From Isoetes taiwanensis (taxonomy: Eukaryota > Streptophyta > Lycopodiopsida > Isoetales > Isoetaceae): a DNA stretch of 64,000 nucleotides. Every line of letters starts with the position of its first letter. The first letter of the stretch is position 1. The position numbers and the translations under genes are program-made. The notes under the pieces are model-generated. The model searched no databases. It had not been told where the DNA came from and worked only from the letters and a program-made list of their open reading frames with translations. Positions 1 to 64,000 of the stretch are shown piece after piece. The stretch lies in contig JAJEKV010000054.1 of NCBI GenBank assembly GCA_021234155.1, forward strand, positions 5,007,962 to 5,071,961, in the 5' to 3' direction.

Positions 1-492
1 ACAGTTTGTGCATTCGTGTATGGCGAGCTAGAAGAAGGAGCATTATTACTATTTTTTTTAGCTCCATGAGTTGTTTGGTAACTTCTAAGAGAGCTTCAGA
101 TACCTTACTTATCTCGATTTCATTTTACTAAAACCTCGGGTCTAGCTCTTCACTTTTTTTGGCTTCTTCTTTTCCTTCGAACTGCATACGAGGGGCAAAG
201 ATTAGCATAGTGTGGCTCATGCTCAAGATCATGATGAGGAGGGTAGAATGGATCTCTGATTTCATCATCGGCGGATAGCTTAGCATTTCTACTAAATCTA
301 CACCTTTACAAATGTCTTATGGATTGAATCTAGCTCACCAAACTTTTGAAGTTTTAATAACTTTCTATAAATCTTAGGCCTAGACATCGGACCTCCTCCG
401 ATAAAGGAAGCAACCCGATGCTGGTTGGGTGGGAAACATGGTTCCTATTACACACCAAAGAAATAAGAGTTAAATCTTTCCACATCTTTGTT

Positions 493-957
493 TCACACTT
501 TCACCGATTTAATAGAAAAGGAATTGAGCTCAAAAACAAGGTCCTGGGGTGAAGTAGTCTTACCAAACCTTGACAGAAACCTTTGTTCCAATTCATCCCA
601 CTTAGTACCTATTGAAAGTTCAAAGTCCAACCAGGATCTGTCCTCATCACCTTTCATGCATTTGATAAACTCAGCAAACCTGGTACCTTTCTTCTTTCCA
701 TGCTCCTCATAATATTTTTCAAAATTCTTCAAGAAATGGTTAGCATTCATGGAAGAATCATAACAAGGGGAAGAAACAGGTATAGTGAGCTCAAATTGGT
801 AAGGAGCTTGTGGAGGAAAAGGCAAAGCAGAAACATTTGTAACATTTGCTGTGGAACTGGTAGCCACTTTCATGCTTACCCCTACTAGATCTGGTTGACC
901 TATTACCTCAGGTTGCTCAGCGGGCTCAGCAGTCTTCCTTGGTGCCATGGAGTTCAA
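493..957 (-). pseudogene. LTR-retrotransposon gag fragment (N-terminal part)
   Basis: A 154-residue open stretch starts MNSMAPRKTAEP. After a low-complexity N-terminus it has the helix-rich capsid signature of plant retrotransposon gag: FLKNFEKYYEEHGKKK, FAEFIKCMKGDEDRSWLDF and WDELEQRFLSRFG, roughly residues 75-135. Gag would coat the element RNA in cytoplasmic particles. Reading on to position 1 on the same strand I see only short gag-like pieces broken by stops, with no zinc knuckle, protease or RT, so this is the 5' coding end of an element that leaves the window. Flanking LTR and primer-binding site could not be identified. It is probably Ty3-type, but Ty1 is not excluded. Confidence 0.6.
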
Positions 958-3390
958 CTTCCAGGTGAAAATCTCGGTAGAACCTTCAAAATGTTAGCCT
1001 AAAACCTGGAATTTTAGCCTAACCTCAAAGGAATCTTAAACAGAATGGTTAGAACCTCCAGATCACTTAGGGTGATCAATCTTTGTCATATGAAACCAGA
1101 AAATTCATTTTTGAAGTGCTAGTTTTTCAAAATCACTAGAGTCCCCTAAACCTAAAAAAAAGTGAGCAAAACTGAACTTGCAGACACACCTTGAGAGATT
1201 TTGAAGATCTGATTGGTGTTATAAGTGGTCAACAAGCAGAGGAAAATGGTGGAGAAGATTTGACTTGATTTGAATAAGGGAGGGTCAAGAAAATCGAGGT
1301 CAAAGGCAAAGGCAGGTCAAAAAGTTGGCCGTGCCAAAACAGAGCCAAATTTTGCAGATGGAGTTTGATGGGAAATTTTGGGTTGGGATCTGTCGCGCAT
1401 AACTTCAAAATAGCCTCTAGATCACGTGCAAAAAAGGTTTGAATAGCAAAAGGATGTTTTAGTTTTCACGTAAGTAAACAAAACCTCAAGAAAAGAACAA
1501 ACTCAGAATTGCTTATGAAAAGAAATCTTTTATATGTTTTCTCCTAATGTATAGGTTTCTAGGATTCCTATAAGGATGAAATACAACTATCCTAAGAGGA
1601 TATAATCTCTCGAGTAAGTGTTTTTGGTCTTGTTTTTTGTTTTTGCTTTTTAAAAGAGCAATGCGAGAATTACAAAAATGGATGTACAATGATGAAAACG
1701 ATTTTTCAGGGCAAAGACTATGCATTATAGCAATGTGGTACGTAAAGTTTGATAATGTCAACAGGGTATTACCAAAGTTTCAAAATAATAATGCTTGAGT
1801 AATAATGCTTGAGAGCAATTTCAAGACCGTATGAGTCTTTCGAAAGTGCTTCAAAAAATACCAATGAAGTAATATGGAATGATTATTTAAGTTTGCAATC
1901 GAGGTGCTTCGATCTTTGAACAGTCACAACGAACTGGGACTTCAATCTCGAACGAAATAGAGCTGGAATCGAGCAGAAAGCGAGCAAAATGATATCAAAA
2001 TATTGATCGCGCCAAAATCACGAGGTATATCTCGAGGGGTGTCGATTTGATCTGTAATCTTTGGTTTAAGAACTGTTCCTCTCACAAAACTAGCTCTACG
2101 GAGAGTGATTTTAGGCCTAATTTGAGCAATTTCTCACCGGATCAAATGCCACGAGGGTCCCCAAGGTCTCGAAAAAGGTTCAGGGAGTTGATCTCGGGGA
2201 AAATTGGCGGGATTCAATCAAATTTAGGCACCTAATTGGCGGATTTAGCGAGTTCCCCTATTTCTTAGGGTTCATCAAAAATTCTTAAGGGTGATATATC
2301 CCACGTGCACAAACGAAGTCCGGCAGCTTACGTATATAAGGAATAGTGTTGACCCCACTATTAAGTTTACGTGCCACGCAGAGGGGGACACCCAGCCTGT
2401 CGGCCCCCCCCACTGCTGCCAATGGAAAAATTGGGGGGGTGACACGGAACTATCTTGAGAAATAGATAGGGTAGATAGGCTAGAATAGGTTTTTTATTTT
2501 TTTTGGCACGCATCCCAAGAATCCAATTTTGAAGGCCTTCCCAAGGGTTTTTTTCAAATTTAAAAAGGCCATGTTAGCTCTTTTTTGCCAAGCTTTCCAT
2601 CTAGAAGGTTTTCAGGTCAAACTGAAACATTTAAATTTTTGTCCATTTTGACCCATGGTCAATGAATATTGCAACATAGGGATGGTGAAAAAGTCATGGG
2701 AAAAAGATGGGAAAAGGGTGTAAATAGGCTATACTAGGGTTTAGGAAGATGAAATGAGAAAGAGAAAAGAGTTTTCTTGCCTTTGAAGTTTTTCAAGATC
2801 ATTAGGGGGCAGTTCTCAATTGAAGGTAGGATCAATAAAAAAATGGGTAGTGAAATGATGGGAAAAGGTCTCAAAAGTGAAAAACATGGTGAGAGAAAGG
2901 TTATAAAAGGTTCATAGGACATAAAAAGGTGGATATGGAATGAAGACAAGATGGGTACCTCTGTAGCACTTGATTTCATCTCAGATTGTCTCTAATGCTC
3001 AAATCATACCTCATGGTGAAGATACATTTGCTCAAAGCCTAAGGGTCTTCCAAACTTCTATAAGGGTCTTTCAAACTTCAAGGCTAGAATAAGAGCATGT
3101 TTCACTTCCAAGATGGCATCCTTATATGTGTGACTTCAAACTACTAATGAAACTCAAGCAAGCTTCATAAGGTTGAGCTTTGGTAAAACATCTTGTGCTT
3201 CCTTGATAATCTTGCTATAGCCTTTGCCTGGTCTTCAAATCAAAGGAAAATGTTAAACAAATGGGAATGTGTCTAAAAGGTATTTTACCTCAAGGAAAAG
3301 ATTAGGCTATAAAAGGAGATCCCCAATGCCTTCCAAACTTGGTCAAATGTCTTCCAAACTCTAATGGGATCACAATAGCCTGAAACTTTT
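958..3390. other. Unassigned flank, possibly LTR or 5' leader of the gag fragment
   Basis: No coding region is supported here. Small open frames, such as one at 2734-2979 on the minus strand, lack any family signature. There is a TATA-like GTATATAAGG near 2333 on the plus strand, followed by a C/G-rich stretch with a run of nine C at about 2403 and seven G at about 2434. The position fits an LTR plus leader for the minus-strand gag at 493-957. I could not find a matching direct repeat, a primer-binding site or clean TG/CA ends. Confidence 0.3.
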
Positions 3391-3392
3391 CC

Positions 3393-4763
3393 TTAGAGGA
3401 AATATGGATGAAACAAAAGTTTTTGATAATAGATGCTAGTCCATGTTGCCAGAAATGGGCAACAGTCACGGGCCGTGGGCCGACCCACACGCTGATAGAC
3501 ATCACACGTGCGGGCGTGAGCGTGGGCATCCTTGAAGAGCGTGGGCCAGAAATAGCCTGCGAGAAGTATTTTGCGTGCCGTGGTGTCACCATGAAAATGA
3601 CCACCACCAAGCCCTTCATGGGCTTGTCGAACAATATCGAGCACTTCATGAGGAAGAACACAGCGTCGGAGGACCATATCCTTATCGCGTTTGTACAGAT
3701 GGCCCACAACCATGGTATAGTCACGAACCTCACGGAGAAACTGACGGCGGCGTGATTGAAGCTTTTCTGGAGAGAGCGTGGGATCTTCGGAGGGAAGAGC
3801 ACCAGTGAGAAGATACTGCTGGAAGTTATGAAACCAATGGGGCGTGGCCGTGACCAAAAACAACTGTGCATCAGGAAAGGCATCTGAAACACCCGTGGAG
3901 GAATCATCTGTGTGGATGCGTGAGAGATAATCTGGTACAACATGAGATTTGTCAGCCTTATGAACGATTTCAAAAGGAGCGAATTCTTGCAGCAGAAGGA
4001 CCCATCGAGCAATCCTGCCCGTGGGCGTGGACTTGTTGATCAAATAAAGAAGTGACTGATGATCAACAAAGAATTTGATCTGACTGCCCAACAAATAATG
4101 ACGGAAGCGTTGGACACAAAAAATTAAGCCCAATGCCTCCCTCTCGGTGGCAAAGTAGTTGCGCTCAGCAGGATTGAGTTTTCTGCTGGCATAATGGTTC
4201 GGTTTATCTGTGTGCGCGTCAAATGCTTGTGAGAGAACAGCACCAATAGCAAATGCTGAGACATCGACATGAACATGAAAGGGCTTGTCCCATTGAGGGG
4301 GAACAAGCACTGGGGCCTGAGTAAGCAAGATCTTCAACTGTTGGAAAGCAGCATCCGCCTGGGAATTCCAAGCCCAAGTGGATTCATCACCCGTGAGTTT
4401 ATGAATGGGATCAGCAATGGCTGCAAGTCCAGGAATGAAGGTGGAATAATAATTTACCTTGCCCAGGAAAGAACGTGTCTCCTTGATATTAGATGGTGCT
4501 TGAGCTTTAAGCACGCAACTGATTTTAGCAGGATCCGTGGTGATGCCCTCTTTACTAACCACATGTCCTAATAGAACACCAGAGGTGATGCAGAAGGTGC
4601 ATTTCTCAGGATTTAGACTAATACCAGACTCATCACATTTCTGAAAGACGAGCTCTAACTTGTCCAGGTGATCATCCATGGAACTGTAGGCTGAAAAGTC
4701 ATCTTGAAAGATCTAGAGAAAGGGTTTCTCCTTCATATAATCTTGAAAAACCGAGCATGATGC
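3393..4763 (-). pseudogene. Ty3 pol: RT C-terminus, RNase H and integrase zinc region
   Basis: This starts at the shifted frame. The RT active-site motif reads FQDD (about 4698-4709), where Y/F-x-DD is expected, preceded by a TAG at 4713-4715. Then follow the RT thumb (LNPEKCTF, GHVVSKEGI), a tether, and RNase H with its acidic residues in HVDVSAFAIGAVL, TEREALGLIF, FVDHQSLLYL and PDYLSR. The integrase zinc region begins at HEGLGGGHFHG and runs through AGYFWPTLFKDAHAHA. Its last Cys is Tyr (CDVYQR where CDxCQR is usual). The catalytic core D-D-E domain is missing: after GRPTARD the sequence is unrelated. Broken and non-functional as it stands. Confidence 0.88.
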
Positions 4764-5163
4764 GTTGAAAAGTGGATGGAGAGTTGGATAAACCAAAAGG
4801 AACCACCTTGTAGGCAAAAGTGCCCCACGGGGTGGTAAAGGTAGTCTTGAGTTGATCTGCCTCTTTGATTGAAATTTGATTGTAGCCTGAAAAGCCATCC
4901 ATGAAGGAGTACATTTCATGACCAGCAACCTCTTCCAGAACCTGGTCTGTGAAGGGAAGCGGAAAGTGATCACGCTCCGTGGCCTGATTGAGTTTGCGAT
5001 AGTCCACGCAGACACGGATCTTACCATTGTGTTTGAGAGCAATGACGATGGGGCTCACCCACTCAGAATATTTGACCTCATAAATCAAGCCAGCAGCCAG
5101 GAGTTTATCAATTTTGGCCTTGACATGGTCACGGTAATTGGGGTTGAGCCGGTACTGTCGTTG
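4699..5163 (-). pseudogene. Ty3 pol: reverse transcriptase palm and fingers
   Basis: Continues the protease frame after a TAG at 5164-5166. Recognisable RT blocks are KIDKLLAAGLIYEV, SEWVSPIVIALKHNGKIRVCVDYR, KLNQATERDHFPLP, MDGFSGYNQI (first catalytic Asp), TTFTTPWGTFAYKVVPFGL and SPSTFQRIM. The frame ends at a TGA at 4699-4701. Homology leaves this frame earlier, at the T-run (minus strand) near 4750, and resumes in the neighbouring frame with FQDYMKEKP. The enzyme would copy element RNA into cDNA in the cytoplasmic particle. Confidence 0.9.
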
Positions 5164-6828
5164 CTAGACAGGACGTGCATCTGGTTTCGTAGGAATGGTG
5201 AGTTCCCCCAAGTCTTTGTTGATACCCCGAAGATCTTTATAGCTCCAGACAAAAATGTGTTTGAATTTTTTGAACAGCGTGAAGGCGCGGGCGCGATAGG
5301 TGGTCGGGAGATTTGCTGCAAGGCGGACGGGCTGATTGTTGCCAACGTCCACAATCTCCACCTCCGGAGTCTGAATGTGTGGAACAACTTCCGTGTCTTG
5401 AACAACGTGAGCAGGAGGTTGAAACATGACGGGATGAGTGGCATTTTGTGTGGTGAAGAAAAGTAGTTGCTGAGCATCATCAAGCACTGGTTGCTTCATG
5501 ACGGCATGTACATCCACCATGTCGGGAGGAAGTTTTGTATCTGAAGAATGATCGATGCGTTGGATGCGATTGCAAGGAGCCAGGTAGGGGTCGAGAAAAG
5601 CGGCCACAACCTGGTCTTGGTCGAGAGTCATCTCGCCCCACGGATCAGCATACTTAGGGTAGGATGACAGAGGCAGACTCGTAGGAGGAGCCTGTACATG
5701 ATAGATGTTTTGTGCTTCGTCAGAATCGATGTCTGAGAGAGAGGGTTCAGCATGTTCGACCGAGATGATCTTGCTGGTTTCCAAATCCATGGTGGCATTG
5801 AGATGACCATCCGTAATGACGAGCTGATCCGTGGTCCAGTAATGGATACTTTTGGCCTGACGGAGAAAAGGCCTGCCAACCAACATTTCATAATCACCTG
5901 GATCTTCCCCAGCTTTCCAAACACCAAATTCCAAGGGGAATCTGAGGTCGCCTATATTGATGTGAAGAAGAGGCGTGACGCCTTGAGGGCGCGTGATATG
6001 GCCATTAGCCAATTTGATGTCATATGGGGCACGGTAAAGTTGTTGGATGCCCATTTGCTTGCGGAGCTTATCAGTGATAAGATTGTCAGCACTACCCCCG
6101 TCAATTTGAACATGGTTGACTTGGTGATTGCCCACCGTGGCATGTACCGTGGGTGTGGAGGTAGCGACAGCCCCAACCAGAACCGTGGGAAGGGGCAACA
6201 GGTCCTTGAGAGCAGGACACAGTTTCAAAATGGTTGCTAAACTCAAGGGAATCTTGATTTTTGCAAGTTCTTCCTGGAGTTCCAAGGGAACATGAGAAAA
6301 GGGATATGCGGGATCCAAGGGAGCAGGAGACGGTGGTAATGAAGCAGCAACTTCTTTGAGAAGCTCCACCTCAGCAACAATGTTAGGATATTGCTGAGAG
6401 CGTGGAGGGTGAGATGACGGAGATGCATCCTGACGCTGCTGAGCTCTGGTGGTGGCGTGTACATTAGCCAGTGTTCGTCCTTCAACAGCCTGCATGAGGT
6501 TGAGGATACTTTGTCGGACTTTTGGCATGACATGAGGCATGAATTTATCCAGATCTGGGGCAAAATGAACATGTTTGGCCTCAGCATGAGGGATCGTGTC
6601 AACTGCAAAAGCAGGTTGCGTATCATGAGGAAGGATGGTCAAGGGGCGTGACGCCCTGGTCTGGCGTGAAACCAAACCAACCCAATTTGACGGTTGAACT
6701 GGAGGATTGAGAGCTTGGTAAATTTCTTCCTGAGCTTGTTGATCCAGAGGAGGAGTTGACGAAGGAGCTGGTTGATACTGTGATTGTTGAGGCACGCGTG
6801 GTGGCTTTCGGAGAACAGGACGAGGGCC
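5164..6828 (-). pseudogene. Ty3 pol: aspartic protease and linker to RT
   Basis: Lies in the same frame as gag, directly after the TAA at 6829-6831. The first part is Pro/Gln-rich. The retropepsin core follows at VQIDGGSADNLI (catalytic Asp; D-G-G-S is common in plant Ty3 proteases where others have D-S/T-G) and then LVGRPFLRQA, the flap-to-helix block. A proline-rich and acidic spacer leads to the RT connection TYRARAFTLFKKFKHIFVWSYKDLRGI. It stops at TAG 5164-5166, and the following codons continue the same protein. It would cleave the gag-pol precursor. Confidence 0.85.
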
Positions 6829-8472
6829 TTATTTGCCATTAGCGATCCAAAGTTGATAGGCCGTGAGGCGAACTGACGTGGTTTGATTCGTGCCTGGAAG
6901 TTGGACTTGAACTTGAGGAAGTTGAGGGCACGCCGTGGTGGTATGACCCCATTCCAAACAATGATAGCACTGAGATTTAGCAGGATCAAAAGGAGGACGG
7001 TTGCTTTGTCCCCGTGGCTGCTGAGATTGTTGATACTGTTGAGGAGGTTGTGCTTGAAATTGCTGAGGTTGATATGACGTCTGTTGCTGAGGCGTGGTCT
7101 GGACTTGATAAACCATCTTTTGCTGGAAGGGTGTAGGATGAGTACGAGTGCATTCTTCCGTGGCATGATTGCACATGTTGCAGCGTTTACAATGAGGAGG
7201 GCCATTGGTCTCATTGGCCAAATGGCCTTGATATTTGCAGATGTGGCACCAAATTTGACTGCGTTGAGGATTTGAGTGTTGAGGCTGAACTGCAGTCTGA
7301 GGTACCATGACAGGAGGAATGAAGAGTAGCTCCTGGAGGGCCACGCCGTGGGAGGAAACATTAACTGAATGATTGATAAGTTCGATGGCCTGCTCCAAAG
7401 TCTTGGGGCGCAGGTATTCAGTCACGAGACGAATAGCCGGAGGAAGGCCCTGGAGAAACCAGACGAGAATCTGGCTTTGCGTGGGGTACTCTTGAAATTT
7501 GCTGAGGAGGATGTGAAGACGATCCGCAAAATCCCGGGCTGACTCCGTGGGCTCTTGCTGAAGATCATTGAGTTGCTTGAGAAGAAGTTGATCATCATCT
7601 GTGGTGCCATAATGAGAAAGGAAAGCAGTCTTCATTTCTGTCCAGTTTTGTTTCCAATGGCTTTTGTTTGCCATGAGCCATTGACGAGGGGATCCACGCA
7701 GCGTGGTGGAAAAGATATGGAACTTCAATTGAGGTTGAGCGTGACCATTTAGGACAGCCAGAGCCTCAAATTCTTCCATATGAGCTTGAGCACTTTGGTC
7801 TAATGGTTTGCCTTTAGTGCTGTCAAAGGTTGGATAGGTCAACTTGAGAGTCTAAAAAGCAGATTGGGAATGGCCTTGTGCATAGAGAGGCGGTGTATAA
7901 GGAGGAACATAATGGGGCGGAACTTCCATGGATTCCGTATGGGGTGGCAAAGGAGCAGAAAGACCCTGAAGATATGCAAAAGGAGGTTCCTGTGGTGGAG
8001 GACCTTGGGGTCCGTGGTCATGAGGTTTGAGATCGGTAAGAGTGTAAACTAAAAGTGTTTGTTGAAAAGAAGGGGATTGAGGATAGGTCTGAACCTGGGC
8101 AGGGCTGAAAGAGACATGGGGATAACCCATTCCTCCAGGGGGAGATGATGGTTGTGAAGGTGGAGAAGTATGGCCAGAGGAGATATGAATGTAGGCACTC
8201 TCTGGAGTGTGGAAATAAGCTGGAGGTGGCTGAACAGGTGTATGATGAGGTGACTGAGGTTGGGAACAATGTTTACACGCTGGAGGAGAGCCAGGACGAG
8301 AGTGAACACGAGGAGTAGGTGGCGCCAATTGAACTCGTGAGCGAATATGGCCTCCCTCAATATCATAACCTGTGTCATACATATCTCAAGCAACTTCGCG
8401 AAGTTGATGTCGCTCCAAACGAGATGCCGTCTGGCTAAGAAGCTCCTTTGGAGTGAAAGCTCGGGCAGACAT
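6829..8472 (-). pseudogene. Ty3 gag, with two internal in-frame stops
   Basis: The start is chosen at ATG 8472-8470 (MSARAFTPKELL), the first Met after the leader. About 547 codons run to TAA 6829-6831, broken by TGA 8386-8388 and TAG 7852-7854, both in frame with clear homology on each side. After a Pro-rich N-terminus, the capsid region carries LKFHIFSTTLRGSPRQW, WTEMKTAFLSHYG and SARDFADRLHILL. A Gln-rich spacer precedes a CCHC zinc knuckle, CYHCLEWGHTTTAC, with an additional Cys/His cluster upstream (WCHICKYQGH, CKRCNMC). It binds genomic RNA and forms the particle. Confidence 0.85.
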
Positions 8473-8599
8473 GGTAAAAGAAGGAAGGAAAAGAAAATCA
8501 GACCCGGCAGCGGCGACAGTGTTTGGGGTCTGGGTTCGAGAACTCCTGCAAGACAGCCCTCTGTGAGGACCCGTAGATCAAACAGGAGAATCTGGTAGG

Positions 8600-9106
8600 T
8601 GTGTCACGCGGGATTTGCAAAGAAACGAAGAAAAAGGAGAAAAGAGAGAACAAAAGAAAACAATAAGATCAAAATGATGAGAACAAAACTCTTTGATATC
8701 AATGATGGAACATGAGCTCTCTCAATCGAGAGGAAGCAGAAGTGAGATAAGACCAAAAACTCATCTGGCCCGTGAAGGCTAGCTCTACTCATATATATAG
8801 TACAATGGCCTTTGGCCCAATATAGACACTCTGACTGATTTCGGTGCCGACTCCTGGAAGGAGGCCTGATTTGTAGGCATGTTGGCGGTGCCTCTTGAAA
8901 AGCCTGAAATGACGCTGACGGTGACAGCGCGTCATTTGTCTGTGCGTTGCCTCTTCTTTGGCACGGGAGTGGCCTTCTGCGTGGTCTGCGGCTTGGTCTT
9001 CTGCGGGGCCTTTGACGACTGACCTGTGCCTGACTGTGGATCCTTGGCCTTGACCTGGTCCGTCGTGTGCATGAATAGTCCTGTACTAGGACGTACAGGA
9101 CTAACA
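8600..9106 (-). repeat. 5' LTR of the Ty3 element (approximate 3' edge)
   Basis: On the minus strand the LTR begins TGTTAGTCCTGTACG at 9106, a typical TG start, and includes a TATA box (CTATATATAT, 8791-8800) that would drive transcription toward gag. Right after its start lies a perfect 10-bp inverted repeat, AGTCCTGTAC/GTACAGGACT (9077-9102). The 3' edge is uncertain: a CACA end near 8600 is one option. No convincing tRNA primer-binding site was recognised, although a TTCTCGAACC block near 8540 resembles a tRNA T-arm complement. No second LTR copy exists in the window. Confidence 0.6.
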
Positions 9107-9122
9107 AGTTGAAGCATTCTGA

Positions 9123-9362
9123 GTAGGCAAGAAGGAGGATGGTACACGAAATGTGATTGTAAAGCTTGCTAATAGAGAATGCAAAGCCCAGATTATGCAG
9201 AAAAGGCCCATGCTTAAGGGGCAATATGTTTGGATTAACGATGATTTAACCAAAATGCAACTTCTACAGAGGAAAGAGGAAATTCAAAAAATGCGAGAGG
9301 CAAGGGAGGCGGGTAAGCGTGCATATTGGAGAAGCAGGAAGGTGGTGGTGGAAGATGCATAG
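9123..9362 (+). CDS. LINE ORF1 protein, C-terminal fragment
   Basis: About 79 residues from VGKKEDGTRNVIVKLANRE to the TAG at 9360-9362. The block VIVKLANRECKAQIM followed by LKGQYVWINDDLTKMQL and a charged helix (QRKEEIQKMREAREAGKRA) matches the RNA-binding C-terminal domain of L1-type ORF1 proteins. These coat LINE RNA and act as nucleic-acid chaperones. Upstream of 9123 the frame has a TGA (9120-9122) and sequence close to the Ty3 junction, so the trimer coiled coil and RRM are missing. The stop TAG is in the same frame as ORF2. Confidence 0.7.
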   Translation, partial: VGKKEDGTRNVIVKLANRECKAQIMQKRPMLKGQYVWINDDLTKMQLLQRKEEIQKMREAREAGKRAYWRSRKVVVEDA

Positions 9363-12300
9363 GGACTGTCCACCGTCAGGTTGGCTTGCTGGAATGTTAA
9401 CACTCTCAACTCTGATAAGGTGTGTACTATGTACGATTTGTTGGAGAGCATAGATGTTGTGTTCTTTTTAGAAACATGCGAGCATGAGGAGAATGGCTTG
9501 CCTGATATTGTTGGTTTTAAGTTATTATCGTCAGTCTGGAATCATAAAGGCTGGGCTCTTAAGGGTTATGGTGGCATTGCCTGTTATGTCACGGAAGAAA
9601 TTGTGCATTTGGTTAATGTGGTTGCTAATAAAGCAAATAAACAATATATAGATTGAATTACCTGGTAAGTTTAGCAAGGTTTATGTTGCTGGGTGTTATT
9701 TCCCACCAAGAGAATCTCCTACATATAAGAAAGGAGACTTGGATAAGGATGATCCTTTTTTCCATCTGGAACAGGATATGTTGGCCTTAAGCCTTTCTGG
9801 GGAAATCTTACTGTTGGGGGATTTCAATGGACGTACAGCAGACAATCAAGCCGCATTAGTAAGCTCAGATGGGGATCCGGAATGGGTTGAGATGTTGGAT
9901 GATGAGAGTGTTTGTGCTCAGGGTTGGAATAGAAACACTGATGATAAAGCAAAATGGATCACTCCACAAGGTAGACATGTTTTACACCTATGCAGTGGTT
10001 TTGATATGGTAATTTATAATGGCACTGCTCACTTTCCTGGGTCTGGCAAACGTACCTGTAAGAATGCTAGTGTTGTGGATTATATTATTGCAAAACCTTC
10101 TTTCAAAGAACAGGTGGTTGGCTTGTCCATTGGGCGTGAAAGAGAGGAGTCCAACCATGCACCTCTTCTCATTGAAGTCTCTGTGATAAGTAAGCACATA
10201 TGTTCTCAATCAGTTAAGCATAATAGACTGCATATGAATTTTGATAAGGCTGATCACTATAGTGCTTTATGTAAAGAAAAGGTAATGTCCACAGATTGGA
10301 CAGGTAATATATGTGATATTAGCAAAAAGCTATTAGAAAATTTACTTTCAGCTTCGTGGGATTGCTTTTTGTCACATAGACAACAGATGGGATTGCCATG
10401 CAATAGGCGGTTTGATTCTGAATGTAAACAGATGAGACGAAAGCTTAGAACATCATATGGATCGGAAAGGGTAGAAATAAGGAAAGTATATACTAAACTG
10501 ATAAGGCGGAATGAAAGAGAATACCTGCACTATAAACATCAAATGATGGTTACAGAACTGCTTGATAATCCTAAAAAGTTCTGGAACAGACTTAAGTCCA
10601 CCCAGCAACATAATCATGCCTTGGATGTGAATGCTCTCATGGCACAAGTGTGCGCGCTATATCATGTACCAGGTATGGATGGGAGGATGACTATTGAACC
10701 TAATGATTGTATGCTTTTTACAATCAATGATGTGAAGAGCGGACTCCGAAAATTATCAAATGGGAAAGCTCCATATGCATATAATATGGTGGCAGAAATG
10801 TTAAAGTGGGCTGGTGATGAGGTTGCTGATAAATTAGTAACACTGTTTAATGCGGTCTTAAGAGATGGTTTTCCCTTGGAATGGCAAATTAACAGGGTTG
10901 TACCTCTTCATAAATCTGGTAATGTCCATGATCCGGGTAATTATCGCATGATTATGATCAGCAGCATATATGCAAAACTGTTTGCTAGCATTTTGGAGTC
11001 TAAAATTAGCACTTGGGCTGAAACTAAAAATGTCAGAGCAGTTGGACAAGCTGGATTTAGACCCAAAAAGTCTACCACCGACCAGCTTGTTACACTCAGG
11101 GCTATGATGGATTCTGTTGTGGGCAAGAGAAAGCCACTATATGCCACTTTTGTAGATTTTGCTAAAGCTTTCGATACGGTAAATAGGAAACGTCTATGGC
11201 AGCATATGGTGGATCTAGATGTGCCCTGTAAATATCGAAATGCTGTGGGTAGACTTTATGAGAAAGTCTTGGTTCAATTATCTTCTCCATTTGTAGAAGT
11301 ATGTGATGAGTGTGTATGCAGTAACATTGGGGTCAAGCAGGGATGTCCCATGTCACCTACTTTGTTTGGGTTATTTATCGATGAACTGGAGAGTTGGATA
11401 CGCTCACAGGGAGGAGATGGTACACGACTTAGTGGATATGTCATCATGTTGCTTCTGTATGCTGATGATGTAGTCCTCCTTGCTAGGAGCATAGGGGGTA
11501 TGCAGGGATACTTAGATACGCTGGCGAAATTTTGTGATGCCAAAGGTATGCATGTTAATTTGAATAAAACTAAGGCTATTGTTTTCGGAGCAAATAAAGT
11601 CGATCATGTACATTTTTATTATAAAGGGGAACCCGTTGAGATTACAGAAGAGTATAAGTATCTGGGCTTGCTTGTTGATAAGAGTTCGACATGGAACCAA
11701 GCAGTGGAACACAGGGTTAATGCCGGTTTGAAGGCTTTATATGCTATGCAAAGGAAGTGTGTGAAGGCTGACATTTGGAATTTTGATATGAAACGCATGC
11801 TATACAAGGTCCTTGTGCAAACAGTTGTGCTATATGGATGTGAGATATGGGGGCCCGGATTGGCTAATGACACATGGAAAAGGGTAGAAAAGATTCAAAA
11901 GAAAAATTTTCATACTAAACTGGGTACTAAGATGCAAACACCATATGACATGATGCTCGCTGAGTGTGGTATGCTCCCATTGGAGATAGAGGCACTATGT
12001 AGACTTCTTAGATATTTGTGTAAAATTTTGTATGATATTTCTGAAAATAGCTTACCCAGGTTAGCATTAGAAGAAACCCGGATGAAGGGGTGGTTTGCAG
12101 ATATTGTTGATTGGCTGAGAAAGTGGGGAATGGATATAAATGAATTGGAAGGCCATAGAGAACACCTCGAAGAGTGGGTGCATGGGCATTACACTAGAAA
12201 AGCATGGCATATTCCGGCAGTTAAGAAGGAATATTATAGAGCAGTTTTCAATCCTGAACTGCGAGAGGCACAATACCTTAGAGAGGCCATATCAGTTAAA

Positions 12301-12684
12301 CATAGACATGCTATATGCAGAATGAGGCTAAGCTCACATCGCCTTGGGGTTGAGATTGGGAGATGGGCAGATATACCCCATGAACTCCGGCATTGTAGAC
12401 TCTGCAATGCGGGGGTGGTGGAGGATGAGGAGCATGTGCTGTTATGTTGTCATGCATACGATGACATTAGGGACAGATATAATATTGTTGATGGATTACT
12501 TGCAGATTTTTTTCTGTACCCAGGGTCTTGCATAAGAGCATACATTGTTGATATGTTGGAGCGTAGGGAGAGTAATTTGAAATCCTTGGATGTTGAAGAT
12601 TTGGAGATAGAGGAGCCTAGTGTTCTCTCATCTGAAGAGGCACTAGATGATATATTCTATAGTCATGAGATTGTAGTTCTTTGA
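9363..12684 (+). pseudogene. LINE ORF2: endonuclease-reverse transcriptase, one frameshift
   Basis: The frame opens right after the ORF1 TAG and reads LACWNVNTLN (endonuclease Asn), VVFFLETCEHEE (catalytic Glu), GGIACYV. At about 9651 one base is lost, and the next frame continues IELPGKFSKVYVAGCYFPP to the end. Endonuclease motifs are LLLGDFNGRT, VDYIIAKP and SNHAPLL (SDH is usual; Asn may be normal for this family). RT has NYRMIMISSIYAKLF, GQAGFRPKKST, TFVDFAKAFDTVN, GVKQGCPMSPTLFG, LLYADDVVLLA and YKYLGLLVD. The C-terminus has a Cys/His motif, CRLCNAGVVEDEEHVLLCC. It nicks target DNA and primes cDNA synthesis there. The downstream frame alone is 981 residues. Confidence 0.92.
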
Positions 12685-12686
12685 TC

Positions 12687-12714
12687 GTCTCATAGACCTG
12701 GCAGTCTCGTAGAC
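12687..12714 (+). other. LINE 1 3'-UTR double hairpin
   Basis: Two small stem-loops in a row, GTCT-cat-AGAC and GTCT-cgt-AGAC, separated by CTGGCA, lie just after the ORF2 stop. The same arrangement occurs at the ends of LINE 2 (14563-14592) and LINE 4 (44179-44205) with changed but pairing bases. A 3'-end structure recognised by the element RT is the likely role, as in other stringent LINEs. Confidence 0.55.
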
Positions 12715-12745
12715 GAAAACAATAAAATTTCTATTTCTATTTCTC

Positions 12746-14539
<1,794 letters not shown>

Positions 14540-14601
14540 CTAAAGTGACATTGTATGTAACTGTCTTATAGACCTGATGGTCTCACAAAGACGCAATAAT
14601 A
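14540..14601 (+). other. LINE 2 3' UTR with hairpin
   Basis: The short 3' UTR contains GTCT-tat-AGAC (14563-14573) and a second GTCT...AGAC pair (14580-14592), the same arrangement as in LINE 1, followed by AATAAT and the CACTT-repeat tail. Confidence 0.55.
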
Positions 14602-17735
<3,134 letters not shown>

Positions 17736-17783
17736 ATTGGGCTGCCAATTTTCACTTGTGAGGACGTTAGGTTCCCCTTATTG

Positions 17784-18155
17784 CAAATTGGGCGAGCGCC
17801 CAATTTGCCCACATTAGGGGGCTTGTTTCCACATTAGTATTAATGCATTCAAAGTCAAATTGGGCGCCTGCCCAATTTGACCTTCTGGACATGCCTTGAT
17901 CACGCACATAGTGAACACTGCATGACAAATTGGGCGCCCGCCCAAATTGGCCCTTGGTGTAGAAGAGGATAACTTTTGGGATATTATCAGGGATGCCGGC
18001 CAGGGGAGTCCTACTAGAACATGAACAAGGAGAGACTAGAAGGTCAAGTTGGGCGCCCGCCCAATTTAGGGGGGTCTTGCATATGATCATGGGGAAACTC
18101 GGAGTAGAAATTTAGGTGCCACCCCAAAGACAACTTAGGCGGCCATCCAATTTGG
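17784..18155. repeat. Cluster of five GC-rich palindromes (AAATTGGGCG...CGCCCAATTT)
   Basis: Copies lie at 17784-17807 (11-bp perfect arms, 2-nt loop), 17855-17880 (11-bp arms, 4-nt loop), 17926-17950, 18045-18068 and a decayed one at 18131-18155. The sequence between copies is unrelated. The cluster begins about 50 bp upstream of the 5' end of copy A of the DUF7869-like gene. Possible roles are protein-binding sites or hairpin-forming subterminal repeats. Confidence 0.9.
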
Positions 18156-18689
18156 GGAGGGGGATTTGCTTGCACATCACAATGGTATTACCATGGATGT
18201 ACTTGGGGAAAAACACACATGCACTAAAAAATAGCGTGCACACATGCTCTGCACACCATCCCCAAGACATGCAAGCACTGCATCAAAAAACAGAGTAGCT
18301 GAAAACCTGAAAAGGCCAATCTCCAGAACTGTGACTAAATTACATTCCACCAAGCCCTGTGACCCTAATCGAGCTCTTCTTGGTTAACACGGCAACTTCT
18401 TTACCAATACATATGAAGAGGCGTGATTGAAGAGTCGTGGATGAACAGGCGTCAACGAAAAGGCATGAATGAAGGGGCGTGAATTTGAATGAGGACAAAC
18501 ATAGCCCTTGAGATTACTTTTATGGCAAATAGACATCGAGCTTTGGCAAATAGAAACTTTTGAACAGCACAAACCTTTGGAGATTTAGTCGCCATGGGAT
18601 TTAAGCGCTGAAGATGGTCGGTGCCTTGAAGATTCTTGACCAGCCAAGAAGAAAGCATCAAGGTAACATCTCAGGCTGTCGCGATCTGC
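18156..18689. other. Unassigned spacer
   Basis: No gene is supported. A degenerate GGCGTGAATGAA-like motif recurs between 18420 and 18490. Minus-strand open frames here have no domain signature. Confidence 0.4.
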
Positions 18690-19321
18690 CTATGTTTCTA
18701 CCTGGATGCACATGTGCTCCTGGACATTCCATCTAGTTAGCCACTGCACTCTTTTATCCTTCCAACAATTCTTGAGTCGTTGTGGTCCCATTGCCACTGC
18801 ATAGGCCAAATGCGGTAGACGATCATCATCCATATTTACCACCTTCTGGAAATAGACGATGTGTCTATCAAGGGCCGCTTGCCGAAGTGGCAGGAAACCT
18901 GTCACCTGCAACAAAATTTGATATGGGACCGTGGATTTCACTCTAAGTGCCCGTGCTAAGAAGGCCTTCTGCACCTGTTCTAAGCCGCTCCAAGTAGCAA
19001 GGGACACCACTGGCCCCAAACTTCAACCCCGTACAAAAGAACGGGCTCTACCAATACCCTGAACAGATGTGCTTGATGTCCCCAATCATACAATTCTGCT
19101 CTGTGGTTATTGTTCTGCATTGCATAAAGTGCTTTCCAGCCTGCTGCTACACGCAATCTTATGGAAGTGTCCCAGCATAATGTAGAAGGAAACTCCACTC
19201 CCAGATACTTGTAGGTGGGTGTCACCTCCACTTGTTGCCCTCGGTAAGTGAATGAAGGGGGCCTTGGATGGCCCGAGGATGAGATTAGAACCACCTTAGT
19301 CTTGGCCAAATTGACGTTCAT
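18690..19321 (-). pseudogene. LINE 3: RT C-terminal fragment with one frameshift
   Basis: Minus-strand reading starts at MNVNLAKTKVVLISSSGH, then PTYKYLGVEFPS, WKALYAMQNNNHRAELY, LFRVLVEPVLLYGVEVWG. At about 19015 the frame shifts and continues GPVVSLATWSGLEQVQKAFL to 18690. It lacks the RT catalytic core and the zinc motif. Its wording (VVSLATWS-LEQVQKAFL) is much closer to LINE 4 at 43.2-43.4 kb than to LINEs 1 and 2, so at least two LINE lineages are present. Confidence 0.85.
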
Positions 19322-19493
19322 GTCTGTAATGCGAGAAAATCGAAAGGTTGGATAAGCATTTACATTTACATTTAAACATAATTTCCCTCCCGAAATTTGA
19401 ATGCAATTTCCCCCCTTATTTTAAAATAAAATCTCTCGCCTAACCTTGTTAAGCGCGCAACACGTGCCGTGGAGTGAATTGCATTAAATGGGA

Positions 19494-21623
19494 CTAGTAA
19501 TGGTGCCCAGCGTTGCTGGGCATAAGTTGAGAACCTGTGTGGACGAAAACCTATTCAGCCCAGACTTCTTTCCATAAATCTAACATAATGGAAATCAAGC
19601 CCAGTGTTGCTGAGCTATAAACGGTTTTTGTGCATTTAATACCCTTCCCCTTCCCTTTGCTTTGTGCTCTCTCCTGTGTTTCCCCTTTTCCTCATTATCC
19701 CACACACTTTCCTTTTTCCTTTTCCCTTTTTTCTTATTTTTCCTACACGTTATCTTTTTCTCTTCTCTCATTTTTCTTTTTTTAGCCCCCTTCCCTTCCC
19801 TTTCCCTTTTCCTTTTTCTATTTCCCTTTCACTTTCCCTTTTTCTAACAGGCTTTTTCTCTTCCCGTTACATCTTTTCCCCACCCTTCCCATTTTTCACT
19901 TTCCTTTTTTCCTTTCTTTCCTTTTGCTTTTCTTTTTCCCTTCCTATTTTCCTCTATTTTCCCCACCTTTTTATGTGGCCCTTTTCTTCTCCCACCCTCT
20001 TCCTCTTTATCATGTGTTCTTTTCCCCTTCTCTTTTCCCATTTCTCTCTCCCCTTTTCCTTGTGCATTTTTTCCTCCCCTCCCCCCTTTCTGCTTCCCTT
20101 TTCTTTTTTCTTTTCCCTTCCCTTTTCTTCCCTTTCCAACCCTTTCGATTTTCGCCATGCCCTTTTTCCCTTTCCTTTCCTCCTTCCTTTTCATTTTCGC
20201 TTTCCCTTTCCCTTCACTTTTCTTATGCCTCTTTCCATTTGCTTTTCTCCACCTTTTTATGTGCCCATTTTCCTCCTTTTCTCACCCTCCTCCGCCTTTC
20301 CCTCTTCCACTTTCCCTTTTCTCTCTCTCTCTCTCTCTCTTTTTTTTCCCTTCCCTTTTCCCCTTTCCTCATCCGTTCCCTCTTCCCCTTTTCCCTGTGC
20401 CCTTTTCCCATTTCTCTCTTCCTCTTTTTCCATTCATTGCTCTCCACCCTTTTCTCCTTTTCCCCTCCCCTTTCCTCCTTTTCCCACCCTTTCCCTCTTT
20501 TCCTTTTCTCGATGCCTTCTTATCTTCCTTTTTTCCCTCTTTGTCTTTTCCCGTTTCCCTGTCCCTTTTTCTATGTCATTTACCCCTTCCTTTCTCCTCA
20601 CCATTTCTCTCTAACCTTTTCCCTTCTTTTTTTCGATACTCTATTTTCGCTTCCCTTTTTTCTCTTTCTTCACCCTTTCCCTCTTCCCTTTTTTCGCATG
20701 CCTTTTTCCCCTTCCCTTTTCCCCTTTTCCTCCTGCCTTTTTTCTAGGTTCCCTTTTCCCCTTTCCATCTCCCTTTTTCTTTTTTCCTTTCCCTTCCCGT
20801 TTTTCCATGCGCTTTGTTCGTCCCCTTCTTTCCACCCTTTTCCTGTTCACCTTTTCCCCCTCCCTTTTCCTCCTTTTCCCACCATTTTCCTCTTTCCCTT
20901 TTCTCGATGCCTTTTTAACTTTCCTTTTTCCCTCTCTTTTTCTTTTTCTTTTTCTTTTTCCCTTTCACTTTCCCTTTCCCTTTTTCCATGCCATTTTCCC
21001 CTTTCCTTCTCCTCGTTTTCTCACCTTTTCTCTCTAACCTTTTCCCTTCCTTTTTTCGATGCTCTCTTTTCGCTTTCCTTTTCCTCTTTCTTTACCCTTT
21101 CCCTCTTCTCCTTTTTCCCATGCCCTTTTTCCTTTCCCCTTTGCCCTTTTCCTCGTGCTCTTTTTCTAGGTTCCCTTTTTCCCTTTTCACCTCCCTTTTT
21201 TTTTCCTTTCCCTTTCCTTTTCCCATGCGCTTTGTTCGTCCCCTTCTTCCCACCCTTTTCTCTTACCCTTTTTCTCCTTTCCCACCCTTTCTTTCTTCTC
21301 CTTTTTTCCGTGTCCTTTTTCCTTTCCCTTTCCCCCTCTCTATTTCTATTGTTTTTTCTGATTTTTCTCATGCCATTTTTCCCTTTCTTTTCCCTTTTCT
21401 TTGCCCTTTTCCTCTTCTCCTTTTTCCCTTTTCTTTTCCCTTTTACCTGCGCCTTTCCTACATTTCCTTTTTCTTTCCCCTTAAAAGACCAAATCATGAC
21501 TAATCATGGTAGTAGAAAGTCATGCAATGAATCTTGGCCTTTAGATTCAATCAGATGATCTCAGCCATTCGAATTAGGGCTTGATCCATTCAATACGGTA
21601 TAACATTATAATATAGGATAGGA
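19494..21623 (-). mobile_element. Non-autonomous Helitron-like element, complete by its ends
   Basis: On the minus strand it begins TCCTATCCTATATTATAATG at 21623, preceded by A, and ends with a GC-rich hairpin (GCCCAGCAACGCTGGGC), then ACCATTA and CTAG at 19494, followed by T. A|TC...CTAG|T with a hairpin just before the end is the Helitron hallmark. The first 70 bp (TATATTATAATGTTATA, then CAAGCCCTA, ATGGCTGAGAT) match the 5' end of the plus-strand element at 44378. No RepHel coding is present. The body is mostly the homopyrimidine tract. Confidence 0.72.
19640..21490 (+). repeat. 1.85-kb homopyrimidine tract with about 420-bp higher-order period
   Basis: The plus strand is almost only T and C (TTTTCCC units), with rare landmark words. 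Landmarks recur at fixed offsets: CTCTAACCTTTTCCC near 20609 and 21032 (423 apart), TTTCTAGGTTCCC near 20741 and 21163 (422), GCGCTTTGTTCGTCCCC near 20809 and 21227 (418), and TCGATGCC near 20509 and 20904 (395). Open frames of 316 and 544 residues (Phe/Ser/Pro/Leu only) are by-products of composition. Confidence 0.9.
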
Positions 21624-24600
21624 TGTTTGAAATTCAAATTCTATGTGCATTTAATAACGAGGTCCATATTTAATTCCTCATGGTCAATTATGGAAACGGT
21701 CCTTTTTTTTTAAAAGATCCATTTATTTTAGGCACGACGCTTGTCATGCATGCATGAAGGATCCATACATGGCCCCTTTAAAAGCCCGTTCTACTCTTTG
21801 ACTGCAGTTTTAGAAATTTCTGCATTCTCCCTGTTGCCTTGGCGCCTTCTGCTGCTCATCACACTGTCGCCTTCGGATTCTCAGTTTGCCAATCATCTTC
21901 TTGTCGCCTTCGTATCGGCGTCCTCTCCTCCTGAACCAGTTGTCGGCTTCGGATCGCCATAACTTGGCGCCTTCTGCTTCTCATCCGCTTGTCACCTTCC
22001 TCTTGGCGCCTTCTTCTCTTGATTGTCCTATCGCCTGCAAGTCCCTGTACACTTGGCGACGCGTACCAGTTGATGGCATCTCACCCCACGACAGGAGGCA
22101 AAGGTAAGCATGACTATTTGTTTAATATTAACTTGGCAGTATCTCTCAGCGCCTGCTTGATTGATACTGCCACATCATAAATATAACCCTTAGTGATCCT
22201 TACTTGCATGGCCCCTGGTGCAAATTGGGCTGGGGCTTTCTTAGTTCCATTTCAAGTATAGCTAGGTATTATAAGTCTACAACTTCGTGGTTGCCTCATA
22301 GAACCGTACTTATGCCCGACAATGCCGGGGACCCATAAATAGTATGTGCTATAGTTATTTCCATTCGATGTGCTACACAAAGTGCTGCAACTACAGGTAA
22401 ACTTCTGCCCTCCTACTTCAATGCTTCGAGGTCTTTTAGGATTTTTTAGGAATCCTGAATTTCAAAGTAAGAAGAATGTAGAAGAGATGTTTTAGTTCTT
22501 GGGTTGAAGGTATGGAAAAGGCACACGGTTGAAGGTATGAAGGTATGGGTTGCTTCACTTCATTTCTGCCTTTGGTTTTGCAGGTCGCAATGTATAATAA
22601 GTAGATATCCTATCCTATTGTTTAAATTTGGTTTTTCCGGGGTTCCGAAAACTTTTTGGATTTTTTTTTTCAGGTTGGTTTTCTAAGGTTTAGAAGCTTT
22701 TAGCTGCTGGAAAACTTTTCAGGCATTCCAAAAATCGGGTTGGGTTTTCGTATGATTTTTTTAATCTAGGTTTTTGTCCCGAATTCTTCTTCTGTCTTTT
22801 GGCTTGGCTCCACCTCATTTGATCGAGGGAGGAGTAGAGCTCGGCATGCAGGTCACGTTTTTGCCTCCAAAACTATTTGCTCTAGACTTACGATCTATAG
22901 CCATGAGTTTGAATACCAGGTATAGGGTTTTGGGTTGCAGCTGGTAATCGAAGCATTTTTCATGTGTTCTAATTTTGCCCTTTCCCTGTGGGTATGCATA
23001 TTCTGCAAAGAAGATCTTAAGCCACAAATCTAGGAGAAATCGGTTGCATATATATTGTTTGCATATCTGTAGAGGTTTAATATTCTCTGTAAGATTTCTC
23101 AATGTTCTCTGTAAGATTTCTCCCCTTTTCGTCTTTGCAAGAATTTAACTTATTTCTTCATTTCGATTTGTGTGATTTCCACTGAGTTATTTGACCTCCA
23201 TATCTTACAGAGAAAGGGCGGCATCATAACTGAAGAATTGTAAAAGGATTATTCCAGCTCTTTTATGAATACAGGATGGCCTTTGGCTATCCCATCTTCA
23301 GCAAGGAGTTTTGTGGGTTTTGCATTCAGTTTTGTAGCAGGTTTTTCTGGAGCCGTTGATGACTTAGACCCAAGCAAGGGATCAAAGCTATTACCCTAAA
23401 CTCTGATCGGGAGCTTACATGTTATCTGGCATGCTGGCAGCAGCAACAGATCGAGGTACATCTGTTTGATTGCTTGAAAACTTCCTAATTTTTCCTTATC
23501 AAATTATGCTCTTTCTGCATGCAACTTAGATATATTCGATTCACCTACTTAGTTATTCTATTGCATGAATCTGTCATTGTTGCTGCAGTGTAGTTGCCAT
23601 GGCCTCCCCTCTTCCTGTTAGTCGTGATTCTTACGGTATGAGTGAAGAATCGGGAGCCTTTCTATTGCTAAACTGTGATTTTGCATGTGTTGCAAAACGA
23701 TCAGGCTAGAACTGTTCTGCTGCAAAACGATGATTTCCTTGCTGTAGGTTGGAGGTGTATAATTTGCTACTAGAGAATACTTGAAATTCCTCACAACTTG
23801 AGGTGTGTTTGCTCCATTTGTTCAAGCATGATTACTTTTGGATTCTCATGATACTTACAGGCGATGATCTAGGCGTGCAGGTGGCTTGGAATGGATTCAG
23901 AGCTTCAAGTTGTGTGTTAGAGTTTGTTCTATCGTGTAGTCTACATAATACTTGATTTCATTATAATTTTCTATTTATTTGTCTCTGTGGAATACTTACT
24001 GCATGCTTACTGGATGCAGGACACTGTTATACTTGTATTATGCAGAATTATGCTATACTGCTATACTGGAGGCGAGAATGTTTGATACTGCCATGGACTA
24101 GATCATATCTTTCTCTGATTTCTTTGCTTTGCTTATTTCTTAGAAAAATGGGTCTCCTCTGATGTTTTTCCTTCATGCTTGAGCTTTGCAAATCTTTTAG
24201 CTTTGAGAAACATCTTTTATGGATAGACTAGGTTCTTCCAAATTATCACGCTTTGAGAGAATATCTGTTATGGGTGAACAATAATACTGTTATTACACTA
24301 CAACCCCAACATTGGGTCCACGGCTGAAAACAACAGTAAAAACAAATACGAGTTGACAACCCAGAAATGTTCAGATGTTTCTGCATAGAGGCTACTCATA
24401 TCAACAAGTAACATGAAGCTCAGATTCAACTAGAACTTATAATTTAAGAAGAATTCCTTACATCGGGCAGGATTCTGAAGTAGTGAAAATCACCGCCTAT
24501 AATTCGAAATGGTTCACCATCTTTCATTGCCTATCTATGATAGAACACATTGATTTGTATGTTTTCAGCTTTGGTTGCTATCATCTAACATTCGTGAAAG

Positions 24601-24927
24601 TCGTCAAACTCCATTTGTTAAAAAATGCTGCTTACGGTTTAGGAATTATTTCTCTCTTATTATTACAAGTTTTGGCTTAATTCTTGTGGCCATGAGTTTT
24701 TAACTATATGAAGTACAATGTCATGTTGTTTTGGAGTGTTCATAAGTTATATCGACTTCCAAATTTAATAGAGAATTTTTTATACAGAATTTTGGACAAA
24801 ATTATATGTTAAAATCCTCCAAAATCACCATCTATAAGTATCACGAGGGTAATGAATGATGCATTCTACTTATATCTACATAGAAAATTACTCTATCAAC
24901 TTGTATATAGTGTAATAGGGTTTAACC
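21624..24927. other. Unassigned AT-rich region with weak exon-like signals
   Basis: 21830-22030 is rich in GGCGCCTTCT/CGCCTTCG words, like a GC-rich 5' UTR. It is followed by an ATG at 22075 and a consensus donor, GCAAAG|GTAAGC, near 22103. A short acceptor/donor pair lies near 23590-23640 (CTGCAG ... TTACG|GTATGAG). I could not join these into a protein with a recognisable family. The rest (22.2-24.9 kb) shows no supported gene. Confidence 0.3.
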
Positions 24928-25431
24928 ATGCAATTAACTAGAGATGGAACTGGTATGCCAGAGGATGCTATGCTCTGGTTGGGTCGCATGAAAGTGTATT
25001 ATGCGGCTACTAAGAAAGGCGATACAGTAAAGGTGTAGCATGCCTCTCTTAAGCTAAAAGGTACTGCTGCTTCATGGTGGGCTATTCACACTAACAACGG
25101 AAAGACCTTTCGGTCTTGGACCAACTTTTATAAACGATTCAAAAATGAGTATGCGCCTCATTTTGATCGTTGTCATGTGCTAATATCTCTTAGGGAGTCG
25201 GTGCAAATCGGGACTTTACAGGAGTATGTTAGTAAGCTCCGCGGGTTGTTAGTGAGACTTCCCGACCTTACCCCTCATATGAAGGTGGACCACTTTGTGA
25301 ACGGTCTAAAGGAAATCAGTGTTAAGACACAACTTTTGCAAGCGGAACCCAAAGGTTTCGAGGTTACTCCAAAATTTGGTGTTGATTTGTGGAGTTGTTC
25401 CATTCTTGGAGTGTTCTTGACTCTTCTTTGA
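24928..25431 (+). pseudogene. LTR-retrotransposon gag capsid fragment
   Basis: An ATG at 24928 starts MQLTRDGTGMPEDAMLWLG. TAG at 25036-25038 interrupts in frame, and the capsid continues: LKGTAASWWAIHTNNGKTF, WTNFYKRFKNEYAPHF, LRESVQIGTLQEYVSKLRG and VDHFVNGLKEISVKTQLL. This is the classic plant Ty3 gag block. After about 25360 the frame shifts and similarity fades. No zinc knuckle or pol follows. The 5' end of another copy begins about 180 bp downstream. Confidence 0.75.
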
Positions 25432-25607
25432 GCAATACTGCTACTGCACTATTGAGTTCTTGTGATAGAACTTCTGAAGCTAGGCTTCAGGCTGATCTTG
25501 GGGATCAGCAACGGTTGTGCATAGGGAGTTCTGGGAACTCGCGGTTGAGGGGAACTGTAGGAGTTCTAGGTAGCACAATCTGTCCTACTTTCTGTAGGTT
25601 TGACAAT

Positions 25608-26318
25608 TTAGTATCAGCGCATAGTTTAGAGCCATGGCTGATCCAACGCAGGAAATGGCGCAACCAATTGATGGTCTGCCAGCTATAGCGTTAACCAGTG
25701 GCATAGTACCTGCACTCCGGGACATCCATTTGGAGGACTTGCCTGTGTTCGACTTTGAGACGTTGCTACAGGCACAACCCAGTGTGGGGTTGTCAGTTCC
25801 TTCTATAACTGCTACCATGTGCAGCCTATTACTAGAATCGGACACCCTGGGGGTAATCCAGTTCCACAAACGGGCTTGGCAACTGGTGGGCAAGTGCTGT
25901 TACTAGTGGAGTAGGCTCTGGGAGCAGTACTCCTACAACACCAATGCTGACGACTGCAACAGCAGTTACCGCAACACCAGGGGGTTCCCAAGATGAGCAA
26001 TCTTTGATTGCTAAAACCCTGGACAATATGCAAAGGCAAATGAACCGATGGATTATTGAGAGCATTGCCCGGGAGCAACGCCTTAAAGAATCTCTTGATC
26101 GGCTCATGCAGAACTCTAAGAGTGCTACAAACAACTCTACAACCCAAACGGTACGAGGTACTGCAAGGGGACGGGTGGCTACGAGTGCACCACTTGGGGT
26201 TGGTTGCATTGTGCCAGACACAACAAACTCAGCTGTTGGTGAGTCTTTTGAAGAGACCTTGAATGGACTCTCTAAGGAGGAGATCAAGGCTCTAGAAAAG
26301 ATGAAGATGCCAGAATGA
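25608..26318 (+). pseudogene. Primer-binding-site-like sequence and gag N-terminus of a related element
   Basis: TTTGACA (LTR-type end) is followed by ATTTAGTATCAGCGC, close to the initiator-tRNA-Met primer-binding site TGGTATCAGAGC, at about 25605-25620. An ATG follows at 25634 (MADPTQEMAQPIDGL). Frame 25634-25906 then shifts to 25944-26318, which has a helical stretch, LIAKTLDNMQRQMNRWI to RLKESLDRLMQ, and ends EEIKALEKMKMPE. This resembles the Gln/Thr-rich N-terminus of plant gag. The order (capsid, then leader plus gag start) is inside-out relative to one element, implying two joined copies. Confidence 0.5.
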
Positions 26319-27830
26319 GTTCTTTTCAAATTGCCATGAAAATGTTGTAGTTTCCGTCACAAGATTGATCACTCTTTTGCTACTATGTTTCAAGCTGGGA
26401 AGTCATCAATTCATTGCAAATTTGTACTTGCTTTGATTTAAGTTATTTGTTGAGCTCTTAAAGAATGTTCCTTAAAAATGACTGAATTGTGTGTCCGCAT
26501 ATGGCCTCTTTCAGTGTGATTAATACTCTACTTTGGAGTCACTCCATTTGGACAGACATTTTCTTCTCTCTGGTAAGATTCGATCAAGATACTTGGAGTT
26601 GATTTCTATTTGATTTTATACAGATGGCTCCCTTACATGAACAATCAAGTACATGGAAGGAGTGTTTCTTGCAGTTTATGCTATGGCCATATGTACTTTT
26701 AAATGTCATTTATTATTCATAAACAATGGACCATGTGAGGCTTTTTATCCATGTTGTAATAGATGCAGGTGGAGGCAGCAGATATTTCGGGTGCTTCATG
26801 TGTATTTTATGGTCAAATGGAGAATAGCCAAATGAAGATATCTGCACCAACAAGTCTCCCATTTCAAAGTTTCTGTGGCATGAACAGGTAAGGGTTTTAG
26901 ACATGTTCACATTCAACAATGAGTTTTGGCATTTTGCTGGATGATTTAAAGCTAACTTAGTTTTAGGTGTTGGATGCATTTCGATGCATTTTAAAGCAGA
27001 GAAGAGACCAGCACGGAATTATTTATTTGCTTCCTTTTGTATCATGGGATTCTATCCTTTTATTTTTGTACAAAAATCAGAGTTGTGCATGGTCATGCTA
27101 TCAGTGCCCAGCTATAAACTATCCTCAGTACTGAGTAGATGTAATGGCAGACCTATTATGATGGCGCATTATTATATCGCATACCCATCTCATCTTAAGT
27201 CCATAATGAAGCAAGCTCCACCTGCAATATGTGAGAACCTTCTTTGATATTGTAGATCAACTTATTTGATAACGACCACCATGAGAACATATGAGAGCCC
27301 TATGGGTACGTATGCATTTGTTACCACCAGGAAGGCAACACTACTATAATTGGGTAACATTATGTATTCAAACTTTGCAGTATAGAATAGATGCTAAAAC
27401 ATCATGTTAAAAATAGATAGGAGCATCTGCAATAGGTCAGGCTGCTAGAGGAAGATTGCCCATTTATCCTGGGCACTAAGGCACATCCTAAGGGCTAGGT
27501 TCCATTGTTTGGCAGGGTATCCAAATGCTAACTTCATGCATTAGCTATAGAAATAAAGGAACGAGCATCGTGAAAAGTTTTGAGGATAAAATACTTCACC
27601 TGCAAAATCTAAAGCCAAGTATGGACATAACAGAGATATGCTGCACATACTCCAGTTGAGGATATCAGCAGGAAAATGGCAACTTATTGCTATTGTTGAA
27701 ATAATTGATGTCTGTTAAGCATGATTTCATTAATTGGATAAAATAACACAATTTTGAGAATTTTGAGCACACCTTATTTGCTCAAGCACGAATACTTTCA
27801 CCTAGTACTCGACCCCAACAAACATGAGGT
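26319..27830. other. Unassigned AT-rich region
   Basis: Short open frames only (26653-26835, 26984-27247 on plus; 26713-26979 on minus), none with a family signature. I see no repeat structure or splice-supported coding. Confidence 0.4.
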
Positions 27831-27952
27831 AATTAACATACACATATACATACAAATTTTGTGTTATACTTGTACGTGTACATGACACTCGTATAAGCTC
27901 AATAATGGCCCTACATTGTACGCCAATAATTCACATCAATAATTTTACTTCA

Positions 27953-27960
27953 CTATAAAA
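27953..27960 (+). promoter_or_regulatory. TATA box of the split small gene
   Basis: CTATAAAA lies 37 bp before the ATG at 27997. The surrounding 150 bp is similar to the region before the paralogous ATG at 30695, which has the same CACTATAAAA at 30649-30658. A shared, position-conserved TATA supports a real promoter in both. Confidence 0.5.
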
Positions 27961-28029
27961 ACGGCTTCACGAGGGGGTAGAGGCCATTCATCTTCCATGG
28001 CTTCCTCGATGCCTCGTCCAGAGCACATC

Positions 28030-28675
28030 TGATATGGTTTAAGGTTAATAACTAATAATGGTGCTCGGGGGAGTGGCCTTGCATGGAACAATATTTATTG
28101 ATATGATCAAGTAAGAAAGTCATCCAGTATGTCTAAGCCTTGCTATTATCAAAGAGAGTGCTAAAATAAACCTTGACCTTTATTTAGAGGCAAAAAGGCA
28201 AAAAAAGGTATTGTTGCCTATAAATAGAAGGACAACTTTGAGATGTGATATCTCCGCAACCACAACTCAGAAATCGGCGATCCTTACCTTGTTGGAAAGC
28301 TCTTGAAGTCTAGTTTCCAGATTGGGTTTGGTTGTCCATAGATTCCTTACGGTTTGAAAGTTATGCCCAGAAAGGTGCATAGGGGTCTGAGTTGACTGCA
28401 CAGCTAGATCTGCTTCTTCCTATGTTGATGATGAGCCTAGCCTTACCTTCTAGTATCTTCTCTTGTTCCTTGCTTGATCATATCATTAGAAGGAGTTCAT
28501 GTAACACCAGTGGTTGGTGGCTAGAAAGAGTTTGTTCTTATACAGTCTTGCGGAGTAGCTTGACTCGGTGATATCTCTTCTAGTTGGTCCGGTTGGGTGG
28601 TAAAACGAGTACCCTGTGGTATTTTGCTTTCTAATAAGTGGATGAATTTGCTGGAAGAACAGGTCATTCGTAACA
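28030..28675 (+). repeat. 5' LTR of the non-autonomous element
   Basis: 646 bp, TG...CA ends. It contains AAAAAAGG and a CCTATAAATAG TATA box near 28219, followed by a leader-like region. Almost identical to the 3' copy. Confidence 0.95.
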
Positions 28676-28691
28676 ATTGGTATCAGAGCTC
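28676..28691 (+). other. tRNA-Met-i primer-binding site
   Basis: ATTGGTATCAGAGCTC lies directly after the LTR end. TGGTATCAGAGC is the complement of the 3' end of plant initiator tRNA-Met and primes minus-strand cDNA synthesis. Confidence 0.93.
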
Positions 28692-29428
28692 AGTTCCGGT
28701 CTTTACCAGCGGAGCTGTGGGTGATAGAAGAGTTGGAAATTTGAGTGGCTTAGTAACACTCAAGATATCTTAAGGAAATAGGTTACCTCTTGTCTGGTAT
28801 GAAATTGATGTTTAGGGATTGTGATTAGAATTTTTAGATATTTCATATTGCATCCTTATGGCTGAGGTTGGTGCCTCAAGGTTGGAAAGAGTTGGTGCTC
28901 TTGACCAAGTGATTGGAATGAGTTGGTGCTCATGTCCATGTGAATAGAATGTTTGTTATTCCTGATGTTCGCAGTCTTACGGTTGGTACCGAGAGATTGC
29001 AAACCGAATGGAGATTGATCAGAAGTTGGTGCTTCTGGTGGAGGTTAGTAAACATTTTGAGACAAATTAAGTTGATTTTCTTTATTTGGAATAAGGAATA
29101 GATACTTTTATGTGTATACCCATGGTAGATTAGTGACTACGATTGCAACGTAGCCGGCTTGAACATGGTATACTTGATGTGAATGCCTCTTGGTAGATCA
29201 GTAATTGTGTCTGCAGCACAATAGGCTTGAACAAGAGAGCATAAGATGTAAAACTTTGAAGACTAGTAATTGTGGTTGCAACACAATTGGCTTGACAAAG
29301 TTACATCTGTACCTTGGAGGTACGAGGGGTATTCGGTACTTTGGAAGTACAAGAATATCCGTAACTATTTCTGAGTTGTGCAGGAATAAGATATTTCTAG
29401 AATCTTGTTGATCGTGGGCGATCAACCT

Positions 29429-29444
29429 TGAGAAGGGGAGGAAT
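29429..29444 (+). other. Polypurine tract
   Basis: TGAGAAGGGGAGGAAT sits immediately before the TG of the second LTR, the position where plus-strand cDNA synthesis is primed. Confidence 0.85.
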
Positions 29445-30093
29445 TGATATGGTTTAAGGTTAATAACTAATAATGGTGCTCGGGGGAGTGGCCTTGCATG
29501 GAACAATATTTATTGATATGATCAAGTAAGAAAGTCATCCAGTATGTCTAAGCCTTGCTATTATCAAAGAGAGTGCTAAAATAAACCTTGACCTTTATTT
29601 AGAGGCAAAAAGGCAAAAAAAAGTATTGTTGCCTATAAATAGAAGGACAACTTTGAGATGTGATATCTCCGCAACCACAACTCAGAAATCGGCGATCCTT
29701 ACCTTGTTGGAAAGCTCTTGAAGTCTAGTTTCCAGATTGGGTTTGGTTGTCCATAGATTCCTTACGGTTTGAAAGTTATGCCCAGAAAGGTGCATAGGGG
29801 TCTGAGTTGACTGCCACAGCCTAGATCTCGCTTCTTCCTATGTTGATGATGAGCCTAGCCTTACCTTCTAGTATCTTCTCTTGTTCCTTGCTTGATCATA
29901 TCATTAGAAGGAGTTCATGTAACACCAGTGGTTGGTGGCTAGAAAGAGTTTGTTCTTATACGCCTTGCGGGAGTAGCTTGACTCGGTGATATCTCTTCTA
30001 GTTGGTCCGGTTGGGTGGTAAAACGAGTACCCTGTGGTATTTTGCTTTCTAATAAGTGGATGAATTTGCTGGAAGAACAGGTCATTCGTAACA
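29445..30093 (+). repeat. 3' LTR of the non-autonomous element
   Basis: 649 bp, TGATATGG...GTAACA. It is followed by the second ACATC target duplication and then the resumed small ORF. Confidence 0.95.
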
Positions 30094-30694
30094 ACATCCG
30101 CTCTTTCAAGTGTTACTTGAGCTACAACGATCTGGGCGAATGCGCTAGAAATAGCGTTAAGCTTGATCCATGGCTCTTATCTAAAGTCGATGGACCTGCT
30201 AGTGCTTGCAGGGAAGCTCACTTTCAGCGTTAAAGTCCATATTTACCGGCTTCCCCGATCAGAGATCTATGAGCTGAATGGCATCACGAGCTTTGATGTT
30301 GATGACGAGTGAATCTGCACCTGCTAATAATGTAATAATGACATGGGTACCTAATAACTAAGTAAGGATGTAATAGCATTCTGATTAAGGATGTAATATC
30401 ACGTACCTTAACTGAGTATATTGTAACGATGTGCTATCCCACCTCCACTTATTCTCGCGTAAGCTGTCATTGAATTCAATCATAGCTAAATTAGCCAAGC
30501 AAACATGTTTTGAAACATAATGCATATTAGTACGCATACATATATCCATACGAAAGATGTATTATACTTGTATTTATACAACGGTCTTATACACGAGAAA
30601 TAATGACGCCGAAGTCTACCCTAATAATTCACCTTAATAATTCTACCTCACTATAAAAGCTTCTCACTTCGGGGCTAAAGTTCATTCCTCTCCC

Positions 30695-30931
30695 ATGGAT
30701 TATTTGCCTTCATCAATTCACCACATCGAGGCGATCAAGTGCTCAATGAGCCACTCGATCTTGTTGGTTGCCTAGACAGCATCTTCTTCTTGATCCCTAC
30801 CGCCGAAGAAAAGCTTTGGGCCGAGATTCGTTGTTCACAAAACAATTCGTGTAATGATCCATCTGATTTGGCTTCCCCGAAATGAGCTATGAGATATCGT
30901 GGATCACTACTACAGATCCCGAAGATGAATG
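30695..30931 (+). pseudogene. Paralogue of the split small ORF, frameshifted
   Basis: The ATG at 30695 gives MDYLPSSIHHIEAIKCSMSH, parallel to the first copy (PEHIRSFKCYLSYNDL). One base is missing near 30757; the neighbouring frame continues DLVGCLDSIFFLIPTAEEKL. A third frame ends SYEISWITTTDPEDE with stop at 30931, matching the end of copy one (YELNGITSFDVDDE). The promoter regions match too. It is a tandem duplicate that has decayed. It lies tail-to-tail with the minus-strand gene ending at 31023. Family unknown. Confidence 0.4.
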
Positions 30932-31022
30932 AATCACCGCTTAGCATTGTATAGTGTAAGAGCTCTTGTGTTGAGATGGAAAACGCAGAGCGTAACAAAT
31001 AATAACTAGTCTATTGTAACTT

Positions 31023-34000
31023 TCATGTTATGAATGATATAGTAATTATGTAAAAGAGCATTGCATACCTCAGGGAGTTCTCATCATCGCCCTTAGCTTC
31101 TTTAGCCACTAATTCTTGCAACCGAGCCCTAACACTCTTGGGGATCACCACTGACAATGGCCTGGTCTCTACGGCCCAACCATAGTCTATTGTTTTCAAA
31201 GGTTGGTAGCGTGGCGGGTCATTAGGATTGGGTCTCCAATTCTTGCTCCAGCAATCCCTATACTGCATTGCATATGAGGTTCCCTTTCTGGCAATAGGTT
31301 CAAACCAAGAGACAAACACCTCTTCGTAATGTGGGAGATTAGGGTCCTCTATTGGGTCCTCTTCGGCAAAACCCATCCATGTCGGGCAGTTATCATGTGG
31401 TCTGATTAGCAAGAGCATTCCCTTCTTGACATCTTGGTAGGGGTCGAATATTTCAACTGGGTTCTTGGGTCTACCCGAGAAAGGCCCAACGTAATGAGAT
31501 GCTTCAATGTGCTCATCCACAAACACTCTTTCGGGTTCTTCCAATGCACTTTGCCTGGTGCTGGGCCAGAAATCCTGAATGAGAGCTCTACCGGGCTGCA
31601 CGTCACCAAGCACTCGCAACAAGGTGGACCAGTAGTCAATAACTTCATTCATATATGTGTTGGACCATGACTTATCGCCAGCTCTAGAAATAGCTGCCCA
31701 AAGGCATCATGTACTTGGCAATAGAAGCTCTTAATGCACCTATATCTTTCAAGCTCCCATATGGCTGCAGGACCTTAGGTGACCCTCTCGGAATCATAGG
31801 TAAACCTTGGGCATCCTCCTTCCACATTCTGATTCCCTTTTCAGGGAGCCACTCCCTATGCCCCGGCCTCATCTTGTAGAACATTAGTGGCCATCCATCC
31901 TTCATGCAAAACTTGAAGAGTAGAGGTTCCAAGTGACCACATAAACGGTCCTTCTTATCGTGGATAAAACCTTTCACGAATTCCTTCCAATCGTGAACCT
32001 CTGTCACAAGGTAAGGCGAAGGAGCCTTTGAACTACACCGCTCAAGAGTTGCATAAGCTCGGAATAGTCAATGCATCTGATCTTCTCATTAGAGTAGAGT
32101 AGTTTCCAAATAGGGCATCTATGTCATCGTGGGTGTGTCCAACCATCATGAATCCCAGCTGCACTTGATCAAATACACCTAACCAAACCAAGTATGACAA
32201 GTAAGAGAAAAGATATCTATTCTTATTCTGAACCTGAGCAATTATCTAGCTGCAAGTAAAGCCTCCTAGGCAACTTGTTTGCTACCATGGGGCCTTTGAT
32301 AGGAGGCATAAAATCATTTCTACTGCCATTCATCATTTTTGTCCTGAGGTTATCTGTGTTTAAAATTGCTGCACCCCACCGCTTCGATCGATCAAGATCT
32401 CTCAAATGGCCCCAATTATCCTCGATTTATTCTCCAGTGTCTTCAAGGTATGATTCAAGGATCCCACATGAAAATTAGAATCATCGGGCCGAGGTCCAAA
32501 GAGAAGTGGCCCAAGGCACCTATACCATGGCCGTGCATGAGAGCACCACAACACCTTGACCTTGATCGTTCACCCCTCCATACGACTTTGCTAGTTTCTC
32601 TAGACGAGGGACCATGGTCTTATTCTGATCCATCTTATCATGTATAATGGTTAAAGCGTGCTCGGAGATCTATCGCGACAAAGCTCTCCAGGACCGATAA
32701 AGGCTCCCCGCAAGAAATCTGGCGCCATATGCGATTTCCTCTCTATTGCAAGTACCCTTCTTTTCGCTTGGATCTCTGGTCTTAGCAAGCTTTTCCTTTA
32801 TGACAATACAGGTGTTACACTTGGAAAATGCTATCCTCTTAGCTATTGATACCTCTGAATGATTCTCTTTCCAAGCGCATTTAAATGACGAAAGGAGAAA
32901 TATGCTTGCTGTCATCTCAGAACGGAAATATCTACTTCTTGGTATATATCCTTCTTAGTCAAGACGTAAGGTAGCCTCTTAACATTTTGTTCACTACCCT
33001 CGCCGTAATTTTCGAAAGTGTGGCATCGTCTCTGCTTTTCATCTATGAACATAGATAGCACAAAGATTGCCCGACCAAAGTATGAGACCTTGGCTTCTTA
33101 GACCCGAGATTTCCGTGCTCGGCAATTACGTGGCCATCATTGAAGAGCTTCTTCCACTTGTAAAAGTGGAAATGGGAATGCCATAGGCTTTATGCCATGC
33201 TTTCACGCACACCGTTTGTTATTCAACATCGGTTTATGGACTACACCATTTTCGAGCAAAGATCTAGCATGTTATATGCAAAAGTTGTGCGCTCAGGGAC
33301 TTCATGTTCCAAAGAAAAGGTTCTCATGCAAGCTATCTCCGGGATGTAAAATTTGCACAAAGATCGTTTCATGCAAAAGACACGGTGATGACCTGAAGTC
33401 TAGAATAGCCTCAAAGACTAGTTTTTCTTTCACATTTACTCTGTGCTGGGCGTGTTCTGGGTCTCCGATTGACCATGCTGTAAGGTCTCTTTTTGGTGAT
33501 GCCAATTTCGGGTCTAATGGAGTAAGGTTCATTCTCCACATCCTTCTCCTTCACCGCAACCACAAGAGTAGAAACTGGAATGTTATCAACGAGCACGAGG
33601 GCTATGGGCCATCTCACAAGGTCATGCAGTTGGGGCATTTACGCACAAACCCGGCAAACGCGATAGAGATCTTTTTTCGTGCATTGGAAAAATGTTCATG
33701 ATAGTAGCAGCTATCGAGCCTTCCCCTAACTTCACGTCAGACACAGCATGGTTTGGATCGGCAAAAACGATAACACCATAGGCATAAGCCATGTAGCAGC
33801 ATTCATGCATGAGTGTGCACGCCTTCTCAACTAACTCATCTCTAGAAAGCCCTTGCACATGATTCGCCTCATTATCGGGCTAACCCCTCATTCCCTCATC
33901 CCCGCCAGGTCTATGCGTTTTATCCGACTCGGTGGGGTGCATGCTTCCTCATCTCTATCAAGTTGAGCAGCAATGTCCTTCTTGTACCACAACACAAAAG

Positions 34001-34255
34001 TCCCCACGGCTTCACCCATTTTTCTATTTCCATTTCGAATTGGTAGCGTAATCGCCCATCCGTAACATTCACAATTGAAACGACAAACCATACCCTCCGG
34101 GACGGTCCGAATTGTGATGGCGCCGAAATTGTGGACTCTTCCTTCGCCACCTTTTTCCCCGCCAGATCTGCCGGAATTACATCAGCCATCCCGCAAACAA
34201 GAGGTCGCGGAATAGCGCCGCCCGATCCTCGTGTAGCGTAAAGCACTGTGATCAC
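31023..34255 (-). pseudogene. DUF7869/DUF8039-like transposase-type protein, copy B
   Basis: From 34255 leftwards. An N-terminal small domain (GWAITLPIRNGNRKMGEAVG, then YAYGVIVFADPNHAVSDVKL, to 33622) resembles DUF8039. Then a CxxC segment, EVSIAKRIAFSKCNTCIVIK (32915-32670); IIHDKMDQNKTMVPRL (32622-32642); DDSNFHVGSLN; LYLQLDNCSGSE (32241-32255); LGFMMVGHTHDDIDALFGN (32117-32140); and VHDWKEFVKGFIHDKKDRL to KVLQPYGSLKDIGALR (32007-31684). The tail is 31652-31023 (RALIQDFWPST, GMLLLIRPHDNCPTWMGFAEE). Several frameshifts separate the blocks. Acidic motifs HDKMD, QLDN and THDDID look like an RNase-H-fold triad (inference). Divergent from the gene at 35611. Confidence 0.65.
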
Positions 34256-34568
34256 AAACCACTACAAAAAATAGGAACTGAAAAATAAAAAATGCTCGGG
34301 ACTATCGCCACCGCGATCTTATCGAGCATGGGTAAGAACGCGGCCGCGCTTTTTGCAAGCATTCACACTAGCTGTTTCGATAAGAACTCGTGCAAATCAC
34401 ATTTCGAGGCTAGCTAGTGGTTTCAACTCAAAGTTGTCGATAGCTGGGAGTTCATTGGTCAATAGCAAGTGTAGATTTGTTGAAGGTATCGCGACCGCGA
34501 TCTCGTGGAGCACCAAAGTTATACGACTGACTTACAGAATAAAGCATTACTCATACCTCACAGAATAC

Positions 34569-34646
34569 GGTGGCGTCAACGTCAACTTGTAGCCGGTGGC
34601 GTCAACATCAACTTGTAGCCGGTGGCATCAACGTCAACTTGTACCC
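34569..34646 (+). repeat. 26-bp tandem repeat, three copies
   Basis: GGTGGCGTCAACGTCAACTT-type units start at 34569, 34595 and 34621. They are exact apart from one or two substitutions each. Confidence 0.95.
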
Positions 34647-35467
34647 GTCAGAAGCTGCAGTGTCATAAAAACAGTGTTTAGTTTCATCCACATGGAGAAA
34701 GAAAGCATATACCCGAAACACGTTTACATTGTATAATAAACACACCAGAGTGCACAGTTTTGCTTAGAACATCTATTTTTACATAGTTGCAACAAAGTAT
34801 CAGGAGGTATCTTATCAATCCATGCAATACATAGTGATGTTAGTGCAGAGACTCGGAGGTTGTAGTTATAATTAAAATTCAGTGCAACATAGACGTTGAG
34901 TTCACTTCAGATGAGGGATATGCATCGAAATAGGCCTTTTACCTCGCTAAACCCCGAATTCGATGCGATTGCAGAATTCAATGTGTAGTGGCGGATTGCA
35001 AGCGGATTATCGGCCCCTCGTCAGCGCCTTCAATGGATGCGGAATTCTGCAGCAAATCCTTGCCCGAACTTGGCCCAGCTTAGGCGCAGCTCCAAATACC
35101 TCGAAGATCTTGCAAAACAATGAAATTTGAATTGGCTTTTCCCGCTTTCGAATTGGTTTGTTCTCGATTTCAAATTCTACAAATCGTCGGCCCCAGAACC
35201 GGATTTTTGGGGGCATTTATGGCTGCATAATGTGTCAGTCCGAAATTACGCCCGAATTTGAACGCTGGACGTCCAAGTGGATAAGGACCTTTCCTACGGA
35301 TTACTTGCCTTTTTCGGACGGGTATATTCGCGACGACGCATTTATGTCGGGGAATAAATACGGGCCGTGGGCCGTAATTAATAATCGCCGGCAGACGACG
35401 CCATTATGGTCGCACGCGTTTTTCACGCCGCAATTATGAGGGGCTGCAATTAATTTCGCGCGCCGTT

Positions 35468-35475
35468 CTATAAAT
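35468..35475 (+). promoter_or_regulatory. TATA-like box before the plus-strand gene candidate
   Basis: CTATAAAT lies 136 bp before the ATG at 35611, in a GC-rich setting. It lies in the space between two divergent genes (34255 minus, 35611 plus). Confidence 0.4.
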
Positions 35476-35610
35476 TGAAACTTCAAACCTTTAAAAACAA
35501 ATTTCGACTCCGCGATTTCGTTCAGCGCCTAGCGCCTTCGCCCTCCGAGCGCCTTCTCGAGCCACTCCAAAAAGACTCGTATTTCGAACTCAGCCAGCGC
35601 CCGCGATCCC

Positions 35611-36444
35611 ATGGCACCTAAGGACTCCCTCAAAGAAGGTATTTTCTAACATTTCAGCTCAGCAAGATCGCGGCCGCGATCTTGCCTACTCGAGCTTCTA
35701 TTGTTTTCATAAGTATAGCTGCTCAGCAAGATCGCGGCCGCGGTCTTGCTTGATAGGTTTTGTAATTTCTAGACAGCGTTCTTCATAAGTGTAGCTGCTC
35801 AACAAGATCGCGGCCGCGGTCTTGCTTGATAGGTTTTGTAATTTCTAGACAGCGGTCTTCATAAGTGTAGCTGCTCAACAAGATCGCGGCGGTCCGGCCG
35901 AGTATAGATTTTCTTTCTTTATATGTTTCATGAGTACTAGTGTAGTATGCGCCATTAGGTTCAGCGACCAGTGATGTTTTCTTGCCGTGCTTAAGTGCTA
36001 CACAACGTCGCGGCCGCGATAGTGTGGAGTTCTATTTTAGCTGCTCGGCAGGATCGCGGTCGCGTTTCTCTACAGTAGTTTCTACCTTTTCCTTGCACCA
36101 CATTATGCAGCCTACCAGGCACTCACCACGGGCTTTTGTTTACAAAGACACTTGCTCTCTTCCGGGACCGGATGTCGAGCCAGTCCAGATTATAACCCTT
36201 CCAATGAAAGGAAATGGTGTATTGAGATTGCACAAAGCTATACCGCACATTAAGGGTGACCGCAGAAAAGGACACATTACTTTTCATGGACCGAAAAAAA
36301 GCCGAGGGCGTTGAACAAGTTGGCATAGTGGTGGCAATGTGGGAAGGCACGAAGAACAATGTGCAAGATGCTATCATATGCGCAGCATTGAGGACACACA
36401 AGCATTGCGGTTTAAGAGTACATTTTAAAATGGCGCAATTATGA
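35611..36444 (+). CDS. Candidate 5' exons of an unrecognised plus-strand gene
   Basis: ATG 35611 opens a short exon (MAPKDSLKE) ending at a donor, GAAG|GTATTT, at 35639. The putative intron carries most of the palindromes and the 76-bp tandem block. An acceptor, TATGCAG, ends at 36110. The following open stretch (RAFVYKDTCSLPGPDVEPV, QIITLPMKGNGVLRLHKAI) runs to 36314. Coding character appears to shift to the neighbouring frame (EGVEQVGIVVAMWEGTKNN) to 36444. The exon assignment rests on splice consensus only. I recognise no family. Confidence 0.3.
35718..35905 (+). repeat. 76-bp tandem repeat carrying the palindrome
   Basis: GCTGCTC recurs at 35718, 35794 and 35870, period 76. Each unit holds the palindrome, CTTGATAGGTTTTGTAATTT and TCTAGACAGCG. 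The third unit is truncated after its palindrome. Confidence 0.95.
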
Positions 36445-36519
36445 CCCGTCTATGATGACAGCCGGCAAAATGAACAAACCCGACCCACGTGGAAAACGTC
36501 CCCACGTCGGCTAAGGGTT

Positions 36520-36906
36520 ATGGCTGGTTGTTGCCATCCTATGAATCTCTCTTTTATCGGTATAAAGGGAAACAGACATATTGCTTTCGGGTTCTCGGCA
36601 TGCGTAAATGGTTTGTCTACGACAAGAAGCCTCCAGCCGTGCCTTGAAAGCGCCGGGACGAAGATGCCCTCCGTGATGGACACTAATTGGCTAAGAGCCG
36701 TGGCCAAGAAAAAGAGTGTGAAGCCTATTGCTTTGCTTTGGGAGAGACATCGGCACCAAAAAGAAATTGCTCAAGAACCACAATCCACGATAAACCCCCT
36801 CGGTATTGTTAACCCTACTCTTCCTATTGCTATGAAGGCCCCGGATAGCACTACATCCGGTGGATTTATTCCAAAAAGTTCCCTCCTTTCAGAATTAGCC
36901 TCGTAA
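36520..36906 (+). CDS. Open frame of unknown function (128 aa)
   Basis: MAGCCHPMNLSFIGIKGNR to SLLSELAS. It lies between the other candidate exons and has mixed, protein-like composition, with no recognised motif. It may be an internal exon or chance. Confidence 0.2.
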   Translation: MAGCCHPMNLSFIGIKGNRHIAFGFSACVNGLSTTRSLQPCLESAGTKMPSVMDTNWLRAVAKKKSVKPIALLWERHRHQKEIAQEPQSTINPLGIVNPTLPIAMKAPDSTTSGGFIPKSSLLSELAS

Positions 36907-37318
36907 ATCGACACCTCATCAAGATAGCCCGCGTTTCAGCGATTCACAAACCCCCCCGCCATTCTGGATGCTTCCTCTAGACTAGCATTGCCATGGCACC
37001 ACGACCTGCCATTCGGTCGAGTTGAAGTTCAATCCCGAAGAGGAACATAAGATGGCAGAGCAAACCACTTTCGAAGCTTGAACAGTTCAAAAGGTTCTAC
37101 CCCTTAGGGGTTAATTGGTTTACAAAGATTTCTATTTTTGATTGTGAACCTGCACCAAAAACTTGACACCGCAATGCGGTCAAATGACCATGTTCAAACT
37201 CGGTTAAAAGCTTCAAGACATACCCGACAGAGGTCCTCACCCTGGCGGCGTCGTTCCGCTTTGACCCTATTACCGTAACTAATTCTTTTTATCTCTTGGA
37301 CACTTTCGTTATGTAGAT

Positions 37319-37666
37319 TTGACCCGACGGTTGTCTATCTTTCGGGAAGAGGGTGACATGGAGCAATCCGTAAGATTTGAAGGGCAAGAAATTTTATATT
37401 ATTTCGGCAACCCGCGATATTTCTTGCACAACTCCTTTGTTCTATTGCCGGCGAAGTTCGAGCGACAAAGAACGAATTTGCCAAAGTATATGCTAGAAGA
37501 CGATCGAGGGTGCTCAACGGAAATCTTCACGCACAATGAATATATAGAGTTGAGTATTCAATGCAACGGCAATTGCAAACACCGTAATCAGAGCCACCGA
37601 TTGAAAAACCGCAACAACCGTCATCATCGCACAAGGCTTATGGTTGCCCTCCACAAGGACTTATAG
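37319..37666 (+). CDS. Unrecognised ORF segment (115 aa) of the plus-strand gene candidate
   Basis: The part RLSIFREEGDMEQSVRFEGQ, EILYYFGNPRYFLHNSFVLL and PKYMLEDDRGCSTEIF looks like a folded domain (alternating hydrophobics, many aromatics). It turns basic and low-complexity at the end (KHRNQSHRLKNRNNRHHRT). It is followed by a palindrome site at 37716. No family recognised. Confidence 0.35.
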   Translation: MTRRLSIFREEGDMEQSVRFEGQEILYYFGNPRYFLHNSFVLLPAKFERQRTNLPKYMLEDDRGCSTEIFTHNEYIELSIQCNGNCKHRNQSHRLKNRNNRHHRTRLMVALHKDL

Positions 37667-37985
37667 GGACAGCTAAAACTTCAGCTTGGAAGGTATTTAT
37701 TTGTTTTCTACTCGCCAAGTTCGCGGCCGCGATCTTGATGACCTTGAAATTGCTTCTGCAGGATTTCCATGAAATTGCAACGACCACCTTGAAAGTGCAG
37801 GAGCTTAAGGATGAAAAACAATTCATTTTATGGATGAAAAGGTTTTCAAAGAAGTTAATGGAAGTTGCGATGGTCTGTGGGTGAGTCGTAACTCTTCGGT
37901 GGCGACCATGGTGAGTTTCGGACAAGCCATCCAAAGACTTCTTTAACAAGACACTCTCCCGGTTGCTCACGAGGTATGTCGAATC

Positions 37986-38771
37986 TTGAGAGGTGTCACC
38001 GGTACTTTCGATGAGATTATAGAAGGCAAGACGTATTTAAAGGTGCAGTCAGGTTATAGCGGGAGATTTGATTGCAAACAACGGGCAACTGACATCAGAA
38101 CCCTCACTTTTATGAGGCGAGAAATTTTTTCTTATGCCACAAATTTACTGCAAAAGGATTTCGATAGCTGGGAGGAATTGCTTCAGGCTTTTCCTGATTT
38201 GGTGAGCACAGAGAATAATTGGATATATCGACATCTGCGATACGAATGCGTCAAGGCTAATTATAACAAGGATCATACACTAGGTAACCTACCTGTAGCC
38301 TTTCTGGAGCCAATCAGGAATATTCTAAAGCCAAAAGAGGCTAGAAAAAGAAAGGAAAAGAAAAATATTGTCATAGCAGTGACAAAGGATGGCATCCCTA
38401 CTTCCTCCCAAGTGTCGAGAATCGCGACATTGATATTTATTGACATCCGAGGGATGAACAAGGTATGGGATTGCAAGAAATACACAGATCTATTTACAAG
38501 GATAGCTACCATGACGATTGCCAAAGTTTATCACTTGGTTATTATCATGCGCTCAGTGAATTTGCCAAATTGCTTGTACAGTCAGAAGCAAATTCAGGGC
38601 GGTGGCTACCTATCTTTAGGTTCCTATGAAGAAACGGGATGGGAGAGCAAACGAAGGGTGAAAGAACATCAGTACTTTATTAGTCATATGTGCATTAACA
38701 GGAGTGATGTTCGTGTAACACCTGCAACCCGAGTTGGAGCTTCACCTATCTCCACACGGCAAGGCTCCTAA
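37986..38771 (+). CDS. Unrecognised ORF (261 aa), probable part of the plus-strand gene
   Basis: The longest open frame in the 34-40 kb block. Residues 12-95 (EIIEGKTYLKVQSGYSGRFD, ATDIRTLTFMRREIFSYATN, WEELLQAFPDLVSTENNWIY) are helical and protein-like. A Lys-rich patch (KPKEARKRKEKKN, about residue 115) may be a nuclear-localisation signal or linker. The remainder (MTIAKVYHLVIIMRSVNLP) is less certain. I recognise no domain. It lies downstream of the divergent promoter region shared with copy B. Confidence 0.4.
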   Translation: MRGVTGTFDEIIEGKTYLKVQSGYSGRFDCKQRATDIRTLTFMRREIFSYATNLLQKDFDSWEELLQAFPDLVSTENNWIYRHLRYECVKANYNKDHTLGNLPVAFLEPIRNILKPKEARKRKEKKNIVIAVTKDGIPTSSQVSRIATLIFIDIRGMNKVWDCKKYTDLFTRIATMTIAKVYHLVIIMRSVNLPNCLYSQKQIQGGGYLSLGSYEETGWESKRRVKEHQYFISHMCINRSDVRVTPATRVGASPISTRQGS

Positions 38772-39255
38772 GTCAACACCATTGCCTCCAATGCCGCTAA
38801 CAGGTAATGAGGATGCCGACGAGAAGATAAAAAAGAAATATCAGACTCTTTTACAGGCAAACCAAGATTCAAATGGGCGGCAATGGAAGGAGATCTTGTA
38901 TTGAAATGCCGGTGAAAACCTCCTATGCCTACCATATTGTTGAACAATTTGGTGCCGACCGATGGTTGTGTTACGGATTTCTTTTTTAATTTTGGGGCGG
39001 CTTCGTGTTGCTCTTATGCAAGGCAAAAAGAGCGTGGCTTTCGAAAGTTCGGGTAAAGTGTGCGTTTCACGAGGGCGTTCTTTGAAACGCTTTGATAAAA
39101 TGGCCAATCCAAGTCTTGATGGGTTTGAGGAAGAGCCGAAGCGAGAGGGTTGAGCCTGATCCAGCTCAACCCGACATCAGTATCACCCAAAACACAGATC
39201 TATCAAAGTTGGATTCCATTTTGGAAAACCTCGATGCTAAGTCCTACTGAAGAGA

Positions 39256-39741
39256 ATGCAAGAAACAAAGCGCTTGCTTGAAGAGACGGAAAAAGGTATA
39301 GAAGCCCTAGAGCCCACTTTTCAAAAATTGAGTGCACTTAATGAGAAGCTTGATGGGTACATGCCTTTCTTGACAGGCGAACATCAGTTTGAATATTGCA
39401 TGAGAACACATGGAAGCGCACCAGCCAAGACATGGAGATTGACCAAGATGAGGTTCTTGGGTCCGCAGGGGAGCATCGTATACACAAAGAAGCGTAAGCT
39501 CTCTCATCCACAGCAGAATGCTACTGCATCGGAGCTACTGCAAAACGAACTTATAGGCGGGAGCAGTGCAATGGACAGTGAAGAATGGGAGCCTGATTCA
39601 CATCTGCAGCGCATCGCAAAGGCCATGGGTGTTGTAGTTCCAGAGATCCGCGTGTTATTCGAGATGGACACAACACAAGCTATGGAATTGGGTAGAGAGC
39701 ATGTCAATCGCATGGCCAATGAAATGGGTGTGATACGATGA
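39256..39741 (+). CDS. Unrecognised ORF (161 aa), likely 3' exon
   Basis: Starts MQETKRLLEETEKGIEALEP, a heptad-like helix suggesting a coiled coil (residues 1-45). A mixed region follows (RLTKMRFLGPQGSIVYTKKR), then an acidic helical tail (SHLQRIAKAMGVVVPEIRVL) ending MANEMGVIR. Composition and length argue against chance. No family is known to me. It is the last coding-like segment before two more palindromes (39887, 40037). Confidence 0.4.
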   Translation: MQETKRLLEETEKGIEALEPTFQKLSALNEKLDGYMPFLTGEHQFEYCMRTHGSAPAKTWRLTKMRFLGPQGSIVYTKKRKLSHPQQNATASELLQNELIGGSSAMDSEEWEPDSHLQRIAKAMGVVVPEIRVLFEMDTTQAMELGREHVNRMANEMGVIR

Positions 39742-40280
39742 AGTATCCAAACACAATCGAGAATAATTATCTCCTTCAATCAAGAATTATGTTGTATATT
39801 ACTTCCTTCAATGGAAATTTTGTTTCGGGAACTTTGGTTTTGTCTTTACCCATATCTTTTTTACCATATGTTTAATGCTAAAAATAATCGCGACCGCGCG
39901 ATCCTCAGAACAATTATATGGCTTTAAATCTTGAATTTTGTGTGATATCCTTGCTCCTCGGTACCTTCTTTTAACACAATGCTCTCATATGGTTTTAATA
40001 AAAGGCACATTATTTTGTCTCCTTTCAGCTGCGAAACATCGCGTTCGCGCTTCTTGCGAGAAGTTTTAACACTCCCTCCTACTACGTTATACTCGCGGTG
40101 AACCTTTGCATTAGCAGTAAAAACTATATTTCCGAATAAGACCGAAGCCTTTGCAGAATTTGTGCAAAAAAACGCCAACTTTTACTCAATTGGTAGTAGT
40201 TTTTGCACTATATGGCTACCCGCTAACCTATTTCATGCTAAACGAGAATTCCAAATTTCTCTAATTAATGAAATCATGCT

Positions 40281-40556
40281 TTGTTGTGTACTTCCAAAAT
40301 ATTGAACCTGTTTTCCAGGCCAAAGTTCAATCCAAGAAGCATGGCAACTTTTAATTTCTTATTTCAGGACCTTATTATATCTACTTTATCTATTTGTTGC
40401 ATTTGCCCTTATGCAGATGATTGCCACTCGCTTGAAGTGTTTTGTGGGTCTCCCTTGCATGTAAGGCAATATAACTTGGTTAATCGGGCATTACAAGTTA
40501 TTGAGCCAAAGATTGAGGACAATACCTACTATTGTCCATTATTATTTGCCAAATGA
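40281..40556 (+). CDS. Possible terminal exon of an unknown gene
   Basis: After a polypyrimidine stretch and an acceptor, TTATGCAG, near 40420, the frame reads DDCHSLEVFCGSPLHVRQYN, LVNRALQVIEPKIED, YYCPLLFAK and stops at 40556. The segment 5' of the acceptor looks like intron. I do not recognise the protein. Confidence 0.25.
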   Translation: MLCTSKILNLFSRPKFNPRSMATFNFLFQDLIISTLSICCICPYADDCHSLEVFCGSPLHVRQYNLVNRALQVIEPKIEDNTYYCPLLFAK

Positions 40557-41690
40557 TTTATCTGTGTGTGTAATAGAGAATATGAAGATTTCTTGTATGA
40601 ATTAACTAGCAGGTTTTTCCACAAAGCTGATGGGATTTGTGATTTCTCTAAATAATGTTGGAAGGCTGTTTTCTAGCATTTCCATTATTTTACAATGTAA
40701 ATTACCTAAATTTCTTTGTGCATCATAAGTATTCAGTGCTCTGAACTGATTGAAGTTGAAGTCATTAGAAAAACTTGTTATATAAATGCTTGGCCACTTT
40801 ATTTGAATTCCATTTACTTGATCTGAAGCATGTGAATCAAGTTCTCTACAATTTCAGAACCTGAGCAGCATTTACAGAAAAGGCTGTTCAATCTTCTTAG
40901 CTCAACTATGTTGTCTCGGCAATGTTTTATTTGTCTCAAAATGCTGGTGACATTGCACACAAGTTTTTCAAGGATCTACCCTTTTATTAATACCAATCTT
41001 TCATAACATGGAATAATAGAACTATGTGTTACAAGTCAAGCTTTAGATTTTTCATTACATGTCAAGCTTCAAGTCTCTTAATGTATAACTGTTGTTTACT
41101 ATCTACAATGAATTTAATCAATAAGGGGCTCTCTCAATTGTAAACCAATTTGAACTTGGTTGTTAATCCTATACTGTGCCTCTCTTTTGGTCCATCTAAA
41201 AGACATGCAACAATGATGTTGCAAAGTAAGCTAATATGGGATCAAGATAAAAGTTGCTAATAAAACAAGGTTTATACAGCCACTCAACTATTCAAACAAG
41301 ACAATTATTCAGATTGAATACGTCCTCACTTTATGCAACCATTTAGATGGGTTGTTTATCATATTATTTGTTATTAAGTTTGCAAATGCCAACTTATGAA
41401 ATGTTCTTGGCACAAGACTATTTAGGCAACATAGTTTGATAAAATACATGGGTTCTTTAAGACTACTTAATCAACATAGCTTGATGAAATATATAGGTTG
41501 TTTATCATATCACTTTGTTATTAAAGTTTGCCAATGCCAACATGTCCACAGATGTCCATGTTATGATAATTCAAAGGTTTACATAGAAAATACGGGTGCT
41601 ATTTGATCATCAAACAACATAATATAATCAAGTTTAAGTCCAAATACCACATACACAAAATTTATATATTGAATTCTATGTCAATGAATT
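40557..41690. other. AT-rich spacer without supported gene
   Basis: Uniformly AT-rich with no open frame above chance. A short phrase (GGTTGTTTATCATAT, then TTTGTTATTAA) recurs near 41350 and 41490. The composition changes sharply to GC-rich at about 41695, where the decayed LINE begins. Confidence 0.5.
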
Positions 41691-44216
41691 ACCCTTGCCC
41701 CCTCCCGACAGTTCTGCGGGCCCACACGCTGGAGCAGCAAACCGACCAGCTGGTTGAGCTCCTCGAGCGCGAGCGACAGCAATGCTTTGGGAGACCTCCC
41801 CACGCCCGGTCGAGAGGCGCGAACCTTTCCGTAGCGGATGGTTTGATCTTTGAGTGTAAAGAACGCAAACGCGCCTCCGATCTCATTGTGGATCGGGACC
41901 GCGCGAGCTCGGGCCACCAGCCATTCTGGCGCCTTCCTCAAAGGAAACAAAGGCAAGGTACGGCAAGGCACCAAGGAGAAATGTTACGGCCTACTAGGCG
42001 CCCACCGAGAACTTTACGGCGCGGGGTATTACTGCGGGAGCCAGCCTGACCCTCTGAGGGAACATCCGGCGGTGCAATGGGAGCAGGTACACGCAGCGGC
42101 TTTATGATCCCCGAACACGGATAGATGTGCCCCCAAGAACATGGCCCACCGGTGATCCACGAAAGAAGATGTCGAAGAGGGGCTGCGATTAATACGGCGG
42201 CTAATGAGAAGGCAAACTTAGGCGGCTTTTATGGCGGAGTTGCTCAAGTGGGCGGGGATGCCCCATGGTGCCCGGCCCTTGCTGCCTTGTTCAATAGGGC
42301 CGCAAGAGGGTTTTCCCGGTCGTGGACTACAAAGCGAGGGTTGTTCCGATCTACAAGGCGGGGACCCATGCTTGTCTAGCCAATTCTGAAAACCGTTATG
42401 GTCATTTCGGTGTTTGCCAAGCCGCGGCGCTGCATTCTCGAACATCGAGTAACCCGGATGGGCAGAGGCGCCGAAGTGAGGGCACTTGCCCGTGCAGGCT
42501 TCCGACCTCGACATTCGACCATTGATCACATCTTCACACTCGGGGCCCACGGTCGAGGGACAGCGAGAACCGTCGGGGAGGACTGCTCTTCTGTTTTGTG
42601 GACTTTGCAAAAGCTTTCGACCAAGATTCCCCGAGAAAAGTTGTGGGCGTAGATTGCACCATCTGGGGCTCCCTATGGATCTGCCGAAGCGGTGTCTGGT
42701 ACGACTGCGACGCAGAGTCGCAGGCGCCGCAAGGGAAGGGCGATCATTTGCCGCCACATTGGAGTTAGGCAAGGTTGTCCTCTCTCACCCACACTCTTTG
42801 GACTTTACATTGACCGGTTGGAAGCGGCTTCTGCCAATGGGGGGGACGGTATACTGCTCTTGCACCCGGTCAGCCGGCTGACTCATCTATCGCGGATGAT
42901 GTGGACCTCTTGGCCCATACACCGAGGGGCATGCGGGCATACCTAGATGCCACGGACACGATACGCGGGCGGCGGACATGCGTGTCAACGACTAAGACTA
43001 AGGTGGTCCTCATATCCTCCTCCGTCATCCGGCACCTCCGGCTCACTTATCGAGGCGGATGGTAGAGGTCACACCCGGCTACAAGTACACAGGGGTGGAA
43101 TTTTAAATCCCTCAATGTATTGGGATGCATCCATTAAGCCTTGGGTGACCGCGAGTTGGAAGGCGTTATGCATAATACAAAACAATAGTCACAGGCGTAG
43201 ACAGATGGCCCAGGGCCATCGATCACATTTGTTCCCCAGAACCTTGGTGGAGCTAGTTCTTACAGATGGGGTCAAGGTGTGGGGCCCGGTGGTGTCTTTG
43301 GCGACTTGGAGCGACTTAGAGCAGGTCCAGAAGGCATTTTTGACGTGGGCACTTGGGGTCAAGCCCTCGATTCCATATCGGATCTTGTTGCGGGGACATG
43401 ATTCATGCCCTGCGGCATGCGACCCTCGATAGACACATTGTTTATTTCCGGAAGGTGGCCAACATAGGCGACACGGCTCCGCGACTCTGGCTTTCTACTG
43501 GCGTGAGCCCGCAATGACTTCGGGGCTTGTTGGAAGGACAAGAGAGCCCGATGGGCTGGCGCCTTCGAACGTAAGCGCATATAGGTGCGTCCCGTGTACC
43601 TGACGCCCGGCGGGATAGGTTGAGGGGGTACTTGGACTCTTGTTTCCTGGGGAAGCTCTGGGACCACCATGCTCTGGAACAAGTAAAGATGGCACACTAC
43701 AAACAGCACATAAACCCCACCCTGGTTCGAGGCCCACAGCTCTACCTGCGTTCTCAGTTGCCCATGAAGAAGCGCAGGATCATCGCGTCCATTCGAACAA
43801 GGGCCCACCATCTTCGGCTTGAGGCGGGTTATGGGTTGGAGAGCCGCCGGGGGCGAGCTTTGTCAGTGTTGCCCGTTGGGGATTGTTGAGGATGAAAGCC
43901 ATGCCTTCCAGAGCTGTCCAACCTATAGTCAGATTTGGGCTCGCTACGTTCTCTTGGTGCGACACAGTGCGCCCCTGCCGAGCTACTCGATGCGCCATCG
44001 ATTCGATCCCTTGGCCCCTACCTCCGGGGAGGTTTTGGATCTGCGGACTCACCTCTGCCCCCGCCCTACGAGGTGCGGGGAATTCATGTGTATCTGAGGC
44101 TTGTTGCTCGGCGGTTTTCCCTCATAAGGGGGTTTTAATCCGGTAGTAACGGGCTTCTTTACACCCCGTGTAATTTGGGTCCCATAGGACGATTGGCCTC
44201 CGCGGACGATAAAAAA
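41691..44216 (+). pseudogene. LINE 4: heavily decayed ORF2 remains
   Basis: RT landmarks survive in scattered frames: QAGFRPRHSTIDHIF-type (about 42500), FVDFAKAFDQ-type (about 42597), IGVRQGCPLSPTLFGLYIDR (about 42760), WDASIKPWVTASWKALC (about 43130), and VWGPVVSLATWSDLEQVQKA (about 43290). The 3' end has a Cys/His-like remnant (CQCCPLGIVEDESHAFQSC, about 43860). At least ten frame changes or stops are present. Its wording groups it with LINE 3. The high GC and many CG-rich codons differ from LINEs 1 and 2. Confidence 0.85.
44179..44205 (+). other. LINE 4 3'-UTR hairpin
   Basis: GTCC-cata-GGAC followed by TTGGCCTCCGCGGAC occupies the place of GTCT-cat-AGAC plus CTGGCAGTCTCGTAGAC in LINE 1, with base-pair-preserving changes. 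Confidence 0.5.
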
Positions 44217-44255
44217 ACTTCCTTCCTTCCTTCCTTCCTTCCTTCCTTCCTTCCT
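44217..44255 (+). repeat. (CCTT)n tail of LINE 4
   Basis: About nine CCTT units directly follow GATAAAAAAACTT at the LINE 3' end. Confidence 0.95.
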
Positions 44256-44315
44256 CCAAGCGACATTGATTGTTCTAGCCAACCATGAAACAACCACCTC
44301 TTCAACTGTGCAAAA

Positions 44316-44343
44316 GCCCGGCAACGTCGGGCACCATAACTAG
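44316..44343 (+). mobile_element. Helitron-like 3' terminus (element body undefined)
   Basis: The hairpin GCCCGGC-aac-GTCGGGC (44316-44332), then ACCATAA, then CTAG ending at 44343 and T. It is the same end as those at 19494 and 46442. Its 5' end was not found, so the element body is unknown. It may have carried the LINE 4 remains. Confidence 0.6.
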
Positions 44344-44377
44344 TATACCTAATGTTGGTAAAAACCATGAAGTTTCC

Positions 44378-46442
44378 TCCAATCCTTATATATTATAATG
44401 TTATAGGGTGTTGTATCCAGCCCTAGATCCAATGGCTGAGATTTTGCCATCCAATTAAAGATCGAAGAAGTTCAGCCCTAAAAACTTTATGCTTAAATCG
44501 CCTCTCTTGATGAGTTGTAGGGTTCCGCCTCAACGTTCTTCTGCAGCAGACACTGCAAATCGACGCCACCAGTAGCAGCAAGATGAGAGTTTATGGCCGA
44601 GCCGAGCAGGTAAAACTTTACTTTTGCACTATATCCAAGCTGAGTTAAGGGACAGGTCTCCCCTTCTGTAGGTGAATATTCATACGTATTGTTGGAGACG
44701 AATTGTTGAAGAATGGCTGCACACATAAGTTATAGGGTTTTCATATTAGGGTTCACTGATTTTGAGCCAATGCACTGATGGAATTATCATTGTGTTTGCT
44801 ACATTTTGCCGGATTTGCTGCCTTTGGCTTTGATCTGTGAGTTCTTCTGCTCTAGCTTTTCTAGCTGCCTTTGAATTTTGCAGGCGACTAAGGAGGTGAC
44901 TAGAGAGTTGCAAACATGTGATAGAAGGGGATAGCAAGAAATTCCATCACATCGTGCTTCTGTATATAGTTTGTCTATCAGAAGGAGATTGAGGGAGGTT
45001 TTTGTTAAACGTATTCTATGGTACAACTTATAAACATTACCTATCCAAGCATTGTACAATGTGTGCAAAAATGACACAGGAAAGCCTGTCTGTCTGTCAA
45101 ATTTGTTCTAACAATCAGCAAATTGTGGTTGTTGCTTGAAAGGGAGGGACTCGCGGCTGAAAAGAACAAACATCATCTGCAAGTGGTAAATCTAATTTGC
45201 ATGTTGTTTCGTGAATATTCATTCCATTTCTTAAGTCTTCAAGTGTGGGCACATCCTTTCTCATGTATAGAATTCTCTTGAAGTTTTAGTCCAGGTGTGC
45301 AGTGGAGGTGCTTCTGCTATTTTTATAAGAGCCCTCTTGATGTCTGTTGTTGGGCTAGCAAGGGCACAAATGTTCCATTTTGATGCTTCATTCTCTCCTT
45401 AATGCTCCAATGCTGGTCGAATTTTAAGCAGGGTAGCAAAGCTGGACCACTGTATATATTTGTGATGCATCAATATATGCTAATTTTTATAGTTGTCCAA
45501 GCAAACACATTCAGATAAGAAGATCTGTATCGTTTTAAAATTGTTAGGAGGAACATATTGGCATGAGAGGGAAGAAAACACATGAACAAGCAAGGAATAT
45601 TATATTGTTCATTGAGATAAACAAGAATAATCACCTTCTCTCAAAGAATGCTTAATTTTTTCATACAATATAAAGGACATTACCTCTTTCTTATCCCAAT
45701 ATTGTTTAAGAAAAGGAGATTCCAAGTCTGTTTCTATCCATTCACTAGGCTACCACAAGTTCTTTAAAACTAATTAGAAATATCCCTGGCTCTGTGATAA
45801 AAAGCAACAGCTCGATATAAAAATGCAGGTTCTGTGATAAAAAAGCAACAGCTCGATACAAAAATGCAGAAGCTCTATTCAGTTCTACAATATAAATGCA
45901 TTGTAGAAGGAAGCGTTGCGAATACATTGCAAAAGGAAGTGTTGTGTTATGATGATATGGTTAATGTAAAAGGAAGTATTGTGTTATAATGAGATGGTAT
46001 GTCACTCAAACCTGAGAACATAATTTGATCTTAAAATTCAACTAACATTCTTCCATGCCATGTATTTTGAGAACATAATTTAATGTGGAAATTCCACTGA
46101 TCTTCTATGCCATGTGTCCAAAGCTTTAAAACAAGATTTCTTTTTTATAAATTTAACATTAAAATACCATATGAACCCATGAAGATATGTGGATTTGAGA
46201 CTTCTTAAAGAAGAATTGATCATATACTTTGCAAGAGAGAGTGACAATATGAAATTCAATACACGACATCAACACCTCATACATATGGTCACTTGCAATC
46301 TACATGTTCTCAAAGTGATCCAATGGCCTAGAAGTTATTCTATGCAAATGCGCAGTTACAATGGTCTAGAAGTTACTGTACGCAGTTTTCCAACACTTAC
46401 AAGTTCAAAATTATACCCAGCAACGCTGCGCACCGTTACTAG
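44378..46442 (+). mobile_element. Non-autonomous Helitron-like element (plus strand)
   Basis: The 5' end, TCCAATCCTTATATATTATA, followed by ATGTTATAGGG and CCAATGGCTGAGAT, matches the 5' end of the minus-strand element at 21623. The 3' end has CCCAGCAACGCTGcG, then CACCGTTA, and CTAG at 46442 followed by T. The 5' flanking base is C, not the usual A, so the first base is uncertain by a few positions. There is no RepHel. The interior is AT-rich with small open frames only. Confidence 0.68.
45790..45871 (+). repeat. 41-bp tandem duplication inside the Helitron-like element
   Basis: TCTGTGATAA, then AAGCAACAGCTCGATA and AAAATGCAG, occurs twice with period 40-41. A related loose repeat (AAGGAAGTGTTGTGTTAT) follows near 45935 and 45971. 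Confidence 0.9.
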
Positions 46443-46473
46443 TAAACATATAGAGTAGAATCAGCATCGAATT

Positions 46474-46646
46474 TTGTTAGGGGTAATGTTCGGTGGCAGG
46501 GCATTACACGGGGTAAGGCCACCTGGCGAGCCCCAGTGGCCTTACCCCGCGTAATGCCCTGCCACCCAACATTTCCCCTCGAAATGTTAGGGGTAGGCCA
46601 CATTTGACACGTGCGAGGAGGACATTTTAGACATTACCCTTAACAA
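46474..46646. repeat. Foldback element with 43-bp hairpin arms
   Basis: Arms 46480-46522 and 46536-46578 pair with three mismatches around a 13-nt loop. The inner 31 bp (GGTGGCAGGGCATTAC...) has only one mismatch. An outer pair, TTGTTAGGGGTAATGT (46474-46489) and ACATTACCCTTAACAA (46631-46646), encloses it. No coding. It lies directly against the left inverted repeat of the recombinase unit. Confidence 0.92.
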
Positions 46647-46929
46647 TCCGGTGAGCTTGGCGAGGTTGGCGATGGCGCTCCATTAGGCGTTTGCCTTCCT
46701 TGCTCACTTTTTGCCTTGCTCCCGTGCTGTTTTCTGAGTTGCTTCCTTTTTGCGGACTTTTGGTGTTGATTTTGACGCTGGCGCTTCAATTTTCTGATTT
46801 TCACTGGCACTTGCATCTTTGGTCTTGACTCAGCAGCATGATTATTTCCTGTAATCTAAATGTTTTCATGATTATCTATCGATTTTCTCATGATTTTCTT
46901 GAAATGCATGCGTCCTAACATGTTTTCAT

Positions 46930-47033
46930 TGCGTGCCTATTGAAGATATTCCATTGAAGGAGTTAAATGATATGCTGGTCAGATTCATGCTTCAAGTAAA
47001 AAAGAAGAATGGAGATCTTTATCCCGCAGACAG
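46930..47033 (+). CDS. Tyrosine recombinase exon A (N-terminal helices)
   Basis: The frame reads IEDIPLKELNDMLVRFMLQV, KKKNGDLYPAD and meets the donor GACAG|GTAAAG at 47033. The wording L-x-x-F-x-x-V-x-K-K-x-G-x-x-Y-P is the N-terminal core-binding signature of Crypton/DUF3504 recombinases (EVRKKDG..YPP in animal members, from memory). The 5' boundary is uncertain and no start codon was fixed. Confidence 0.6.
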
Positions 47034-47105
47034 GTAAAGTTTTTTGTGCATTTCTTTTAATTTGTTTTAATATATATAGACCAGTGGCTGTTTCTGCGTC
47101 TGCAG

Positions 47106-47201
47106 CCTTAGCGTTTTATACAGGGCTATTGGAAGAATGGGGAGGAAAAATCAAGAAAAAAAGATTGGAGAGACGGGAAATCAGGAAGTCAGGTTCAATA
47201 T
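47106..47201 (+). CDS. Tyrosine recombinase exon B
   Basis: The acceptor TCTGCAG (47105) joins exon A in phase to give D-S-L, then SVLYRAIGRMGRKNQEKK and ETGNQEVRFNI. This is the helix that in family members reads TLY-x-I-x-x-I-x-R. The exon is cut at 47201 by an inserted module; GGTTCAATAT reappears at 47431. Confidence 0.6.
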
Positions 47202-47430
47202 AATGCCACGGTTCTATTGCGATAGCAATAGAACCGACATTCCTTGGATGGGGACGTCCCTTTCTTCTCGTACCTCCTATTTATTCTGCCTCTCTTCGTC
47301 TGCCATCGGCGTTCTCTTGAGCTAGTTTTCTTCTTCTTCTTCTCTATCCTACCAGTCTTCGGTCTCAGACCGAGTAGGAAGCAGACCGAGTAGGAATCTC
47401 TTCGCCTTTTCATCAACCCGATGGTTTGAG
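47202..47430 (+). mobile_element. Inserted module copy 1 (229 bp) in the recombinase gene
   Basis: Bounded by a direct repeat, GGTTCAATAT (47192-47201 and 47431-47440). The first 155 bp (from AATGCCACGG, with the palindrome GGTTCTATTG-cgat-agCAATAGAACC) is nearly identical to 52963-53125. The remainder (CAGACCGAGTAGGAA twice) is specific to this copy. No coding capacity. It may be a retroposon or SINE-like unit. Confidence 0.5.
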
Positions 47431-47440
47431 GGTTCAATAT

Positions 47441-50400
47441 GGTCGGTTCTGGTGCTTCTCTACTGCAGTTCATTGCTTGTTCTGTTTTCCTACAGTAGTT
47501 CGTCACTCTTGGTGGTTCGGTTGTATGTAAGTTTAGTCGTGGCCTCTGGATTTTGATAAGGTTTTAGGGTTGCTTTCGCTAGATTAGGGTTTATCTGTTA
47601 TTTTAGAGTTTCTTTTGTTGGATCGCTTTCAGGAATTTGGGTTATCTGCTTCTGTTCATATAGATTCTTAGATGGGTTCGGGTGAGATTGACTTATTTTT
47701 TCCAATGCGTTATGGCGGTTTTATTTTTTATTGTGATGATTTTCTGGGATCCCAGTCTTGCTTATTTTTGGGAAGCCCATTTTTCTGTAATTTGACCGGT
47801 TAAGTTATTGTTCCTCTATTCTTCATGGACGTTACTGTAGAAGGTTGTCCAGGGCTGTAGGTGTTGAGGCCGAATCTCCTTACCACGCACGCCCTTGAAC
47901 ATGTGCAAAGGTGGCTGCAGATCGATCTGGCTTTTGGATGCCAAATTTCTGGCTTCTTAGTATTTTACGGCAGCCTTGGATCTTAGTTACGGAGTGCTTG
48001 TTTTTGGGCATGGAGACCAAGCGATTGCAGATTACTTTGAGCATTCGATCGAGCTGCGTGCCCGTTCCAAAGGCTTGTTCAGGAGGTCATCCGGTTCTCT
48101 CAAATACAGCATCTCCGGTATTTTATATTCTTGCATGCACATGTTTAGCTCTAACATTTTAGACTTGAATTCTCAACTCATCCAAGGATAGATTGTTCGA
48201 ATGCATCCAAGGATGCAACTGTGGAGATTTGATGTATGGCCAGAAAATGGAGCTGTCATTCCCTCAAACACTATGATTCTATTGTTGCGAAGTGCTGGTA
48301 CAACACCTGGATTTTGTTTTTCCTTTTATTTGCCACCCAACAGCAGTCATACCACTGTTGTCCGTGCTATTCTTAAACTCTACTAACTCTTCTTCTTTAA
48401 CTTTAACAACAAAAGTGTTTATTTTCTGAATAAGCCATTCAACGTCTCTTTGCTTAGCCTATAGCAGAATATAGCAGGACTCCTATTAGAAAGCATTGCA
48501 TGTATTCTGTTAGAGAGCATTGCATCCATTCCGTCAGTGCCACTGTTTCTAGGCCCTCTACATATGGTCTTAACGACATTCTCTGCGTCAACCATGTTAG
48601 ATGTAGGAAGACCATGGCTCATAGCCAGTTCTGCTTTTATTAGTAATAGATCGATCTGCATGTAGTAACAGATAAATCAGTTCATGCCTGCGAGTGCGTC
48701 TTTGCCTTTATGGATCTGTCTTTTGGTAGCAACATGAAGTAGAATATCTCCTTTTTTCTCTATGTGGCCAAGAGATGCATTGTTAGAAATTGTACATTTT
48801 ACCTCTTTGCCCATGTGCAGCAGCACAGTACATAGCAGCCCATCCTTTTGCATCACATCTATCTTTATCAGTTTCCAATACTCTCTTCTTGGAGTTCCAT
48901 TGTGCCCTGTGTGATTTCTCTGATCTGATTCTAAATACTAACACTCATATTGCTTTCGTCCAGAAGAGCCGATAAATTAGTTTGTTCTTTCCATGAGATT
49001 CTCATGAGAGTGTGCAAATTTTTGTGAACTAATTCGCACGTTCCTGTTTCATTCATACTCATTTATACTGATGTTGTATATGTTATACAGGGTTCCATGG
49101 CAATCTCTCCCATATACATTATTCTTACTTGCGCTAATATTGGTCTTATGTTTCGAAGCGTTTCTTGGGCAATACCATACGATCTTCAATTGTAGCTTCA
49201 ACCTTGTGGATCTAACATTGTCCGCAGCCATTTTGATCTGGCCAAGATCTTCGATCTGGAAAGGGCCTGGTTTTTCCTATTATTCTTTCTCTATTTTGCA
49301 ACTATCAAGTCTCTCCGACTGTAAAGTTCCCTCTTTCTTTTTCACTCCATCTAATTTTTATCAGGTTTGCAAGGGCTTAAATGAGTACTTATGGCGAGGT
49401 GGTTTTATGAACTCGGGGGCTAGGATATATCGATTCCTAAGTGAAGTTGTCTTCTGAGCACAGGTTTCATTCATTATAGAATATTGACGTATTTGTTAGT
49501 TGCATGTTGTTGGTTGATTGACATTACTTTTTATTGCTGGGCAAACTTGAATTTCTATTCCCATTAGGGCAACGTGCATGTGTTTCCAACATTACTTATG
49601 AAGTGCATATTTTTCTAACATTATTTGCGTTCTTTGTTCCTTTTACATCTTTTTTCTTTCTTTGGCTTCATTGCTCCTTCTAATACCCGTGCTTTCATTA
49701 AGCCGTCATTTTTGAATTTCATAAGTGATTTGCTTTGATGTTTTACTTTTATAAGTTCAGATGAACCCATTGCTCATATTTGTTATATCTATTCGTTAGA
49801 TTAGTTTTGTTTCACGGTATTTTGTCGTCATAGTAGTCAATGAGTTTGTCAGCTACATTGGTTCTCTTGTTTAATCTCAAGTGCACTTTGATTGTTGTCA
49901 ATTTTCGTTGTGCCATTTTTCATGTCTCCCATTCTTTGGTTCTCTTGTTTAATCTCAAGTGCACTTTGATGTTGTCAATTTTCGTTGTGCCATTTTTCAT
50001 GTCTCCCATTCTTTTCTGTGTTCTATTTGTCCATAGACTTGGGTGTCCTTATTCGCCCATTCTTTTCGATCCATTTTATCTTTTGTTCTCAGCCATCTCA
50101 TTAGTCCCTTGTGCTCCATGCTTCTACGATTCTTTCACTTTGTTGTCCACAATTGCTTCCCTCCCCTCTTGTCTTGTTTAGCCTTCCACTCTTTCCATAT
50201 TGGTTCTTATGTGATCGTTGTTATGGTTTCATATGATGACTAATTTTCTTGTCTCCCTCTTTTTTTGCATTCCATTTTGCCCATATTTTTGGGTGTCCTT
50301 ATCTATCCATTCTATTTTATGGCTCATTTTTATCTTGACCACCACATTAGCCCTTTGTACCCCTTTGGCTTCTAATGTTTATTGGCTTTGATTTCTACCA

Positions 50401-52925
50401 TTTTGTCCCCCCTCTCCAGTCTAGATTAACCACCCATTCTTCTTGTGTTGGATTTGTCACACTTACCGATTTGGCCCCATTCCACCTATTGTTAGTTCCC
50501 TTGTGATCTACTTATCCCAATTGCCATTAATCCTCTTTTCGGCTGCCTTATTGTTTCTATTTTTCATTGAAACATAGGTGTTCCAGAGGATTTTTTTGAG
50601 GTGCATTTGTTGTTGATGTGCATAGATGATTTCATGTACCTCATTACCAAGTTCTGTCAGGATTGACATATAATTGGATGCACTAGACGAGGACGATGTG
50701 TTTGCTATTTATGGCCTTCTTGTTTATGGCTTTTCACATTTTTTGGTCTTTACATCCTTTCTCTTTGCATAGGCACCATAATTCTCAAGTTTTTTGGATA
50801 TCAACTTTCAACATTTTACACATTGCATTCTTCGCACTTTAGTTTGTAACGTTTTGAGACAATGCTTTATTGGTTGGATTCATCTACTTGAGGTCCTTTC
50901 TAGACTATTTGCGTCTGGAATAGGCATAGTTGGATACATTGTTTACAGCTCTGGTCATGTTTATTTATGTTGTTTCTTTGTTCGTTGTTCCGTTTCTGTT
51001 CTATCCGTTCTATTTGTCTTGCACTTGTTACTTTTCCCTTCTATCCTACGGTTCCATTTACTTATTCTGCATTGCTTTGCATTTTAGTTCGATGTGCTCC
51101 AGTGTTCAGGCTCACTTTGGCGCCGTTGCCGCTAATATGTTAGTCTTTATTCTATTGTTCTGTTTACTGCACTGACCTCATCTTCTATTTGACATCCTTT
51201 TGTCCTTTATATCCCATCATGTGCTTTAATCACATTTGTCCACACTTGTTCTATTTGGTCATTAGTCTCCTTAGCCTCCATGGTCTGATTATTCCATTCA
51301 CACTTTTTCAGTTGTTCTAGTTTGGTCATTTGCTCGCCTTTTCGGTCATTTTCTTAGTTCCATGCGCGTATTGTTCGATTCATTGTGCGTCCCTTCCAAC
51401 TTTTATTTACTTTTAGCACTGCATGTTTTGCTTTTAGATAATTATTCCATTATCTCTATACCTTGTCGCTTTAATCTCTATACCTTGTCCCTTTATATCT
51501 CTGTACGTTATATTTTCTTTGTGTTTGATTCTTCAAGGTTCTTTAGTTATGTTTTGCTCTTAAAAGTGTTTCTTTTATTTCCTTCTTCTGCCTCCCATTT
51601 CTATCGATAAATATTATAATTCTGACTCCTTTCTGACTTCTGTTCATATTATCACGCCATTCGTTACTTCATTTTCTCCTATAGCTCCTTTGGATTTGTT
51701 GCCTTTTTCTTTTTGATATCTATGTTAGTTTGGGCTTATCGTATGTTTTGCTGGCATAATGTTCGTTCGTGCATTAATTCAGTTGGATCTGCGTTTGGTG
51801 GTGGTGGTTATTTTTGGTTATTGTCATATTCGCAGATTTTGTTTGTTTTCATCCCAACAGTTCCTTTTTCCATCTTCCACTGCATTGTTCCATTGTTTCC
51901 TTTTAGGTTTTCCATTGCGACAATATTTCGGTACAGTTCCTTTCGCATCTTTCATCGCATTATTTCATTTTGTTCACTTTAAACATTTTGTTATTTCGTA
52001 TTGTCGATCCCTTACTTACCATTTTTGCCTCGCTTATTTGTCCCATTATTCTATTCCTTTTGTTGTCTCATTACTCCATTATCCCTTATGCATTTTGATA
52101 TTCTGGCACTTCTCACTTGCTCCACTTACCTCGTTCTTCCACTTGCTTCATGTTTCCCATCAGCTCCTTACCTATGCATTTTGTTCATTTTGCATTGTTC
52201 ATTTCATATGCATGTCTTCGTCTTACCTATACATTTGTTTCATTTGTTGCATTGACCCGTATAGACTTATTTTTTCCTTCGGCTTTTACTTTTCATATCT
52301 GTTTGGTTTCTGGTTTGTTCAAATTTGCCAAGTTGGTCATCTAGCCGCTCTACTGGTATCCTTCGATCATGTTACATGTGCTCTAGCTTTTTTAGAATTG
52401 GCTCGTCTCCTTTTTTGGTTTTGAACTTCGTGCCTTTTTTCGCATTGGCCTTTTGTCTATTAGCTTGATCTTGGTTGCTTTTGCATCCATTCGAATCTGG
52501 TTTTTCATCCTGTTTTTCATTGCTGCTACCTAGCTTGACTCCTCTTATACTTAGTTCCTTTTTTGCCATGTGTTTTTGCCATGTGTCTCTTTACCCGTCC
52601 TGTTCTCTATGTCACTATCTGCTCTGCATCCCTTTTATTTGATTCTTTTCTACCGCATGCGATGTTCTCTTTCCATCCGACTTTCATTCCATCTGTCCCG
52701 TTGTTATTCTGTCTGTTCTAAAAGTCCCTCTTGCGTCTTTGGTTGTCTCCAGTTTTGATTCTTTCCACTTGCTCCATATGTCTCATCAGCCTTATCTGTG
52801 CATTTTGTTTTTCCTTTATGCCAGCGACCTTTGGAGACTTATTTCTGCCTTTCTTTATACTATATTTCTTTTTAGCTTCTTTCTTTCTCCTTGCTGTATA
52901 GTTTTGAGATTTGTTCCTCTTCTAT
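47441..52925. other. Long intron-like interior of the recombinase unit
   Basis: T-rich on the plus strand, especially 49.8-52.9 kb, giving long Phe/Leu/Ser-rich open frames (for example 51759-52424) that are compositional. A possible exon-like piece lies near 47930-48120. I see no recognisable domain. It separates exon B from exon C. Confidence 0.4.
49858..50015 (+). repeat. 78-bp tandem duplication
   Basis: TTGGTTCTCTTGTTTAATCT and the following 58 bp occur twice in a row (starting about 49858 and 49936), differing by a 1-bp indel. Confidence 0.93.
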
Positions 52926-52965
52926 CGGCTGTCATATGTGCTATCATAGGACCCATCCTAGGAAT

Positions 52966-54039
52966 GCCACGGTTCTATTGCGATAGCAATAGAACCGACA
53001 TTCCTTGGATGGGGACGTCCCTTTATTCTCGTACCTCCTATTTATTCTGCCTCTCTTCATTCGTCTGCCATCGGCGTTCTCTTGAGCTAGTTTTCTTCTT
53101 CTTCTTCTCTATCCTACCAGTCTCCCTCACCCTCCCTCCCTTGATGGATTGTCTGCACTTGATGGTGGCAATCGTTCCGTTTGTTTCTATATTCTTTAAG
53201 TGCATTATTCATTTTTTCTCAGCGTGGCATAGTAGCCTCTGAGGCATACTTATCATTCTTTCTCAGTGTGGCGATGTAGCCTCCGAGGCAGCACTAGTCG
53301 ATGTTCCCGCGATGGTCATTGTTGCAGGGTTTTGGTTCATTCTATGATGGGGGCTAGTGGCTTTCTATTTCATGTATAGTCTCATTTCTTCTCGGCGTGG
53401 CACTGTAGCCTCCGAGGTATACTTATTACTTCTTTCTTTCTCGGCATGGCACTGTAGCCTCCGAGGCATTCTTCTTTTTCATTCTCTCTCGGCGTGGCGC
53501 TGTAGCCTCCGAGGCAGCACCAATCAGATGATTTTTCCTGCGATGGTCATTCCGCAGATGGTTCTCGATTGGTCGGCTGTTGTCACTTCCTCGGCGTGGC
53601 CCTGGAGCCTCCGAGTGCTATTATATTCTTTCTATATGATTACAGTTTGGCACTTGTCCAGGCTTAAAGTTCCTAACTTTCTAACGGGTCGTTCTCATTT
53701 TCAGACTTTCCATTGCAGGTCTTGTTTTTTGCAGTTTTGTCAGTTGGCAGCGCCATCATGTGTGCATCAACTCACTTTTGGCGAATCTTGCTCATTAGAG
53801 CGGGATTTTTCATCCCGATGAGGAGCGGTCGCCAGTTTTTTCACGTTTGCATATACCAAGTAGTGGAACAATCATCTTTGATCTGGCACTCTTCAATTTT
53901 TATCATGCTCTCGATAAATTGTCTAGTTTCAGAGCATGTTCAATTTTCAAGCTTTTCATATTTTCTACCCCCTAGTAGGGGAACAATATGTACTCAAAAG
54001 ATTTTACAAAAGCTCAATGAGAACACCACTTCACTTACC
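52966..54039 (+). mobile_element. Insertion (1.07 kb) with a 40-bp target duplication
   Basis: A 40-bp sequence (CGGCtGTCATATGTGCTATC...CTAGGAAT) at 52926-52965 recurs at 54040-54079 with one mismatch. The insert begins with the same 155-bp module as copy 1 and ends ACCACTTCACTTAC, resembling the CACTT tail of LINE 2. A long target duplication and a simple-repeat-like tail fit target-primed retroposition. The interior contains a six-copy minisatellite. No protein is encoded. Confidence 0.6.
53217..53615 (+). repeat. Dispersed minisatellite CTCGGCGTGGCACTGTAGCC (six copies)
   Basis: Copies at 53217, 53261, 53390, 53439, 53487 and 53590, each about 28 bp and ending CTCCGAGG. The ends CTCGG and CCGAG can pair. 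A companion phrase, GCGATGGTCATT, occurs near 53311 and 53541. Confidence 0.9.
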
Positions 54040-54062
54040 CGGCCGTCATATGTGCTATCATA

Positions 54063-54521
54063 GGACCCATCCTAGGAATTACTAATGACACTAGAGCTAC
54101 CTATGCTTTTGTATTAGCTGCTAGGATCCAAGGTGTTGGCACTAAGAGTGTTAGGGCACCTTCTATCAGTTTCAATTTAGAAAGGGACCTGTTAGCATAT
54201 GTGGATCATCAAATGACGTTTAATCAGGGCTGTCAGAAGCGTCTGTTTTTTTTTACCTTCGTTTAAGGTTTGAGATAAGGGCAGCGACAGAACTTTATAA
54301 TTTGCTGGATAGTGATCTTTCTATTGGCAGTGATGACTGTGGTGAGTTTATAGAATACAGTAGAAGGGAGAGTAAGAATTATCAGGTAACTGCAATAAGA
54401 TATGATAGCAGTCATTTTAAGGAGCCTGTTCGCACGCATGAGGCAGATTTCGTCATGTCTTTTAAGCAATATCTTAGGCATATGTCTGCCAAAGATTTCT
54501 ATTAACATGCCTGCTGGAAAT
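54063..54521 (+). pseudogene. Tyrosine recombinase exon C (catalytic Arg region)
   Basis: The acceptor ATCATAG (54062) opens DPS. One frame change leads to FVLAARIQGVGTKSVRAPSI, SFNLERDLLAYVDHQ. A T-run near 54247 shifts the frame, then LRFEIRAATELYNLLDSD carries the first catalytic Arg (family G-L-R-x-x-x-E-x-x-x-L), followed by SKNYQVTAIRYDSSHFKEP, DFVMSFKQYLRHMSAKDFY. The donor GGAAAT|GTAAGT is at 54521. The match to Crypton/DUF3504 (x-ARxxx-GxGT-xxxxAxPIS) is clear by eye. At least two frame lesions make it a pseudogene as assembled. Confidence 0.65.
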
Positions 54522-54595
54522 GTAAGTAGTTTGAGATTTTTTATTTTATTGCTTAGCTTGAGATTCAAAGATTATTACTGATTGTTCCTTTTCAG

Positions 54596-54791
54596 GTTTG
54601 GTATTCCCACAATAATGTTGGACTGAAGATGATAAAATTTTGGTTTAAGACAATGGGTTCTTTAATTGATCATGGGGAGATCTCAAATAAATGTGGACGC
54701 GTTGCAACAGTTACACGATTGGCGATGGCAGGTGCTCCTGCTGAGGTTGGTATGAGATCATAGGGCATCGATCACTTGAAGCATATGTAAA
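54596..54791 (+). pseudogene. Tyrosine recombinase exon D (KxxR and HR boxes)
   Basis: The acceptor CCTTTTCAG (54595) opens VWYSHNNVGLKMIKFWFKT, GEISNKCGRVATVTRLAMAG (the HxxR box appears as K-C-G-R), APAEVGM. A one-base shift then gives IGHRSLEAYVK, the second His/Arg box, and the donor GTAAA|GTAAGT at 54791. This block is the most diagnostic of the tyrosine-recombinase fold. Confidence 0.72.
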
Positions 54792-54858
54792 GTAAGTGCT
54801 TGTAATTTCTGCTTGTAAAATCTTGTTATAATTTGTGCTGATAAGTTCTCTTTCTTAG

Positions 54859-55221
54859 GTATGACAGGGCGAAGGATATTCAGATGCATGCCGCTATGTC
54901 TATTATCTCTAATCCAGTTATTGAAACTGGTGCTCCCAGGACTTATGAATCAATGTTAACTGCTAAGATTGAAAAGAAACAAATGAATGACATCTCGTGT
55001 TTTAGTTGCAGTTGATCCAAATGAGAGTGTTGGCCAGCAAGTATCTGTGGAGGCAGGTTCAGTTAAGGGGAAGGAAATTGCTATCCCGATTTGTGTTTCT
55101 AAGGCTCCAGGTTTTGGAAATGACAAGGAAAATGCTAGTACTCAGTTTAGTCTCTATGCGGATATTTCTGATGAAGCTTTATTGGATTTAAAAATTCCAT
55201 CGTCAAAAACTCTAGTCAGTG
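54859..55221 (+). pseudogene. Tyrosine recombinase exon E (catalytic Tyr) and C-terminal tail
   Basis: The acceptor TTTCTTAG (54858) completes V-K-Y-D-R-A-K-D: the Tyr is placed as the nucleophile that forms the covalent 3'-phosphotyrosine bond. The exon continues IQMHAAMSIISNPVIETGAP, RTYESMLTAKIEKKQMND. After a frame change near 54985 it reads VAVDPNESVGQQVSVEAGSV, KGKEIAIPICVSKAPGFGND to KTLVSG, with a donor GTG|GTAAGT at 55221. The tail is unrecognised. Confidence 0.6.
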
Positions 55222-55598
55222 GTAAGTCTCTGCGGCATGTTTTTGGTTTCTCCTTTTTAGGAAGTGTGAGCAATTGTTTCTTCATTCAGTGCACTGATCC
55301 AAGTTAGATCAAAGATGCATTGTAGAAATATCATGGGGAATCTTCTAATTCTGATAAATCTGGTAGTCTATCATCTGATAAAACCTGTTGAATGCCTGCA
55401 ATGGCAAATGAAACTGTTTTTGAATGAAACTTTTGTAATGAATTGTAGATTGCTTGAAGCACTACAACTTTTGAATGGAAACTGCTTTATGATATGAAAT
55501 TTTGGTGTAAGTGACTAGAAATAATGTGAATTTGAATTCAATTGTTGAATTGTATTGTAAATTTGAATGTATTGTGAATTATAATGTATAGCTGGCAC

Positions 55599-55955
55599 CA
55601 CTGTTGTTTCCGTACGGGTACGGTACCTTTCAAGTACTTAGCATACCGTACCAGAGGTACGGTACGTACGAAATGAAAAATGAAATGTTTTTGCTTCAAA
55701 TTTTTGGAGTTTTCAACACAAGTACGGTAAGTATTTTAAAGGTACTGTACGTATTTTATAGGTATTTTATAGGTACTGTAAGTATTTTACAAGTATTTTA
55801 TAGGTACGGTACGTATTTTATAGGTATGGTAACAACACGTTTTAACGTACTGGTTTTTTTTTTTGGTACGTTAAAAACTCAGAGGTACGTTACGAGGTAT
55901 GATACGTAAAATACTTACAGTACCGTACAGGTATGGTAAGTACGTAACAACACTG
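55599..55955. mobile_element. hAT-type MITE (357 bp), GTAC-rich
   Basis: Terminal inverted repeats CACTGTTGTT and AACAACACTG (one mismatch) are flanked by a perfect 8-bp duplication, GCTGGCAC (55591-55598, 55956-55963). This is the hAT signature. The interior is many copies of GGTACGGTAC/GTATTTTATAGGTA. No coding. It lies inside the recombinase unit, near its right inverted repeat. Confidence 0.88.
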
Positions 55956-56079
55956 GCTGGCACAAGCATTGTAAGATGGCACTAGCTAGGACAGGTGGCA
56001 CTAGCACCTTGCCAGGTGGGACAGGAAAGTTATAGGATGTAAGAATCGTCAGAGAAATGTGGCCTACCCTAACATTTCG

Positions 56080-57074
56080 TGCTATGGAAGTTTAGAAATG
56101 ACATCTTTGTTTTGCCTTTGTTTGCCACTCAAGAACTGCAGACTTGTTCTAAAATTGATATTCTGAAGCTGATTGATCAGTTCCAGTGATTCCTTCTGTG
56201 CTGGAACTTTTCCCAAAATCTGAACGTTCAAAAGATTTTATACAACACCAGTTTGCTTGCAGGCTTATACCCTGCCGGGAAAAAGAATATATTGTTTCAA
56301 GTTGGATTATTAAGTTGGCTTCCTTTTGTTTATTCTTATGTGGCAGATGGTAGTAGCATGAATCAAGACAAAATAGGGCTATTCGTATGGCCAGATATCA
56401 ATGCAACACCCGTGTGGACAGAAAATGACCGCGTGGATGGGAAAAATGCTGGAATTCAGACTTCAGCTTGGCGGTGCCGACCAGTGATTAACTTATAAGG
56501 GTAGAGTCTATATTTTTTTTAAGGGCAAATTTTGATGTGCCCTTATTCGTGCATGGCAAACTTTAGTATACCCTTAAGTGCACAATTCGAATTGCCCTTT
56601 TTCTTTTAACTAGGATCACAAAAAGAGCAACTTATTTTAAGCAAATAGCTTACTAGTTTTAGAAAGAGGACATACATTACTAGTACTTAGTATCATATTT
56701 ACAATATACTTAACTGAAATATGAAGGCCCGAAAGTATCAAGCAAGCTACCAAATTTCTATGATCTGCCTATCTGTGTCATTTTTTTAATTCTTTGTATA
56801 AATGTATATCTAATCTACATCTTCCATCTCTTTTAGACTATTCAGTGACACAAATATCAGCATGTTCCATCTCTTGAAATTTAATCTCAGCTTCTATCCT
56901 CATCTTTGATGCTATTCAACTCAATCTTAGGAATATATTCTACTGTAGCACACACCATAACAAAAATAATATTCTATAAAAAGTAGTAGAATAATTGATT
57001 AGCCAGCTCAGTGGATTTTGCTGGAACTCGAATGGAAACTTGACAAACAAGAGCTTGCTCTCATGTACGTGATT
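56080..57074. other. Unassigned AT-rich region
   Basis: One open frame at 56253-56498 (80 residues) lacks a recognised domain. Nothing else is supported. Confidence 0.4.
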
Positions 57075-57452
57075 GTTAGATTTTCGTTACTCATTTTTCC
57101 TTCTTCGTCAAACAAATGACAACCACATTCATTAATTTTAATCAATCATTGAGTTGAGGGATATTGATTAAATTTACTAACCTTCTTCAACATATATCTT
57201 GTTAGATTTTTGCTACTCGTCTTTTCTTCTTCGCCAAACAAATGACAACTACATTCGTTAATTTTAATTAATCATTGAGTTGAGGGATATTGGTTAAACT
57301 TATTAACCTTCTTCAACACATATCTTATTAGATTTTTGCTACTCGTTTTTCCTTCTTCGCGAAACAAATGACAACCACATTCATTAATTTTAATTAATCA
57401 TTGAGTTGAGGATATTGATTAAATTTACTAACCTTCTTCAACACATATCCAA
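57075..57452 (+). repeat. 126-bp tandem repeat, three copies
   Basis: Units starting GTTAGATTTT at 57075, 57201 and 57327. Each includes CTTCTTCG, AAACAAATGACAAC, TTAATTTTAAT and ATTGAGTTGAGG. They differ by a few substitutions and one 1-bp deletion in the third. 57453-58169 beyond it is very AT-rich with nothing supported. Confidence 0.96.
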
Positions 57453-58169
57453 GTATTTTTTGATAAAACCCAATAGTAGATAAGATAGTAAATATAACAA
57501 ACACAAATAAATAAGTATAAAACTATATTCAGAGAAGGTCCTTATCAAGAGGACTCGTTAACAAAATATTAATGACATATTCAACAAAATTTGGACTTAT
57601 TCAGATTTAATAGATAACACTTCAAGAACGCCATTATAAAAATATATGTATTGTGTGATTCTTCTTGATTGTTATAATTTTTATAAGTTTATCTTTAAAT
57701 TAAAACTATAATGGTTATCAAAGAATAAACTTGATTTTCAAACTAATTTTTATTTAAATCTATTTAGAATTAGACATTTCAAGAATATAAAAATTTCAAT
57801 TTTTATTGATTTAACAGATTCACGATTTAGCAATCATGATAATTAAATGAAATCTGATGGTTTGATAAGCGATTGACTTAAAACTATTATTAGAATTTCA
57901 CAATTTACAAACTTTTACACTTTTAAAAATACTTTAAGGAAGGTTTTAGGTTGAAATTAATTAAATGATATAAAGTTATTGGTTTAATAATAACTATTAA
58001 ATAATTTATTATTGATGAAATAAAAATATTTTAATCAAACATAAACGTAATCATTTAATTAATTTCAATGTAAAACTTTCTTTAAATATTTTAAAAAATA
58101 TTTTACTTTAGTAAGTATCATATTTGTTATCCAAAGATAAACAGAACAAATTGTTAAAATCAATAAAAG

Positions 58170-58490
58170 CTAAAGATATGATGCCGACGGTGGCTTATTC
58201 TCCTTACCGCAGCCTGTTCGTGGAAGAGGAGGGAGGGTTGGGACAATATCTGCAAGAATCGCCGAACGCTGCTGGACCAGAGGATTGTTCAAACTTAACC
58301 CTCGCCCCAGGAAGGGCTCATTGTAACGTGCAAGCAGCGAATTCATCGTCCTAGCATCAAGATCTTCTTTTCTTTTCCGCTCTTCTTCTTCAGCTGCCGT
58401 AGAAATGCCTTCCACAATTGGCGGAACAACTGTGGGGCCGCCTCCCACAGGTGGGGGATTGTCACCTGCACCCAACATAATACGACGTAC
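58170..58490 (-). CDS. Possible terminal exon, unknown protein
   Basis: On the minus strand the acceptor ATTTCGCAG precedes VRRIMLGAGDNPPPVGGGPT, then an acidic/basic helix (STAAEEEERKRKEDLDART), MNSLLARYNEPFLGRGLS, and it ends KENKPPSASYL with stop at 58170. Composition is more protein-like and more GC-rich than its AT-rich surroundings. It is Pro-rich and probably disordered. I do not recognise the family; retrotransposon gag or a host nuclear protein are both possible. Confidence 0.35.
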   Translation of the reverse strand, partial: VRRIMLGAGDNPPPVGGGPTVVPPIVEGISTAAEEEERKRKEDLDARTMNSLLARYNEPFLGRGLSLNNPLVQQRSAILADIVPTLPPLPRTGCGKENKPPSASYL

Positions 58491-58892
58491 CTGCGAAATA
58501 ATGGAAGATGATTTGATTATTCACAGAATAAATTACCCACGACACATTGCAGTCCAGTCAGTATACACCTGTATAAAGGAAAAACATTAAAAATCTGTAA
58601 TGCATGGTTGGGGGAAATTACTGGATATTTTGATGTGAATTATAGCATGGAATTTTATCTCCACTGGCTTTTAGAGTTGCAGAAAATTTCAATTGATCTC
58701 CACTGAATATTTTAGTATCTGAAAGTTATTAATAACAGAATCCTATCATTGAAGAACAAACCGTATTTATATTGAATTCAAAAATCAGATATATACATCA
58801 AATCTATATCTCGTCACATGCAGCACTCCGTTCTACTTTACAATCCCCTCCTTGAGTAAGAAGATTGAAAGATGGTTGTGATTGCTCTCCTA

Positions 58893-59453
58893 CAATGTTG
58901 TTAAGTACGTCAAAATTCGTACGTTTAAACAACGTTTTTTAAGTTTTTTTGAAGATTTTTAAAAATTTTGAAAAAAACTTTAAAAACGTATTTCATATAA
59001 AATACGTTAAAAATCTTTAAAATCCTTAAAAATCTTTAAAAATCCTTAAAAATCCTTACACTGTGATTTTTTTAATCAAAATATATGATATTCTTGAACT
59101 CATTTATCCTTGTATATAAAATTCTTATACTTCTTAAATTCTATAATAATATTTTTTTGAACTTTCTTAAGAGTTGCATGGCAAAACAACTATGATATCT
59201 TCGTACTTGAACTTAATAGTTTGTAATAGCAGTATAAGCTTCTGATTACTTGCTGGCATGCTACGTCTTATAACTTGTAGCAAAAATATGCATTTTAACA
59301 GTAGCAAATATGTCCAATAATGCAGTGCAAAGAATGTGCAATTTTTTTATTTTTTATTTTTGGCCATACGAAATCATAAAAATCCTTTAAAAAACATGAG
59401 GATTTTTATAGAGGTACTTTAAAAATAAAAAAACGGTTTTTTTAACAATATTA
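58893..59453. mobile_element. hAT-type MITE (561 bp), AT-rich
   Basis: Ends CAATGTTGTTAA and TTAACAATATTA pair at 10 of 12 positions. A perfect 8-bp duplication, CTCTCCTA, flanks it (58885-58892, 59454-59461). The interior contains AAAAATCCTTAAAAATCTTT repeats. Its ends resemble those of the MITE at 55599, suggesting one hAT group. Confidence 0.85.
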
Positions 59454-59628
59454 CTCTCCTATCCCTGTACAGAACTTTATTTAAGTCATTTAAGCCACTA
59501 AAAACCTTGTAAGTAATCATTTTGCTAATGTATCTAATGATTATTATCTAAATTACAGAGATAATAAAGCTACCATATAGATGATATTCCTCATAAACAC
59601 AACATAAACCGAGCAAAAAGAGAAAACA

Positions 59629-59890
59629 GAGCATAAGATAAGGACGAGAATGAGAATAAGATAAGGATTTCTTGAAAAAAGAGCATAAGATAAGGATGAT
59701 GATGAGAATAAGATAACAAAGCATAAGATAAGGATGAGGATGAGAAAACAGAGCATAAGATAAGGATGAGAATGAGAATAAGATAAGGATTTCTTGAAAA
59801 CGGAGCATAAGATATGGATGAGGATGAGAATAAGATAACAGGGCATAAGATAAGGATGAGGATGAGAATAAGATAAGGATTTCTTGAATG
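59629..59890 (+). repeat. Purine-rich minisatellite (GCATAAGATAAGGATGAG units)
   Basis: GCATAAGATAAGGATGAGAATGAGAATAAGATAAG-type units, some followed by GATTTCTTGAA, recur about six times with a higher-order period near 120 bp. Minus-strand open frames over it (59548-59989) are repeat translations, not genes. Confidence 0.93.
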
Positions 59891-60419
59891 AAGAATGGAT
59901 GAGAATAAGCTGAATGCAATTATTTCATTTCTACAACAACACCTTGATGTCTGAGTCGCTCCCCTTGAAGCAGATCTACAGTGCGGCACAAAAATCAGTC
60001 CCCTACAAACTCAAATGAACTCCACCTGTCGGCTGTACCTAAATTTTGATATCCGCCTGCACCGACGTAAGCCTTCTCTTGTGAACAAACTGGAATGAAA
60101 AAAGAAAGACAAAATGAACAAAAAAATCAACAATGAGAGAAATAAATTGATGCAAATGTCTCCTTGTCTTGGATGACCTTAGAAATCGATTCTGCAATAC
60201 CAGCAAGCAAGAAATGATTATAAGAAGATGTCTGATACAAAAACATGCCTAAAATCTTGCCAAAACAGGAAAGAACATCATACTTCTAGCGCCATACAGG
60301 CGCCATGTCGCCTCGCCGAAGTAGTGGGATTCTTTGCGGGAGAACTACAGAGGAAAATGCCGCTCTGCTGGACATAATTTCCTCTACCATGCATTACGTC
60401 CGGTAATCTATGGGGTTTT

Positions 60420-60447
60420 GGTTTTACGCCCGCATAAAACCAACTAG
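60420..60447 (+). mobile_element. Possible Helitron-like 3' end of another family
   Basis: GGTTTTA-cgcccgca-TAAAACC, then AA, then CTAG (ending 60447) and T. Hairpin plus CTAG|T fits a Helitron terminus, but the spacing to CTAG is only 2 nt and no 5' end was found. Confidence 0.3.
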
Positions 60448-62604
60448 TATATAAGATTATGCAGGGCAGATCTAGGGTTTAAAGAATCTGTTTGTCTGAG
60501 GAGATCGATGGTTCTGACGACCATGCAAATCTTAAAAATTTCTTAACCTGTCAAGGGTTTCAGGAATTCATTTGTTTGTCTCTCCCCCTTCTTCCTCTGA
60601 AGCCGAGGATAGATTAATACATGTATTTGCCCTGATTTGACTCGTCTTTGATACAATAGAGTCGCATGCGATCTCTATACGATCTCATTTTCATTGCCTC
60701 TTCCCAAATATCTCATTTTTGATGACAAAAACAATAAACAAATCCCCTCCTCAAAATGCCGTTTCTGCCTTTTCAACTTATGAGCCTCTTAGTCCGCTTG
60801 GAAGCAGAGCTTCGCAAACGAACTTAAGCACTGCTTACCAAAAATCCTTACAAATTTGGGCCTAAAAGAGAAACTGATTCCCTCCTTTACTCCAATTCTT
60901 GCAAATAGCATTGCAAAGCAAATACGGCGTTTAGATTCGTCTTACTGCAGATTTTATAAGAAAACTAAAGCACTTGCTTGGAATTTTGCAAGCTGAGGTA
61001 CTTATTTGCAAGACCTGCCAAGCGTCATGAATAATCCATCAGAGCTGTATTTTTGTCACAATGCTTGGCCCCAAACCCGCTTCAAGAAGATTTACGCCAA
61101 AGAACGAGCTAAGAATCATCTATGGCGATCTTGACGTCAGATCAAAAGAAAGAAGAAAAAACTTACAGGATCGAAATGTAACGAAATAGAGCAGAAGTAG
61201 ACGATCTGGTCAGTAAAAGGGGATCTGCGGCAGTAGATGCTCTGGTCAGAAAATTAATGCCAAAATACATCAGAGAATATGAAAGAACCAACCTTTAAGC
61301 TCTAAGCCACAGGTGCTGAAGCCAGGTAGCCTGCGTAAAAACAGCTGCAGACGCGACTGGCAGATGCTATGAAAAGGATCAGATCCTTTTTAACCATTAG
61401 ACACTAATGATGTTATCATCATCTCCACTACGGATTTGATGTGTTTGATTGTTTTGCATTTTGGAGGTAAGATGATAGGTTTGCCACCATGTATGGTGGT
61501 TTAGGGTTCAATTCCCAAACATTCACACATGTAAGGACTGATTTTTGCACCATAATGAGGAATTGGAGCACCATTAAAAGAAGATGGAATGAACCATTGA
61601 AGGTGGAGATGGAATGAACCATTTAAGGTAACAATGTGAAGGTAAGAGTATGAATTATTGTTGGTCTGTTTATGCACCTACAAGAACAAGGCATCTCACA
61701 ATCAGCAGCATAGGATGCACTATTGTCAACGCACCATAAGGGCCTGAAGATCACCATTAGGGTGATTAGACCCGCTCCATTTTTTGCTATTAATTTGTAT
61801 TGAAAAACCACAAGTTTTTGAGATGATGAAGCTCTGTTATAGTCTGCATACCTTAGGGAGGAGAATCAAGTGAGGGAAGGCGCAATGCATGAGGATGCTC
61901 CATAGTAGGCTAGCAATTTTCAAACCCTTCCATATAACTATACTTGCTCTTGATAATCAACACATGCATGCGTTGGATTTCACAATGCAATACATTAGAG
62001 GATATATGGAATTAATTAAGGGCCACAACTCCATACCACGTCGAAAAATGCGTGCCCAATGGGGAGGCGAGCTTGTACAGAATTTTTATACCGAGCCTCC
62101 TAAGTGCCTTCTAGGTGTCACCCACAACTAGGTTCGGCAATGCCCGTGCCTCTTGATGTAGGTGTCAGATAGGATAGAAATAATAATGATGCTCCCGCCC
62201 TCAATTCCCGTCCAAGATTTTTCATTCCAAAATTTAAACCATAAATTCGTGCCAAGAGAGTTCAAATCGATATGCTCAAATCAATCTGCTTGCTCCAATT
62301 CGGTTGAAGTAAATTTGATGAGCTTCTCTTATTAGTACATCTACTGCCACTCCATAATGTTTTATGTATTGTTTTGTTGCTTTATAATGGGTCAAAAAAA
62401 CATACAACAAATAGTGTCAAAGATGTGAAATAAAGTAGTGTTAGTCCATTGTGAAGTGCTTAAAAAAAATAGTAGCCATGGTGCAAATATACGTCTCCTT
62501 TTGGCAAAGGAAACGTGCTTTTTACACCATGACTACTGTCTAGCTTTTTGTTCATTTTTTTCCTTTTCTTTTTCTGGATTAGAAACATCTCTACTCAAAA
62601 TCCG
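60448..62604. other. Unassigned region
   Basis: Short open frames only. A palindrome, AAAAGGATCAGATCCTTTT, lies near 61372 and a loose duplication, GATGGAATGAACCATT, near 61585 and 61610. No gene is supported. Confidence 0.4.
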
Positions 62605-62862
62605 TCAAGACAGAGAAAGAATGTTGTCTTTGATCTTCAATCCAAGAGCATAAAAAATGGAGACGAAAATTGCGAACAGAGCAAGAAGCAAAGGGTTTAA
62701 TCCAGGGCTGGAAACAGAGGTAGTATTAGGCAGAGGCAGTATATAGAGCAACATAACATCCGTTTGATTCTTCATCACTGTTGATGCATCACCGAAATCC
62801 TGCTTCATGAGTCTAAAGATGGGGTAGACCATGCAGGCCACTGCTAACCTTATCTCACTAGT
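62605..62862 (-). CDS. Possible exon of a membrane protein
   Basis: The acceptor TTTGCAG on the minus strand opens TSEIRLAVACMVYPIFRLMK, QDFGDASTVMKNQTDV, a likely luminal stretch, then NPLLLALFAIFVSIFYALGL, a strong membrane helix, and KIKDNILSLS. Two hydrophobic segments suggest a membrane protein end. No family is recognised. Confidence 0.3.
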   Translation of the reverse strand, partial: TSEIRLAVACMVYPIFRLMKQDFGDASTVMKNQTDVMLLYILPLPNTTSVSSPGLNPLLLALFAIFVSIFYALGLKIKDNILSLS

Positions 62863-63331
62863 CTGCAAATCCCACAAGATAACAAGCTCCAACAAAATTA
62901 TAAACTCTACTATGGTACCCGTGAAAATAAAACATGTCACAGTTCATTGAAGTACTTCTAGATTCCTCTCTGAACTAGTGTAATTTAGTTCAACATTTTT
63001 AACCTGCATGCATGTTATTGCTAAATAACTAGACATCACTAAGCTGGCTGAATGATTTGATTGTCATCATTTTATTGTCCTCGTGATCGAAAATCTAAAT
63101 TCAAATATGAAAAACATTAATCCAAATATAAATGGTTGTCTAATAAGGCGAGCAAGAGTTATTACATGGCAATGGCAAGCATATCCAGGTTCAACAGAAG
63201 CATTAAAAGGGAATGGAGCCCCATCATGGGCAGCAAATCTAACAAGAAAGCTTGCTATATATGAAGGATTTATCTTGTAAACATTCTTTCATCCCCTCTA
63301 TTTGGGCGCGGAAGCTATCAACTGCCTTTAG

Positions 63332-63475
63332 CATAATCCCAAATATTACATTGATCTGAATGCCTACTCTGTAAACAATCCAGTAGATCACTTGTCCTGT
63401 CCAGCTCCTGATTTGCCACTACCTGAAATCCTGCCAAATGCATATGCAATGGATGGTTATCATCCGCCAAGTTAA
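63332..63475 (+). CDS. Possible terminal exon of an unknown gene
   Basis: After CTGCCTTTAG the frame reads HNPKYYIDLNAYSVNNPVDH, LSCPAPDLPLPEILPNAYAM, DGYHPPS and stops at 63475. It is Pro/Tyr-rich and coherent, but short. A neighbouring open piece (63083-63280, GCLIRRARVITWQWQAYPG) may belong to the same gene. Family unknown. Confidence 0.25.
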   Translation, partial: HNPKYYIDLNAYSVNNPVDHLSCPAPDLPLPEILPNAYAMDGYHPPS

Positions 63476-64000
63476 TTATATGCCATAACTTGGGTAGCTG
63501 GGTTTGGGTTGCGGTGTTATAACAGAAACCAATGCGCCTGGGTTTGAACCAAGTGAAAAAACCAAGACTATGTCTCCTTCACGCTTCTCCCTTCACATCA
63601 AACTCTGGCTACTTGTGCCTCTGCAACACAAAAGCGCTGCAAGGAATTCAAAAAACGAGCATTTTATAAGAGATTGCATGAATTCTAAACATAAAAAGAT
63701 GGACGATTTTGAAGCATCTCTTTCGCCTCCAGTGTCTACAGCATTGGAACCCAAGTTCCACAGTCGCAAGTTCAACGACGACTTCAAGAGCACCGAATTT
63801 AACAGTAGCGACTTTTGCCAATCTAGTAGCGCTTTGCCACTCAAACAAGGGAAATGTGACCTCCCAATTTCCCCCCAATTTTCCCACCACACGCATATAT
63901 TATTATTGTCTTGTTTGTTATTAATAAATTTAAAAGCAGTTACGAATAAGACAAAAGATTATTATAGGTTTGAGACGGCTTTTTGCGCGAGGCTATAGGT
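63476..64000. other. Window edge, no supported gene
   Basis: Overlapping open frames on both strands (63504-63998 plus; 63593-63896 minus) have no domain and cover one another, as expected by chance in this composition. Confidence 0.4.

Follow-up and report, generated by a model that had tools for sequence, protein, structure and literature searches.

Within the window, a 64,000-nucleotide stretch of the Isoetes taiwanensis genome, we find at 46476–56079 a decayed, defunct copy of what is probably a DNA transposon moved by a tyrosine recombinase (YR) of the Crypton/DUF3504 type, presumably by way of a circle that recombines with T-rich targets. The parts of this copy, which belongs to family A of a larger set, are collected in Table 1.

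Table 1. Features of the window copy; coordinates are positions in the window.
Feature	Position	Strand	Basis or remark
Whole element (family A copy, decayed)	46476..56079	+	Flanks of the copies diverge at either end
Left-terminal palindrome (hairpin), G^TTAGGGGTAATGTT...AACATTTCCCCT	46476..46579	+	Compensatory changes, 19 aligned copies
Subterminal inverted repeat, CGAAATGTTAGGGGTAGGCCACATTT	46580..46605	+	Reverse complement of right end save one G
Exon 1, 3′ remnant (core-binding region, ...VKKKNGDLYPAD)	46942..47033	+	Upstream gene part deleted
Intron 1, 72 bp, GT-AG	47034..47105	+	Boundaries by eye: GT at 47034, AG ends 47105
Exon 2, first part (SLSVLYRAIGRMGRKNQEKKIGETGNQEVRFNI)	47106..47204	+	Comparison with A_L022
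Foreign insertion within exon 2, not YR element	47205..54077	+	AAT at its three junctions
Exon 2, remainder, with frame breaks (catalytic residues: Arg of FEIRAATELYN, Lys of SKN)	54081..54521	+	
Intron 2, GT-AG	54522..54595	+	Boundaries by eye
Exon 3 (NKCGR box, GHRS), frame broken near 54750	54596..54791	+	
Intron 3, GT-AG	54792..54858	+	Boundaries by eye
Exon 4 with frame breaks (nucleophile Tyr in YDRAKD; C-terminal region)	54859..55307	+	
Right-terminal inverted repeat, ends ...TACCCTAACATTTCG	56055..56079	-	Common right boundary of family

The window copy is collinear with the full-length relative A_L022, and its length of 9604 bp, as against 3256–3344 bp in four full-length relatives, is due to nested insertions. 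About 800 bp covering the 5′ part of the YR gene are missing, and the remainder carries several frame breaks, one of them beside GHRS near 54750; the gene is a pseudogene. The peptides from which a sequence-only reading had recognized a recombinase (KKKNGDLYP, FEIRAATELYN, CGRVATVTRL, GHRSLEAYV and, after splicing, the Tyr of YDRAKD) are all present in order, and the relatives show that these words belong to one gene. Two of the three GT-AG introns of that reading, 54522–54595 and 54792–54858, hold: the open relative A_L018 has corresponding GT-AG introns, 74 and 77 bp long. Its first does not, and the exon map changes with it: the true intron 1 is 47034–47105 (57–75 bp in relatives), and exon 2 starts at 47106 and is interrupted at 47205–54077. 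Most of the supposed 7-kb first intron is this 6.87-kb insertion, with AAT at its junctions, which consists of another repeat in two tandem copies (47205–52962 and 52966–54077). The exon 1 remnant matches the Pfam QRICH1 profile at E 0.0064, under its cut-off, and an Rfam scan of the window at gathering thresholds gave no match.

The predicted product of the element is a tyrosine recombinase, an assignment we make because the catalytic residues are conserved and because the Pfam matches, although below threshold, are collinear. All seven aligned proteins have the catalytic K, R, H and Y, six of them also the first R, and the set R-K-[K/R]xxR-H-Y is kept from lineage A to the divergent lineage E. 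The His of HxxR is replaced by Lys in six proteins and by Arg in one, and the later GH stands in all seven; the box read as KCGR in the window copy is not a lost motif, the family having N-[K/R]-S-x-R in 7/7. The profile check proposed earlier did find DUF3504 (best E 2.5e-4) and Phage_integrase (best E 9.6e-6) at E ≤ 1 in four of the seven members each, and QRICH1 in five (best E 0.0061), with every score under its curated cut-off. In one protein the three lie in the N-to-C order QRICH1-DUF3504-integrase. Weak matches to THAP9_C, a transposase profile, and to TLD occur in one aligned member each (E 0.24 and 0.11), and NCBIfam gave weak matches only, with the XerA/integron-integrase model in one of the seven (E 0.011). 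No recombinase appeared among the matches when solved structures (PDB) were searched by single sequence and by profile, and the query A1 found no relative in viral contigs or genome contigs.

From 150 scored among 1033 candidates in the I. taiwanensis genome, we obtained 157 exon matches. The aligned YR family falls into five lineages, of which E is 34% identical to B, and genes of lineages A and B have at least three introns. The gene is open in two of the five copies checked: A_L018, a 3263-bp element with a 620-codon frame and introns of 57, 74 and 77 bp, and B_L031, whose open 540-codon segment runs through the Tyr exon. A_L022 has 504 open codons and a broken upstream part, and the gene is broken in A_L020 and A_L030; B_L034, in which one expected peptide word is missing, was left out of the spliced set. 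The earlier proposal, that a land plant here carries a spliced gene for a tyrosine recombinase, probably of the Crypton/DUF3504 type, is supported. Besides the YR, A_L018 and A_L022 contain 14 frames of at least 80 codons, and the five of these that were scanned against Pfam gave nothing above cut-off, their weak matches including neither reverse transcriptase nor transposase. The YR is the single recognizable gene in the 3.2-kb copies examined.

The left terminus had been placed at 46580. Eight left-end copies, the window copy included, reach 72–122 bp beyond the equivalent position, and the flanks of the copies diverge at 46476, which rules out 46580 and makes 46476 the true start. The 26-bp inverted repeat from which that boundary was taken is real, its arms differing by one G and its right copy being the exact family end; its left arm is not terminal. 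The tip of family A is instead a palindrome of 72–122 bp followed by the inverted copy of the right end, with the common left junction G^TTA. Chance origin of both end patterns is excluded: allowing two mismatches at most, we count 229 hits of the right-end pattern and 10 of its reversed control, and for the left-end pattern 194 and 26. A correctly oriented left end lies within 12 kb of 39 of the 64 exact right ends, a wrongly oriented one near none of them; the left pattern also lies near the element start at 14 of 20 fetched right-end loci. Four copies whose YR gene we read (A_L018, A_L020, A_L022 and A_L030) are bounded by the same ends, and derivatives of 0.35–1.7 kb also exist. These YR-bearing copies with the same ends, together with the 39/64 pairing, exclude an origin of the repeats as ends of short MITEs unrelated to YR genes, an outcome that the sequence-only reading had named as refuting it. 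The repeats belong to the element, and the plant YR group suggested by that reading is plausible.

The hairpin is conserved. Its covariation was counted in 19 of 23 left-end entries (dropped were L055, L058, L064 and the outer one of the L014 pair), a count that favors well-kept hairpins because two of the four dropped entries are clearly decayed; L058 and L064 fold at −11.0 and −13.5 kcal/mol. Palindromes with partly different letters stand at the left side of copies of lineages B, C and E. Both arms are present in one of three lineage B and one of two lineage C copies examined. A palindrome is seen in B_L042 and, read by eye, an inner inverted repeat in B_L031; a lineage E copy has the same design.

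Insertion follows a target preference, TTTT|TnTnnnnA (39 sites), with T at −3 in 36/39 (p 3e-16) and A at +8 in 30/39 (p 4e-10). The flank set omits L058, L062 and L069, although both end patterns are present there, as well as L010, L012 and L014, which have no right end within the fetched stretch, and the duplicate locus L128 was removed before these statistics. Insertion occurs without target duplication beyond chance: flanks share 2–3 bp in 8 of 39 copies, compared with 8.7 expected by re-pairing flanks, and none shares more. At the right, the core ATTTCG is found in 17 of 19 copies not selected by that core, and at the left TTTCG is found in 3 of 40; in a test for short terminal direct repeats, the left TTnnG was found to resemble the right TTTCG. 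A right core that stays constant while the left varies is unlike the outcome of a symmetric double-strand YR exchange and weighs against the cycle proposed below. The search for empty sites proposed earlier yielded a sole natural case, L114, inserted in unit three of a tandem repeat of 49 bp. Both uninterrupted units of this array read CACAATGTATATCA, and the flanks of L114 are CACAAT and TATATCA (7 bases, then divergence). Comparing flanks among the copies at hand gave no other empty site, and the candidates at L061, L063, L067, L100 and L106, inspected by eye, align on one side at most.

We propose that the YR binds the inverted arms TACCCTAA...TTAGGGGTA, which would face each other once both ends meet, the joined ends reading TACCCTAA-CATTTCG-TTAGGGGTA with a 7-bp spacer. 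The YR would excise the element as a circle, and the circle junction would then recombine with the T-rich host site TTTT|TnTnnnnA, the crossover falling at G^TTAGGGG. Such integration would proceed without target duplication and leave the element's own core ATTTCG at the right. The left hairpin would form part of the recombination end, and short derivatives that retain both ends could be mobilized in trans.

Inverted repeats at both ends and many short derivatives, along with the weak THAP9_C match, would also suit an ordinary TIR (DDE) transposon that has captured a host or Crypton recombinase gene and relies on a DDE transposase encoded elsewhere to cut its ends. We regard this as very unlikely, given that no duplication of fixed length or above chance is seen, that the target motif reaches to +8, that the 3.2-kb copies examined hold no recognizable gene besides the YR, that the profile scans gave no DDE transposase match beyond the one of E 0.24 in one of seven members, and that the design of palindrome plus inner inverted repeat recurs in lineages B and E. 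DIRS elements likewise encode a YR and leave no duplication, and the family could be imagined as the remnant of a DIRS/Ngaro-type YR retrotransposon that has lost its reverse transcriptase. This is highly improbable: the full-length 3.2-kb copies have both ends, one of them with an open YR gene, and, with the frames of four such copies listed, the five extra frames scanned gave neither reverse transcriptase nor RNase H. The YRs of DIRS and Ngaro, moreover, do not match DUF3504 (PMC3212892). We give almost no credence to a domesticated host DUF3504 gene family, multiplied by segmental duplication and bounded by the ends of an unrelated MITE. The introns of the gene, the domestication of vertebrate DUF3504 genes (PMC3212892) and the shared flanks of L035/L036, L128/A_L030 and L092/L057 speak for it; 39 copies with the same ends and distinct left flanks largely refute it, and ends and gene travel together in full-length copies. 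Domestication had been raised for the window copy in particular, which is broken and belongs to a repetitive family with varied flanks.

More weight is due to the possibility, which we hold to be a minority chance, that the left palindrome is a relic of an inverted repeat whose arms were homogenized by repair or conversion, with no role in movement. Homogenization between arms would give matched changes as well, and the decayed hairpins of L058 and L064 and the incomplete arms in lineages B and C fit such a relic. Against this, the family A palindrome is constantly at the same tip, adjoining the crossover, and copies of B, C and E bear left-side palindromes of partly different letters. A bolder reading, which we think rather unlikely, is that of a eukaryotic YR transposon recombining a folded single-stranded end, with the hairpin as substrate and a one-strand exchange at G^TT; such an exchange would therefore place the host core at the left and the element core at the right. 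If that folded-end reading were true, the similar design in divergent lineages would mark an old, separate branch of plant YR transposons.

The earlier remark that land plants have no established Cryptons stands only in part. A survey lists Crypton in its Table 2 among the superfamilies found in every group studied, land plants included (PMC4438587), and a review states that no Crypton has been described in Arabidopsis (PMC7385966). Our literature search, which did not extend to Repbase or subscription papers, found no land-plant description of an element such as this one. A large family of this kind in a lycophyte, its ends defined and some of its genes open, would provide a plant-native recombination system that is directional and makes no duplications. 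The conserved DNA hairpin would give a eukaryotic case in which a role in YR recombination is directly testable.

Judged by its sequence, the element appears Crypton-like, with a YR of Crypton/DUF3504 type; we choose this label because published Cryptons are without inverted terminal repeats. Cryptons (CryptonA/I/S/F; PMC3212892) share with it a YR as main gene, probably an apparent relation of that YR to DUF3504 and a short core similarity at the junctions, and non-autonomous derivatives; they are described there without terminal inverted repeats, with MarCry, a fusion to mariner, as the exception, and their known hosts there are fungi, oomycetes, a diatom and animals. Cryptons and the Isoetes element also have in common the lack of a target-site duplication. 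Unlike Cryptons, the Isoetes element has a left hairpin and inverted end repeats (seen in A and, on reading by eye, also in B and E); its A and B genes have three introns or more, and Lys or Arg stands where HxxR has its His. Animal DUF3504 genes (ZMYM2/3/4, QRICH1, KCTD1 and KIAA1958) appear to share the domain lineage, by weak profile match. They are domesticated and lack most catalytic residues (PMC3212892). The Isoetes family differs in being repetitive and in retaining K, R, H and Y. With DIRS and Ngaro elements it shares the YR, and unlike them it has no reverse transcriptase or RNase H that we could find. Tn916-type elements use a YR, form a circle with a non-homologous core and insert at A/T-rich sites, with a core that changes at each move; the Isoetes element shares the YR and the A/T-rich target and probably such a circle, whereas its right core is nearly constant. 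Integron cassettes recombine through a YR at an imperfect palindrome, long and confined to one end, with crossover at G^TTRRRY, no duplication and a fixed orientation, and the one-end palindrome, the proposed crossover at G^TT (here G^TTAGGGG), the lack of duplication and the fixed orientation are shared. In attC, the hairpin is set between the AAC and the GTT of the RYYYAAC and GTTRRRY boxes, with GTT on its inner side; this arrangement is not found in the Isoetes element, where GTT stands at the hairpin's outer base. Unlike integron cassettes, the Isoetes element is eukaryotic, carries its own recombinase and has an inner inverted repeat.

We observed that the window copy of the tyrosine recombinase (YR) element, a member of family A, is bounded by a right-terminal inverted repeat and a palindromic left end.

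Terminal features of the YR element copy in the window
Feature	Position	Sequence	Remarks
Right end	56079	ends in GGCCTACCCTAACATTTCG	boundary common to 19 aligned family A copies
Left end	46476	starts with GTTAGGGGTAATGTT	8 aligned family A left ends
Left palindrome	46476-46579		
Inner inverted repeat	directly after the palindrome	CGAAATGTTAGGGGTAGGCCACATTT	reverse complement of the right end except for one G

The 26-bp inverted repeat that the sequence-only reading had placed around the gene is real and consists of this inner copy and the right end; its left copy is internal, with the element starting at the outer tip of the palindrome. The host genome comprises 1,658,258,908 bases in 1110 contigs (PMC8566536, on the Isoetes taiwanensis assembly, gives 1658.30 Mb, in 204 scaffolds and 909 contigs). 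Allowing two mismatches, the right-end pattern matches it 229 times, against 10 for the reversed control, and the left-end pattern 194 times, against 26. Left ends with no more than one mismatch (95 of the 100 matches listed) were compared with the 64 exact right ends: 39 of these have a correctly oriented left end within 12 kb, and none has a wrongly oriented one. The 39 paired elements measure less than 0.8 kb (4), 0.9–1.7 kb (22), 2.9–3.3 kb (11) or more (2). In addition, GGTTTAGGGTTTAGGG has several hundred matches on each strand, and a 102-residue window protein has 157 (150 scored of 1033 candidates), a lower bound in which some loci are counted twice. The YR family is real and mobile-looking.

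The peptide words quoted in the sequence-only reading are present in the window in the order claimed, and relatives supply the gene layout: exon 1 ends in KKKNGDLYPAG, exon 2 holds RFGIRAATELYN and the lysine of SKN, exon 3 holds N-[K/R]-S-x-R and GHRS, and exon 4 the tyrosine in YDR. One family A copy (A_L018) is open throughout its 620 codons; its three introns, 57, 74 and 77 bp long, all follow the GT-AG rule. In lineage B, a 540-codon open segment reaches through exon 4 in B_L031 (introns of 75, 85 and 70 bp); in lineage E, a single 449-codon frame of copy L047 holds exons 2 to 4. The gene is broken in A_L020, A_L022 and A_L030. Five lineages (A, B, C, E and L054) are represented among seven proteins that were aligned; identity to the first is 34–70%, and S227 K228, N321, S323, R325, G347 H348 and Y357 are among their invariant residues. 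The first catalytic arginine is absent from one row, and the HxxR histidine position is lysine in six proteins and arginine in the seventh. At E <= 1, Pfam returned Phage_integrase for four of the seven (best 9.6e-6), DUF3504 for four (best 2.5e-4), QRICH1 for five, and one weak match each to TLD and THAP9_C; none of the scores shown reached the Pfam cut-offs, and PDB sequence searches found no recombinase.

Relative to A_L022, the window copy is missing reference bases 514-1315 and carries a GTACGG-rich stretch with no counterpart (~55485-55955); overlapping it at 55600-55960, towards the 3' side of the element, is a GTACGGTAC/AAGTATTTTA tandem run that A_L022 also lacks. Exon 2 is interrupted by a 6.87-kb insertion. 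Because of its frame breaks and other damage, this copy cannot produce the recombinase. The insertion in exon 2 is a second repeat, present in two tandem copies (47205-52962 and 52966-54077) with AAT at all three junctions; it opens with GCCACGG and a 28-bp palindrome and closes with CATCCTAGG, and no coding was recognised in it. Given the palindrome at one tip, it may be another hairpin-ended element. Elsewhere in the window, by eye, frames at 3396-8385 (-) resemble a gypsy-type LTR retrotransposon polyprotein, and those at 9652-14536 (+) a non-LTR retrotransposon broken up by simple repeats.

Across 19 aligned left ends (4 of 23 entries omitted), 90.5% of 506 cells of the hairpin form standard pairs. 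Cells changed on both sides number 37, against 14.4 (s.d. 3.1) when shuffled and at most 8 when slid; neither the 8 pairs with two-sided changes nor the 22 further pair types exceed shuffles (96 and 105 of 500, respectively, reach these values). By eye, a left palindrome with both arms is present in one of three lineage B copies (B_L042), and a strong one in one of two lineage C copies. Also by eye, B_L031 has the inverted repeat CGTAATGTT[A/C]GAGGGTAGGGAATTT, and E_L047 a palindrome of ~120 nt at the left, with ACAATATTGAAATAGGG repeated inverted at the right. The lineage B element L031/L075 (G000:C1031, ~16608500-16613900), whose gene is open, lies between the copies of a 68-bp direct repeat (97%) and lacks the outer left hairpin arm.

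The left flank favours TTTT, with T at -3 in 36 of 39 copies with distinct flanks; on the right, T occurs at +1 in 26, T at +3 in 22 and A at +8 in 30. Flanks share 2-3 bp in 8 of the 39 copies, against 8.7 expected from re-paired flanks, and in none more than 3 bp. Copy L114 lies inside a tandem array of 49-bp units, two of which are intact and read CACAATGTATATCA; the element is flanked by CACAAT and TATATCA, beyond which the right flank diverges from the intact units, and the net gain is one element, apart from a shared G. A family A copy, L016 (G000:C1018:38919913-38922964), sits where a lineage C element apparently ends on its right side (in GGTGGTTTAC), with a lineage E-like left hairpin in the right flank of L016; a target preference common to the lineages is a possible reading of this arrangement. 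The right core ATTTCG is found in 17 of 19 copies, chosen independently of the core, two having one flank in common; the left core TTTCG is found in 3 of 40. A constant right core with a variable left core is not explained by symmetric exchange. This one-way pattern is what motivates an unlikely but more novel reading, in which the recombinase would act on a folded single-stranded left end, as with integron cassettes, and exchange on one strand only. All steps of the mechanism that go past the anatomy are inferences.

Our literature search, with Repbase and most subscription journals outside its reach, found no description of a land-plant Crypton. The excerpts of PMC11630846 and PMC5846285 go no further than naming the class, and that of PMC7385966 states that no Crypton has been described in Arabidopsis. 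Crypton is among the DNA superfamilies present in all groups surveyed, land plants included, in PMC4438587, in the excerpt of which no individual element is described; this listing counts against simple novelty of a land-plant Crypton. The sections of PMC3212892 consulted give fungi, stramenopiles and animals as hosts, with Chlamydomonas the sole plant in the tree legend, and describe Cryptons without terminal inverted repeats. The present family is Crypton-like in its gene and junctions and unlike Cryptons in its ends.

What the first reader, a model, noticed from the sequence alone, without database searches (positions are those of the whole stretch)
46580..56079. Crypton/DUF3504-like tyrosine recombinase, spliced, flanked by inverted repeats
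Five exon pieces in order carry the YR layout: N-terminal KKKNGDLYP, catalytic Arg (FEIRAATELYN), CGRVATVTRL, GHRSLEAYV and the Tyr in KYDRAKD, with three introns that fit GT-AG and join codons correctly. A 26-bp inverted repeat encloses the gene. Cryptons normally lack terminal inverted repeats and, as far as I recall, are not established in land plants. This could be a new plant YR element group or a domesticated recombinase. The H/KxxR box reads KCGR.
Basis: partly seen in the sequence, partly recalled or inferred. Interest (0 to 1): 0.8.

Follow-up and report, generated by a model that had tools for sequence, protein, structure and literature searches.

The report
Plant Crypton-like transposon, hairpin left end

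Summary
The gene in the window is a dead copy (4 frameshifts, exon 2 split by a 6.9-kb insert, most of exon 1 missing) of a DNA transposon family in a 1.66-Gb streptophyte genome. The gene region gave 42 matches there, fragments included. Of 20 copies fetched, 2 have all exons open, with dN/dS 0.11 between them. A profile of 120 real DUF3504/Crypton proteins scores the spliced window protein 52.9 bits and an open copy 93.1 bits (2000 shuffles each: at most 6.6 and 4.7).

The ends, fixed across copies, are GTTAGGGG (46476) and ATTTCG (56079). The 26-bp inverted repeat is terminal only on the right; on the left it lies behind a 105-nt hairpin whose stem covaries between copies. Related empty sites show precise insertion without target duplication: the left junction NTTTNG comes from the target, the right junction ATTTCG from the element, as expected when a recombinase integrates a circle. 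Shorter copies without the gene share both ends. I call it Crypton-class with a new terminal layout. The searches made turned up no report of a land-plant Crypton. Movement by this enzyme is inferred, not tested.

The parts
46476..56079 (+). whole YR element, window copy (9604 bp, including two later inserts)
   Evidence: ends fixed by alignment of 17 left ends and 18 right ends from 20 fetched copies plus the window
46476..46582 (+). left terminal hairpin, GTTAGGGGTAATGTT.. to ..AACATTTCCCC
   Evidence: DNA fold -50.3 kcal/mol, z -13.35, 0 of 200 shuffles; stem covariation over 17 sequences
46580..46605 (+). left (subterminal) copy of the 26-bp inverted repeat
   Evidence: exact form AATGTTAGGGNTAGGCCACATTT occurs 62 times in the genome, reversed control 0
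46933..47033 (+). remnant of exon 1 (..LKELNDMLVRFMLQVKKKNGDLYPAD)
   Evidence: Crypton profile E 3.2e-4; PF25561 QRICH1 E 0.0057 alone, below cut-off; the rest of the exon is missing here
47106..47204 (+). first part of exon 2, up to the insert
   Evidence: open frame across the joined flanks
47202..54079 (-). later insert with split direct repeats (A1 47202-47358, B1 52926-52965, A2 52963-53123, B2 54040-54079), AAT at its three junctions; not part of the YR element
   Evidence: uninterrupted target in 18 of 20 other copies; same layout elsewhere
54080..54521 (+). rest of exons 2/3 (catalytic Arg in FEIRAATELYN, Lys in ESKNYQ), with frame breaks near 54236 and 54505
   Evidence: single open exon in L020 and L021
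54596..54791 (+). exon 4 (KCGR box, GHRS), with a frame break near 54753
54859..55219 (+). exon 5 (catalytic Tyr in KYDRAKD, C-terminal extension), with a frame break near 54995; 3' limit uncertain
55599..55955 (.). later hAT-like MITE, flanked by 8-bp GCTGGCAC (55591-55598, 55956-55963)
   Evidence: absent, with one GCTGGCAC, in L011, L012, L015, L016
56055..56079 (-). right end: terminal copy of the inverted repeat, ending CTAACATTTCG
   Evidence: exact 26-base right end occurs 61 times in the genome, reversed control 0

Best explanation
The feature is a decayed copy of a multi-copy land-plant DNA transposon family that encodes a Crypton-class tyrosine recombinase, which likely moves the element as a circle by recombining an ATTTCG core at its joined ends with T-rich NTTTNG sites. 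Shown: the gene's homology, its catalytic residues, purifying selection, fixed ends, copies without the gene that share the ends, and precise insertion without target duplication at related empty sites. Inferred: that the circle exists, that the joined ends CCCTAAC-ATTTCG-TTAGGGG are the recombination site (two short inverted arms round a core), that crossover leaves the target core on the left and the element core on the right, and that the left hairpin with its inverted copy of the right end serves recombinase binding or end pairing. The window copy itself can no longer make the protein.
For: Profile of 120 database proteins carrying PF12012 (118 of them also PF25561, all PF00589) scores the spliced window protein 52.9 bits over profile positions 91-399; best of 2000 shuffles 6.6. 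Open copy L020: 93.1 bits, E 8.4e-31 for one sequence; best of 2000 shuffles 4.7. Arg, Lys, K-x-x-R, His and Tyr all align. 42 genome matches, fragments included. All exons open in 2 of 20 copies; dN/dS 0.11 between them. Third codon positions change fastest in 20 of 20 comparisons with L020. Fixed ends. Flank identity of 0-2 bp, so no duplication, in 22 of 23 copies with both flanks. Of 8 copies whose joined flanks were searched, 5 have related uninterrupted sites; in 4 of them (6 sites read) the empty site keeps exactly one G, e.g. TCTATTTT-G-TTCTT against TCTATTTT[GTTAGGGG..CATTTCG]TTCTT. 34 exact-end pairs: 8 with YR, 26 of 0.6-1.3 kb without.
Against: No Pfam match reaches its cut-off (QRICH1 E 0.001; DUF3504 E 0.0035). 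Two database searches with the window protein found nothing (0 of 781 candidates at E<=1; 0 of 749 at E<=10), nor did the PDB search. Most copies are dead, and dN/dS between decayed copies reaches 0.85. Cryptons are described as lacking terminal inverted repeats. Asymmetric repeats, a terminal hairpin and a T-rich target without duplication are also Helitron2 traits. L015 has a 6-bp flank match. The L028 empty sites are ambiguous at the junction; no empty site was found for L022 and L025, and L020's related site carries other DNA. No circle has been seen.
Confidence: 0.8

Rival explanations
1. The element is a Helitron2-like rolling-circle transposon and the YR gene is a captured passenger.
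For: Read on the minus strand, the inverted repeat is terminal at the 5' end and subterminal at the 3' end, directly upstream of a hairpin, as the passages seen describe for Helitron2 (PMC3627910). Insertion is without target duplication next to a T run; that paper gives TTTT|T/C for a Chlamydomonas Helitron2. Tandem or nested rolling-circle-like elements may be present in the genome.
Against: The YR is kept under purifying selection, which a passenger need not be. The 16 loci with both ends span 2892-3344 bases, or 4413 and 4579 in two of them, which leaves little room for a Rep/helicase beside the YR; the long open segments printed for five copies were not recognised as one, but no helicase profile was run. 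The 3' repeat lies about 104 bases from the end instead of 20-30.
Confidence: 0.11
2. A cut-and-paste TIR element (hAT, Mutator, mariner) captured the YR gene.
For: A 26-bp inverted repeat encloses the gene; a Crypton fused to a Mariner with 16-bp TIRs exists in Fusarium (PMC3212892, passages).
Against: The repeat is not terminal on the left in any of 17 left ends aligned with the window. No target duplication in 22 of 23 copies or at the empty sites.
Confidence: 0.03
3. The element is a relict of a YR retrotransposon (DIRS, PAT, Ngaro) that lost its reverse transcriptase.
For: An inverted copy of the joined ends inside one end recalls the internal complementary region of DIRS1 (recalled, not looked up).
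Against: The YR matches DUF3504/Crypton proteins, whereas Kojima and Jurka report that DIRS and Ngaro YRs do not match DUF3504 (PMC3212892, passage). Copies are about 3 kb.
Confidence: 0.03
4. The gene is a domesticated host gene that happens to lie between repeats.
For: Some copies retain open frames under purifying selection.
Against: Many dispersed copies with the same ends, empty sites, complete catalytic set; the known domesticated DUF3504 genes lost the Tyr and the second Arg (PMC3212892, passage).
Confidence: 0.01

Closest known systems
Crypton DNA transposons (Repbase groups CryptonA, F, I, S, V)
   Same: YR of the DUF3504/QRICH1-domain type as the likely only transposase; short imperfect direct repeats at the ends (TTTNG / TTTCG); no target duplication; low copy number; non-autonomous derivatives (one Crypton case is described in PMC3212892, passage).
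   Different: Host is a land plant; four-exon gene with a C-terminal extension; left terminal hairpin and a 26-bp inverted copy of the right end. Which Crypton group is nearest was not resolved: only the 120 best hits to one consensus were compared.
Helitron2 / Helentron / HINE rolling-circle elements
   Same: Asymmetric inverted repeats, hairpin at one end, T-rich target, no duplication (PMC3627910, PMC5148889, PMC4067079, passages).
   Different: Encodes a YR, not seen to encode a Rep/helicase; repeat-to-end distance about 104 bases, not 20-30.
MarCry-1_FO (Crypton fused to Mariner, Fusarium oxysporum)
   Same: Crypton YR in an element with inverted repeats.
   Different: There the repeats are true 16-bp TIRs of a Mariner; here they are asymmetric and there is no target duplication.
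Domesticated DUF3504 genes (ZMYM2/3/4, QRICH1, KIAA1958, KCTD1, WOC)
   Same: Same domain family.
   Different: Those are conserved host genes without the full catalytic set; this is a repeated mobile element with it.

Membership tests
Crypton | YR catalytic residues R-H-R-Y | tested here: met
   Arg (GIRAATE), second Arg (NKSGR), Tyr (KYDRT) and the His of GHRS align with Cryptons; the His of H-x-x-R is Lys here. Which residue each letter of R-H-R-Y stands for is from recall.
Crypton | YR sequence of the Crypton/DUF3504 type | tested here: met
   93.1 bits for the open copy, 52.9 for the window copy, against a profile of 120 PF12012 proteins; Pfam's own DUF3504 model gives E 0.0035, below its cut-off.
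Crypton | Short direct repeats at the ends, no target duplication | tested here: met
   TTTNG left, TTTCG right; one core at empty sites; 22 of 23 copies without duplication.
Crypton | Encodes only a YR, no reverse transcriptase | tested here: inconclusive
   About 3-kb copies with one gene; open segments of 80 aa or more were printed for five copies and none looked like RT, but no RT profile was run on them.
Crypton | No terminal inverted repeats (descriptive; a TIR-bearing Mariner-Crypton fusion is nevertheless included by its authors) | tested here: not met
   26-bp inverted repeat, terminal on the right, subterminal on the left. I therefore claim 'Crypton-class, new variant' and file it in none of the five named groups.
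Crypton | Excision as a circle | not testable with these tools
   needs PCR or long reads
Helitron2 | Asymmetric inverted repeats with a hairpin downstream of the 3' one | tested here: met
   minus-strand reading; distance to the end differs
Helitron2 | Rep/helicase protein | tested here: inconclusive
   not recognised in printed open segments of five copies; no helicase profile run
Domesticated DUF3504 gene | single-copy host gene, catalytic Tyr and second Arg lost | tested here: not met
   multi-copy, residues present
DIRS/PAT/Ngaro retrotransposon | reverse transcriptase and RNase H in the element | tested here: inconclusive
   not recognised in printed open segments; not scanned by profile
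cut-and-paste TIR transposon | target site duplication | tested here: not met

The most novel reading that the evidence does not exclude
A plant-specific group of YR DNA transposons has evolved a one-sided end: a covarying hairpin followed by an inverted mirror of its own joined-end recombination site. The abundant split-repeat element nested in the same window has the same layout (inverted joined-end copy next to a hairpin, short core at every junction), so a wider class of land-plant elements, including ones with thousands of copies, may be moved by such tyrosine recombinases and have been overlooked or filed as Helitron-like.
Probability: 0.2. Interest if true: 0.86.

Novelty: new variant of a known kind. 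Interest (0 to 1): 0.7.

Why it matters
Crypton transposons are described from fungi, oomycetes, a diatom, insects and other animals, and no case from land plants turned up in the searches made. Here the family comes with what Cryptons usually lack: multiple copies, exact ends, non-autonomous partners, empty sites and two copies with open genes. That makes the open question of how Cryptons integrate directly testable, with a defined core (ATTTCG / NTTTNG) and defined arms. The covarying terminal hairpin is an unexpected feature for a recombinase-driven DNA transposon.

Tried and rejected
Led nowhere: single-sequence searches with the window protein, viral contigs for a DNA word of the nested insert and for the protein (0 exact matches; 8 pattern matches, none a relative). 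Pfam with raw frames failed on stop codons. A search for spanning empty sites inside the fetched DNA found none.

Considered and rejected: TIR cut-and-paste element (no target duplication, repeat not terminal on the left); domesticated gene (multi-copy with ends). A first reading of the nested insert as a chance tandem of two Helitron2 units was weakened when the same A1-B1A2-B2 layout appeared at other loci; its class remains open. An early idea that the 26-bp repeat was a TIR with a TA or 8-bp duplication was dropped once the copies were aligned.

Results against or weaker than the reading: of five hairpin measures, two are not clear of the column shuffles (pairs with both sides changed 8 against 5.5, reached by 37 of 500; further pair types 22 against 19.6, reached by 63 of 500), while paired cells, double-changed cells and covariation score were reached by 0 of 500; one of the 18 aligned left ends (L025) was not given to that alignment. 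The minus-strand 5' hairpin of the nested insert is weak (z -0.8). Per-segment profile search in the window finds only exon 1 convincingly. The profile came from the 120 best of 1557 hits to one consensus, so it represents one part of Crypton diversity. Structure prediction was not used: the spliced protein is not a letter-for-letter translation of the window. Rfam and structure-library searches were not run.
Full report
What was given. The finding is a spliced Crypton/DUF3504-like tyrosine recombinase (YR) between 26-bp inverted repeats at 46580-56079.

The observation. The five peptide pieces and the repeat are present. The repeat matches at 25 of 26 positions with one indel. Self-comparison showed a second layer: a direct repeat of 161 bases (47202-47358 and 52963-53123, 96.9% identical) and one of 40 bases (52926-52965 and 54040-54079, 97.5%). 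Their edges meet at AAT. Joining the outer flanks at AAT opens a frame that supplies the missing middle of the recombinase, so 47202-54079 is an insert within exon 2. In 18 of 20 other copies of the gene the target of that insert is uninterrupted; in L015 and L016 it was not found.

Is it a YR? Pfam gave only weak matches: QRICH1 (PF25561) E 0.0057 for exon 1 alone and 0.001 for exons 1 and 2 joined; DUF3504 (PF12012) E 0.0035 for an open copy; all lie below the curated cut-offs. Two protein database searches with the window protein found nothing, and the PDB search found nothing. A consensus that I wrote from memory then fetched real proteins: 1557 at E <= 1e-5, of which the best 120 were listed, each with PF12012 and PF00589 and nearly all with PF25561. 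A profile built from those 120 alone scored the spliced window protein 52.9 bits along positions 91-399; the best of 2000 shuffles reached 6.6. An open genome copy scored 93.1 bits; the best of 2000 shuffles reached 4.7. The catalytic Arg, the Lys, K-x-x-R in place of H-x-x-R, the His of GHRS and the Tyr align. Among 3129 six-frame segments of the window only exon 1 stands out alone (E 3.2e-4), so the case rests on the joined protein and on the genome copies.

A family in a plant genome. The window lies in a 1.66-Gb genome of 1110 contigs; the gene region gave 42 matches there, some of them fragments, about 71-87% identical over near-full lengths. The genome has 4 LEAFY-family matches over the cut-off, with 0 of 14 controls ringing, and LEAFY is a streptophyte family (recalled). 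I fetched 20 copies. Seventeen left ends and 18 right ends could be aligned with the window's. The left end is GTTAGGGGTAATGTT.., the right end ..CCTACCCTAACATTTCG; outside these, sequence is unrelated except in pairs that share flanks. The 16 copies with both ends measure 2892-3344 bases, except L017 and L024 (4579 and 4413). The window copy is 9604 bases because of two inserts, and it lacks about 0.8 kb with most of exon 1.

The gene is under selection. Guided by copy L020, the gene has four exons, taking exons 2 and 3 of the window numbering as one. Of the 20 copies, L020 and L021 show neither stop nor frameshift; the window has 4 frameshifting indels and 1 stop. Compared with L020, third codon positions differ most in 20 of 20 comparisons. 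Pairwise dN/dS ranges from 0.11 (L020-L021) to 0.85 among 28 pairs of 8 copies, rising with decay. This is what is expected if the YR is needed for the family to spread.

The ends. On the left a hairpin of about 105 bases (window: -50.3 kcal/mol, z -13.35, 0 of 200 shuffles) is followed by an inverted copy of the right end. In an alignment of 17 of the 18 left ends (L025 left out), 90.8% of stem cells pair, and 29 cells have both sides changed against 11.0 in shuffles (0 of 500); two further measures are not clear of the shuffles (37 and 63 of 500). Sliding the partner by one to three columns drops pairing to 37.7-47.0%. Gene conversion within a hairpin could contribute to this.

Target and empty sites. 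In 26 distinct left flanks, T stands at -3 in 24, at -2 in 21 and at -4 in 18. The joined flanks of 8 copies were searched in the genome (40 of 462 candidates scored). Related sites running across the junction were listed for five of them: L018 (11 rows), L028 (6), L019 (1), L026 (1, and 1 marginal) and L021 (1). I read twelve of these regions. For L018 (3 sites), L019, L021 and L026 the empty site has exactly one G between the flanks: TCTATTTT-G-TTCTT, TATTTT-G-CAAATG, CCATATA-G-TCCAG, TGCTTTTC-G-TCTTTG. For L028 (5 sites read) the junction is compatible but ambiguous. L020's related site carries other DNA; L022 and L025 gave no empty site. So the target reads NTTTNG, the left junction keeps it, and the right junction carries the element's own ATTTCG. 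Flanks match by 0-2 bases in 22 of 23 copies tested, and by 6 in L015. In the joined ends, CCCTAAC and TTAGGGG form short inverted arms around the core. This is the arrangement proposed for Cryptons, with short terminal direct repeats as recombination substrates and a circular intermediate (PMC3212892, passages).

Non-autonomous copies. The inner repeat occurs 62 times exactly and the right end 61 times, with 0 for the reversed controls. Of 34 pairs formed by exact ends, 8 enclose a YR match (2957-3138 bases, and two longer with nested DNA) and 26 do not (585-1276 bases). The 7 of these read in full share end regions with the YR element.

How it likely works. The YR binds the short arms at both ends, joins them into a circle through the ATTTCG core, and recombines that core with an NTTTNG site; the staggered exchange leaves one core on each side. 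The gene's homology, selection, ends and insertion products are shown. The circle, the site and the role of the hairpin are inferred.

Rivals. A Helitron2-like element with a captured YR shares the asymmetric repeats, the hairpin and the T-rich target (PMC3627910, PMC5148889, PMC4067079, passages). Against it stand selection on the YR, the size of the copies and the distance of the repeat from the end; no helicase profile was run. TIR elements, retrotransposon relicts and domestication fit poorly.

Novelty. Repbase lists CryptonA, F, I, S and V (PMC4455052, passage), CryptonV being from cnidarians by its cited title (PMC8869645, passage). A review says that Cryptons had not been described in Arabidopsis (PMC7385966, passage). 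Listings of five searches showed no land-plant Crypton, but I opened only some of the papers, and automatic annotations of plant genomes can carry the label. I rate it a new variant of a known kind.

Noticed in passing
47202-54079 (and L039-L053): Nested insert with split direct repeats A1..B1A2..B2 and AAT at its junctions. 33 of the 40 scored full-scale rows contain B1 and A2 side by side, from 2111 first-look candidates; the same layout is seen at C1059 (L043/L047) and C1089 (L053). It looks like a non-autonomous PAT/TOC-type YR retrotransposon in layout, but its ends also fit Helitron2 (14-base inverted match, 0 of 1000 shuffles; 3' hairpin z -7.2), and one copy seems to have an 8-bp duplication (GCTCAACA). 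No coding match in three of its open frames.
   Followed up: partly
L045/L048 (C1026 copy of the nested insert): Right repeat B2 is truncated and followed by a 12-base repeat (CATACACGAAAT) of the left flank, which suggests variable target duplication.
   Followed up: no
55599-55955: 357-base hAT-like MITE with CAGTGTTG-type ends and 8-bp duplication GCTGGCAC, absent from L011, L012, L015 and L016.
   Followed up: yes
9652-12684: Long open frame (1010 aa) of a non-LTR retrotransposon, RVT_1 E 1.4e-30; a related degenerate stretch lies at 13139-13864.
   Followed up: no
3393-7851, minus strand: Gypsy-type LTR retrotransposon frames: RNase H and integrase zinc-binding matches at 3393-4712, weak protease at 5164-6828.
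   Followed up: no
28030-28676 and 29445-30094: Direct repeat of about 650 bases, 98.9% identical, 770 bases apart; could be recent LTRs or a duplication.
   Followed up: no
20001-22000: Extreme strand asymmetry, GC skew -0.64 and AT skew -0.66, from a long pyrimidine tract.
   Followed up: no
L017/L024, L011/L027, L012/L014: Pairs of copies share both flanks, so they were duplicated with their surroundings or lie in other repeats.
   Followed up: no
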